The notes beneath the pieces were generated by a model. The model ran no database searches. It saw nothing but the letters and a program-made list of their open reading frames with translations, and was not told the origin of the DNA. From a virus, in the IMG/VR virus record IMGVR_UViG_3300022602_000186, positions 1 through 42,692 of that record: DNA of 42,692 bases; one strand, 5' to 3'. This document shows, piece after piece, positions 1-42,692 of this stretch; the stretch's first letter is position 1; every line of letters begins with the position of its first letter. The translations under genes and the position numbers were made by a program.

Positions 1-1
1 G

Positions 2-157
2 ATTAGAATACAGTTGCCAACAATTAATGATATAAATGGCAATCCTGTTCAACAAACTATTCCGTTCGCAGGACAATGGATAATTAAACTGTACAACACA
101 AGAGAAGAACAAAGACAGAGCCTTAGTAAGGTTCTTAGACCTAAGGCGGATTTATAA
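2..157 (+). CDS. 3' end of a virion gene upstream of gp15 (possibly neck protein)
   Basis: An open frame runs from the left window edge to a TAA at 155-157. It gives about 51 residues ending in RQSLSKVLRPKADL. The TAA overlaps the ATG of the next gene (TAATG), so the two are almost certainly co-translated. In T4-like phages the gene before the sheath stabiliser gp15 encodes neck protein gp14, so a neck/head-completion protein is plausible. That is inference from gene order only. The visible tail has no motif I can assign, and most of the gene lies outside the window. Confidence 0.45.
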   Translation: MRIQLPTINDINGNPVQQTIPFAGQWIIKLYNTREEQRQSLSKVLRPKADL

Positions 158-1659
158 TGCAATGGTTCTATGATGCGCAGATAAGAAGATATATTACACA
201 GACTATACGTGTGTTTAGTAACTTTGTGGTCAAATATGGCGACGGTACACTACATCGTATACCTGTAGTCTATGGCGATGCTGACAGACAAGCCGCTAGT
301 ATCCTAAGACAAAACAGTGAAAATGCTGTTAATAGTATACCGCGTATCAGTGTGTATGTTACCGAACTAAAATTAGATAGAGATCGCCTAGCTGATCAAA
401 CATTTGTAGATAAAGTACACATCAGAGAGCGAGATATCAGCACTGATGGCACACAATATCTTAATACACAGGGCAAAAATTATACTATTGAACGTATAAT
501 GCCTACTCCATTCCAACTAAAAATGAAAGTGGATATTTGGAGTGCTAATACAGATCAAAAATTACAAATTCTAGAACAAATATTAGTATTGTTTAATCCC
601 AGTTTAGAATTACAAACAACTGACAATTATATCGATTGGACCAGTTTAACTGTTTTAAATTTAGAAGACATAAATTGGGACAGCAGAACAGTACCTGTTG
701 GGAATGATACGCCTATTGATATCGCTACAATTACAGTCAGTACACCTGCTTATATTAGCCCGCCTGTTAAAGTTAAACATCTTGGAGTTGTTACTAAGAT
801 CATTGCCAATATGTATGGCAGTAGTGTTACTAGCGGAACTTATATTGCTGGTCTAGGCCAAGATCCGTTAAGTCCTACTACAACGCTAACTGATATACTT
901 GGAACTAGTACTACAACTGTTACTGGTTACAAAATACAAGTGTACAATAATCCACAAGGTGTTGGTCAAGCATTATTATTAGGGCCACACGAAAGTGTTA
1001 TACCAGCTGAGCCTAGTTTAGAACCGGGTGTTAGACAAGGTCCTGGAATTAATTGGCTTGAAGTTTTTAGTCAATATCCAGGAAAATATGTAGCAGGATC
1101 TAGCCAGTTATTTTTACTACAACCTAATCAAACATTTGTTGTAGGAACGATTGCTCTTAACCCACTAGATTATACAGTATTAACTGTTAATTGGAATGCC
1201 GATACATTGACTACTAATACTGGTATAGATAGTAATGGCGTGTTAGATTACGATACAATACACTATAGCCCTAGTACTAGTTATAGACCTAATAGTCCAG
1301 GCACATTTGATGCTATTATAAATCCGCAGACATTTAATCCACATCGTCCCCATAACGAAGTTAACCCTCCTAATGTAACAGTAGCAGTAGGTACACGCTA
1401 TTTACTAGTGGAAGATATCGGTGCGGCAATCAATGAGGAACCTGCGCATGAATGGGGTGCGTTAGTGGCTAAAGCTAATGATATTATCGAGTGGACGGGG
1501 TCAGTGTGGCATGTGGTGTTTAATTCTGCTCACGATCACAGCGCCTTAGTGTGGCAAACGAATATATACACTGGAATACAATACTTATGGAACGGTGTTT
1601 CATGGGTTAAGAGTTTCGAAGGTGAATATACGGCCGCACAATGGAAAATAGTACTGTAA
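157..1659 (+). CDS. 15: Proximal tail sheath stabiliser, T4 gp15-like, with long C-terminal extension
   Basis: In T4, gp15 caps the tail at the head-proximal end, holding the terminal sheath ring and offering the surface to which the head neck docks. The first ~215 residues follow the gp15 pattern. There is a short FYDAQIRRY start, then a loop ending in IPVVYGD (about 35-41), the segment SIPRISVYVTELKLDRDR (about 60-78), and PTPFQLKMKVDIWSANTDQKLQILEQIL (117-143, shown as overlapping conserved pieces) leading into FNPSLEL. T4 gp15 is about 270 residues; this one is 500. The extra ~280 residues are beta-rich and end in a Trp-rich stretch (DIIEWTGSVWHVVF, YLWNGVSWVKSFEG). The start codon overlaps the previous stop, and the Nudix gene overlaps its end by 19 nt. 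Family call from pattern memory; extension role unknown. Confidence 0.8.
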   Translation: MQWFYDAQIRRYITQTIRVFSNFVVKYGDGTLHRIPVVYGDADRQAASILRQNSENAVNSIPRISVYVTELKLDRDRLADQTFVDKVHIRERDISTDGTQYLNTQGKNYTIERIMPTPFQLKMKVDIWSANTDQKLQILEQILVLFNPSLELQTTDNYIDWTSLTVLNLEDINWDSRTVPVGNDTPIDIATITVSTPAYISPPVKVKHLGVVTKIIANMYGSSVTSGTYIAGLGQDPLSPTTTLTDILGTSTTTVTGYKIQVYNNPQGVGQALLLGPHESVIPAEPSLEPGVRQGPGINWLEVFSQYPGKYVAGSSQLFLLQPNQTFVVGTIALNPLDYTVLTVNWNADTLTTNTGIDSNGVLDYDTIHYSPSTSYRPNSPGTFDAIINPQTFNPHRPHNEVNPPNVTVAVGTRYLLVEDIGAAINEEPAHEWGALVAKANDIIEWTGSVWHVVFNSAHDHSALVWQTNIYTGIQYLWNGVSWVKSFEGEYTAAQWKIVL

Positions 1660-2090
1660 AAGAATCAATTGTTTGTAGTGGAGCATTGTTTTATGCCAAG
1701 TCTACACGACGTTTTTTACTACTACAAAAAGCTCATGGCAAGCATGAAGGTACTTGGGGGTTAGTTGGTGGTACTAATATCACCGGCGAAACTCCTTGGC
1801 AAGGTCTTCAACGTGAAATTGCCGAAGAAATTGGTACAATTCCTAAAATTCTAAAAACAATTCCTTTAGAAACATTTGTATCAAACGATAGAGTCTTTAA
1901 TTTTCACACTTATTTGTGTGTGATAGACAAAGAGTTTGTTCCTGAACTTAGTGACGAACACTATGGCTGGTCATGGGCCACAGTAGACCGTGCTCCGAAA
2001 CCGTTACACCAAGGCCTACGTAATAGCTTTAGTAGTAAAACTATTCGTACAAAACTACAAACAATATTTGATTTAGTGGAATTAATATAA
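1641..2090 (+). CDS. Nudix (MutT-like) hydrolase
   Basis: A 149-residue protein with a near-perfect Nudix box: G44, five residues, E50, seven residues, then REIAEEIG (58-65). This is the GX5EX7REUXEEXG signature that binds Mg2+ and positions the diphosphate linkage. Nudix enzymes hydrolyse nucleoside diphosphates linked to another group, such as damaged dNTPs, ADP-ribose, NAD, nucleotide sugars or RNA caps. The WGLVGG segment just before the box is also typical. The substrate cannot be read from the sequence. The ATG lies 19 nt inside the end of gp15, and its TAA overlaps the ATG of the following oxygenase gene, so it is expressed in the same plus-strand transcript. Full length for a single-domain Nudix protein. 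Confidence 0.9.
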   Translation: MENSTVKESIVCSGALFYAKSTRRFLLLQKAHGKHEGTWGLVGGTNITGETPWQGLQREIAEEIGTIPKILKTIPLETFVSNDRVFNFHTYLCVIDKEFVPELSDEHYGWSWATVDRAPKPLHQGLRNSFSSKTIRTKLQTIFDLVELI

Positions 2091-2647
2091 TGCTATTACC
2101 AGTATGGATTACCGATTTACCCAGAATTGATAACTGGGATCATTATTATCATGATCTAGTAAGGCAACATAAAGAACATACCTATGGTACTAATTCCAAC
2201 GGGGACATGATTAATAATTTTATCATTGATGATCCAGACGGTGTGTGGGATAATTTATATCAACAGTTTCTTAACAAAAGCGTAGAACTATTTGGAGGAT
2301 TGGCTATATCTCCAAATAATTCAAGAAAGTGTTGGTTATACAGCGCAAACAACTCACATTATTTTAGAGGAATTCATAATCATAGAAATACTGCTATGAT
2401 TAATGGAGTTTATTATTTTTCAGTTCCTAAATCTGCTTACTATGAAGGAGCATTGACTTTCTTTGATCGGGATAACAATGATCTATGGACTTACAAACCC
2501 AGAGAACAGGACATGGTTATATTTCCGGGATTCTTGAATCATGAACCTAGTAAATCTAACACCGACACTTACCGATTTGCTATTAATATGGAAATACTAT
2601 GCGACTGGCCCAGCGCATGGGGGCCAGTGCCTGATGATTACACTTGA
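2090..2647 (+). CDS. 2-oxoglutarate/Fe(II)-dependent oxygenase-like protein
   Basis: A 185-residue protein with the C-terminal pattern of phage 2OG-Fe(II) oxygenases. IHNHRNTAMINGVYYF (95-110) holds the proximal metal-binding region, with H96 and H98. GALTFFDR (120-127) is the next strand. DMVIFPGFLNHEPSKS (141-156) carries the distal His151, and YRFAINMEI carries Arg162, which would bind the 2OG carboxylate. The usual HxD is replaced by HNH/HRN, as I expect for the '2OG-FeII_5/6' style of family rather than classic prolyl hydroxylase. The ATG overlaps the Nudix stop (TAATG). Its end overlaps by 10 nt the end of the opposite-strand small gene. Substrate unknown; DNA/nucleotide and protein hydroxylation are both possible. 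Confidence 0.72.
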   Translation: MLLPVWITDLPRIDNWDHYYHDLVRQHKEHTYGTNSNGDMINNFIIDDPDGVWDNLYQQFLNKSVELFGGLAISPNNSRKCWLYSANNSHYFRGIHNHRNTAMINGVYYFSVPKSAYYEGALTFFDRDNNDLWTYKPREQDMVIFPGFLNHEPSKSNTDTYRFAINMEILCDWPSAWGPVPDDYT

Positions 2648-2967
2648 GTTTTAAATTGTTCTTTTAAATTTTGTACCCAAGCATCAAATGTTCTAACATC
2701 TGCTTGTAGAACACAAAACGGGTAGCGCATACCGCCGTCTTCGTGAACAAATCCGTTAGCATGAATACCAATGCCGGTGCCGTTTACTAATTGATAAATT
2801 TCACTGTCTTTATAATCATAAGTTTCAGGTTCTTCTATCTTAAAATGTTGTTTAAGCATAGACGATAATTGTGTGAGACCGTGTTGCTCACAAATTCTAG
2901 CACACTCATTAGCTGCCACTTGGTGGTCTTCTGTAATACTGCCATAATCAAAAGGTTTAATATCCAT
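2638..2967 (-). CDS. Small conserved-looking protein of unknown function
   Basis: A 109-residue, mildly acidic, soluble protein without signal peptide or membrane segment; I do not recognise its family. It begins MDIKPFDYGSITEDHQVAAN and has a predicted helical first half and a mixed second half (IGIHANGFVHEDGG, then a helix around AWVQNLKEQF). Its ATG overlaps the TAA of the upstream oxygenase gene (TAATG), with GGAG about 11 nt upstream. It is therefore the last gene of the minus-strand 2OG-oxygenase operon. It converges on and overlaps the plus-strand oxygenase by 10 nt. Gene-like spacing and coupling, rather than homology, are the reasons to accept it. Confidence 0.65.
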   Translation of the reverse strand: MDIKPFDYGSITEDHQVAANECARICEQHGLTQLSSMLKQHFKIEEPETYDYKDSEIYQLVNGTGIGIHANGFVHEDGGMRYPFCVLQADVRTFDAWVQNLKEQFKTQV

Positions 2968-3626
2968 TAATTATTTGCTCCTTTACTTTGTTTATGACCT
3001 ATGCCTTTACGTTTATCGTAAGCATATTCTGGATAGTTTGGTCCATTTTTATCAATGTAATGTAAAAATGCCTGTACATGATAACTGCCTTCTTCGGCAT
3101 CAAATATATCACGCCAGTGTTCTACATCGCATCCTCGATAAATTACTACATCGCCTGGATTCATATCTATTCTAACTCCTGGATTATTTGAGCTGACAAA
3201 TTTACCATCAGGCATTGGTGTATTAAAACTTAATTCGTCCACATAAATTCCCCATCGATAGTCCGGATCTTTATGATTATATTTAAATCCTAAACAAACT
3301 GTAGTACTAATTTCACAACTAGGACGATCTTTATGTCTAAATAAATCATCTCCTGATTTATAAACTCTATAATAACTATATGTAGGACATAGTTCTAGTC
3401 CAGTATGTTTTTCCATATGGGGCAACATAAAGTGCATTAGCGTTTCCATCAATGTATCACTGTATATACTGTGTGTACCTGGTACTTGCTGACCCGTTGT
3501 TTCGGGATGAAACTCTGTTTCCATTTTTAGTAAAGCATACTTAGTTGCTACGTTACAAATTTCTTCCGGAACGAGTCCTGGAACAGAAGTATAATGATGT
3601 TGTTTAAAATATTCTAAATTGGTCAT
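2967..3626 (-). CDS. 2OG-Fe(II) oxygenase, prolyl-4-hydroxylase-like
   Basis: A 219-residue protein with an intact metal site: H98-K-D100 within DDLFRHKDRPSCEIS, and a distal His170 in GCDVEHWRD. The distal strand reads HVQAFLHYID, ending in a KNGPNYPEYAYD tail. This is typical of bacterial and phage P4H-type oxygenases with the 'eHWR...flHY.d..GP' ending. The residue that binds the 2OG C5 carboxylate is less obvious than the Arg of its neighbours. These enzymes couple decarboxylation of 2-oxoglutarate to hydroxylation of a protein, small molecule or base. The start overlaps the upstream gene by 4 nt (ATGA), and the stop overlaps the next ATG, so it is the middle of a tight operon. Confidence 0.85.
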   Translation of the reverse strand: MTNLEYFKQHHYTSVPGLVPEEICNVATKYALLKMETEFHPETTGQQVPGTHSIYSDTLMETLMHFMLPHMEKHTGLELCPTYSYYRVYKSGDDLFRHKDRPSCEISTTVCLGFKYNHKDPDYRWGIYVDELSFNTPMPDGKFVSSNNPGVRIDMNPGDVVIYRGCDVEHWRDIFDAEEGSYHVQAFLHYIDKNGPNYPEYAYDKRKGIGHKQSKGANN

Positions 3627-4426
3627 TTATATGGTTTTCCTAAATTCCACATTACTAGGCTAAAGCGTGTACCCCTGGTTACCGGAGTCACTTGGTGGTG
3701 TACAAAACTAGGAAATACAATTATACTTCCCTTTGGTCTAATTTCTTTACAAGTGTGATAACGTTTATCGTTGTGCGGACCAAAATCAAACTTTAAGTCT
3801 CCGCCATCGTAATTATCAGGATTAGTTAAATTAACAGTCATACTAATCTTACGAATTTTACCTACTTTGTTATCGTCCATTATTTTATAACGACTTTTAG
3901 GAATAGGATTATTAAACGCATCGAGTACACGAGTACCATCGGGATTTAAAACTACTTCGTCCTTTTCAGGATCAAATTTTTGATAAATCTCAGGGCCAGC
4001 ATCGGCGTGCCAGCCATAAAACTGTCCAACACCATACTTGGTAAATTGACAACTTTCGGACCAGTCCCATTCAAAATTCCAACCTGCTTGTGCGTTAGCT
4101 TGATGTACAAATGGTTGTAGTAAGTCATAAAGCCATCTGTCATCGAGCCATGCTACTTTTGTATCTCTGATATAAACTTCTTCAGGATTAATACCTTTTA
4201 GTTTTAAACCTTGTTTAGTTAATGCTCCTGCTGAAATGTCGCCTGCTGGAGCATCTCCAATATTTCCACCTTTTTGTTTAAAATCAAATGTGGTAGCATC
4301 TGTAGACCGCTCGCCATACAAGCGTTCAGTTTCGGCCATTTTGTCCATGCCGTAGTCGATAATCTTATTGCAGATATCGTGTGACAGTGCTTCTTTAAAC
4401 CAAAAATAATTATTTTCTAAAATCAT
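3623..4426 (-). CDS. 2OG-Fe(II) oxygenase, PKHD-type hydroxylase-like
   Basis: A 267-residue protein with all 2OG-oxygenase landmarks: YGWHADAG with H140 and D142, a doubled His in FPSFVHHQVTPVTRGTRFSL (H244 the likely iron ligand, R254 the likely 2OG ligand), and the strand ISMTVNLTNPDNYDGGDLKF between them. The 'FPSf.HhV.PVtrGtR' signature is that of PKHD-type/prolyl-hydroxylase domains. A ~40-residue insertion (about 148-190) lies between HxD and the next strand. It overlaps the genes on both sides by 4 nt (ATGA). It is a clear relative of the next upstream gene, which has the same overall order of motifs but has lost the metal ligands. Confidence 0.9.
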   Translation of the reverse strand: MILENNYFWFKEALSHDICNKIIDYGMDKMAETERLYGERSTDATTFDFKQKGGNIGDAPAGDISAGALTKQGLKLKGINPEEVYIRDTKVAWLDDRWLYDLLQPFVHQANAQAGWNFEWDWSESCQFTKYGVGQFYGWHADAGPEIYQKFDPEKDEVVLNPDGTRVLDAFNNPIPKSRYKIMDDNKVGKIRKISMTVNLTNPDNYDGGDLKFDFGPHNDKRYHTCKEIRPKGSIIVFPSFVHHQVTPVTRGTRFSLVMWNLGKPYK

Positions 4427-5079
4427 TTATAAGCGTTCCCGTGTATATTACCAGAGATAATAAATTTCTTACCTTTTTTAACTGTTCCTATGCTAAATGG
4501 TAAGAAACTAGGAAACACTAACATTGTTCCGGGTGTGTTAACTGTATCTTGATCCAATTCAGTATTTAAAAATTCAATTTCTCCTCCAGTGTATTCCGAA
4601 GGATCACTTAGCGTGATTAAAAATGATAATTTTCTAGTAGTCATTTCTGGGTTAATTTCAGAATGCGTATTATAAAAATCACCTTTGTTATATCTTACTA
4701 CCTGTGGATAATCATTATCGATCAATCCTAGTAATTCAAAATTATAAAATTCTTGATTAGCTGCAACAATAGCATCTCTAAACAATGTAAACGGAAAACT
4801 ATCTATTGATCCACGAACACGTTGTGATGTTGCGGATTGTATTTTACCTTTTCCTGTAATTTTAACCTCGGCCCATAACTCATCAATACAAGAATCTAAG
4901 ATCGATTTACATTGTTCTTTAGTAAACAACGGTGTTGATGTAATTGATAACATAGTTGCTACTGATGCCGGAATTAACGGCTTGTTTGTAGTTTCTAACA
5001 ATTCTTTATTAACGTCTACAGAAGCACTGTCTGTAAATTTCTCAGTAGTATTATCGGTTTTATCGGGGTTGGTAAACAT
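4423..5079 (-). CDS. 2OG-oxygenase-fold protein with degenerate metal site (pseudo-oxygenase)
   Basis: I start this gene at the ATG at 5079, preceded by AGAGGA at a normal distance, rather than an in-frame TTG at 5100; the product is 218 residues. It parallels the neighbouring PKHD-type enzyme: YNKGDFYNTHSEINPE, LSFLITLSDPSEYTGGEIEF, then MLVFPSFLPFSIGTV and KKGKKFIISGN. The catalytic positions have changed. HxD is H139-S-E141, the distal His is Phe195 (Pro194-Phe195 where the neighbour has His-His), and the 2OG-binding Arg is Lys205. It therefore probably does not turn over as a normal oxygenase. It may be a scaffold or a binding or partner subunit for the next gene, with which it overlaps by 4 nt. 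A CTAAATA late-promoter core lies just upstream. Confidence 0.82.
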   Translation of the reverse strand: MFTNPDKTDNTTEKFTDSASVDVNKELLETTNKPLIPASVATMLSITSTPLFTKEQCKSILDSCIDELWAEVKITGKGKIQSATSQRVRGSIDSFPFTLFRDAIVAANQEFYNFELLGLIDNDYPQVVRYNKGDFYNTHSEINPEMTTRKLSFLITLSDPSEYTGGEIEFLNTELDQDTVNTPGTMLVFPSFLPFSIGTVKKGKKFIISGNIHGNAYK

Positions 5080-5100
5080 AGGATCCTCTTTTTCTAGCAA

Positions 5101-5107
5101 TATTTAG
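5101..5107 (-). promoter_or_regulatory. T4-like late promoter core CTAAATA
   Basis: On the minus strand CTAAATA ends 21 nt before the ATG at 5079, with AGAGGA in between. The same heptamer precedes two fibre-type genes elsewhere in the window (12977-12983 and 41700-41706). T4-like phages use a short -10-type late element (TATAAATA in T4, related forms in marine relatives) read by the gp55 sigma factor. This would start the three-oxygenase operon late in infection. It is short enough to arise by chance; position is the main support. Confidence 0.5.
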
Positions 5108-5142
5108 TGAGTACAAAAACTCAAACATTTAGATTTGATCTA

Positions 5143-5901
5143 TCATTTTCTTAACAATCTTTTAGAAGCTTCGTAAAATGGTTTTAGCTCTTTAATAAAA
5201 CTCATATTAGATATGTAATTCCAAGAATCAGCAATATACCTATCTTCTTCTGTAGCAGTTTCTACTAGCAATTCTGTAGCAAAATCTTTAGGAATTGGTA
5301 TAAGTTGACACAACGGAGTGCCAGCTTTAACTTTAGTAGTACCGTCGAGTATGTGCCAGTATAGTTGTACATTTACTTCTATACTTTGTTCTGGATCAAA
5401 AATTCCCATGGCCGAAGTAAATGCGGTATGCTCCGGGTATGCTATAGGCATTTGTAAAAATACAATATCCGGAGAACTAAAAACTCGCCATCTAGTATTA
5501 ACTTTAATTAGAGATTTTAGTGTATCTTGTCTAAATGGAACATACCTATGTAATTGATTTGGCCCATGAAAATCTATGTAATCGTGTCCTTGAAATTTAG
5601 CATTAGTAGGAGCAGACCAATGAAAACCCGAATCATCTTCAGTCTTTGTAGTAATTGTGAAATCGATCGGGGCTGGCACAATAAACCCCGTTCTGTTCAA
5701 TTGAATTATTCCTGGGCATCTGTTTGTACCACTAAATCTAGTATCCACAGGCTGTGTTTTCATTGTTTCTTTGTAGTCCATTGCCGCCGCTCGCATCCAA
5801 TCCCATTTATAATCGGATGATTTAATAATAGGATGGGCAAACTCTACTCCAGGCATTAGATTAACAAATCTAGCAAAGGGTTGCTTTTTTTTAAAAAACA
5901 T
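5143..5901 (-). CDS. DUF6065-like protein of unknown function
   Basis: A 252-residue beta-rich protein starting MFFKKKQPFARFVNLMPG. Landmarks are NRCPGIIQLNRTGFIVPAPI (60-79), W-rich strands (FHWSAPTN, TRWRVFSSPDIVFLQMPIAY), and a C-terminal VNVQLYWHILDGTTKVKAG followed by TPLCQLIPIP. The pattern 'W..A...Y...C/R.PG....N..GF.v..P.d....vNv..W....G..v.aGtPl.qliP' reminds me of the DUF6065 family, sometimes found near halogenase genes; this is recollection, not a search. The AGGA ribosome site is about 11 nt before the ATG. It lies 17 nt downstream of the halogenase-like gene on the same strand, so the two are probably co-transcribed. No catalytic residues can be named. Confidence 0.6.
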   Translation of the reverse strand: MFFKKKQPFARFVNLMPGVEFAHPIIKSSDYKWDWMRAAAMDYKETMKTQPVDTRFSGTNRCPGIIQLNRTGFIVPAPIDFTITTKTEDDSGFHWSAPTNAKFQGHDYIDFHGPNQLHRYVPFRQDTLKSLIKVNTRWRVFSSPDIVFLQMPIAYPEHTAFTSAMGIFDPEQSIEVNVQLYWHILDGTTKVKAGTPLCQLIPIPKDFATELLVETATEEDRYIADSWNYISNMSFIKELKPFYEASKRLLRK

Positions 5902-5918
5902 ATAAATTATTTTTCCTG

Positions 5919-7142
5919 TTATGTTAAATGATATGTTGGATTATCGTTTTTTAATAAGTTCAAATCAATGTTGTAACCCTTGATATAGTATTCCATTATA
6001 AATCCATCGTGCGTAGAATAGTCAAAAAATCTGTTGTGTTCCTGACATCTATTAATCCACACTTGAAAACATTTAGAATTCTTTAATCTTTCTATAGCAC
6101 GGGGACGGATATAGTTCCAAAAATCACTATCTAAGTCGTGTTCTATGATATAGTTTAAGGCAATAATATCTTGAACTTGTTCCATTTGATTTAAATGGAT
6201 AGCATTGATTAAAAATCCTAATTTTTCTGGTGGTTGGAATATTTCGTGTATAAACTTAGCAACTAAATTTAGATAGTAATGTAAAGGAATAGCATGATGA
6301 GGTTCAAAAAAGTATAATTTATTCCCTAGTGCTAAAATACGTCCGTCTAATGCTTTCTTTTTATAGTAAGGATCCCATGATAGTTTTAGTAAATCAGTAG
6401 TATCTATATTTTTTAGATTTGAATACTTTTCGCCTGCTTGCTCTTTAGTTAAGAATTTTTTATTGTATAAAAATCCCCAGGCTTTTCTGTGCTGTAGTGG
6501 TACTCCAAACATCCAGCCATTATCATGGAAGTGTACAGATGTATACGGCTCTTCATATTTTTTAAAATCTGGATATAGTATAACTGCGTTAACAGATTCA
6601 AACGGATCAGTAACATAAGCTCCACTGGCAAAATCTTCTGCGGTTGGATTTCCACGGCAATCTAGGATATAGTCAAACTTATAAGAATTATTTTTACAAG
6701 TTACTGTAACAAAATCATCGTTTTGTTCAATTGAAACAACACCATCGTTTACTTTAGAAAAAAACGAATGACGTTTTGTCAAGTTGTCAGTAATATACTT
6801 GCTAAATTTTTGACTGTTTACATGGGCACCTGGACGCATGTGCCATAAATGGAAATTCTCAGCATCTTTAAGTAAATCGCCCATGTGATACCTAGAAAAA
6901 TATCTAGGTGTTCCATCTACATCATCAAGGAATTCAAAAAATTCAAGACCTAACACCGATTGCATTATAGCAATAACCGAAGGACTTATACCTTCACCAA
7001 CTTGCGCAATTGGTATATTTTCATCGTGTATACAGGTAATTTGAAATGGTTGATAACTAAAACCCTCGTGTAGAAATCGATCAGCCATCGCTAGTGATGC
7101 TACTGCGCCTGCCGCTCCGGCTCCTATGATACCTATTTGCAT
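5919..7142 (-). CDS. Flavin-dependent (tryptophan-)halogenase-like protein lacking the catalytic Lys
   Basis: A 407-residue protein with the PF04820 halogenase layout. A GxGxxG FAD site lies at IGAGAAGAVA (6-15), VGEGISPSV at 48-56, and GWMFGVP at 209-215 in place of the family's WxWxIP. FFEPHHAIPL (278-287) stands at the position of the EPLEST segment. The family's catalytic lysine (Lys79 in PrnA) sits in a 'tYKxGixFxxW' context; here the matching stretch reads GTPRYFSRYHMGD, putting Arg80 there. The protein is also about 100 residues shorter than typical enzymes. It could be an FAD mono-oxygenase or a halogenase variant. AAGGA precedes the ATG, with an AATAAATA late-type element at 7164-7171. 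It faces a divergent oxygenase gene. Confidence 0.8.
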   Translation of the reverse strand: MQIGIIGAGAAGAVASLAMADRFLHEGFSYQPFQITCIHDENIPIAQVGEGISPSVIAIMQSVLGLEFFEFLDDVDGTPRYFSRYHMGDLLKDAENFHLWHMRPGAHVNSQKFSKYITDNLTKRHSFFSKVNDGVVSIEQNDDFVTVTCKNNSYKFDYILDCRGNPTAEDFASGAYVTDPFESVNAVILYPDFKKYEEPYTSVHFHDNGWMFGVPLQHRKAWGFLYNKKFLTKEQAGEKYSNLKNIDTTDLLKLSWDPYYKKKALDGRILALGNKLYFFEPHHAIPLHYYLNLVAKFIHEIFQPPEKLGFLINAIHLNQMEQVQDIIALNYIIEHDLDSDFWNYIRPRAIERLKNSKCFQVWINRCQEHNRFFDYSTHDGFIMEYYIKGYNIDLNLLKNDNPTYHLT

Positions 7143-7163
7143 AATATATTCCTTAGTTGATGA

Positions 7164-7171
7164 TATTTATT
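7164..7171 (-). promoter_or_regulatory. T4-like late promoter core AATAAATA
   Basis: On the minus strand AATAAATA lies about 21 nt before the ATG at 7142, followed by AAGGA. It matches the T4 late consensus TATAAATA at seven of eight positions. It would drive the halogenase-like and DUF6065-like genes. It shares a 95-bp divergent intergenic space with a sigma70-like promoter facing the other way. Confidence 0.45.
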
Positions 7172-7189
7172 GGCATGGAAAAAATAAGG

Positions 7190-7218
7190 TTGCGAACTTG
7201 AAAGAATAATTATATAAT
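7190..7218 (+). promoter_or_regulatory. Sigma70-like promoter for the oxygenase/carbamoyltransferase pair
   Basis: TTGCGA (7190-7195, four of six matches to TTGACA) is followed after exactly 17 bp by a perfect TATAAT (7213-7218). The GTG start at 7238 lies 20 nt further on, behind AAGGA. Phage early genes often use such host-type promoters. If active, this pair of genes would be transcribed early, unlike the divergent late-type genes next door. Confidence 0.5.
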
Positions 7219-7237
7219 AACACAAACAAGGAATTTT

Positions 7238-7780
7238 GTGACTAAAATTGACAATCTATTAGTTTTGGATAATGCCTTAACTGCCGAACAATGCGATATG
7301 CTGATTGAATCGGGCTCGCTTAATTTAGATAAGAGTGATTTAGAATCTCATTTAGGTTATGAATTCCATGAATGGAAAATGTGGAATACCAACACAATTA
7401 TTCGACCACTAACTGACCTCGTAGTTCAAAAATATCGAACTCAATTTCCAGCTATTAATTATACAGAAACATTATGGGGAGTTGGAGATTGGCGGTTTAA
7501 ACATTTTCCTCCAGGATATTGTTTTCAAGATTGGCATCAAGAACATAGTGTAGAAAACTCTCTACGTATTGCTTGTATTCTAGTGTATCTCAGTGATCAT
7601 GATTGTGGTACAGAATTTTTAGCTACAGGTGAAACTATTAAAAGTGTCAAGGGAAGAGCTATAATGTTTCCTACCAGTTGGACACACACTCACCGAGGAC
7701 AACTATGTCCTGAAAATAAATCAAGATATATTATGAGTGCTTACGCATACCTAACCGACATGAGATCAAATGAGCAATAA
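7238..7780 (+). CDS. 2OG-Fe(II) oxygenase (HxE subtype)
   Basis: A 180-residue protein read from a GTG start; AAGGA at 7228-7232 fixes it. The metal site is H100-Q-E102 in FQDWHQEHS, with the distal His at 150 or 152 in FPTSWTHTHRGQLCPENK and a basic residue (K161/R163) for 2OG. Between them, LVYLSDHDCGTEFLATG is the usual linking strand. The HxE variant with 'WTHTHRG' also occurs in the gene at 13027-13569, and both sit next to a halogenase-like gene. It overlaps the carbamoyltransferase gene by 11 nt, so they are translated together. Substrate not inferable. Confidence 0.85.
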   Translation: MTKIDNLLVLDNALTAEQCDMLIESGSLNLDKSDLESHLGYEFHEWKMWNTNTIIRPLTDLVVQKYRTQFPAINYTETLWGVGDWRFKHFPPGYCFQDWHQEHSVENSLRIACILVYLSDHDCGTEFLATGETIKSVKGRAIMFPTSWTHTHRGQLCPENKSRYIMSAYAYLTDMRSNEQ

Positions 7781-9464
7781 AGATATAGTTAATGTAGGAG
7801 TTAGCAGGGTACATAATTCTGCCGTTACTGTACTAAAAAACGGTGAGTTAGTTTTTCATCTGGAAAACGAACGTCTTAGCAATATAAAATACGATGGTTA
7901 TTGTTTTCAAACAATGGCAAAAATTCCTGAATATGTGGATCACGTGGATCATTTATGTATAGCAGGTGTTAGAAAAACAGTTCCTATAGAAAGCTATACT
8001 GATCACGATGCTTTTACTACATTCATTACACATTTAAACAATCATTTTTATAAAAAAGAAATCAAAACACACGACTTATGGTCACAACATCACAAACTAC
8101 ATGCAGCTTGTGCTTTTTATAACAGTGGATTTAAAGAAGCAGTATGTATAATTAAAGACGGCATGGGGTCTGATTACTATATTGACGATCCTAAATTTAT
8201 CAAAGGATCTTATGGAAGAGAATCCTTTAGTACATTTTTAGCCGGATATCCAGCAATATTTGATCTAATTGATAAAAGTGTTGTGGTTCCATTTACGTGC
8301 GATACGGTGGTCAACAGGGTAGTTAAAATTAATAATAGTCCAAGTGAAGGACAAACATTTCAAGTTATATCTAGTCATTTTGGATTTCATCCGCTCGATG
8401 CTGGAAAAGTTATGGGTATGAGTAGTTATGGAAAACCTGATGAGTCTTTTCCGCCTATTATTGTTGATAAAAAAACAAATCCTAAATTATTTAAAATAAG
8501 TGATGTTGGTGTATCTGAACTAAGTTTGAATACCGACATATTTCCCACCCTGACTGATGAATTTCAAAGCCAAGCAGATTTAGCCTACGAACTTCAACAA
8601 CAAACTCAGCAAGAAGTTAAAAGATATATTTTAGAAATGGTTGAAAAGACCAAATGTAAAAATGTTGTCTTAAGCGGCGGATACTTTTTAAATTGTGTTG
8701 CTAACTATGAAATATTAAGAGATCTTCCAGATGATATTGAAATTTATGTAGAGCCAATTAGCAGTGATGCGGGCACTAGTATTGGAGCTGCCAAATATGT
8801 ATGGCACGCCACTACTAATGACATGACCATTAGACCGCAAAAAGACATTTATCACGGGCTTGTACACAATTATACTGAACAAGATATTTTAAATCGTTTA
8901 AAAACAGAAACATATAAAAAAGTAACACCTGCGGATATAGCACAGTTGATAGCGGATAAAAATATTGTAGCATTGTATCAAGGACGCAGTGAATCTGGGC
9001 CACGAGCATTGGGCAACAGAAGTATACTGTATGATCCAAGAGATCCTAATGGAAAAGATCATGTTAATACTGTAAAAAATCGTGAATGGTTCAGACCGTT
9101 TGCTGGTACTGTGTTACATGAAAAAACTAATGATTGGTTTGATTTAAGAGGATTAGAAGAAAGTTCATTTATGATGTATGCGGTGGATGTGCTAAAAGAC
9201 AAGCAAAGTATAATTCCAGCAATCACTCATGTAGATGGGACTTGTAGAGTACAAACATTAAAGCAAGAAATTAATCCTAATTATTACAAACTGATAGAAG
9301 AATTTGATCGTATAACTGGTGTTCCAATACTATTCAACACTAGTTTTAATCTTGCGGGAGACTGTATTTGCGAAACTATAGATGATGCGTTACGTACTAT
9401 TAGGAATAGCAGTATAAACTATCTTTACTTGCCAGAATTTAATTTATTAATTTCAAAAAATTGA
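7770..9464 (+). CDS. Carbamoyltransferase, NodU/CmcH (TobZ) family
   Basis: A 564-residue, full-length two-domain enzyme. The N-terminal TsaD/Kae1-like part makes carbamoyl-adenylate: QHHKLHAACAFYNSGF (107-122) has the metal-binding His residues, and LSGGYFLNCVAN (301-312) is the nucleotide-binding loop. The C-terminal part is diagnostic: YQGRSESGPRALGNRSIL (403-420), NREWFRPFAGTVL (437-449), ESSFMMYAVDV (464-474) and GVPILFNTSFNLAGDCICET (517-536). Known relatives transfer a carbamoyl group to a hydroxyl on a sugar or antibiotic. Phage members acting on hydroxymethylated cytosine have also been reported. It needs carbamoyl phosphate and ATP. It is translationally coupled to an oxygenase that could supply the acceptor hydroxyl. 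Its last 40 nt overlap the convergent gene. Confidence 0.95.
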   Translation: MSNKDIVNVGVSRVHNSAVTVLKNGELVFHLENERLSNIKYDGYCFQTMAKIPEYVDHVDHLCIAGVRKTVPIESYTDHDAFTTFITHLNNHFYKKEIKTHDLWSQHHKLHAACAFYNSGFKEAVCIIKDGMGSDYYIDDPKFIKGSYGRESFSTFLAGYPAIFDLIDKSVVVPFTCDTVVNRVVKINNSPSEGQTFQVISSHFGFHPLDAGKVMGMSSYGKPDESFPPIIVDKKTNPKLFKISDVGVSELSLNTDIFPTLTDEFQSQADLAYELQQQTQQEVKRYILEMVEKTKCKNVVLSGGYFLNCVANYEILRDLPDDIEIYVEPISSDAGTSIGAAKYVWHATTNDMTIRPQKDIYHGLVHNYTEQDILNRLKTETYKKVTPADIAQLIADKNIVALYQGRSESGPRALGNRSILYDPRDPNGKDHVNTVKNREWFRPFAGTVLHEKTNDWFDLRGLEESSFMMYAVDVLKDKQSIIPAITHVDGTCRVQTLKQEINPNYYKLIEEFDRITGVPILFNTSFNLAGDCICETIDDALRTIRNSSINYLYLPEFNLLISKN

Positions 9465-9955
9465 AAACGCTTGTACCAAGTGGCTATTGTCCAACGGTTG
9501 CCTTGAGTAACTGGTGAAACTTCGTGGTACATTTCATTACCTTTAAAAGTAATTATTTTACCTGTTTGCGGAGTTATATCAGTTCCACTTATATGTGTAT
9601 GACCACCTTCAAAATCATCATTTAAATAAATTATAGAAGTATACGGATGAAAATTTAAATCTATATGTCTAGCTTGACGGCTTTGTTCTGGCCAATGTAC
9701 TACTCGACTATAGTTAGGAAATACGCAAGGATCTATTGAAATTATATGTGCCGCTATACGAGCATTAATTAATTTAATAGGATCAGTTGAATCTCGTGTG
9801 TTTTTGTTACACATGGATAACACGGTATCCTGGAGATCTATTATATTAGTATCAAAAAATTCTTCTCCAAATTCTGAGTAGTGTATTTTATGGAAATTAA
9901 TCCACCAAGCACACTCCTCACTAGTTAAAAAATTTTCTACTACTGTAATAGACAC
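9425..9955 (-). CDS. 2OG-Fe(II) oxygenase, prolyl-hydroxylase-like
   Basis: A 176-residue protein with a complete active site: H97-I-D99 in QARHIDLNFHPYTSIIYLND, distal His144 in MYHEVSPVTQGNRW, and Arg154 for 2OG. FEGGHTHISG links the two. The signature 'YHEVsPVt.G.R' is classic for P4H-type domains. The ATG is only two bases after the stop... of the intervening space: the glycine-rich gene at 9958-11028 lies directly upstream on the same strand, so the oxygenase is the last gene of the adhesin operon. Its last 40 nt overlap the end of the carbamoyltransferase gene on the other strand. Co-transcription with adhesin genes is the best contextual hint that an adhesin is its substrate. Confidence 0.9.
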   Translation of the reverse strand: MSITVVENFLTSEECAWWINFHKIHYSEFGEEFFDTNIIDLQDTVLSMCNKNTRDSTDPIKLINARIAAHIISIDPCVFPNYSRVVHWPEQSRQARHIDLNFHPYTSIIYLNDDFEGGHTHISGTDITPQTGKIITFKGNEMYHEVSPVTQGNRWTIATWYKRFQFFEINKLNSGK

Positions 9956-9957
9956 AA

Positions 9958-11028
9958 TTAGTATCTTACAATAACAATTCCTGGGCCGCCATTTCCGCCG
10001 TATCCGTTACCGGTTCCAGCTGGTCCGCCGTAGCCACCGCCTCCACCACCGCCACCACCGGTAGCAAAACCGCCTGGCATTCCGTTACCGCCGTGCATGC
10101 CGCCCATACCGCCACCGCCCATACCACCCATACCTGGATTATTAGTACTACCAGATTGTGAACCAGTGCCACCACCGCCACCACCGCCATAGTAAGTTTC
10201 GTAACCATTGATTCTGAACAGTACTCCAATGCCGCCTGCCGCAGGAGCAGTATTACCACCAGATTGTCCAGCTCCACCAGCACCACCACCGCCTGCTCCT
10301 AACCAAGGAGCACTTTGTCCCGGTGCGTTATTTCCGCCTGGCCATCCGTGTCCAATTGCGTTACCGTGAGGATTGCTTGATTGTGTTCCAGGCCCTGGGC
10401 CATTAACGTTACCACCAGCACCACCGCCTGATCCGCCTGATAGTCCTGGATATCCTGAAGGTCCAGAACCACCGCCACCACCGCCGACTGCGGTTAAATT
10501 TCCAAATACGCTATTACTTCCATTTGAACCTGGTTGTTGGCCTGGGCCTCCGCCGTTACCACCTCCACCAACTGTTACTGGAATACCAACACCGCCGGTT
10601 ACTGGATAAACTCCATAGTGAACTACTCCACCAGCGCCGCCGCCACCGCCGCCGTCAGTTCCGCCTGAACCTGCGCCAGCATTACGACTACCGCCTCCGC
10701 CTCCTCCGGCAACTACTAATACTTCAACTGTAGTAATACCTACAGGAGGTACAAATGTATAACTACCAACTTGGTTAAATGTGTGAATAGTTGTTTTTAA
10801 TGTGTTGTAACCATATCCGCTACGATCAGCAATATTACCGTTAATAGTAGATGCTGGTGTATTTTCAAATTGTAGCCAAAGTGTTCCATTATAGTATTCA
10901 CTACAATTTAAAGTTGTATTGAATCTCAACATTCCTGCTGCAGGACTTGCCGGACGTTGTGCTGTTGTTCCGGCCGGTAATTGTAAGTATCCTGAGCCCG
11001 ATATCGTTGTATCTACTAACTGTGCCAT
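9958..11028 (-). CDS. Glycine-rich tail-fibre/adhesin protein, one Gly-rich unit
   Basis: A 356-residue protein. Residues 1-55 form an anchor seen in all three glycine-rich genes here: MAQLVDTTISGSGYLQLP, TTAQRP, then GMLRFNTTLNCSEYYNGTLW. After a short linker comes one unit that opens with YTFVPPVGITTVEVLVVAGGGGGG, continues as long Gly runs broken by short variable loops, and ends GIVIVRY. Such polyglycine repeats form type II helix sandwiches in gp38-like phage adhesins, where the loops bind the receptor; the link is by analogy. AAGGA stands before the ATG. It is co-transcribed with the glycine-rich gene upstream and the oxygenase downstream. Confidence 0.85.
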   Translation of the reverse strand: MAQLVDTTISGSGYLQLPAGTTAQRPASPAAGMLRFNTTLNCSEYYNGTLWLQFENTPASTINGNIADRSGYGYNTLKTTIHTFNQVGSYTFVPPVGITTVEVLVVAGGGGGGSRNAGAGSGGTDGGGGGGAGGVVHYGVYPVTGGVGIPVTVGGGGNGGGPGQQPGSNGSNSVFGNLTAVGGGGGGSGPSGYPGLSGGSGGGAGGNVNGPGPGTQSSNPHGNAIGHGWPGGNNAPGQSAPWLGAGGGGAGGAGQSGGNTAPAAGGIGVLFRINGYETYYGGGGGGGTGSQSGSTNNPGMGGMGGGGMGGMHGGNGMPGGFATGGGGGGGGGYGGPAGTGNGYGGNGGPGIVIVRY

Positions 11029-11037
11029 GTATTTTCC

Positions 11038-12945
11038 TTAATATCTGATGATAACAATACCAGAACCGCCTGGAGCACCAGAACCGCCTGGCAGATTGCT
11101 AATATACGGACTATTTCCAGCGCCACCGCCGCCACCTGAGCCAGTACCGTTAACACCTGGTTGTCCGTTTTGGCTAGCATCCATTTGGTTTCCGCCGGCG
11201 CCACCAACACCACCAGCAATATAATTGCCGCCAAACGCACTAAATTCGCCTCCGCCAACACCACCTAAACTTGTACTTGGTCCAGCTCCGCCACCTCCGC
11301 CGCCAGCGGCATACATTGTAGTGTAACCAGTAATATTACTATATCGACCTTGTCCGCCATTACCATAAGCACCACTTGATCCGGATGCCGCGCCATTGTT
11401 TGCTCCAGCGCCACCGCCACCTGCTCCTGTATATGGAGCACCTGGTGGGTTTGAAGCACCACCGTTACCAAAGCCAAATAATGTTGGACTATATGGCGTT
11501 TGTGTTGCGCTAGTTCCTGGGTTAGCATTACCACCAGCACCACCTCCAGAACCGCCTGGATAAGCAGTTGGACCGCTTGGTCCAGAACCGCCACCACCAC
11601 CACCTAATGCTATGGCAGCACCAAATACACTATTTCCGCCTGATGCTCCTGGGCTTTGTCCGCCTGGATTGGGACTTCCTGCTAGACCACCACCAGCGCC
11701 ACCGGCGCCAACTGTAACTGTATAACTTTGACCGGGAGTTACAAAATAAGTGCCTTCTAACATACCACCAGCACCACCACCGCCACCGCCGTCGGTGCCG
11801 CCACCGCCTGGTCCACTGTTTCGTGTTCCACCGCCACCACCACCGCCGACAATTAATACCGCTACTTGTGTAACTCCTGGAGGAGCAACCCATGTATATG
11901 TTCCAACAGAAGTAAATGAGTGTACTGTATCTTTTCTTATACTACCGCCACTGCCTTGTGTACGAATTGGATACCATTGTGTTCCATCATTATATTCCAT
12001 TTGGTTGGTACTAGTGTTAAAACGCATTTGTCCAGCTGAAACGTTTGTTTGAATAATAACAACACCAGATCCACCATCACCAGCGCCGCCCCATGAGCCA
12101 TAGTATGCTCCACCGCCGCCGCCTGTATTAGCTACACCGTTATTTGGTGTTAGATTGTAACCAGTTGTAGTTCCACCGCCACCTGCTCCACCTAAATAAT
12201 AAACACCTGATTGAACTGAATATAAACCTTGTACGTTACTTCCGTTTGGTGCTGGTCCGCCGCAGCCACCGCCGCCGCCGCCGAAGAATTGATTAAAGAA
12301 TTTTACACCGTGGCCGCCGCGTCCTGAGTTGTTGCCCGGGAATCCGTAAGGTTCTGGAGTTTGTCCGCCTGCTGTTCCAGCGCCACCGCCACCTGCTCCA
12401 CCTGGGCTTGCTTCGCCAGGATTACCATATTGTACCCAGCCTGGAGGTTGTCCTGGTTGTGTTTGACTTGGTTGTGTGCCTGTTCCTGCTGGACGACCAC
12501 TACCACCACCTCCACCTGATCCACCTGGTGAACCATTGGTTGAACCAGCACTTCCACCGCCTCCACCACCTCCAATAGCTGTTAAACCATTGAATTGACT
12601 ATTACCGCCGTTTTGTCCTGCGTTAACACTACTAGTTCCTCTGCTGCCGCCAGCGCCGACAGTAATTGGATAGCTGTTGCCTGGTGTTACCGGATATGCG
12701 CCGTGATAAACAACTCCACCACCGCCTCCACCACCGGCGTAGTCTTGTGTACCACCACCACCTCCAGCAACTACTAATACTTGAATACTAGTAACACCAG
12801 CTGGGCAAGTCCAACTTGAATTTCCTACTGTGGTAAATGTATAATATCCTTGTACTCCGCCGGTGCCACCACGTTGAGCTGTGGTTCCCGAAGCAACTTG
12901 GAGATATCCAGTAGTAGTTATTGATGTATTTTGTAGGTTAGCCAT
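11038..12945 (-). CDS. Glycine-rich tail-fibre/adhesin protein, two Gly-rich units
   Basis: A 635-residue relative of the preceding protein. It starts MANLQNTSITTTGYLQVA and TTAQRG, but a complete extra Gly-rich unit (about 35-305) lies between that and the second half of the anchor (AGQMRFNTSTNQMEYNDGTQW, about 307-327). A second Gly-rich unit then runs to the C-terminus (GIVIIRY). Each unit begins with a 'yt..PaGVt.v.VLvVgGGGGG' strand. The ATG is preceded by AAGGA and, 32 nt upstream, by a CTAAATA late promoter core. The third such gene (15362-17260) has the same two-unit order. Opposite-strand open frames here are artefacts of the Gly codons. Confidence 0.87.
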   Translation of the reverse strand: MANLQNTSITTTGYLQVASGTTAQRGGTGGVQGYYTFTTVGNSSWTCPAGVTSIQVLVVAGGGGGTQDYAGGGGGGGVVYHGAYPVTPGNSYPITVGAGGSRGTSSVNAGQNGGNSQFNGLTAIGGGGGGGSAGSTNGSPGGSGGGGGSGRPAGTGTQPSQTQPGQPPGWVQYGNPGEASPGGAGGGGAGTAGGQTPEPYGFPGNNSGRGGHGVKFFNQFFGGGGGGCGGPAPNGSNVQGLYSVQSGVYYLGGAGGGGTTTGYNLTPNNGVANTGGGGGAYYGSWGGAGDGGSGVVIIQTNVSAGQMRFNTSTNQMEYNDGTQWYPIRTQGSGGSIRKDTVHSFTSVGTYTWVAPPGVTQVAVLIVGGGGGGGTRNSGPGGGGTDGGGGGGAGGMLEGTYFVTPGQSYTVTVGAGGAGGGLAGSPNPGGQSPGASGGNSVFGAAIALGGGGGGSGPSGPTAYPGGSGGGAGGNANPGTSATQTPYSPTLFGFGNGGASNPPGAPYTGAGGGGAGANNGAASGSSGAYGNGGQGRYSNITGYTTMYAAGGGGGGAGPSTSLGGVGGGEFSAFGGNYIAGGVGGAGGNQMDASQNGQPGVNGTGSGGGGGAGNSPYISNLPGGSGAPGGSGIVIIRY

Positions 12946-12976
12946 AATTCCTTATTCTCAGAACATTTTGATATTA

Positions 12977-12983
12977 TATTTAG
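12977..12983 (-). promoter_or_regulatory. T4-like late promoter core CTAAATA
   Basis: On the minus strand CTAAATA lies 32 nt before the ATG at 12945, with AAGGA between. It fits late expression of the adhesin-adhesin-oxygenase operon 12945-9425. The same heptamer is found before other late-type genes in this window. Confidence 0.55.
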
Positions 12984-13026
12984 TCAATTATATGGATACA
13001 TTTCCTAGAAACTGCTAATTAACTGT

Positions 13027-13569
13027 ATGAACGCTCCTGAAACATTTATACGCCAGGGAAAAATTTCCAGTGAAATTTGCCAATCTTTAATAAAACTATT
13101 TAATAATACTCCTAGAAAATTTTGGTCAGAAGTGAAAGATTGCGAAGGACAGTGGGAAGAAACCGATTTTCTCCCTACAGACCCGGTAATGTCCGAGTAC
13201 ATTTCTCACTTACAAACTGTAATGGATAGCTACATAGCCGAATTTCCGTATGTTAATATGTATTCGCCATTTACTATAGTAGAGCCTATTAAAATACAGC
13301 ACTATACACCTGCTGCAGGATACAATGTATGGCATACTGAAAGAGGCAGTAAGCATTTTGAAAACAGAAATCGCCATTTAGTTTTTATGACATACTTGAA
13401 TACCGTTACAGATCAGGGCGGAACCGAATTTATGCATCAGAAATGTATTACAAGAGCCGAAGAAGGTGTAACGCTAATATGGCCGGCCGACTGGACTCAT
13501 ACACATCGCGGGGTTATTAGCCCCACACAAGAAAAGTACATTATAACAGGATGGTATAATTTTATATGA
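13027..13569 (+). CDS. 2OG-Fe(II) oxygenase (HxE subtype), coupled to halogenase
   Basis: A 180-residue protein closely similar in plan to the one at 7238-7780. The metal site is H103-T-E105 in YNVWHTERGS, with the distal His at 158 or 160 in WPADWTHTHRGVISPTQEK, and K170 in the basic 2OG-binding position. MTYLNTVTDQGGTEF is the strand between them. This 'wH.E ... WtHtHrG' group is common in marine T4-like phages. I see no convincing ribosome site before the ATG, though no better start exists. Its stop overlaps the halogenase ATG by 4 nt (ATGA). Upstream, TTGATA (12968) and TATATG (12989) with a 15-bp spacer make only a weak sigma70-like promoter. Confidence 0.87.
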   Translation: MNAPETFIRQGKISSEICQSLIKLFNNTPRKFWSEVKDCEGQWEETDFLPTDPVMSEYISHLQTVMDSYIAEFPYVNMYSPFTIVEPIKIQHYTPAAGYNVWHTERGSKHFENRNRHLVFMTYLNTVTDQGGTEFMHQKCITRAEEGVTLIWPADWTHTHRGVISPTQEKYIITGWYNFI

Positions 13570-15032
13570 AATCAATCAAAAAACTAGCAGTTGTTGGTGG
13601 CGGTACAGCAGGGTTTGTATCTGCACTGATATTAAAGACTAGGTTTCCTGATATACAAGTGGACGTTATTAGATCAACTGCTATAGGTATTGTAGGAGTC
13701 GGCGAAGGTAGTACAGAACATTGGAAAGAGTTTATGGATTTTGTAGGTATTGATCAGTATACTTTGATTAAGGAAACTGATGCTACTTATAAATGCGGAA
13801 TTATGTTTAAAGACTGGACTGATAATGATTACTTACATTCGGTGTTAACTCCGTTTGATGCTAAAATTGGTCAATATCGGTATGTGTATGCTAGTCAAAT
13901 AGCCAAAAGAGTTCCTAGCCAAGAAATGTCGTCTTCTAGATTTTGGCGTAGTACTATTAATGCTTGGTATCTTAACAATCCTAAAGAAAGTCCAACAAAT
14001 CAATATCATTTTAATACATCTAAGCTAAATGATTTTTTAACAAAGACAGCTATCGGTAAGAACATTAATGTTATCGATGATATAATTAATGATGTTACTA
14101 TTAATGAATCAGGAGATATCGATTCATTAATTGGCGATAAACAAACTTATGAATATGATTTTTATATCGATAGCACTGGATTTAAAAGATTACTAATAGG
14201 AAAATTAGGAGCTAAGTGGGAAAGTTATGGCAAATATCTTAAAATGAAAGCGGCTATAGCATTTCCTACTCCAGATACAGAAAACTACAACATGTGGACG
14301 CTTGCTAAAGCCATGGACTATGGTTGGATGTTTAGGATTCCAACATATGGCCGTGGTGGCAATGGTTATATCTATGACAGCGATTACATTACTGTAGATC
14401 AAGCTAAACAAGAAACAGAACAGTATTTGGGTCACGAAATTACTATAGGAAAAGAATTTAAATTTGATCCAGGCGCTGTAGATAAATGTTGGATTAATAA
14501 TTGTGTTGCTATCGGACTAAGTGCTAGTTTTGTAGAACCGTTAGAAGCTACTAGTATTGGAACTAGTATTCAACAATCATTTTTGCTTATGCACAGATTA
14601 ATTAACTACGATCAAAAAGTAATCAGCAACTATAATAAAGCTATCAACGATGTAATGGAAAATATTAGAGATTTTGTAGCATTACACTATGTAGTTAAAA
14701 AAGATTCTACAGATTTCTGGAAAAACGTTTCAAATATGGAACTTCCAGATTCCTTAAATTCTAAGCTAGAAGTATGGCGTCATAAATTGCCTATTAAGGA
14801 AGATTTTAATAGTCTCAGTGACTATATTATGTTTACTGAACAACATCATATACTAGTGATGCATGGATTAGGATTGTTTGATACGGATAGTATTCGTCAA
14901 GAAGTAGAATCTTTAGGACCATTTGTAAACATCAATGCCCAAGAAGTAATTAATAACGAACGTCAATTTGTATTAGATACCAAAGAAATTACTCATAAAA
15001 TGATGATTAGCGTTATTCGTGATACTAAATAA
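13566..15032 (+). CDS. Flavin-dependent tryptophan halogenase family protein, catalytic residues intact
   Basis: A 488-residue protein close to the usual family length. The FAD site is VVGGGTAGFVSA (9-20), followed by VGEGST (45-50). ATYKCGIMFKDW (73-84) carries Lys76, matching Lys79 of PrnA and RebH, the residue that forms or relays the chlorinating species. GWMFRIP (253-259) corresponds to WxWxIP with the second Trp as Phe. FVEPLEATSIG (322-332) holds the conserved active-site Glu segment, and RDFVALHYVV follows as expected. With FADH2, oxygen and halide such enzymes halogenate Trp or other indoles and phenols; a flavin reductase must come from elsewhere. It is translationally coupled to the oxygenase before it. 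Substrate not inferable. Confidence 0.93.
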   Translation: MKSIKKLAVVGGGTAGFVSALILKTRFPDIQVDVIRSTAIGIVGVGEGSTEHWKEFMDFVGIDQYTLIKETDATYKCGIMFKDWTDNDYLHSVLTPFDAKIGQYRYVYASQIAKRVPSQEMSSSRFWRSTINAWYLNNPKESPTNQYHFNTSKLNDFLTKTAIGKNINVIDDIINDVTINESGDIDSLIGDKQTYEYDFYIDSTGFKRLLIGKLGAKWESYGKYLKMKAAIAFPTPDTENYNMWTLAKAMDYGWMFRIPTYGRGGNGYIYDSDYITVDQAKQETEQYLGHEITIGKEFKFDPGAVDKCWINNCVAIGLSASFVEPLEATSIGTSIQQSFLLMHRLINYDQKVISNYNKAINDVMENIRDFVALHYVVKKDSTDFWKNVSNMELPDSLNSKLEVWRHKLPIKEDFNSLSDYIMFTEQHHILVMHGLGLFDTDSIRQEVESLGPFVNINAQEVINNERQFVLDTKEITHKMMISVIRDTK

Positions 15033-15043
15033 TTTGCTAAATA
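15025..15043 (+). promoter_or_regulatory. Tandem T4-like late promoter cores (two CTAAATA)
   Basis: CTAAATA occurs at 15025-15031 and again at 15037-15043. The first overlaps the last codons of the halogenase gene. The first would give a leader of about 20 nt that keeps the ribosome site at 15048-15053; the second would start almost on that site, so the first is the more likely one. Two exact copies this close, right before a small gene, are unlikely to be chance. Confidence 0.5.
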
Positions 15044-15060
15044 CATTTAGGAGCAATCAA

Positions 15061-15306
15061 ATGGCAAATCAAGCAGAACTATTAGCAAAATTAAATCCGG
15101 AGTGGAATTTATACATTTTTGATGGGCACATCCCCGAGCTTATTTTAGAGTGGCAAGCTTCTGGCAATCTTAATGATTTTTCTGTGTATCCACACTTTGA
15201 ACCAGATGATAAGGATTATACTATCTTTACTACTAAATTAAAAACTCTGGAAGATTTTACTCCAAGTGCTAGTCTTTTAAGTCAAGTAAGAGTGCTTGAA
15301 AGATAA
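15061..15306 (+). CDS. Small protein of unknown function
   Basis: An 81-residue protein. I place the start at the ATG at 15061, with TTAGGAG at 15047-15053 at ideal spacing, and not at an ATG 42 nt upstream that has no such site. It begins MANQAELLAKLNPEWNLYIF, has acidic, aromatic stretches (FEPDDKDYTIF) and no transmembrane segment. I do not recognise it. It has its own late-type promoters and is followed at once by a strong terminator, so it can be expressed as a separate short transcript. A small virion or assembly protein is possible, but nothing shows it. Confidence 0.7.
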   Translation: MANQAELLAKLNPEWNLYIFDGHIPELILEWQASGNLNDFSVYPHFEPDDKDYTIFTTKLKTLEDFTPSASLLSQVRVLER

Positions 15307-15319
15307 TATAGCATCCATT

Positions 15320-15348
15320 AAAAAAGGCACTAAAAAGTGCCTTTTTTT
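15320..15348. terminator. Bidirectional intrinsic terminator
   Basis: A-tract, GGCACT, AAAA loop, AGTGCC, T-tract (stem 15326-15331 with 15336-15341, extended by A-T pairs). It has A-runs on one side and T-runs on the other, so it works in both directions. It sits between the ends of the converging genes 15061-15306 (plus) and 15362-17260 (minus). It is the only clear intrinsic terminator I found in the window. Confidence 0.92.
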
Positions 15349-15361
15349 GTGACTTGATATT

Positions 15362-17260
15362 TTAATATCTCACAATAACAATTCCTGGACCACCTGTACC
15401 ACCGCTTGGTCCAGTGTTGTTTCCACCACCACCGCCACCACCTGTGTTAGGTAAACCTGGAGTATAGTATCCATTGCCGCCACCATGGCCGCCGCCACCA
15501 ATACCGCCGGCTGCTCCAGTGTTTTGGTTAGAGTGATTTCCGCTGCCGCCACCGCCAGCATAGTACTGAATTGTACCAGTAATATCACTATGTCTACCTG
15601 GTCCGCCATTACCTGCTGTACTATTGTTTAATGATGGCTGTCCGCCGCCACCTGCTCCACCACCACCGCCCCCGGCGTATGGGTTTCCAGATCCTGGATA
15701 TGGACCAGTTTGATTACGATAATATTGACTGTTGTAACCTGTTGAAGTATTACCTGTTGCTCCGCCACCTGGATATCCTTGTCCTGGGATAGCAGTTCCT
15801 GAGTGTGCGCCATTGTGTGCGCCACCACCGCCCGATCCGCCACTATTAACATAGAATGGTTGATTTGGCCAACCGCCGTCGCTGTATCCAGCACCGCCAC
15901 CTGTAGTTACAATAGCACCAAAACTACTTGGATTACCAGGCATTCCTGGATTACCGTATTGACTTGCTGGAGAACCTTGATAAGCAACACCGCCTCCGGC
16001 GCCAACTACTACTGGAATGCCTTGACCTGGAGTAACAGGATAAGCATAGTGTTCTAACATGCCGCCACCGCCACCACCACCGCCGTGTCGTTGTGCTCCA
16101 CCACCACCACCAGCAACTACTAGTACTCGTACATAGTAAATACCAGCAGGAACAGTCCATGTGTAACTACCAACTTCGGTAAATTTAATAACATTATTAC
16201 CTGTGTTTGGTTGTAAAGCATTAAATCCGCTACCATCATTTAATTCTAAAGCACCCAATGTGCTGTTATGTCTAATTAAACCGCTTGGATCTGTGTTGCC
16301 TGGGATCAAATATTTGATAATAACAATGCCCGGAGTGCCTGGGTGGAAACCAGTGTTTTGTCCAGATCCGTTTGCTCCAGAACCTGGAGTTGCTACTGGA
16401 GCAAATTCAATACCGCCGTCAGCAAACGATCCCCAACCGCCTTGAGCATAAGTTGTAGGAGTTCCTGAAATACTAAAAGTTATACCTGGGCCGCCTGCGT
16501 TACCATTAGCAATATATTGTCTACCATCTACATAGGCGGCGGAGCTAAAACCACTGCCACCTCCAACCATCATTCCGCCAGCTGAACTTGGTAAACCTCC
16601 GCCGCCTTGTCCGTTGTACTGTGGTTGTCCACCTGCGCCTGAGCCAGCTCCGCCAGCTCCACCACCACCTGCTCCAAACCAAGTTGGACCACCATTTCCG
16701 CCTGGAAATCCATATTGTTGAATTCCTAATGGCGCAAATGGTGCGTTTTGACTAGGCTGTGTGCCTGTACCACCTGGGCTTCCCGGTCCGCTGTATCCAC
16801 CGCCACCGCCAGTTCCGAATGCTTGGTCGCCACCGCCACCGCCTGATCCACCAGGTTGTCCTGCTCCTGAATTAGGGTAGCCACCACCGCCACCACCACC
16901 GACTGCGGTTAGACCAAATGCTGTACTAGGGCCGCCTGGATTACCTGGCGATCCTTGTGTTTGAATCGATGCTCCGCCCGAACCAACTGTTATAGGATAA
17001 CTAGTTCCTGGACTTACTGGAAAAGTTTGAGCATACACAACACCACCAGCGCCACCGCCACCACCTACGTCAGTATTAGTGCCTCCACCGCCGGCTACAA
17101 TTAATAATTCAATATTAGTAACACCGGTTGGAGCAGTCCATGTTCCTGGACTACTGAATGTTTGAACTTTAGAAGTTACTGTCGGTCTTTGTGCTGTGCT
17201 ACCTACTGGCAATTGTAAATAACCAGTATCGTTGATAGTGGTATTTTGTAACTGTGCCAT
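15362..17260 (-). CDS. Glycine-rich tail-fibre/adhesin protein, two Gly-rich units
   Basis: A 632-residue relative of the two proteins at 9958-12945. It starts MAQLQNTTINDTGYLQLP with TAQRP. A first Gly-rich unit follows, opening FSSPGTWTAPTGVTNIELLIV and closing GIVIIKY. Next comes the second half of the anchor (GLIRHNSTLGALELNDGSG), then a second unit opening YTWTVPAGIYYVRVLVVAG and closing GIVIVRY. Its loops differ from those of the other two, as expected for receptor-contact sequences. The ATG overlaps the stop of the S74-domain fibre gene (TAATG), tying it to the main virion operon rather than to the enzyme region. It ends at the bidirectional terminator. Confidence 0.87.
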   Translation of the reverse strand: MAQLQNTTINDTGYLQLPVGSTAQRPTVTSKVQTFSSPGTWTAPTGVTNIELLIVAGGGGTNTDVGGGGGAGGVVYAQTFPVSPGTSYPITVGSGGASIQTQGSPGNPGGPSTAFGLTAVGGGGGGGYPNSGAGQPGGSGGGGGDQAFGTGGGGGYSGPGSPGGTGTQPSQNAPFAPLGIQQYGFPGGNGGPTWFGAGGGGAGGAGSGAGGQPQYNGQGGGGLPSSAGGMMVGGGSGFSSAAYVDGRQYIANGNAGGPGITFSISGTPTTYAQGGWGSFADGGIEFAPVATPGSGANGSGQNTGFHPGTPGIVIIKYLIPGNTDPSGLIRHNSTLGALELNDGSGFNALQPNTGNNVIKFTEVGSYTWTVPAGIYYVRVLVVAGGGGGAQRHGGGGGGGGMLEHYAYPVTPGQGIPVVVGAGGGVAYQGSPASQYGNPGMPGNPSSFGAIVTTGGGAGYSDGGWPNQPFYVNSGGSGGGGAHNGAHSGTAIPGQGYPGGGATGNTSTGYNSQYYRNQTGPYPGSGNPYAGGGGGGAGGGGQPSLNNSTAGNGGPGRHSDITGTIQYYAGGGGSGNHSNQNTGAAGGIGGGGHGGGNGYYTPGLPNTGGGGGGGNNTGPSGGTGGPGIVIVRY

Positions 17261-18387
17261 TATTTTTTACCTTTTAACTGATCGATCTCTTCTTTTAATG
17301 ACTTGATTGATTCAATCAAGTAAGCTGTTAATTTACTATAGTGAATACCAGTTGGATTACCTTTGTCGTCTGTAGTGACTAAGTTAGGTAAATGTTTATA
17401 TACTTCTTCAGCAATAAGTCCTGCTTCGTTTTTGCGTGAACCATCTTTTCTATCGTATGTTACACCAACTAAACTTAGAACAGATTCTAAAGCATTAGTA
17501 ATTGGACTTACATTTTCTTTTAATGTAATACTTGAACTTTCAGTAAGTGCTGTTACAGTTAGTGTACCAGTACTTGGAACAAAACTTAATCCGCTACTAA
17601 CAACATAAGTTGTTGATAATGTACCACTTGTAGATGCAGCAAGCTGTGGATAAAATGTACTAGCACTAGAAGTTGTAGTGATTGTTGCGCCGGCTACTGC
17701 CCAGCTTAATGTTCCGCCTGTTGTACTAACTAATGCGTATCCGTTTGCCGCTGGATATCCAGTAGGCAAAGTATATGCTTGGGTACCAGCTGTTGATGGA
17801 GGAGCAAATGTAACAGTGCCGCTAGATGAACCATAAAATCCAAGTACACCGCTGTTACCAACAGCATTTATGTATAAACTTTTATTAACTGCTACGCCAC
17901 CAGTTGTTACTATACTACCAGTTGATGACGAAGTAGTATCAGTGGTTGAGTTAACTTGTATATCAGTACCTGAAGTTTGTGTTAATGTTAATGTTCCTGA
18001 GTTTGACTGCGTTGTAATACCAGTTACACCGCCAGCAAATGTACCAGTTGTAGCATTTAAAGGTCCGCCGGATGCGCCCAATGAAACCCAGTTTGTCCCA
18101 TCTGACCACAGTACAATGGTTGTATTGGCACCTAGAGTAAATGTACTTGCCGAAGGAGTGCTAGCTGGTCCTGAAAATTGTCCAGCTGCCGTTGCTAGGG
18201 TCATTGCCGCACTTCCGGAATTGTAAATTGTTTGACTAGCGCCAGAAAATGTTACAGGACTTGGAAGTGTTACAGTGTAACCTGAACTACCTTGTAGTTC
18301 TATAAACGCACCTTGTAACGGTGTTCCAATTGTTGTCGTTGTTGTAATTATTTCCGCATTAGTCAATGTGGTATTATAACGTGCCAT
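17260..18387 (-). CDS. Tail-fibre protein with C-terminal S74 peptidase/chaperone domain
   Basis: A 375-residue protein. The N-terminal ~280 residues are Thr/Ser/Gly-rich beta structure of fibre type. The last ~95 match the S74 intramolecular chaperone. ESSSITLKENVSPITNALES (283-302) holds the Ser-Lys pair (Ser285 and Lys290, five residues apart as in endosialidase-type domains). After it come VTYDRKDGSRKNEAGLIAEE (309-328), then a helical end (LIESIKSLKEEIDQLKG). In known cases this domain trimerises the fibre and then cuts itself off before the Ser. Auto-cleavage here is inferred. AGAGAG precedes the ATG. The stop overlaps the glycine-rich gene downstream, which could be its fibre partner. 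Confidence 0.87.
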   Translation of the reverse strand: MARYNTTLTNAEIITTTTTIGTPLQGAFIELQGSSGYTVTLPSPVTFSGASQTIYNSGSAAMTLATAAGQFSGPASTPSASTFTLGANTTIVLWSDGTNWVSLGASGGPLNATTGTFAGGVTGITTQSNSGTLTLTQTSGTDIQVNSTTDTTSSSTGSIVTTGGVAVNKSLYINAVGNSGVLGFYGSSSGTVTFAPPSTAGTQAYTLPTGYPAANGYALVSTTGGTLSWAVAGATITTTSSASTFYPQLAASTSGTLSTTYVVSSGLSFVPSTGTLTVTALTESSSITLKENVSPITNALESVLSLVGVTYDRKDGSRKNEAGLIAEEVYKHLPNLVTTDDKGNPTGIHYSKLTAYLIESIKSLKEEIDQLKGKK

Positions 18388-18409
18388 ATGTGTTCTCTCT
18401 TAGTTCTAA

Positions 18410-18772
18410 TTAGGTTGTTGATGTTTCAATTCCGTATATATTAACGTTTACAGCAGTTCCTGAACTAGTACAATAAATGTACGGTGTTGAACCTGCTAAA
18501 GCACCGCCTAATGCTACTAGTCCTGTACGTTCAAATACGCCATATGGTGCTACAGTTGTAGTCCATTCAAAATATTCGCTAAGACCTACACCGCTTGCTA
18601 CCGCGCTAGACGAAATTGCTAGTCTGATAGTAACTGCGGTTGCTGCAGTATTAGTAAATGAAACGTTGTAAATTCCATAAACACCGCTTGGTACGGTATA
18701 TACAGGGCTTTGTGCCGATAAAGCAATGGTGCCCGATGTTAATTGTATTGATGCTACTCGTCCTGTTGACAT
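18410..18772 (-). CDS. Small beta-rich virion structural protein
   Basis: A 120-residue protein with almost no charge, rich in Ser, Thr, Ala, Val and Gly. It starts MSTGRVASIQLTSGTIALSA and is built of alternating strands (VYGIYNVSFTNTAATAVTIRLAI). It looks like the small single-domain beta proteins found in the fibre regions of marine T4-like phages. No family can be named. GGAGAAAT lies just before the ATG. It sits between the giant protein gene and the S74 fibre gene in one operon, which suggests a fibre or baseplate accessory role. Confidence 0.65.
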   Translation of the reverse strand: MSTGRVASIQLTSGTIALSAQSPVYTVPSGVYGIYNVSFTNTAATAVTIRLAISSSAVASGVGLSEYFEWTTTVAPYGVFERTGLVALGGALAGSTPYIYCTSSGTAVNVNIYGIETSTT

Positions 18773-18797
18773 GTTTTATTTCTCCAAAATTTAAAAT

Positions 18798-21700
18798 TTA
18801 TTTTTGTCCAAAGAATACAAGAGCAACAGGTGCCCCATCTATTCCGCCTGTAAACAACATTTTGCTTGATACGTAAATTTGATTACCTGACACATTACTT
18901 ATCGTATTTCCAGCAATATAAATCTGTCCAGCTGTCATGGTATTTACGTTCAAACTGCTTTGTCCGCCACCAATTTGAGCTGTAATAAACGCTTTAATTG
19001 CTTTTTGTGTTGGAACTACGCTGTCGCTGTTGGCTGTAAAGTATGGATCTGTACTAAATTGTGTAATAGTAGCAGAACCAACACCTAAACTTACTGATCC
19101 TAGTGTCAAACTATTCAAACCAGCTAAGTTAAACGCACTAGCGTTCAATGTAGCAGTACCAGTTGACTGTTGAACTCCAAACAAGTTACCTACGTTGAAG
19201 TTACCGTCTTGGTCAGTACTTGTAAAGAACACACGACCACCGCCAGTAGCTATTGTTTGATTAGCTGCCACAGCTTTAGTTGGATCAACGCTTGGATAGT
19301 TAGTTGCTGTTACACCGCCAGTACCGATATACAAGAAATCATGTCCTGTCATACGTGTATTACTGTACAATAAGTTTGTTGTAATTAATGCACCGTTTGG
19401 TGGTGCTAGTAGTGTACTAATACTTGGGCTAATTTGGAATGTAGCTGTATAGTTTCCAGCTATTCCTAATTGGTTAGTAACTTGAACTAGTTTATACCAA
19501 GTATTTGATATACTACTAAATGTTACGTTACAACCTGCTTTTGGTATACTATACAATCCGCTTACGTTAATAAACGAACCTGTTTGATATAAATCGGCGT
19601 AACCGTCACCTGTATAACTTGCTGTTGCTGTTGTATTTCCAGTACCACGATTAGTGAAACTTGGATTACCTACCGCACCATTGCCGATACGTGGAGTAAC
19701 CGGAGCATTATTAACGTGGTTTGGATCGGTGATTGTTACTATTGGGCTAGCAAAATATGTCATGCCACTAATAACCGATGTTGTCAATATTATCGCACTA
19801 CCACCAGCTACTTGACTAACTTGGAATGATGTACTAGTAATACTTCCGCTTACCACATAGTAGTATACACCTGTTGTAATGCCGCCTGTGCTTGTTCCAT
19901 TGAAAACGACTGGTTGGTTTGCTACCAAGTTAATTGTGCTATCAACAGTAATAACGTTTGTTGTTACAGTTGTGGCACTAACGTTTCCGCGTGGGAAGCC
20001 GCTACCTGGTTCAATCATACGAATTTCACTAACAGCATTTGTTACAATCTTAACACGACCTAGCGGTGTAGCGCCAGTTGCAATAGTTGCTCCTGTAGTA
20101 CCACTTGTCTTGCTTACAGCTACCCATGTAGGAACTGCGCCTAATGTAGCATTTTGTGGATTACCAAATGCTAGAGCTTGCCAGTTACTTGAACTTGGCA
20201 TACCATTTGAGCTTGTGTAAACTGTCCAGTTTAATCCGTCCCAGCTTGTTGCTACTGTTTGTGAACTTGTAGCAATTGCCACAAACAAACCTTCGCCATA
20301 ACTAATGTTGCTCCAGGTTGTAATACCTGTAGTATTCAATGGATTATTTTTAATTGTAGACCAACTTGGACTAACTCCAGTAGCCGCGGCAGTTTGAACT
20401 CCCAAGTTGTACTGGATTGTACCATCGCTAGCTAATGCTACATAACGTCCGTTACCATAAGCTAGTCCTACCCATGTCTTATTACTTAAAGTACCTGCTG
20501 ATGCCCAAGTTGCTGGGTTAGATCCGCAGTATGAACTTACAGTTCCGCCAATAGCAAGGAATGTACCAGCGCCATACGCAACTGCTTTATATCCTGCTGA
20601 GTTAGCTGAAATATTACTTGACTGGTTAGTCCATGAGCTTGATGGAGCGCCGGTAGTAGAAGCAGCCGCAGCCGAACCGCTACCACCAACTGCTATCCAT
20701 AAGTTATTACCATAAGCTAAAGATGTCATAGTGCTAGTTGGCAAGGCACTGCCTGCGGTCCACGCACTACCTAAACTAGTTGGTAAGTTGTATGCTGTTG
20801 CTGTACTTGCGCTAGAGATTGCCATGAATCCTGCGTTCGAATCTGTAACAGTTATAGTTGGAGTAGTAGTATAACCAAAACCAGCTTGTGTTACTGTAAA
20901 GCTACTTACACCATTATTGGTCAAGTTAGCAGTAGCAACTGCTAGTGTACCAACATAAGTTAATGTTACACCATACGTTGCGCTTGCTCCAATACCGGTT
21001 GCTCCATAACCTGATTTACCATATAAACTATTAGTAAATGTTGGAGCAGTTGAACTAAATGTTCCAGATGCGCCAGCTTGGTAATAGTTACGAACGTTAG
21101 GTGATACGCTAGTATCAACATAATAGTAATAACTATTAGCTGTTGCTGATCCGCCGTTTGACCATGCTGTTGCTGTAAATGGAGCACTAATTGTAACTGT
21201 AGGTCCAATAAAATAATTTTGTCCCCATGTGTTAGAAGTAATGCTTGATACTTCGCCAGTTACAACAGTAACGGTTGGATTAGTATATCCACTACCATTA
21301 ACACTCATTGTTATTGACTGTATAGTACCATTCAATACTTGGGCCACTGCTACTGCTCCAGAACCAGTTGGGTCTGTAACAACAATAGTTGGAGGAGTTA
21401 GATAATTGTAACCACCGTTATTTACGGTAATAGTAGTAATCTGTCCTGCGGTAGTGCCAGTTCCTAATGTAGCTGTTAAACTTGCTCCAGAACCACCAAT
21501 ACCACCAACTACCGCGGTAGCTGTAGCGCCTTGGCCACCGCCATAAACGACGTTGTTCCATGTTGTTGAGCTCGGTAATGCGCCACCGTTTGTCCAAGTT
21601 GTTCCATTTGTACTATAAACAGTTGCAGTTGAGCTTGCGCCACCCACAGCCACAAAGTTTCCAGCGCCATATGTTACACCTGCCCAAGTAGCTGAAACTG

Positions 21701-24700
21701 AGCCTAATGTTGCCGAAGTAGCTTTGAAACCTGGAGCTGTATATGCAATTGCTGGTTCAATAATATATGTAGATGTAGCATCTAATGTATTCTGAATTGC
21801 TGTTCCTGGAACAGCATGATCCCAACCTGCTTCATACACTGGTACACTGATTGTTCCAGTTAATGTTGTACTAGCCATGTTCTGTGTTACACTAACAGTC
21901 CAACTTGTACCGCTACCTGCTGTAATATAAGTGTTTGCAGCAACTGATCCGCCAGTTAATAACATACCAATATAAATGGTGTTAGTAATTGTTCCGCCGA
22001 TAGTTAGTGTGTTACCAACAATCGTTGACTGTGCCATTGTTGCTGGAGTAGCACTTGTAGCACCTAATGTGGCAGCGCCGCCTCCGCTAGTTGTTGATAC
22101 ACTAAATGTAGTACCATTATTGCTTAAACTTGAACCTACTACATAATATACTGTTGCTGTACTTAATGTAGTTGTATTGTTACCAATAATTGCGCCAAGG
22201 TATATTGGTTGATTAGCATATAATGTATTTGTATTTGTTGAAACTGTAAACACACTAGTTGTACTATTTGTAATAGTCAACGATGCAAAACCTGGACGAG
22301 AAATACTTGCGATCTTTGTAGCACTGCTGTAGGCAATAATATTGGCATATTGTCCAACACCCGTACCAGCAGTAATTTGAATTCTCATACCTGGATATGC
22401 CGAACTTAAATTAGTATCTGAGTTGGCAATAGTAATAGTTCCTGTTGCGCCTAACTGAGCTGTATTACTGATTGTTAAGTAGTTGCTTCCGCCTACTCCT
22501 TGTCCGTTGTTCAAGTCAACTAAACGTGTTTCAAATACTGCTGAATCACGGAATTCGTCTTGGACAGAAACAATATTATAACCAGATCCGCTTACTGTTG
22601 GAACTGCGTTAGTATAAGCACTACCTGCGTTTTCATACTCTAAACGATAAACTTGGTTTGCTGCATCTGTAACTGTATTAGTAACATATGCTTGATTATA
22701 ACGATTGTTTAATGTAGAATAAATTGGAGTTTCGTAGCTGTCAATACCTTCTGCGATAACACCATATGTACCATATGAGCTGTTACCGTTAGTAGCACGA
22801 ATACGTGCTCCAAATTCTGACAAGTACCCTGCGTAACCATAGTAACAGAATACTGAAACTGCTTCAGTAATAGAACCGTGTCCAGTTGCGTATATACCGA
22901 TACCATCACTTAATACTTGTGTAAAGTCATTTGAAACCATTGACTTATATCCGCTATTATGTAATGCGGCATCAATCTTCATACCTACGCAACCACTACC
23001 AAAGTTAGTAATGTTTTGTGTGTAAGGTGAGCGATAGTTAATCCATGCGCCTGCATCGTTTGGTCCAAATCCTGGATCAAAACTTACATATGAACCAGCT
23101 GTTGGTCGGCGTGTACCATAACTATTAGGTAATGTTAAACTACCTGTCATACCGTTCATGGTCATATTACGCATACCAGTTCCGCTTTGTAAACGGAACA
23201 AGTCAGTATTTGATGCGCCGTTGACAGCTGACAAGTACAATTGAACAAAACGTGTTGATTTGTAATTACCAGTTTTTGCCAAATCATAAACTAGCGCATC
23301 GATATAATAACCAGCATCGCGTACACACTTACTAGAAATAATATAGTAAGCTACATTCATAGAGCCGCTACCACCAACTAGTGTTAATGTAGTTTGTGTG
23401 CCTGTTCCTGCTTGTACAGTACTTACTGTGAATGTTGTTGCTGTTGGAGTTGTTAGAACCCAATATACTGTTCCAGCTGTTACGTTAGTATCAAATATTG
23501 TTCCAGTTAAACCAAACTGTACAGGATCACCAACTGTTAAGTTATGCGATGAACTAGTTGTGAATGTACCATTTGTTGCAGTTCCTGTTACAGTGCCACC
23601 GTATGTACTTAATGTATAAGCTAATGCTTCGTTAGCCAAGAATGTTTTATTAGCACGAAGAATTTCACTACCATTAATAGTAGTTAAAGTATTATTATAA
23701 CCAGTCGCACTATAATTACTTGTCACACCAAATCCTGGAGCAACAGTTCCATTAACACCTTGAGCATAAATGCCTTGTGTTAGTGGAACACCAAATGTTC
23801 CAGAAGCAGTTAACCCGGTTAAGCTATTTGTAACAGCGTGTACACTTCCTTTATATGAAGCAGATACTGTAATAGTTGTACCAGCGTTTGGATATGTGCC
23901 AGCAGTCACCGACGCTACATAGTAAATATTGCCGTTTACTAATCCGCCTGCGGCATTAACTGTTACACTTAACTGTCCATTTACACCAAATGTTGTACCT
24001 GTAATTGTTCCACCGCTAGCAGTTGTTGTAATTGCCAAGCCGCCCTTGGTAGCACTTAATGTAAATGTTGTTGAACCGTTAGTAGCAATGATATAATATG
24101 TTGTAGCAGTAATTGTTGAACTACCGTTAATAGTACCAGCAGATAATGTTCCGTTGATAGTAATTGCTTGTCCAACTACTAGTGTACTATAGCTAGCACA
24201 ACTGAATTGTCCTGCTGTTCCAGTAATTGCTACAGTACTTAATGTTGGGCTATTTTGTAAACTAACTGCTGATCCGCCAAACGATGTTGCTATCTGAATA
24301 GTATTACCGCTTGGATTAATTACATAATACATTTGATTTAGAACTACACTGCCTAACAATGCGCCTTGGAACCAAATCTTTTGACCAGCAACAATGCCTA
24401 AACTAGACGCACTTGCCGCTAGTGTAATTGTGTTAGTTGTAGAGCCAATAGTTTGTATTGCTGTTGTTGTAATGTTTGCCGGTAGTCCTGTAAATTGTAC
24501 AGGCATGTTTACATACATACCAGCATTACTAGATACAGTAATTAAATTTGTACTTGTAGTAACTGCTGTTACAGGAATAGCTGTTCCGCTAGCTGTCAAT
24601 GAAGTAGTAGTAGCTAATCCATTGTATATACCATATACAACTGCTGTCATTGCTCCAGTAGCACCTACTGTAGCAGTTATACCTGTAATTGTTCCGCTAG

Positions 24701-27700
24701 ATGTTGTTGTAACAATAGCAGAACCGTTAGCAGTAGCACTTAATGTAAATGTTGTTGAACCGTTAGTAGCAATAATATAATAAATGCTAGGTGTTGTGTA
24801 ACCAACAATACTACCACTACTAAATGTGCCGCTAATTGTTACAGGCTGTCCTACAACTAATGTTGTTCCTACAGCGTTACAGCTAAACTGTCCGTTTATA
24901 CCTGTAATTTGTAATCCAGCCAATGTATTATTTGGAGTGATAGTGAACACTGAACCGTTATATGTACTACTAATAGATAACTGTGTTGCACTTAAAACTT
25001 GTTTAATATAATATGTTCCAGCAGTCAAATTACCAATTGTTGTTCCACTGATAGTAATTGTTAATCCTGGAACCATGCCTGTTGTAGTACCTAATGTTAG
25101 ATAATTAACTGTAGGTATAATATTTGTGATAGAAGTTGTTGTAGAACTTACAGATTGACTATAGTTTAACAACCATGTTGTTGGACTTGCTGTTATAGTA
25201 ATTCCAGTAATTGGGCTACCGCTTGAACCACCGGTTGTAGTTGTAATTGCTGTACCGCCCTGTGTAGCTGATAACTGGAAAGCTGATGTAGTTGGAGTAC
25301 CAATAACATAATAAGTTGTTCCAGAAACATAACTTGGACTTGTAATACTACCAGCCGAGAATGTACCAGTAATAGTAACAGTTTGACCTACCACTAATGG
25401 ACTAGTCAAAGGTGTAGCTAAAGAAAATACTCCACTTGTGCTACTGATATAAGTGCCAGTAATGTTTGTGGTTGCTCCTGACACCAATGCTGTTCCATTA
25501 TTAACGCCAATACCAGTCAATGACATGCCAGCAGTTAATATGCCGCTTGAAATACTATTAACTGTTAATTGTGTTCCGTTAATTGTACCGTTAAATGTCA
25601 CGTTGTTTGTAGGCTGTCCATAGATCTGCGCAATCATTTCATCAATTACTGTGCTAGCTTGTGCTACAGAGCCGTTAGCTGCAAGTAACTTAACACGCTC
25701 GCCAATAAACGCAATAGAATAATATGTAGAATCTGCTAGTGTTGTTAATAGCGCAGATACCAAAGGAATTAATCTTTGATATGAACGTCCAGTAATAATA
25801 CTGTAGAAATTGCTACCAAATAATACATCATAACTTAATGCTGTGACAACATATCCTGCGTCGCGTGTAGTTAATACTAAACTTGGACTTTCGTTTTGAT
25901 AGAATTTTTGTACAAATGCTGTAGCATCGTTGGCAATTTCAGTAGCACGAGCTTGTACAGCATTAAACGATGCTAAGTTAGCTTGTGTAGCAAACGATGC
26001 CGCACCTGACACAACTGGAGTAATAGCAAAAGTTCCAGTAATAGGTGTTGTTGCTGCAATTGTTTGGCTTACACTAACAGTCCAGCTTGTACCACTACCA
26101 GCTGTAATATATGTTCCTGGAGCAACGCCCGCTGTAGCAGTCATTTGTCCAGTAGCTGTTGATAATGTTGGAGCCGTTGTTGTACCATAATTATACAATG
26201 TAATTACACCAGTACCAACAGTATTAATTGTATACGTTGTTTGAGTTAATCCGCCAAAAGCAAACTGATTACTATAGTTGTATGGAGTACTAAATGTAAT
26301 AGCCATACCACTTGCTAGACCAGTAGTTGAACTAATTGTTACGTTACCATTACTGTTAGTACCAGTAACTGTAGCAGTTAATGTTGCGCCAGTAATAATT
26401 TGACCAATTGCTAGACCAGTTCCGCTAGCAACTGTTAAAGTTGTTCCAGAGATTGTACCAGTTGTAGTACCAGTTGTTGCGTTGGCAAAACCATTATTCA
26501 ACCAATAAATGATATCAGCAATACGTGCCTGAGCAAATGCTGCCGCGGCCGCACTTCCTGCTGATCCACTTGTTGACTGCGCTGTTGTATTGCCCGAACT
26601 TACTAGACTTGCGCTAGATAGTGAACTTGCTTGTACAATGTAAGGAATAATTGTAGATAATCTATTTAAAGCTGCAAGAGTTCCAGTCAAATAGTTTGAT
26701 GTTATTAACGCAGTATTTAAACTATAATAACTACTACCAACAATTAATGATTGATTATTACAACCATAAGTCATGTCATATTGTAGTGCGTCAAGAATAC
26801 TACTTAGATCTCGTATTGTTTCAGCTTGATATGCTGGACCGTAATTGGCCCATGTATATGTTCCGGTTAATGTATTGTTTAGATAATTTGCAATTTCGTC
26901 TTTAATAAATTGATAGTTATTAACAATTTGAGTTACACCGTTGCCATAGCCTACTAGATAGTATGTATTGTATCCGGTAACTTGGGGCATGTTAAATGCT
27001 GGTACGTGAACAAGTCCATTACCATTACCATAACTAGCATCGTTTGGTCCTGTAATTACTTGACCGCCTGCTACCATGTCTAATATATATTTTGTATTAG
27101 TTACAACAAGATTTACAGCAGAAGTATTACCAGTATCACCTGCTGGTAATGTGGTTACTTGAGTTTGGGTATTAGGCGCTGGACCTGTACTTGTAGGAGT
27201 AATTGATGTATTACTTACTAAATTACTTAATAAACTTTGAATACGAGTTAACGCATTTACTTCTTTAAGTTTATCGTTACCCATGTATTGTTGTGGAGGT
27301 GCTGTCTGAATAATAGTACTACGTAATTCATCGCCAACTACAGCAGTATCCTGAGCAATTACAATAGGACCATACTCGTTGTATGTTCCAGTTTTTACAT
27401 AAATCGATGTATGAGGACGATTTAGTTGAGGAATATTAGCATAAGTTCCTGCTGTTAAGGCATTGATTAGTATGTTCAATAAACCTTGTACAGTAGTCAA
27501 TACTCCACTTTCCACACTTGTTGTGCTAACACTGGTTGTATTTTGTATTGCTCGGTTAGCAACAGGAATATTTTGTAATGATTGATAGTTAGCTACTGGA
27601 GCTAAATTTGCCAATACTTTATTAAACAATGTGTTATTCAAATAAGACAAACTAGCAATCCATACGTTCATCTCATAGCCAGCATTTGTAGAAATATAGC

Positions 27701-30104
27701 TAGTTAATGTTGAGAAGAATGTTTGTGTGGCGGTTGAAATATATAAATTTCCACCGTGTGTTAAGTCAAATATTACACAATCAATTAAAGTGCCAGCATC
27801 GCGTTCTGCTTTACTTTGTGTATAACTAAATGTCACAGTTGCTGGAGTAGTGCTGTTACTTGTAATACCTAATGTTGCGCCACTCTTATAGCTAGTACTA
27901 ATTGTAAATGTTGTACCGCTTGGTATTGTGTTTACATAGTAAATTGTACCTGGTGTTATTTGACTAGTTACAGCCGATGAAAATACAATTGGCATACCAT
28001 AGTACATATTAGCCGTAGTTGTTTGGCTAGTTGTACTAGATCCGCCCACAATAAATGTATTACCAGATGCGCTAGTGCCTGTTACGTTGAAAGAATATGT
28101 AGTCAAAATATAATTTTGAACTTCTTTCATCATGAACTGTTTGTTAATTTTTAATAGTAGGCCGCCATTAGGATTTAAATATCCGTCTTCAATTTGTTTG
28201 GCTGCGTATAAAATAGTTGCCCATGGTTTATCTGCTGTTAAACCTTGGCCGCTTCCGCTAGAATCTGTTCCTACTGGAGAAACATAAACTACGTTTTGTA
28301 GTTGACCATAGTAAGACCATGCTGGGACATTGCCGTTAACACGCAATACTTGTCCATCTGTACCAATTGGTAAACGTGTTGGTCCGTTACTTCCGTAATA
28401 AACCATGTCACCTGTTGTGGTTAATACACCACTATCGGCGCCGCCTGCTAGAATATTCCAGTATGTGCCGCCTGTATCGCTTATAGGATCGTTAGTTCCT
28501 GAACTAGCTACGTGAGCACTAATACAGATAAAGCTACTGTTTCCATAATAAACCGCATCACCTGCTACATAAGTAACACCAGTTTTCCATGTGGCCGCAT
28601 ATCCAGAAACTACACTAACTGTAGTGATTACACCAGCAGATTGAGCAGTTACTTTAACAACTAAATTGTTAGCAACCGTACCACCTAAGCTAGTACCTAA
28701 TATTGTTAAAGTATCATTATTAGCATAACCAGTACCACCTGCGCCAGTATGTACTACTACAGAGTATGATGTACCAGTAACAGTAACATCGAATGTAGCT
28801 GTACCACTACCGCCTGTGCTTGATAAGTTTGTACTAGAAACTGCCGAGTAGGTTGAAGTCGCAGGAGCATTCCAACGAATTCCAGAATTTAATTGACTCC
28901 AGTTAGCACTAGGTGGTTGTGAATTTGTGCTGTCTGCGCTAGCTACATATGAGTAGCCACCAACAGTTACAATATTTCCAATTTTGTATGCTGTACTTCC
29001 ATTCCAAGCACCTATGTATGTTAAGCCAGATGTGAATACTTGCCAGTATGCGGTAGCTGTACTTGGTGTTTGACCTGTACCATTTTGAATACAAGTGTAT
29101 GTATAACCACCGTAGGTTACTACATCACCTACAATGTAAGCTGTTCCTGCGTTATATGAATTTAAGAATTCAAATCCGTTAACAAAAATAGCAAAATTTA
29201 AACTGTTAATTGTTGAGCCAGAACTAGTATGTGCTGTTGTACAAATCCAAAGATCGGCACCGTACTTAACGATATCATTTAATTTGTATCTTACAGAACT
29301 ACCACTCCAAGTACCGATATAATTTAAACCAGCATTGAATTGTGTCCATAAACTTTGATTAGCTTCAAGACCTAATGCAGCTGTACCGGCAGAAATGTGA
29401 GCTGTGTTACAAACATAAGTAACACCGCCATAGTATACAAAATCATCTAATTTATATCTTGTACCAGTAGTCCATGTGCCTAACCAATTAAGATTGCTAG
29501 CAAAAGCTGTCCAGTTGCCTATTTGACTTTCTAAACCGCTAACACCAGCTACTGTTCCGTATGGACTAGTTGCTGTATATGTACCAGTTAAGGCAAATGT
29601 TACTTGAGTAGTTGAACAAGTTAATACTGTAAATGTTGTGTTAACTGTTGCTGGTGTTCCACTAGTTGATGATGGAGAGAACCCAGATAATGTAATAGTT
29701 TCACCTATAACAAAAGGAGTGCCTGGTTGAGTAGCATAGGTAAGTGTAGCTGTCCCAGTACCGTTTGTTGTAAGACCTGTAGCAGTTATTGTTAATGTAG
29801 AACTTGCGCTAGTATGTGAAGTTGTACATTGATACACAACACCGCCATACTGTGTTAGATCGCCTAGATTATACAATGTAGAATTGGCCCATGCCCCTTT
29901 CCATTGTGTGCCGTCTGCTATTAAATTCCAATATGGTGTAACGTTGTTTAAATCTGTTGAAAACAGGCTTGACGCTGTGTTTGAAATAACACAAATATAA
30001 GTCTTGCCACCGTTTGTTACAACGTCGTCAACTACATATGAGTTTCCGGCTGTCCATGCACCTTGGTACACAAACTTAATTCTACCTAGTTTAAATTCTG
30101 CCAT
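18798..30104 (-). CDS. Giant modular virion protein (3768 aa), tail-fibre/adhesin type
   Basis: Starts MAEFKLGRIKFVYQGAWTAG. Residues 1-590 hold about eight repeats of 'W....Y..gD.V.YgG..Y.C...H', a CBM5/12-like sugar-binding pattern. At about 605-930 lies a beta-helix-like segment with KPWATILYAAKQIEDG and VVGDELRSTII. About 1170-2235 is an array of Thr-rich Ig-like repeats with 'YYIIATNGSTTFTLSAT'. About 2300-2520 is a conserved block (SNDFTQVLSDGIG, NGNSSYGTYGVIAEG). About 2800-3260 has propeller-like 'W..vaYGnG.fvAvg' repeats. The last ~200 residues (STDQDGNFNVGNLFGVQQ, VVPTQKAIKAFI) match the end of the neighbouring giant protein. No signal peptide or catalytic motif was seen. AGAGGATG precedes the ATG. 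Virion location is inferred from context. Confidence 0.85.
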   Translation of the reverse strand: MAEFKLGRIKFVYQGAWTAGNSYVVDDVVTNGGKTYICVISNTASSLFSTDLNNVTPYWNLIADGTQWKGAWANSTLYNLGDLTQYGGVVYQCTTSHTSASSTLTITATGLTTNGTGTATLTYATQPGTPFVIGETITLSGFSPSSTSGTPATVNTTFTVLTCSTTQVTFALTGTYTATSPYGTVAGVSGLESQIGNWTAFASNLNWLGTWTTGTRYKLDDFVYYGGVTYVCNTAHISAGTAALGLEANQSLWTQFNAGLNYIGTWSGSSVRYKLNDIVKYGADLWICTTAHTSSGSTINSLNFAIFVNGFEFLNSYNAGTAYIVGDVVTYGGYTYTCIQNGTGQTPSTATAYWQVFTSGLTYIGAWNGSTAYKIGNIVTVGGYSYVASADSTNSQPPSANWSQLNSGIRWNAPATSTYSAVSSTNLSSTGGSGTATFDVTVTGTSYSVVVHTGAGGTGYANNDTLTILGTSLGGTVANNLVVKVTAQSAGVITTVSVVSGYAATWKTGVTYVAGDAVYYGNSSFICISAHVASSGTNDPISDTGGTYWNILAGGADSGVLTTTGDMVYYGSNGPTRLPIGTDGQVLRVNGNVPAWSYYGQLQNVVYVSPVGTDSSGSGQGLTADKPWATILYAAKQIEDGYLNPNGGLLLKINKQFMMKEVQNYILTTYSFNVTGTSASGNTFIVGGSSTTSQTTTANMYYGMPIVFSSAVTSQITPGTIYYVNTIPSGTTFTISTSYKSGATLGITSNSTTPATVTFSYTQSKAERDAGTLIDCVIFDLTHGGNLYISTATQTFFSTLTSYISTNAGYEMNVWIASLSYLNNTLFNKVLANLAPVANYQSLQNIPVANRAIQNTTSVSTTSVESGVLTTVQGLLNILINALTAGTYANIPQLNRPHTSIYVKTGTYNEYGPIVIAQDTAVVGDELRSTIIQTAPPQQYMGNDKLKEVNALTRIQSLLSNLVSNTSITPTSTGPAPNTQTQVTTLPAGDTGNTSAVNLVVTNTKYILDMVAGGQVITGPNDASYGNGNGLVHVPAFNMPQVTGYNTYYLVGYGNGVTQIVNNYQFIKDEIANYLNNTLTGTYTWANYGPAYQAETIRDLSSILDALQYDMTYGCNNQSLIVGSSYYSLNTALITSNYLTGTLAALNRLSTIIPYIVQASSLSSASLVSSGNTTAQSTSGSAGSAAAAAFAQARIADIIYWLNNGFANATTGTTTGTISGTTLTVASGTGLAIGQIITGATLTATVTGTNSNGNVTISSTTGLASGMAITFSTPYNYSNQFAFGGLTQTTYTINTVGTGVITLYNYGTTTAPTLSTATGQMTATAGVAPGTYITAGSGTSWTVSVSQTIAATTPITGTFAITPVVSGAASFATQANLASFNAVQARATEIANDATAFVQKFYQNESPSLVLTTRDAGYVVTALSYDVLFGSNFYSIITGRSYQRLIPLVSALLTTLADSTYYSIAFIGERVKLLAANGSVAQASTVIDEMIAQIYGQPTNNVTFNGTINGTQLTVNSISSGILTAGMSLTGIGVNNGTALVSGATTNITGTYISSTSGVFSLATPLTSPLVVGQTVTITGTFSAGSITSPSYVSGTTYYVIGTPTTSAFQLSATQGGTAITTTTGGSSGSPITGITITASPTTWLLNYSQSVSSTTTSITNIIPTVNYLTLGTTTGMVPGLTITISGTTIGNLTAGTYYIKQVLSATQLSISSTYNGSVFTITPNNTLAGLQITGINGQFSCNAVGTTLVVGQPVTISGTFSSGSIVGYTTPSIYYIIATNGSTTFTLSATANGSAIVTTTSSGTITGITATVGATGAMTAVVYGIYNGLATTTSLTASGTAIPVTAVTTSTNLITVSSNAGMYVNMPVQFTGLPANITTTAIQTIGSTTNTITLAASASSLGIVAGQKIWFQGALLGSVVLNQMYYVINPSGNTIQIATSFGGSAVSLQNSPTLSTVAITGTAGQFSCASYSTLVVGQAITINGTLSAGTINGSSTITATTYYIIATNGSTTFTLSATKGGLAITTTASGGTITGTTFGVNGQLSVTVNAAGGLVNGNIYYVASVTAGTYPNAGTTITVSASYKGSVHAVTNSLTGLTASGTFGVPLTQGIYAQGVNGTVAPGFGVTSNYSATGYNNTLTTINGSEILRANKTFLANEALAYTLSTYGGTVTGTATNGTFTTSSSHNLTVGDPVQFGLTGTIFDTNVTAGTVYWVLTTPTATTFTVSTVQAGTGTQTTLTLVGGSGSMNVAYYIISSKCVRDAGYYIDALVYDLAKTGNYKSTRFVQLYLSAVNGASNTDLFRLQSGTGMRNMTMNGMTGSLTLPNSYGTRRPTAGSYVSFDPGFGPNDAGAWINYRSPYTQNITNFGSGCVGMKIDAALHNSGYKSMVSNDFTQVLSDGIGIYATGHGSITEAVSVFCYYGYAGYLSEFGARIRATNGNSSYGTYGVIAEGIDSYETPIYSTLNNRYNQAYVTNTVTDAANQVYRLEYENAGSAYTNAVPTVSGSGYNIVSVQDEFRDSAVFETRLVDLNNGQGVGGSNYLTISNTAQLGATGTITIANSDTNLSSAYPGMRIQITAGTGVGQYANIIAYSSATKIASISRPGFASLTITNSTTSVFTVSTNTNTLYANQPIYLGAIIGNNTTTLSTATVYYVVGSSLSNNGTTFSVSTTSGGGAATLGATSATPATMAQSTIVGNTLTIGGTITNTIYIGMLLTGGSVAANTYITAGSGTSWTVSVTQNMASTTLTGTISVPVYEAGWDHAVPGTAIQNTLDATSTYIIEPAIAYTAPGFKATSATLGSVSATWAGVTYGAGNFVAVGGASSTATVYSTNGTTWTNGGALPSSTTWNNVVYGGGQGATATAVVGGIGGSGASLTATLGTGTTAGQITTITVNNGGYNYLTPPTIVVTDPTGSGAVAVAQVLNGTIQSITMSVNGSGYTNPTVTVVTGEVSSITSNTWGQNYFIGPTVTISAPFTATAWSNGGSATANSYYYYVDTSVSPNVRNYYQAGASGTFSSTAPTFTNSLYGKSGYGATGIGASATYGVTLTYVGTLAVATANLTNNGVSSFTVTQAGFGYTTTPTITVTDSNAGFMAISSASTATAYNLPTSLGSAWTAGSALPTSTMTSLAYGNNLWIAVGGSGSAAAASTTGAPSSSWTNQSSNISANSAGYKAVAYGAGTFLAIGGTVSSYCGSNPATWASAGTLSNKTWVGLAYGNGRYVALASDGTIQYNLGVQTAAATGVSPSWSTIKNNPLNTTGITTWSNISYGEGLFVAIATSSQTVATSWDGLNWTVYTSSNGMPSSSNWQALAFGNPQNATLGAVPTWVAVSKTSGTTGATIATGATPLGRVKIVTNAVSEIRMIEPGSGFPRGNVSATTVTTNVITVDSTINLVANQPVVFNGTSTGGITTGVYYYVVSGSITSTSFQVSQVAGGSAIILTTSVISGMTYFASPIVTITDPNHVNNAPVTPRIGNGAVGNPSFTNRGTGNTTATASYTGDGYADLYQTGSFINVSGLYSIPKAGCNVTFSSISNTWYKLVQVTNQLGIAGNYTATFQISPSISTLLAPPNGALITTNLLYSNTRMTGHDFLYIGTGGVTATNYPSVDPTKAVAANQTIATGGGRVFFTSTDQDGNFNVGNLFGVQQSTGTATLNASAFNLAGLNSLTLGSVSLGVGSATITQFSTDPYFTANSDSVVPTQKAIKAFITAQIGGGQSSLNVNTMTAGQIYIAGNTISNVSGNQIYVSSKMLFTGGIDGAPVALVFFGQK
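24049..24089. repeat. 41-bp exact repeat, copy 1
   Basis: Forty-one bases identical to 24733-24773, inside the Ig-like array of the 3768-aa gene (coding for the TNGSTTFTLSAT part). A third, diverged copy is at about 31650-31690 in the other giant gene. Near-identity at DNA level points to recent duplication or gene conversion. Confidence 0.85.
24733..24773. repeat. 41-bp exact repeat, copy 2
   Basis: Base-for-base identical to 24049-24089, 684 bp apart; a diverged third copy is near 31650-31690. It lies in the same reading frame and module position as copy 1. Confidence 0.85.
28605..28850 (-). repeat. Mobile protein module (type B), copy 1
   Basis: Encodes about 82 residues (YSAVSSTNLS, TATFDVTVTGTSYSVVVHTG, GYANNDTLTILGTSLGG) set inside a CBM-like repeat of the 3768-aa protein, between LNSGIRWNAPATST and YAATWKTGVTYVAGD. 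A clear relative lies at 35484-35730 in a different kind of domain. Confidence 0.6.
29535..29798 (-). repeat. Ig-like module insertion (type A) in a CBM-like repeat
   Basis: The CBM-like repeat YQCTTSHTSASS is expected to continue straight into LESQIGNWTAF, as its sister repeats do. Instead about 88 residues (IGETITLSGF ... FTVLTCSTTQVTFAL) lie between. The inserted unit resembles the one at 40244-40468. Confidence 0.5.
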
Positions 30105-30124
30105 TTTATATCATCCTCTGATAG

Positions 30125-30132
30125 TATTTATC
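30125..30132 (-). promoter_or_regulatory. Possible T4-like late promoter core GATAAATA
   Basis: On the minus strand GATAAATA lies in the 41-nt gap between the two giant genes, about 20 nt before the ATG at 30104 and followed by AGAGGATG. It matches the T4 late consensus at seven of eight positions. It would give the 3768-aa gene its own late transcript. Confidence 0.4.
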
Positions 30133-30145
30133 GTTATTGTATTTT

Positions 30146-33100
30146 TTAAAATTGAGTTATACTTCTGCTACGATTCTGTTGCATAAAGAAGTCCAAAGCT
30201 GCCATATTTCCAGCTACACCATAAGCATTAATATAGACTTTATTTGCCATTTTTACAATTGAACCTATTTGTCCGTTAGCAACAGTACTCTTAATAAAGT
30301 TTGCGCCACCCACGTCTACTGTTCCCGCAATAAGCGTTCCAGTATATGTATTTGATCCACCTTGACTTAAACGTCCAGTTAGGTAAGATTTAATAGCTTT
30401 TTGTGTTGGAATAATCGCATCTGAATTAGCCACAAAAGTTGGATCTGTACTAAATTGTGTAACTACTACACTTGATCCCCCAACTGCGATTCCGCCTAAG
30501 CTCAATGTTTGTAGACCTTGTAGTCCAAACTGTGTAGCACTTAATGTAACAGTACCAGTTGCTTGCTGAACTCCAAATAAACTACCAACAGCAAAGTTAC
30601 CATTTTCATCAGTGCTTGTCCAGAATACGTGTCCTTGATTTAATTCAATTGCTTCGTTACTTATGATTGCGTTAACTTCATTAATATTTGGATAATTAGA
30701 AGTTATGGCATTGCCTGAACCAATTGATAAGAAGTCGTGATTTGTTAAACGACACTGACTATATAACTGACGTAAACTTATTGCAGTTCCGTTTGATGGG
30801 CTTAGTGCTGTTGACATACTTGGTGATACTTGAACGTTTGCTTCAATGAATGGAGCAGTTGTTCCGTATACTGCTGTTGCACTAGTAACTTTATAAATTG
30901 TACTGTTACCAGCAATAGTTAAGTTACTACCTACAAGCGGTAGTGTTGATAAATTATTAATAATCAACGTATATCCAGTTTGATATGTATCAGCATATCC
31001 GTTACCAGTAATTGAAACTTGTGTCGATGTAGTGTTATAACCAGAACCACGATTTACAAATGTTGGATTTGACAGCGCACCATTACCAATACGAGGATTA
31101 ACTTGCGCGGTTACTTGCGAGTTAAAATCAATAAATGTTGCCGTTGGGCTTACGCTATAGTTAGAACCAGTTTCAAATAATGTTACTGCAGTAATAGTGC
31201 CTGATGTAACTGTTGCTCGACCTTGTGCTCTAGTTCCTTCGTATATAGCAGTAACTTGGCCTTGGTTACCACCAGTGCCTGCCAATGTTGGAAACACACC
31301 CACATTAGATGCGTTAAATCCAAATCCAATAGCATTTATATTGCCATAAGTTAATGTTCTTTGTGTCCAATATACCGCTGCATGGCTGTTATATTCTGTA
31401 GTATTATTAGAAGAAACTGCTACAAATCGTCCTTGGCCATATACTATACTTGTAGATGACATATATGTCAACGACTGATACCAGGTAATACCATTAAAAC
31501 TATATGCTGAATATAAACCTGTTCCATTTTGAATAGCAACAAAACGGTTATCTCCCCAAGTTAATCCCGAGTAGTTAGATGCGCCTACTGTAAATACTAA
31601 TCCGTTAGGATTTCCAGAAGTAGTTGTTATTCCTGTGCCCGAAGATGGTGTAGCACCCAGTGTGAATGATGTGCTTCCGTTAGTGGCAATAATATAATAT
31701 GTACCATTTGTTACTGCGCCAGCGCCAGTGTTAGTTCCACTGATAGTAACAGTTTGTCCTAATACTAGTTGGTTAGGGCTAGTAGTACAAGAGAATGTAC
31801 CTTGTGCTCCAGTAATTGATGAAACTGCTAAAGTTCCGGTGCTTGCTGGTAATGTCGTTGATTGCCAAATAACGCCATCATAACTCCAAGCGCCAGAACC
31901 ATTACTGTTAATTGCTAAGAATAAACCAGTACCATAACTTAAACCTATCCATGTACCAATGCTACTTGTAATTGCTGTACTGTTATTAACATCATCTAAG
32001 TGCATTAATAATGAAGTGTTAGCATCCGAAGTAAATTGTGTAAGAGATGTTGTAAATGTTGCTGTATATCTAGCAATACCTTTGCTTACTCTTATTTCGT
32101 CAATGTATCCAGTAAAAGGAGAACCAAGATCAGACTGTCTTGCGCCAACTACAATTGCAGATTGGATATGTGTAGTAGAATCAGTGAATGTACTACCATA
32201 CTGTGTACCGTTGATAAACAATTTTGCGTTTGTTCCTTGTTTACTTAATGATACATGTATCCAAGTATTAATTGCGGCTGTAAATCCTGATGCAATTGCC
32301 GAAGCGTTATTTGCTAAACCGCATATAACTTGATATGTGCTATCTAAATATATTACAGGCTCATTAGCACTACTGTTAACTCTCATATCAAACAGTATCT
32401 GAGTAGCTGCCGGGGACGATGATCGGTAGAACCAAAATTCAACAGTAAAATCTTGAGCGCCAAAATTAAATTTAGTATCACTGGCTACTGTAATATAGCT
32501 TGAACCATTTAGGTATAAACTACTGCCACCAAATTTACTTTGTGTTGTACTAATTACTGGAGTACCAGACAGCGCAATTGCCGTACTACTTGGCAAACTA
32601 GCTGAAGACCAAGTTGAACCAAAATTAGTCGTGTATGCTACACGGGTATTATCTGAACTAATTGTTACAAATTTTCCGTTACCGTAGGCAATTTGACTCC
32701 ATGTTGATGTGCTTGGCAAGTTGTTTGTTCTCCAACCTGTACCATTTGAATTAGAATATGCGGCTACACTTGTACCTGTAGATGTAGTACCAACCGCTAT
32801 CCAATAATAATTACCAAATGCTATGCTAGACCAAGATGTTACGTTAGCTGGTAATACCATAGAAGTCCAATTTACACCATTTGATGAAACTGCTCCGCTA
32901 ACTCCTGTAGCAGGTATTGCTAAGAAATAGTTATTACCATAAGCAATTCCTTGCCAGTTAACTCCGTTGGCTAATGGAGATGCCATAGTTCCGGTAACTT
33001 GTGACCAACTTGGATTAGAAAATATTGCTCTAGGTTCAATATAATAACTACTGGTAGAATCTAAGATAACCGAAGGTGTACCAGGATTAATATTATCCCA

Positions 33101-36100
33101 GCCACTGGCCCCCATTTGCATATTTCCAAGACCGTTGGCTAACGTTAATGGTGTTCCGCCTAATGAAGTGCTTACAGATATTGTAGGATTTGTTCCAGGA
33201 TTAATTGCTGTTATATAATATCTTGTATAAGAATTTACACCGCCAATTAAACTTGTTTGGAACGTTGCGTTCATTGTACCTGTAGTAGATATACTATTTG
33301 TAACCATAACTTTTGAACCAGTACTTGTTACAGTCATTGATCCAGTACCGCCGCCTAATACAACCGCCGCTGTTGATAAACAAGTTCTTGCGTATACTAC
33401 GCCACTAGCAGTAGTTAATGGGAATGGATTTACTTTATCAGTTGAAATAACAATTTGATTCAATGAAGTATTAATTGTTAAAATATAGTAAACAGTTTCA
33501 GGAGCAATATTACCAAATGTAGTTCCTGGAGCAATACCGCTGAATATAATTGGCTGATATTGTACAAAACTTGTTATAGAGCCTACTACTTGTATAATAT
33601 TAGTTGAATAAGTTGTACTAGTAATTGTTGTTCTATAAATGCTTGATGCGATAGTAAAATCGTTACTATCAACAATATTACTAATATAATATGTTGTGTT
33701 TGCGGTTAAACTAGCATCAAACAATGTGCCTCCAAATACTACTGGATTCAACGGAACTAACGATGAAGTTGTAGCTTGAATTGTATTTGTTGATCCACCG
33801 ACAGTACTTGTACTAGTTAAATTTATTTGTTGTGTAGATACAGTAAAATTATTACTATCAATAATATCTTGAATATAATAATTTGTACCAAGTGTAACAC
33901 CACCTAACGCAACACCAGTAAATTGAATAGCAATATTAGACAACATATTAGATGTTGTTATTGAATATGCTGTAACTGTAATACCAGTTATAGTTCCACT
34001 ACTAACTGTTGTTGTGATAGGAACAGATGCTAACGCATTTGCGTAAGAACTAGCAAGTTGGAACGCAGTTGATGTAGGACTTCCAGTAACATAGTACGTA
34101 GTACCTTCTACATAATTTGTAATTCCTCCATAAGAGAAAATTCCAGTTATTGTTACTTGCTGGCCTACTGTTAAATTAAATCCTGTTCCAGAAAATACTC
34201 CTGTTGTACTAGTGATACCAGTGACATTTAATACAGTAGCATTTCCGCCAGCAGTCAAATATCCAGTATAACTTGGATAATTCATTATCATAGTAACGTT
34301 AGCAGATGCTAATACAGTTGATAATTGAACTGCCGTTCCGTACAATGTTGTTGAAATCTGTATACAATTGGTATAAAGAGTTCCGTTAATTGTAGGATTA
34401 ATTTGAAGAATATAATAATTATATCCTGCGGTAATATTAAAACCAGATCCAGTAAATGTTATCAACATGTTGGCTGCTAAATTTGCCACGCTAGTTAATT
34501 GAATAACGTTTACAGTTCCGCCCTGTGTTGATATAGCTGTTACTTGTCCAACAGCAGTAGATGTAACCACAGATGTATAGTAAGTTGGCGTAAATTGTAC
34601 TGGCTGATTTACGTATATTTTACTTAAATCTGTTCCGCTGGCAATTGTCATTAAATTATTAGCGGCTGTAACACTATATGTTGTAGTGGTGATACTAATC
34701 TGATCAACTTCGTCTTGACAAATTAATGCGGTTTTACTAGCAATTCCGTTTGAATCAGTTGTACTACCTTTATTGTAATATGTAATATAACCATATTGGC
34801 CAGCGCCTGTACCCGATTGAATAAAAATTCTCATGCCTAAATAATTAGACAAACCAGGATCTGCGTTAGAAATTTGAATACTGTAAGAATTTCCGCCTTG
34901 AGCAGTGTTAGAACTAGTCACATATCCGTTACCACCAGTATAGCCTGCTGTATCAGTTATGATACGAGCGTTGAATACTGATCCGCTACGTGTTTCGTCT
35001 CCAGATAATAATGCTCCAGAACCCGCACCCACTACTTCAAAGTTAGAATAAGCGGTATACATACTTGATGTAGTTTCAAGATAAAAATCTGGTGGAGGAG
35101 TTACTCCGGATAATTCAGTTTGTGCTCCATATATAATAGAATACTGACCAATTGTTGGAGCATTAGCACTTTGTGTAAAGAATTTATAAGTTAATGTATT
35201 ATTTAGACCAGTTATATCATACACAGACACCCATACTCGATACCATCCTGGCACCAGAGTCTTCAAAGCGCCGTAATAAATCGGAGTCATTCCAGCTGTT
35301 GTACTATTACCTAATGCTGTTCCAGCATAAGGTGTTACAACGTTTGTAGTAACATTATAACTTATACCACTAACTACTGTACTTGTTCCAGAAAAGATAC
35401 CTTGTAGGTCAATAGTACTACTAGTACCAGGATACACATACATACTCAATGTATAAAGTTGTGCGCTTCCAGTTGGTACTACACCAGTAGGAGCATTGAT
35501 TGATAAAATTCCAGTACCTGAAAGAGAAGCAACTGTAATAGTACAATCATTAACGCCATCAACACCACCTAGTTGAGATCCTTTGATTAAAATCGTATTT
35601 GATACCGCATAGTTCGAACCAGGACTTCCAGAGTGAACAACGGCTGTATATGCTGTTGCGGTAACTGTAATATCAAATGTTGCGCCAGCTCCTGGAGCAC
35701 TATTTTGTGTTGTTCCTGATACAGCGGAATAAAATGCTCCAGATGGATTGATAGAAATATTCTGTTGAATATAACCAGTGCCAGGAGTACTTTGACTACC
35801 AGTTAACAACCATGCTTCTGTATATCCTGTTGGAGCAACTTCGTTTTTAATAAAAGAAACGTTACCATCATTGGTCCACACACTTGCCACAAAGTTGTTA
35901 CTATATTGTAACATATTAGTTGCTGGTAGGAAATAACCAGAACCTGCGTTGTTAAAGTTTAATTTTAAAATATTATTTGTAGTACCAAACGCTTGTGCTA
36001 CACTAGCTTGAACTTGCGTTGATTGATTAAAGATGTTGCCTGTAGCAGGAATTTCATTAACGTCATAACCTTCTGATACTACACCAAATGTTCCGTATGA

Positions 36101-39100
36101 ACTGTTACCATTAGCAGAACGTATACGTCCGCCAGCTTCGGCAAAATAACCAACATAGTTATAATAACAGAATACGCTAATTGCTTCAGTAATAGCACCA
36201 GATCCAGTAACCCACAAGCCTATACCATCGCTTAACACTTGTGTAAAGTCATTAGACACCATAGCTTTGTTGCCGCCATTGTGTAGTGTTCCATCTACTT
36301 TATAACCTACACAGCCTGTTCCAAATTGTGTAACGTTTTGAATGTAAGGAGATTTACGAATAATCCATACAGTAGTGTCATCTGGGCCGTTACCTGGATT
36401 AAAACTAACATACTTGCCGCCTGTTGGTCTTGCTAATTGGTATGCGTCTGTTTGAGATAGTTGACCTTGTAATCCAGTATTAGTTAGATTTCGCATAGTG
36501 GTACCATTAGTCATGTACCACATATCTTTCAAACAATCGCCAGCGTAAAACTGCATATTACCAAAGCCGCCAACTAGTGTAACTACATTACCTGATGCTG
36601 TTAATGTTTGTAATATTCCAGAAGCAGTTGCCGCTTGACTCAATGTCACTGTGGCAAGACTACTAATTGCTTGTGTAAATGATACAATGGTAGTTCCTGC
36701 TGGAATGCCAGTACCTGTAACATTCATACCAACTGATAAATTGGTAATTTTACTAGCATTCATGATTACTGAACTACCAGTTACAGTTGTACCAGTAAAC
36801 GTTACTGTTGGAGCATTGACTATTTTAAAACTAGTTGCGGTTATTGAACTGCCTAGCACATAGTAAGTTTGTCCTGGATTAATATTAGCTTCAAAAGATG
36901 TAGTAGCATTATTAATGTAAGGACTAATAAATTGTATTGGCATTTGATCTGTTAGACCAGTTGTGCCAGTTGCTGTTATAACATTGGTAAGACCATTAGT
37001 ACCAGTTGCGTAAAATGAGATACTTGTAGCAGGTTGTACTGTTACACTACGTAATTCGTCTCCAACAATAGAAACGTTTTCTGGAACAACAATTGGTAAT
37101 ACTTCGCTGTATGTACCTGTTTTAATATGAATAGTTGCGCTAAGGCCACTATTAGAAGTTGGTACAGAGCTAGCATTTTGATTAGTCAATGCTGTAATAA
37201 CAATATTCATTAAACTAGAAATGCTAGTTGCCGTGCCGGCTTCGGCAGTCATACCTGTAAATGATTGTGCGACATAATTAACACTAGTCGCAACTGTGCC
37301 ATTCAATACTTGATAGCTACTTGCTGGTGCTGTGTTTGTAGCGGCATTTTGCATTAGGCTAGACAAATAAGTCAACGATGTATAAATGTATTGAATTACT
37401 GATTCAGTTAAACTGTTAACTATTTTTGTGTTACTACCGTAATAAAAATATCGTAGAACTGCGGCAACAGTTTGACTATTTCCGCCGCGTTGCATATCGT
37501 ATACTACCGCATCAATAATATAACCGGCATCTCGTTGTGTGTAAAACGGATCAAATAAACTAGATGAACTGTAAGGACTAATATTATTATTAACTTGATA
37601 CAGCATCCATTGATACATTTCTGTAATCATCCATGCTTTGTTAGCTACTAACGCATTTGTAGCATTAGCATAATACTGACCTTGTCCAATAAAGTTACAA
37701 GCATATTTGATTGTTTTCCATGGCTGATCCCAAGTTAAACCATAAGAAGGAGAATCAACACCATTGTAAGTATCTACATAGTAAACATATGGTAAAACAT
37801 TTATCTTTTGCCAAGCTGGAACATTGCCGTTAACTCTTAGATTATATGTGTTAGTACCGATAGGTAAAGCATAATTGCTTGGTCCAGTTGTGAATGTTGG
37901 CAAATCTCCTAATGTGTTTATTGCATTGTTAAGATTACCAGCAACATAAATTACCCAGTAGGTATTCGTAGTATCGATGTCTGGGCGATTGCCACCTACA
38001 ACTTGTACTCCTTGAGTGTTTGTTGATACATTATACAAAGATGTATGATTTTGTATACAGTAATATGTAGAACTAGCCCACAATACAGTATCTCCAACTA
38101 CATAACCAAAGTTATTAGTCCAAGTGTTAAGCCATTTTTTTCCAGGAATTAATAATGTCCAATAAGCAGAATTTACACCGATAAATGATAAAGATTGTCC
38201 ATTAGTTAGTGTACCATTTGGTGCTCTATCTAAGACTACTTTGTTTACTGTTCCTGTGACACTAACCGAAGAAGAAACTGTTTGACTATTGTTAATAGTA
38301 TAAACACCCGCTCCGCCGTTAGTTGTTCCAATAGATGTAATAATAGTACCAGCTGAAACTCCAGTAGCAGTACTTAATAACATACCTACTGCAAATGTTC
38401 CAGTAATAGTTCCGCCAATAGTTAATGCTGTTCCTGATATAGTAATTGCTGTACTAGTTGCTGTACTAGTTGAACTAGACATTAAAATTTGTCCGTTAGT
38501 TATACCAGTACCACTAACAATCATGCCAGTAGCTAAATTTTGTGAACCATTAATTACTAGTGTAGTTCCAGAACTACCAGTTGATTGATATACATAAGAA
38601 ACAGAAAAACCAGATGGATCTTGCTGTGTATTGTCAACTGTAGCTTCGTATACATTACCATTACGTGTTACTACAGAACCAATTGCGTATGATTTTCCAG
38701 GTAGTCCACTCCATGCTCCTTGTATACTAAATCCCTGGTTAAACAATGACCAATTTCCAGTACTAGTACTTGGGACGTTGTTAAGATTGTTAGCTGTCTT
38801 ACTAATGTAAGCATTACCGCCATATACAATAGCATCACCAATTTGATAAGTTGTACTAGAAGACCAAACAAGACTAAAATCTTGTCCAGGTAACCACATG
38901 GTAAAATTAGAAGAACTAAATGTGCCTGAACTAGTATGATATGTTGTACAAATATAAATGTCTGCGTCAACTTTTACAAGATCGTTTGCTTTATATCTGT
39001 AGCCAGACTGCCAATTTCCGAGATAAGCAACACCGTTGTACCAAACTGTCCAACTAGATTGATTAGCTTCAAGACCTAATGATGCGCTTCCAGCCGACAC

Positions 39101-39547
39101 ATGTGCTGTAGTACATTTATATGTAATGCCACCATACGTAACTACGGCTCCAACACCGTAAGTTGTACTAGGTGTCCATACTCCTAACCATGTAGATTCT
39201 TGAACATAAACAGACCAATTGGTAACATCATTAGAAAAAATTGTACTTGTATGGGCAATAGTACATTGATATAATGTTCCGTCGAATATAACTAAATTAT
39301 TTAAACTGTAAAGTGTGTTAGGAGACCATGTACCTGCGAAAGTATGTCCAACAGTCATCAAACTCCAGCAAGGATACGGGCTAGCATACAAATCTGTATA
39401 AAAGTTTGAGCTAGATGTATTTGGTACTAGACAAACATAGGCTTGTCCTTGATATTGAACTACGTTATCTCTAGCGTAGACAGTTGTTGGAGCCCATGCT
39501 CCTGCCCAGTTATAACGTAATCGGCCAATTTTAAATTCTGCTGCCAT
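30146..39547 (-). CDS. Giant modular virion protein (3133 aa), paralogue of the 3768-aa protein
   Basis: Starts MAAEFKIGRLRYNWAGAWAP and repeats the plan of its neighbour. There are CBM5/12-like repeats (1-~480), a beta-helix-like start (PWKTIKYACNFIGQGQ, ~606; VSIVGDELRS, ~830) and the conserved central block (~1016-1216, SNDFTQVLSDGIG, NGNSSYGTFGVVSEG). Ig-like arrays and propeller-like 'W..IAYGN' repeats follow, with the shared end STDENGNFAVGSLFGVQQ (~2973). Two parts are its own. At ~1230-1500 is a jelly-roll carbohydrate-binding-like domain (MLQYSNNFVASVWTNDGN ... WYRVWVSVYD). At ~2319-2516 is a LamG/concanavalin-like domain (FGAQDFTVEFWFYRSS, GYIDEIRVSKGIARYT). Either could bind surface glycans. 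AGGAAAAG precedes the ATG. Confidence 0.85.
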   Translation of the reverse strand: MAAEFKIGRLRYNWAGAWAPTTVYARDNVVQYQGQAYVCLVPNTSSSNFYTDLYASPYPCWSLMTVGHTFAGTWSPNTLYSLNNLVIFDGTLYQCTIAHTSTIFSNDVTNWSVYVQESTWLGVWTPSTTYGVGAVVTYGGITYKCTTAHVSAGSASLGLEANQSSWTVWYNGVAYLGNWQSGYRYKANDLVKVDADIYICTTYHTSSGTFSSSNFTMWLPGQDFSLVWSSSTTYQIGDAIVYGGNAYISKTANNLNNVPSTSTGNWSLFNQGFSIQGAWSGLPGKSYAIGSVVTRNGNVYEATVDNTQQDPSGFSVSYVYQSTGSSGTTLVINGSQNLATGMIVSGTGITNGQILMSSSTSTATSTAITISGTALTIGGTITGTFAVGMLLSTATGVSAGTIITSIGTTNGGAGVYTINNSQTVSSSVSVTGTVNKVVLDRAPNGTLTNGQSLSFIGVNSAYWTLLIPGKKWLNTWTNNFGYVVGDTVLWASSTYYCIQNHTSLYNVSTNTQGVQVVGGNRPDIDTTNTYWVIYVAGNLNNAINTLGDLPTFTTGPSNYALPIGTNTYNLRVNGNVPAWQKINVLPYVYYVDTYNGVDSPSYGLTWDQPWKTIKYACNFIGQGQYYANATNALVANKAWMITEMYQWMLYQVNNNISPYSSSSLFDPFYTQRDAGYIIDAVVYDMQRGGNSQTVAAVLRYFYYGSNTKIVNSLTESVIQYIYTSLTYLSSLMQNAATNTAPASSYQVLNGTVATSVNYVAQSFTGMTAEAGTATSISSLMNIVITALTNQNASSVPTSNSGLSATIHIKTGTYSEVLPIVVPENVSIVGDELRSVTVQPATSISFYATGTNGLTNVITATGTTGLTDQMPIQFISPYINNATTSFEANINPGQTYYVLGSSITATSFKIVNAPTVTFTGTTVTGSSVIMNASKITNLSVGMNVTGTGIPAGTTIVSFTQAISSLATVTLSQAATASGILQTLTASGNVVTLVGGFGNMQFYAGDCLKDMWYMTNGTTMRNLTNTGLQGQLSQTDAYQLARPTGGKYVSFNPGNGPDDTTVWIIRKSPYIQNVTQFGTGCVGYKVDGTLHNGGNKAMVSNDFTQVLSDGIGLWVTGSGAITEAISVFCYYNYVGYFAEAGGRIRSANGNSSYGTFGVVSEGYDVNEIPATGNIFNQSTQVQASVAQAFGTTNNILKLNFNNAGSGYFLPATNMLQYSNNFVASVWTNDGNVSFIKNEVAPTGYTEAWLLTGSQSTPGTGYIQQNISINPSGAFYSAVSGTTQNSAPGAGATFDITVTATAYTAVVHSGSPGSNYAVSNTILIKGSQLGGVDGVNDCTITVASLSGTGILSINAPTGVVPTGSAQLYTLSMYVYPGTSSTIDLQGIFSGTSTVVSGISYNVTTNVVTPYAGTALGNSTTAGMTPIYYGALKTLVPGWYRVWVSVYDITGLNNTLTYKFFTQSANAPTIGQYSIIYGAQTELSGVTPPPDFYLETTSSMYTAYSNFEVVGAGSGALLSGDETRSGSVFNARIITDTAGYTGGNGYVTSSNTAQGGNSYSIQISNADPGLSNYLGMRIFIQSGTGAGQYGYITYYNKGSTTDSNGIASKTALICQDEVDQISITTTTYSVTAANNLMTIASGTDLSKIYVNQPVQFTPTYYTSVVTSTAVGQVTAISTQGGTVNVIQLTSVANLAANMLITFTGSGFNITAGYNYYILQINPTINGTLYTNCIQISTTLYGTAVQLSTVLASANVTMIMNYPSYTGYLTAGGNATVLNVTGITSTTGVFSGTGFNLTVGQQVTITGIFSYGGITNYVEGTTYYVTGSPTSTAFQLASSYANALASVPITTTVSSGTITGITVTAYSITTSNMLSNIAIQFTGVALGGVTLGTNYYIQDIIDSNNFTVSTQQINLTSTSTVGGSTNTIQATTSSLVPLNPVVFGGTLFDASLTANTTYYISNIVDSNDFTIASSIYRTTITSTTYSTNIIQVVGSITSFVQYQPIIFSGIAPGTTFGNIAPETVYYILTINTSLNQIVISTDKVNPFPLTTASGVVYARTCLSTAAVVLGGGTGSMTVTSTGSKVMVTNSISTTGTMNATFQTSLIGGVNSYTRYYITAINPGTNPTISVSTSLGGTPLTLANGLGNMQMGASGWDNINPGTPSVILDSTSSYYIEPRAIFSNPSWSQVTGTMASPLANGVNWQGIAYGNNYFLAIPATGVSGAVSSNGVNWTSMVLPANVTSWSSIAFGNYYWIAVGTTSTGTSVAAYSNSNGTGWRTNNLPSTSTWSQIAYGNGKFVTISSDNTRVAYTTNFGSTWSSASLPSSTAIALSGTPVISTTQSKFGGSSLYLNGSSYITVASDTKFNFGAQDFTVEFWFYRSSSPAATQILFDMRVNSSANEPVIYLDSTYQVICGLANNASAIASGFTAAINTWIHVSLSKQGTNAKLFINGTQYGSTFTDSTTHIQSAIVVGARQSDLGSPFTGYIDEIRVSKGIARYTATFTTSLTQFTSDANTSLLMHLDDVNNSTAITSSIGTWIGLSYGTGLFLAINSNGSGAWSYDGVIWQSTTLPASTGTLAVSSITGAQGTFSCTTSPNQLVLGQTVTISGTNTGAGAVTNGTYYIIATNGSTSFTLGATPSSGTGITTTSGNPNGLVFTVGASNYSGLTWGDNRFVAIQNGTGLYSAYSFNGITWYQSLTYMSSTSIVYGQGRFVAVSSNNTTEYNSHAAVYWTQRTLTYGNINAIGFGFNASNVGVFPTLAGTGGNQGQVTAIYEGTRAQGRATVTSGTITAVTLFETGSNYSVSPTATFIDFNSQVTAQVNPRIGNGALSNPTFVNRGSGYNTTSTQVSITGNGYADTYQTGYTLIINNLSTLPLVGSNLTIAGNSTIYKVTSATAVYGTTAPFIEANVQVSPSMSTALSPSNGTAISLRQLYSQCRLTNHDFLSIGSGNAITSNYPNINEVNAIISNEAIELNQGHVFWTSTDENGNFAVGSLFGVQQATGTVTLSATQFGLQGLQTLSLGGIAVGGSSVVVTQFSTDPTFVANSDAIIPTQKAIKSYLTGRLSQGGSNTYTGTLIAGTVDVGGANFIKSTVANGQIGSIVKMANKVYINAYGVAGNMAALDFFMQQNRSRSITQF
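35484..35730 (-). repeat. Mobile protein module (type B), copy 2
   Basis: Encodes about 82 residues (YSAVSGTTQN, GATFDITVTATAYTAVVHSG, YAVSNTILIKGSQLGG) inside the jelly-roll-like domain of the 3133-aa protein. It separates GYIQQNISINPSGAF from QLYTLSMYVYPG. Same order of motifs as the copy at 28605-28850. Confidence 0.6.
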
Positions 39548-39559
39548 GTTCTTTTCCTA

Positions 39560-39952
39560 TTAGATCGCTGAAATTGTTTGAGCGTTTGTATATGTGTAAG
39601 ACTGATTAATACGAACTACTAATTCGCCAGTATTGTCAATGTAGTAATAACAATTTTTATTGTCCCAACGATACTGATCAAATACTAAATTGGGATATGG
39701 TCGACTATGATCCGTAGCTAAACGTCCATCAAAAAAATCAACACCATATTCAAAATTTTCAAAGTTATTAGAGCTTGAGCCAGGTACATTCAATGTTAAA
39801 GAGGCCGCACTTGACAGTTGATCAATTTTATAAAAATAAAGTGTACCGTCGTTTGCTCCGCCGTCAGTTCTTTGTAATCCGTAGAAATATCTAGGATTTC
39901 CATCGCCTAGTAAATCCCCTAAATTATATTCATTACCAATGTAATATGTCAT
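39560..39952 (-). CDS. Small virion structural protein of a marine T4-like phage type
   Basis: A 130-residue protein starting MTYYIGNEYNLGDLLGDGNP. It is dense in Tyr, Asp and Asn, with motifs RYFYGLQRTDGG, FEYGVDFFDGRL, FDQYRWDNKNCYYYIDNTGE and LVVRINQSY. I recall very similar short proteins in the fibre region of cyanophage genomes, where they are annotated as virion structural proteins. Its mechanism is unknown. AAGGAT lies shortly before the ATG. It sits between the giant protein gene and another small structural gene with short spacers, all in one operon. Confidence 0.72.
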   Translation of the reverse strand: MTYYIGNEYNLGDLLGDGNPRYFYGLQRTDGGANDGTLYFYKIDQLSSAASLTLNVPGSSSNNFENFEYGVDFFDGRLATDHSRPYPNLVFDQYRWDNKNCYYYIDNTGELVVRINQSYTYTNAQTISAI

Positions 39953-39961
39953 GATTTATCC

Positions 39962-40513
39962 TTAACTTATTTCTACCCAACTCATTACCATGTCAAGACT
40001 GCTGACAAAATTTGTCCATACCATAACATTGGTACTAGGGCCTAACACTAATCGTTCACCACCATTGATTACCCGGGCACTAGTATTAGCTGGTATTACA
40101 ATATTGTTAACATAATAAGCTGTAGTACCGGCTACTGTATCAGTTAACTGAACGCTGGCTAAAATTATATTTGAAGATGTATTTGTTAAACTAAGTCCAA
40201 TAACAGTTGTTCTGGCACTGGCATTAGTAACTAATGCGGTAAATGATATTGTGCCGCCTGTTGCCGCACCAGTTGTTGAATTTGCGTATGTTACAGAAGT
40301 TGCTGTACATCCAGTAACTGTATATGTCCCGTTGTAGCCAGCTACACTAATACCAGATACTGTTATAGTTTGTCCAGTTGTAAAAGGCGCTGTACCTTGG
40401 CTAGCAAATGTTAGTGTAACAGATCCGCTTGATGGCGAACCAGGAGTAACTGCTGTTACAGTTAGTTGAGTTCCTATTCCTGATGCTAAAGCGTTTTTAA
40501 AATTTGTTGTCAT
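39962..40513 (-). CDS. Small virion structural protein carrying an inserted Ig-like module
   Basis: A 183-residue protein. The first 15 residues (MTTNFKNALASGIGT) and the last ~93 (TALVTNASARTTVIGLSLTN ... NGGERLVLGPSTNVMVWTN ... SWVEIS) together make the compact small structural protein I recall from marine T4-like phages. Residues 16-90 are a separate Thr/Gly-rich Ig-like unit (TITVSGISVAGYNGTYTVTG) of the kind repeated in the giant proteins. It appears to have been inserted near the N-terminus. AGGATAAG precedes the ATG, and the gap to the gene upstream is 3 nt. Role in the virion not known. Confidence 0.72.
   Translation of the reverse strand: MTTNFKNALASGIGTQLTVTAVTPGSPSSGSVTLTFASQGTAPFTTGQTITVSGISVAGYNGTYTVTGCTATSVTYANSTTGAATGGTISFTALVTNASARTTVIGLSLTNTSSNIILASVQLTDTVAGTTAYYVNNIVIPANTSARVINGGERLVLGPSTNVMVWTNFVSSLDMVMSWVEIS
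40244..40468 (-). repeat. Ig-like module insertion (type A) in small structural gene
   Basis: This stretch encodes residues 16-90 of the 183-aa protein and splits an otherwise continuous small protein. A related unit is at 29535-29798 in the giant 3768-aa gene, where it splits a CBM-like repeat. Both copies have a 'F..GqTIT.SG' core followed by a strand ending in a Cys-containing 'T.C..T.VT' turn. The boundaries are judged from the flanking protein context. Confidence 0.5.
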
Positions 40514-40516
40514 TTC

Positions 40517-41572
40517 TTATCCTATCATTAGTGCAGCTTCAATACTGATGTCTGTAGCGTCATTAAATGTTACACCTGTACTTGTTCCTGTTACGCTAAT
40601 CCAATTTGTTCCGTTAAACACTTCCATATACTGTAAATCAGTATTATATCGCATCATGCCTGTTTCAGAATACTGAATGGCTGGACGATTATTACTAGTT
40701 CCTACGGGTACTACAATTCCGTATGTGCCTGGAAATTTGGCATAACCAGTTCCAGATTCTACAAATGTAGTTACAGCGTTAGGCACCACGTTAGTAATAC
40801 TATTACCAACAAACTTTAAATTTCCTATTACTATGCCGCCAGTGCCGGTAGTTGAAAGATTAATGTCTGTATTTGACGATATTGCACTAATTGTATTACT
40901 ACTTATCTTTAAACTGCTGGAATAAAAATTATTGGTATTTACTGTAGAAATTGTCGAAGTTGTTATGTAAGAATTTACTGCGAATACGTTGTTCCATTGT
41001 AGGCTATTTGAACCTAAATTGTAAGTTGCTGTAACGCTAGGAAGCACATCGCTATTAACTTCTCCGTCAAAAGTAACAGTATCTCCTGACGAATTACCTA
41101 GTTGTAAATTGCCGTCCGCTGTGATATTTCCAGTAGCATGCAAGTTACCGTTAACTAGTGTGTTGGCGTTTAAATTAATACTGCCGGTGCCCGATGGGCT
41201 AACATTGATATCGGTATTTGTGCCGGTTGAGCTGATTACATTGGTGTTAACTTGTAACTGCCCAACTGTAATTGTGCCTTGATATACAACTCCGTTTGCT
41301 CCGGTTGGTAGCAATGTAATTGTATTATTGGTGCTGGAAATTGTACTGTTGGCAATTGTAATTTGGCCAAGAGTAGTTGAATTTGTTACTTGAAGATTGG
41401 TAGTACGGGTAGTTCCATTGACATCTAAATCGTAGGCTGGCGTTGCTGTATTAATGCCCACACGGCTGTTAACAACATCCAAGTACAGTAGGCTCGTCTC
41501 AAAAGCTAAATTTACCCCGTTACGAAGCAAATTATCCTTTAAGAGCGGACCCGAAATTCGACCAACAGCCAT
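40517..41572 (-). CDS. Tail-fibre-type virion protein
   Basis: A 351-residue protein typical of marine T4-like phages. The N-terminus MAVGRISGPLLKDNLLRNGV is followed by LAFETSLLYLDVVNSRVGIN and TPAYDLDVNGT. A repetitive beta-fibre region comes next, with DINVSPSGTGSI, NGNLHATGNITADGNLQLGN (about 143-162) and YNLGSNSLQWNN. The C-terminal part has the 'MMRYNTDLQYMEVFNGTNW' segment, related to the anchor motif of the glycine-rich proteins, and ends in DISIEAALMIG. It is a paralogue of the gene upstream. GGGAG stands 8 nt before the ATG. The gene has an unusually long (~120 nt) structured leader behind a CTAAATA promoter. Confidence 0.82.
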   Translation of the reverse strand: MAVGRISGPLLKDNLLRNGVNLAFETSLLYLDVVNSRVGINTATPAYDLDVNGTTRTTNLQVTNSTTLGQITIANSTISSTNNTITLLPTGANGVVYQGTITVGQLQVNTNVISSTGTNTDINVSPSGTGSINLNANTLVNGNLHATGNITADGNLQLGNSSGDTVTFDGEVNSDVLPSVTATYNLGSNSLQWNNVFAVNSYITTSTISTVNTNNFYSSSLKISSNTISAISSNTDINLSTTGTGGIVIGNLKFVGNSITNVVPNAVTTFVESGTGYAKFPGTYGIVVPVGTSNNRPAIQYSETGMMRYNTDLQYMEVFNGTNWISVTGTSTGVTFNDATDISIEAALMIG

Positions 41573-41691
41573 TTACGCTCCCGTATACCCCGTGTTTCAC
41601 GGTTAACCTAGTTTGGGATCACTCCCGCATCCTTTCGGCTCTTTGTCGGTTTACCACAGTAGAATATCGTAAAAACTTGGTCAGTTTTTAC
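41573..41691 (-). promoter_or_regulatory. Structured 5' leader RNA of the fibre operon
   Basis: Read on the minus strand, this leader starts with a perfect 8-bp hairpin (41669-41691, 7-nt loop) placed right where transcription from CTAAATA should begin. It is followed by three small hairpins: CC-GAAA-GG (41631-41638), GGGA-GTGA-TCCC (41615-41626) and CCGTG-AAA-CACGG (41590-41602). Two of the loops are GNRA tetraloops. GGGAG before the ATG follows directly. It is visibly GC-richer than its surroundings. I matched it from memory against common riboswitch and ribozyme cores and found none that fits. Confidence 0.55.
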
Positions 41692-41699
41692 AGTAATAG

Positions 41700-41706
41700 T
41701 ATTTAG
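41700..41706 (-). promoter_or_regulatory. T4-like late promoter core CTAAATA
   Basis: On the minus strand CTAAATA lies about 128 nt before the ATG at 41572, between two fibre genes. Transcription should start roughly at 41693, at the foot of the hairpin 41669-41691. The same heptamer precedes genes at 5079 and 12945. Confidence 0.55.
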
Positions 41707-41715
41707 CTGTTTTGG

Positions 41716-42692
41716 TTATAACCCTAATACAAGGGCCCAAATATCGGCAATATCGTTAACGTCGCTGTTTTGAATAACAGGTTGTGTTCCCCTAACTGGA
41801 ATCCAACCAGCAGTGGCATCATATACTTCTGGAGTACCTATATCAGTATTGAATCTAGTAGTACCTGGTTCGGGAGTTAATTGTCTAGTAGTACTGTCGC
41901 CTTCTGGAATTGATAATCCATTGACACCCGAAAATTTAATATAGCCGTTAGTTGTACCAGATAAGGTAATCACAGAACTACTATAATTTACGATATTATA
42001 ATTGTTTAACTGTATGTTACTATTGGTCAGCACCACTCCTTGTGGACTTACTGTAGGGCTTAATATTAAATCAACACTAGGATTAACACTTTTAATTGTG
42101 TTTCCAGTAATTTGAATATCGCCAGAGATCATATTTCCTGCGGTTAATGTATCCAAATTTCCAGTAGTTGAATATAACCCAAGAGCATATAAATTGTTCC
42201 ATGCTAAACTGCTTGATCCTAAATTGTATACCGGAGTTATTTGATAAAATGGCGCTCCAGCATTAGTATATAATGTCTCGCCGTCCTCGGCTAGTAATAT
42301 TTGTCCGTCCGAACTTAGCATTGGTTCAGACACAGGAGTTATCAATTCTAGTGGGTTTACTGGGATTATATCGCTGTGAATGCCAGCGGCAAAGGTAATA
42401 GTATCTGTGTTAGCATTACCTAGTGTTACATTACCATCCCATGTAATGTTACCGGTAGCATGTAGGCCGCCGTTAACCAAGACATTATTATTGAATATAA
42501 CCGATCCAGTACCAGCAGGACTAAAATTTATGTCGCTATTGTTAGTAGATGCGATTACATTGGTACTAAAATATAAATTATCAGTAGCAAGCCCTTGTGT
42601 ACTAATTGTAGGATTACTAGATTGATTAGGTTGAATGTAGATTACATCTACAAAGTTTTGTATTTGACTACCAGTGAATACTAAGTTTGAGC
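41716..42692 (-). CDS. Tail-fibre-type virion protein, N-terminus beyond the window
   Basis: The frame is open to the right edge, giving at least 324 residues; a TTG at 42480 lies inside the coding region and is not the start. The part upstream of it reads IQNFVDVIYIQPNQSS, TNNSDINFSPAGTGSVIFNN, then LVNGGLHATGNITWDGNVTL. This matches the middle of the next gene (DINVSPSGTGSI, NGNLHATGNIT), so the two are paralogues. Further on are IHSDIIPVNPLEL and YNLGSSSLAWNNLYALG. A 'TRFNTDIGTPEVYDATAGW' segment like the anchor of the glycine-rich proteins comes before the end, DIADIWALVLGL. The missing N-terminus is probably of the fibre type seen downstream. Confidence 0.82.
   Translation of the reverse strand, partial: SNLVFTGSQIQNFVDVIYIQPNQSSNPTISTQGLATDNLYFSTNVIASTNNSDINFSPAGTGSVIFNNNVLVNGGLHATGNITWDGNVTLGNANTDTITFAAGIHSDIIPVNPLELITPVSEPMLSSDGQILLAEDGETLYTNAGAPFYQITPVYNLGSSSLAWNNLYALGLYSTTGNLDTLTAGNMISGDIQITGNTIKSVNPSVDLILSPTVSPQGVVLTNSNIQLNNYNIVNYSSSVITLSGTTNGYIKFSGVNGLSIPEGDSTTRQLTPEPGTTRFNTDIGTPEVYDATAGWIPVRGTQPVIQNSDVNDIADIWALVLGL

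Follow-up and report, generated by a model that had tools for sequence, protein, structure and literature searches.

The window analysed here, a 42,692-nt stretch of viral DNA (IMG/VR record IMGVR_UViG_3300022602_000186), carries a cassette between positions 2090 and 15032 in which an earlier note had counted seven 2OG-Fe(II)-fold proteins, two halogenase-family flavoproteins, one carbamoyltransferase and a 'DUF6065-like' protein, interspersed with two glycine-rich adhesin genes. Judged from its sequence, the phage is a large one of freshwater type and of T4-related, jumbo-type lineage; a cyanophage origin was considered and ruled out, as the best gp15 matches are jumbo T4-superfamily phages. 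The left border of the variable region is formed by the gene for gp15, the tail sheath stabiliser/terminator (157..1659, + strand; PF16724 79.5 bits, phrog_11196), and its conserved partner, a NUDIX hydrolase (1641..2090, +; PF00293), an adjacency that recurs as 44 pairs. Gene content at the locus is strongly variable among gp15 relatives. Similar enzymes occupy the same position in 13/13 relatives with at least 80% identity and sufficient sequence, and because of this recurrence we do not regard the cassette enzymes as a chance assembly. Besides, dN/dS values of 0.07-0.27, calculated against a relative at 61-73% identity, indicate purifying selection on the enzymes so compared. The carbamoyltransferase and the second halogenase are closer to those of the L049 relative (68-70% identity) than is gp15 (59%), which suggests that the cassette is mobile as a block.

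The count of seven 2OG-fold proteins stood, with a metal-binding motif in six of them; the exception, g07, lacks the distal His. PF13640/PF13759 matched g03, g06, g07, g10, g12 and g15 (g10 at 25.1 bits, below the 27-bit cut-off), while the iron triad HxD/E...H is present in g05, g06, g10, g12 and g15. The 2OG-FeII_Oxy_5-type protein 2OG1 (g03; 2090..2647, +) bears HxH in place of HxD/E, yet exceeds the cut-offs of both PF13759 (35.5 bits) and PF13640. The 2OG operon on the minus strand includes g04 (2638..2967, -; phrog_10937), a small conserved protein that is a recurrent neighbour of g05 and g06 homologues. For g05 itself (2967..3626, -), no Pfam match was obtained even at E=10 and a profile search returned no solved structure; from the motif H98xD100...H170, invariant in its family, and a weak profile match (hhalign to P4H-type 2OG, 48.6%) we class it provisionally as 2OG-type. 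The labels 'ferrochelatase' (g05) and 'DNA endonuclease V' given in PHROGs/GenBank were rejected as mislabels, since the matched proteins carry 2OG-type motifs. The PKHD-type 2OG2 (g06; 3623..4426, -; PF13640 52 bits; dN/dS 0.09) has a complete HxD...H...R and PiuC/PKHD hydroxylases as PDB matches. By its residues, 2OG3 (g07; 4423..5079, -; PF13640 38.8 bits) is likely a non-catalytic partner, the distal iron-binding His being absent from it and from its 6 orthologues; its start is most likely the ATG at 5079, behind a late-promoter-like site, rather than the TTG at 5100.

The HxE-type 2OG4 (g10; 7238..7780, +; HxE...H, phrog_61 66.9 bits) is the upstream partner of the carbamoyltransferase g11. 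2OG5 (g12; 9425..9955, -; HxD, PF13640 46 bits) starts 2 bp after the adhesin gene g13 on the same strand and therefore stands last in the adhesin operon, as had been claimed. The prolyl-4-hydroxylase-like 2OG6 (g15; 13027..13569, +; PF13640 31 bits) overlaps the start of hal2 by 4 bp. In PDB, the common family profile of 2OG6, 2OG4 and 2OG5 (A4) best matched prolyl 4-hydroxylases (Bacillus, chlorella virus and collagen type; 3itq, 5hv0 and 5c5t, 3e-15 to 3e-14); unlike these, g10 and g15 have HxE in place of HxD, and their P4H activity is putative. The single carbamoyltransferase proved intact: g11 (7770..9464, +), a TobZ/NodU-like O-carbamoyltransferase, comprises both the N- and the C-terminal domain (PF16861 200 bits, PF02543 86 bits) as well as the GPRALGxR motif, and its PDB matches include TobZ, GdmN and novobiocin-type enzymes.

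Both halogenase-family flavoproteins match Trp_halogenase, but hal1 (g09; 5919..7142, -; PF04820 101 bits) is divergent and probably not an active halogenase, with Arg at the position of the catalytic Lys that 71/73 phage homologues retain; we file it as a halogenase-like flavoprotein only. The flavin-dependent halogenase-like protein hal2 (g16; 13566..15032, +; PF04820 310 bits; dN/dS 0.07), with PDB matches down to E=2e-62, has its catalytic residues intact (GGGTAG as the GxGxxG flavin motif, the catalytic Lys K76 and the active-site Glu E324/E327) and is predicted to halogenate. It shares the fold family, GxGxxG, Lys and Glu with VirX1 (the Syn10 halogenase, PDB 6QGM), but is nearer to other PDB halogenases, stems from a non-cyanophage lineage and lacks the WxWxIP motif, having GWMFRIP with F for the second W. 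The genome contigs searched yielded no confirmed close homologue of this hal2 clade in bacteria. The proposed 'DUF6065-like' identity of g08 (5143..5901, -; phrog_7084), a protein that occurs next to halogenases, had to be given up: no Pfam family matched at E<=10, and its AF2 model (pLDDT 71.8) instead suggests a dUTPase-like fold, with many dUTPases among the Foldseek hits (E about 1e-3, best TM (target) 0.67-0.70).

As to the adhesins, the interval holds the two genes reported, g13 and g14; a third, g18, lies just outside. The AF2 model of Gly-rich adhesin 1 (g13; 9958..11028, -; PF21722 60 bits; pLDDT 80.6) matches the cyanophage Pam3 fibre 7ypx (E=1.3e-5) and the Bxb1 tail tip, and its Gly_rich_2 domain and modelled polyglycine fibre fold mark it as a Gly-rich adhesin. 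Adhesin 2 (g14; 11038..12945, -; PF21722 124 bits) contains two Gly_rich_2 modules. Adhesin 3 (g18; 15362..17260, -; PF21722 129.5 bits) is the last gene of a fibre operon; at higher coordinates come a fibre protein with an S74 chaperone domain (17260..18387, -; PF13884), a giant tail fibre of 3768 aa with CBM_5_12 modules (18798..30104, -; phrog_9851, PF02839) and another of 3133 aa, to which domain matches assign CBM_5_12 and LamG modules (30146..39547, -). The strict T4 late promoter TATAAATA is absent from the window. A relaxed late motif, MTAAATAY, which was picked after the upstream sequences had been inspected, fits the start sites: CTAAATAT occurs 20 bp before g07, in front of the 2OG operon (5100..5107, -), and 30 bp before the adhesin operon (12976..12983, -), ATAAATAT 20 bp before hal1 (7163..7170, -), CTAAATAC (15037..15044, +) 16 bp ahead of an internal ATG of g17 at 15061, and a further late-promoter-like site (30124-30131) precedes the 3768-aa fibre. 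The motif is absent before g10-g11 and g15-g16.

Marine phages commonly carry 2OG oxygenases, 'prnA' halogenases and carbamoyltransferases, which tend to be treated as metabolic genes and given speculative roles in nitrogen stress, DNA repair or antibiotics; no native substrate of viral halogenases was found in the literature searched. In a co-occurrence search among related phages, set in advance as the refutation test, the link between the enzymes and Gly-rich adhesins held across separate phage groups, with internal controls, and is not a chance association. In 25/30 IMG/VR loci (15/19 after dereplication) an intact carbamoyltransferase of this clade has a Gly-rich adhesin within 3 kb, usually tail-to-tail and across differing orientations and genome positions, as compared to 0/9 for split carbamoyltransferases. 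In complete marine phage genomes, 7/16 halogenases are found within 3 kb of Gly_rich_2 (0.9 expected, p<0.0002), or 4/9 when tested per genome (0.74 expected, p=0.003), and the control gene talC lies within 10 kb of an adhesin in only 1/10 cases. Fibre, adhesin or collagen genes neighbour the halogenase in S-SRM01, Sf-CH11 and DSL-LC01, and in syn9 the halogenase gene (530 aa, against 531 aa for VirX1) has Gly_rich_2 adhesins about 2.3 kb away; syn9 gp42 is presumably the VirX1 equivalent, judging by length and phage kinship rather than by alignment. For 2OG genes as a class the adhesin link in cyanophages is weak (7/76 within 3 kb, p=0.10), and some halogenases or carbamoyltransferases of P-SSM2, S-SSM5 and S-RIM44 are distant from every Gly_rich_2 gene. 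Immediate 2OG-halogenase adjacency was not significant in cyanophage genomes at 500 or 2000 bp; it occurs in 24 fetched IMG/VR loci, several of which are near-identical contigs.

Related arrangements exist elsewhere. The fibre-end clusters of the cyanophages S-SSM5 and P-RSM4 likewise combine a Gly-rich protein with a tail-to-tail carbamoyltransferase (52% identity to g11), followed by a 2OG gene and a 'ferrochelatase', but contain no halogenase and belong to a different phage family; a description of this cluster as a unit was not found in the literature searched. For metaviromic islands, Mizuno et al. (2014, PMC3909814) count Fe(II)-dependent oxygenases with the under-recruiting genes and class them as 'host recognition'; the section consulted offers no mechanism, names neither a halogenase nor a carbamoyltransferase and does not propose that adhesins are modified.

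Gene content, catalytic residues, recurrent adjacency and late-promoter-like sites are matters of observation. As the cassette lies beside adhesins and this pairing is kept in related phages, the enzymes probably decorate the phage's own adhesins, and we hold with middling confidence that it is an adhesin-tailoring cassette whose late enzymes hydroxylate, carbamoylate and halogenate them; the protein substrate, the modified residues, the order of reactions and an effect on host binding are what we infer. Late in infection, polyglycine-type adhesins would be made together with the modifying enzymes and placed on the tail fibres, the enzymes acting before or during assembly. The prolyl-hydroxylase-like oxygenases may hydroxylate proline, or similar residues, in the Gly-rich domains, the O-carbamoyltransferase would cap some hydroxyls, whether newly made or belonging to an attached sugar, and exposed aromatic residues, for instance Tyr, might be halogenated by hal2. 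The earlier note had joined these steps into one route. That carbamoyltransferase and 2OG genes neighbour each other in 27/30 intact-carbamoyltransferase loci makes hydroxylation followed by O-carbamoylation plausible, but a single pathway that includes halogenation is not supported: many phages have a halogenase and an adhesin without the carbamoyltransferase, or carbamoyltransferase, 2OG gene and adhesin without a halogenase. These therefore look like separable modules acting on one protein class, and together with the adhesins they could be swapped in the course of host-recognition evolution.

Adjacency to adhesins would also be expected if the enzymes modified the LPS or capsule of the host, or a glycan attached to the fibre, with receptor masking or superinfection exclusion as the outcome, since enzymes and adhesins would then both concern the host surface. 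We consider this unlikely, even though the NodU/NolO and TobZ members of the carbamoyltransferase family carbamoylate sugars, in keeping with the PDB matches of g11. The carbamoyltransferase of S-SSM7 and S-CAM1 lies beside ADP-heptose-type genes and may therefore use a sugar as acceptor, and a glycosyltransferase adjoins the halogenase in DSL-LC01. However, profile searches found no glycosyltransferase or sugar-nucleotide genes in the window, we know of no case of glycan halogenation, the late-promoter-like sites seem late for exclusion and the 2OG profile finds its matches among protein prolyl hydroxylases. It is distinctly unlikely, too, that a hypervariable region near host-recognition genes has merely gathered unrelated auxiliary metabolic genes whose products act on free metabolites (the 2OG pool, tryptophan, antibiotics). 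The strong content differences among gp15 relatives would fit, as would the hypervariable g15-g18 region known from cyanomyoviruses (PMC2984593) and the published ideas of 2OG/nitrogen-stress modulation (PMC3037559) and of antibiotic protection by prnA (PMC2984593). Yet talC, a typical metabolic gene, shows no such adhesin adjacency, the carbamoyltransferase-adhesin link persists over orientations and genome positions, 2OG-halogenase and 2OG-2OG operon pairs are conserved, and the enzymes compared are under purifying selection.

Among the candidate targets named earlier, fibre or adhesin residues gained support from the adhesin association, while DNA bases lost it. A phage 5hmC carbamoyltransferase, found with MetaGPA, does exist (PMC8670742) and has its Pfam pair and reaction type in common with g11; 2OG enzymes and the modelled dUTPase-like fold of g08, which hints at nucleotides, might fit a base chemistry in which hydroxylated pyrimidines are carbamoylated. 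We nevertheless regard such DNA hypermodification as very improbable. In the tree, g11 is far from the 5hmC enzyme, and it keeps the G and R of GPRALGNR, which are C and T there; it has neither the 5hmC-clade residues nor the thymidylate-synthase-type neighbour of that enzyme. The ThyA/dCMP-hydroxymethylase family is absent from the 147-kb and other relatives, all of them fragments, and the cassette neighbours are adhesins, not nucleotide genes. TobZ numbering of the differential carbamoyltransferase residues was derived from the motif.

Extending the adhesin-tailoring reading beyond this phage, it is conceivable, though we lean against it, that several distant phage lineages share an exchangeable late toolkit for hydroxylating, carbamoylating and halogenating their own polyglycine adhesins and that the natural substrate of VirX1-type halogenases is a phage adhesin. 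If so, receptor-binding chemistry would extend past the 20 amino acids. Were adhesins the substrates, host recognition would have a layer of chemistry invisible in protein sequence, viral halogenases would gain a concrete, testable substrate, and the enzymes could be useful for protein modification.

A C-terminal Tyr was considered as halogenation site and dropped as uninformative, the '..VIVRY' ending being found also without a halogenase. Adhesin composition, differences in which could stem from lineage, shows slightly raised Tyr beside halogenases (p=0.007) and a median proline content of 6.3% with a nearby 2OG gene versus 3.7% without (p about 1e-4), and the proline contrast is seen within the same contig in L128 and L129 as well.

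The gene set that the earlier note had read within 13 kb (seven 2OG-fold and two halogenase-family proteins, one carbamoyltransferase and two adhesins) is present between the gp15-NUDIX pair and the fibre operon, and catalytic residues refine the roles of its members. The window, 42,692 bases long, is one linear virus record from IMG/VR. Genes for the tail sheath stabiliser gp15 and for a NUDIX protein open it, and it closes with a fibre operon in which two genes code for giant fibres (3768 and 3133 aa; 18798-39547), both with repeated CBM_5_12 domains and one also with a LamG domain. The cassette in between (2090-15032) encodes seven 2OG-type proteins, two halogenase-family flavoproteins (hal1 and hal2), one carbamoyltransferase (g11), one phrog_7084 protein (g08) and two Gly-rich adhesins; a third such adhesin lies immediately outside. 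The nearest matches of gp15 are jumbo T4-superfamily phages (Sinorhizobium Phosso, Agrobacterium Atu_ph07, Pseudomonas PA5oct/MIJ3), while close relatives of it were found solely among IMG/VR contigs. Besides, the Gly-rich adhesins and g25/g26 (9958-17260, 40517-42690) have in common a 'TTAQRP...RFNT...EYYNGTxW'-like segment, known from other virion proteins (PDB 9d83 Gp49, weak match) and possibly serving virion attachment.

Co-occurrence of the enzymes with glycine-rich fibres in related phages had been set beforehand as a test, and it proved recurrent. When IMG/VR was searched with the carbamoyltransferase, an anchor whose sequence picks the clade and not the neighbours, a Gly-rich-type gene lay within 3 kb, mostly directly tail-to-tail, in 25 of the 30 intact loci with enough flank, and a 2OG gene in 27 (15 and 16, respectively, of 19 dereplicated loci). 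For split carbamoyltransferase genes of the same family, both counts were 0/9 among loci with enough flank. These split genes (L157, L162, L167-L178, L184) form a separate group, each broken into at least two frames that together span about 2.3 kb, either by an insertion or as a split gene.

A Pfam model scan of 14 complete cyano- and pelagiphage genomes, with expectations from random rotation, placed 7 of 16 halogenases within 3 kb of a Gly_rich_2 domain (0.9 expected, p<0.0002; per genome 4/9 versus 0.74, p=0.003), whereas transaldolase, a typical metabolic gene, lay within 10 kb in 1/10. Taken together, the 2OG genes were linked only weakly: 7 of 76 lay within 3 kb (p=0.10) and 21 of 76 within 10 kb (p=0.003). 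All these p-values are optimistic because the scanned genomes are related. Annotated gene orders point the same way, with fibre, hypothetical protein, halogenase and 'gp37-gp38 adhesin tip' in S-SRM01, adhesin-P4H-2OG-halogenase-2OG-'ferrochelatase'-LamG protein in Sf-CH11, an adhesin-carbamoyltransferase-2OG cluster in S-SSM5 and P-RSM4, and collagen, collagen, hypothetical, halogenase and glycosyltransferase in a row in actinophage DSL-LC01 (OQ999401.1 97347-108783). Counter-examples far from Gly_rich_2 genes nevertheless occur in P-SSM2 and, for at least one copy, in S-RIM44, S-SSM7 and S-SSM5.

The window and a 147-kb relative (L049/L123) have a skeleton in common, running from gp15, NUDIX, the small 2OG-operon protein g04, the 2OG-type g05, g06 and g07, and the carbamoyltransferase to adhesins 1 and 2, 2OG6-hal2, adhesin 3, an S74 fibre and the giant fibre, to which the window adds 2OG1, g08-hal1, 2OG4 and 2OG5. 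Against this relative, dN/dS was 0.07 for hal2, 0.09 for g06, 0.15 for the carbamoyltransferase, 0.16 for g05 and 0.27 for 2OG6. Identity to the counterparts in this relative is 68-70% for the carbamoyltransferase and hal2 and just 59% for gp15, so the block appears to travel together with its adhesins. Downstream of gp15, 2OG, halogenase or carbamoyltransferase genes were found in 13/13 loci at >=80% gp15 identity (those with at least 3 kb of downstream sequence), but in 0/5 at 50-79% and 0/7 below 50%; gene content there differs widely even between 93% relatives. The association of enzymes and adhesins is real, recurrent and selected.

How the genes might be expressed is hinted at by MTAAATAY, an 8-mer related to the late promoters of T4 (TATAAATA) and S-PM2 (NATAAATA) (PMC2984593). 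It occurs seven times in the window (about 20 in shuffles). Five of these sites are correctly oriented and stand 16-30 bp ahead of a start codon (binomial p=5e-9), namely those of g07 (2OG operon), hal1, g14 (adhesin operon that includes 2OG5), g17 and the giant fibre g21; ahead of g25 there is a sixth, at a distance of 126 bp. In relatives, a slightly looser motif is present in 14 of 111 sequences taken from upstream of enzyme and adhesin genes (background 1.3%). As the motif was picked after inspection of these upstream sequences, and g10-g11 and g15-g16 are not preceded by it, the sites support late expression of the cassette and do not prove it.

At the protein level, an HxD...H motif is found in g05, g06 and g12 (2OG5), HxE...H in g10 (2OG4) and g15 (2OG6), and HxH in g03 (2OG1). 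The distal His is gone from g07 (4423-5079) and all six orthologues (L012, L014, L015, L021, L032, L049), so that g07, conserved in its position beside g06 and g05, two intact 2OG genes of one operon, is probably a non-catalytic (pseudoenzyme) partner. In hal2, the flavin motif, K76 and E324/E327 are all present; hal1 has Arg at the position of the catalytic Lys, which 71/73 phage homologues keep. Adhesin g13 gives a good model (pLDDT 80.6), which resembles the cyanophage Pam3 fibre and the Bxb1 tail tip and has a weak match to the ALK glycine-rich region.

With late co-expression, the 2OG oxygenases could carry out prolyl-type hydroxylation of a Gly-rich adhesin, O-carbamoylation might follow on a hydroxyl of the adhesin or of a sugar bound to it, and hal2 would halogenate exposed aromatic residues. 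Each enzyme family is known in its own right; that they act on adhesins is a proposal. One obligatory three-step route, such as the earlier note drew, is unsupported, because the enzymes are separable modules (2OG-2OG, 2OG-halogenase, carbamoyltransferase-2OG) and many phages carry just one or two. The best matches of the 2OG6/2OG4/2OG5 family profile are prolyl 4-hydroxylases, from Bacillus (3e-15), from a chlorella virus and of the collagen type, structures 3itq and 5c5t among them. Where a 2OG gene lies no more than 3 kb away, the Gly-rich part of the adhesins has a median of 6.3% Pro, and in the other adhesins 3.7% (p about 1e-4, omitting the DSL-LC01 collagens, Pro-rich by nature; 0.007 with them), also with one value per contig (26 versus 10, p=1e-4). 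The contrast recurs inside contigs L128 (7.1 and 6.4 versus 2.9 and 2.8) and L129 (6.8 versus 2.3), yet L129 also holds, at another place, a short Gly-rich stretch with 11%. Tyr is slightly higher in adhesins beside halogenases (5.3 versus 4.5% of non-Gly residues, p=0.007). Lineage effects may lie behind these differences. In S-SSM7 and S-CAM1, the carbamoyltransferase adjoins genes for ADP-heptose-type biosynthesis in the vicinity of structural genes, which would fit fibres that bear heptose or an altered LPS.

Alternatively, the carbamoyltransferase could act on phage DNA, in a 5hmC-type hypermodification. It groups, however, with those of L049, L054, S-SSM5 and P-RSM4, at a great distance from the enzyme shown to act on 5hmC (PMC8670742), and keeps GPRALGNR where the latter has GPRALCNT; a search of four IMG/VR relatives turned up no ThyA-type gene. 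This reading stays slightly alive because of g08 (5143-5901), whose AlphaFold2 model, of moderate confidence, resembles dUTPases. 'DUF6065-like' to the earlier note, g08 had no Pfam match at E<=10, and its family is found beside halogenases. Its GxxD and AGTPxxQ segments are similar to dUTPase motifs III and IV.

Cyanophage 2OG enzymes were proposed to modulate the 2OG pool and nitrogen stress or to act in DNA repair (PMC3037559), and prnA to give antibiotic protection (PMC2984593). In Mizuno et al. (PMC3909814), Fe(II) oxygenases appear among host-recognition island genes without a mechanism, and a limited search of open-access literature turned up no suggestion that phage adhesins are modified by enzymes of this kind. 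The viral halogenase VirX1 is described as a broad iodinase whose active site is open (PMC8407142). The S-PM2 halogenase frame (AJ630128.1 121319-122608) holds an in-frame TAA, with no full-length gene annotated. Proteins labelled 'ferrochelatase' or 'DNA endonuclease (V)' in phrog_2954, phrog_3531, phrog_2297 and phrog_274 bear 2OG-oxygenase motifs, and these labels are probably propagated misannotation.
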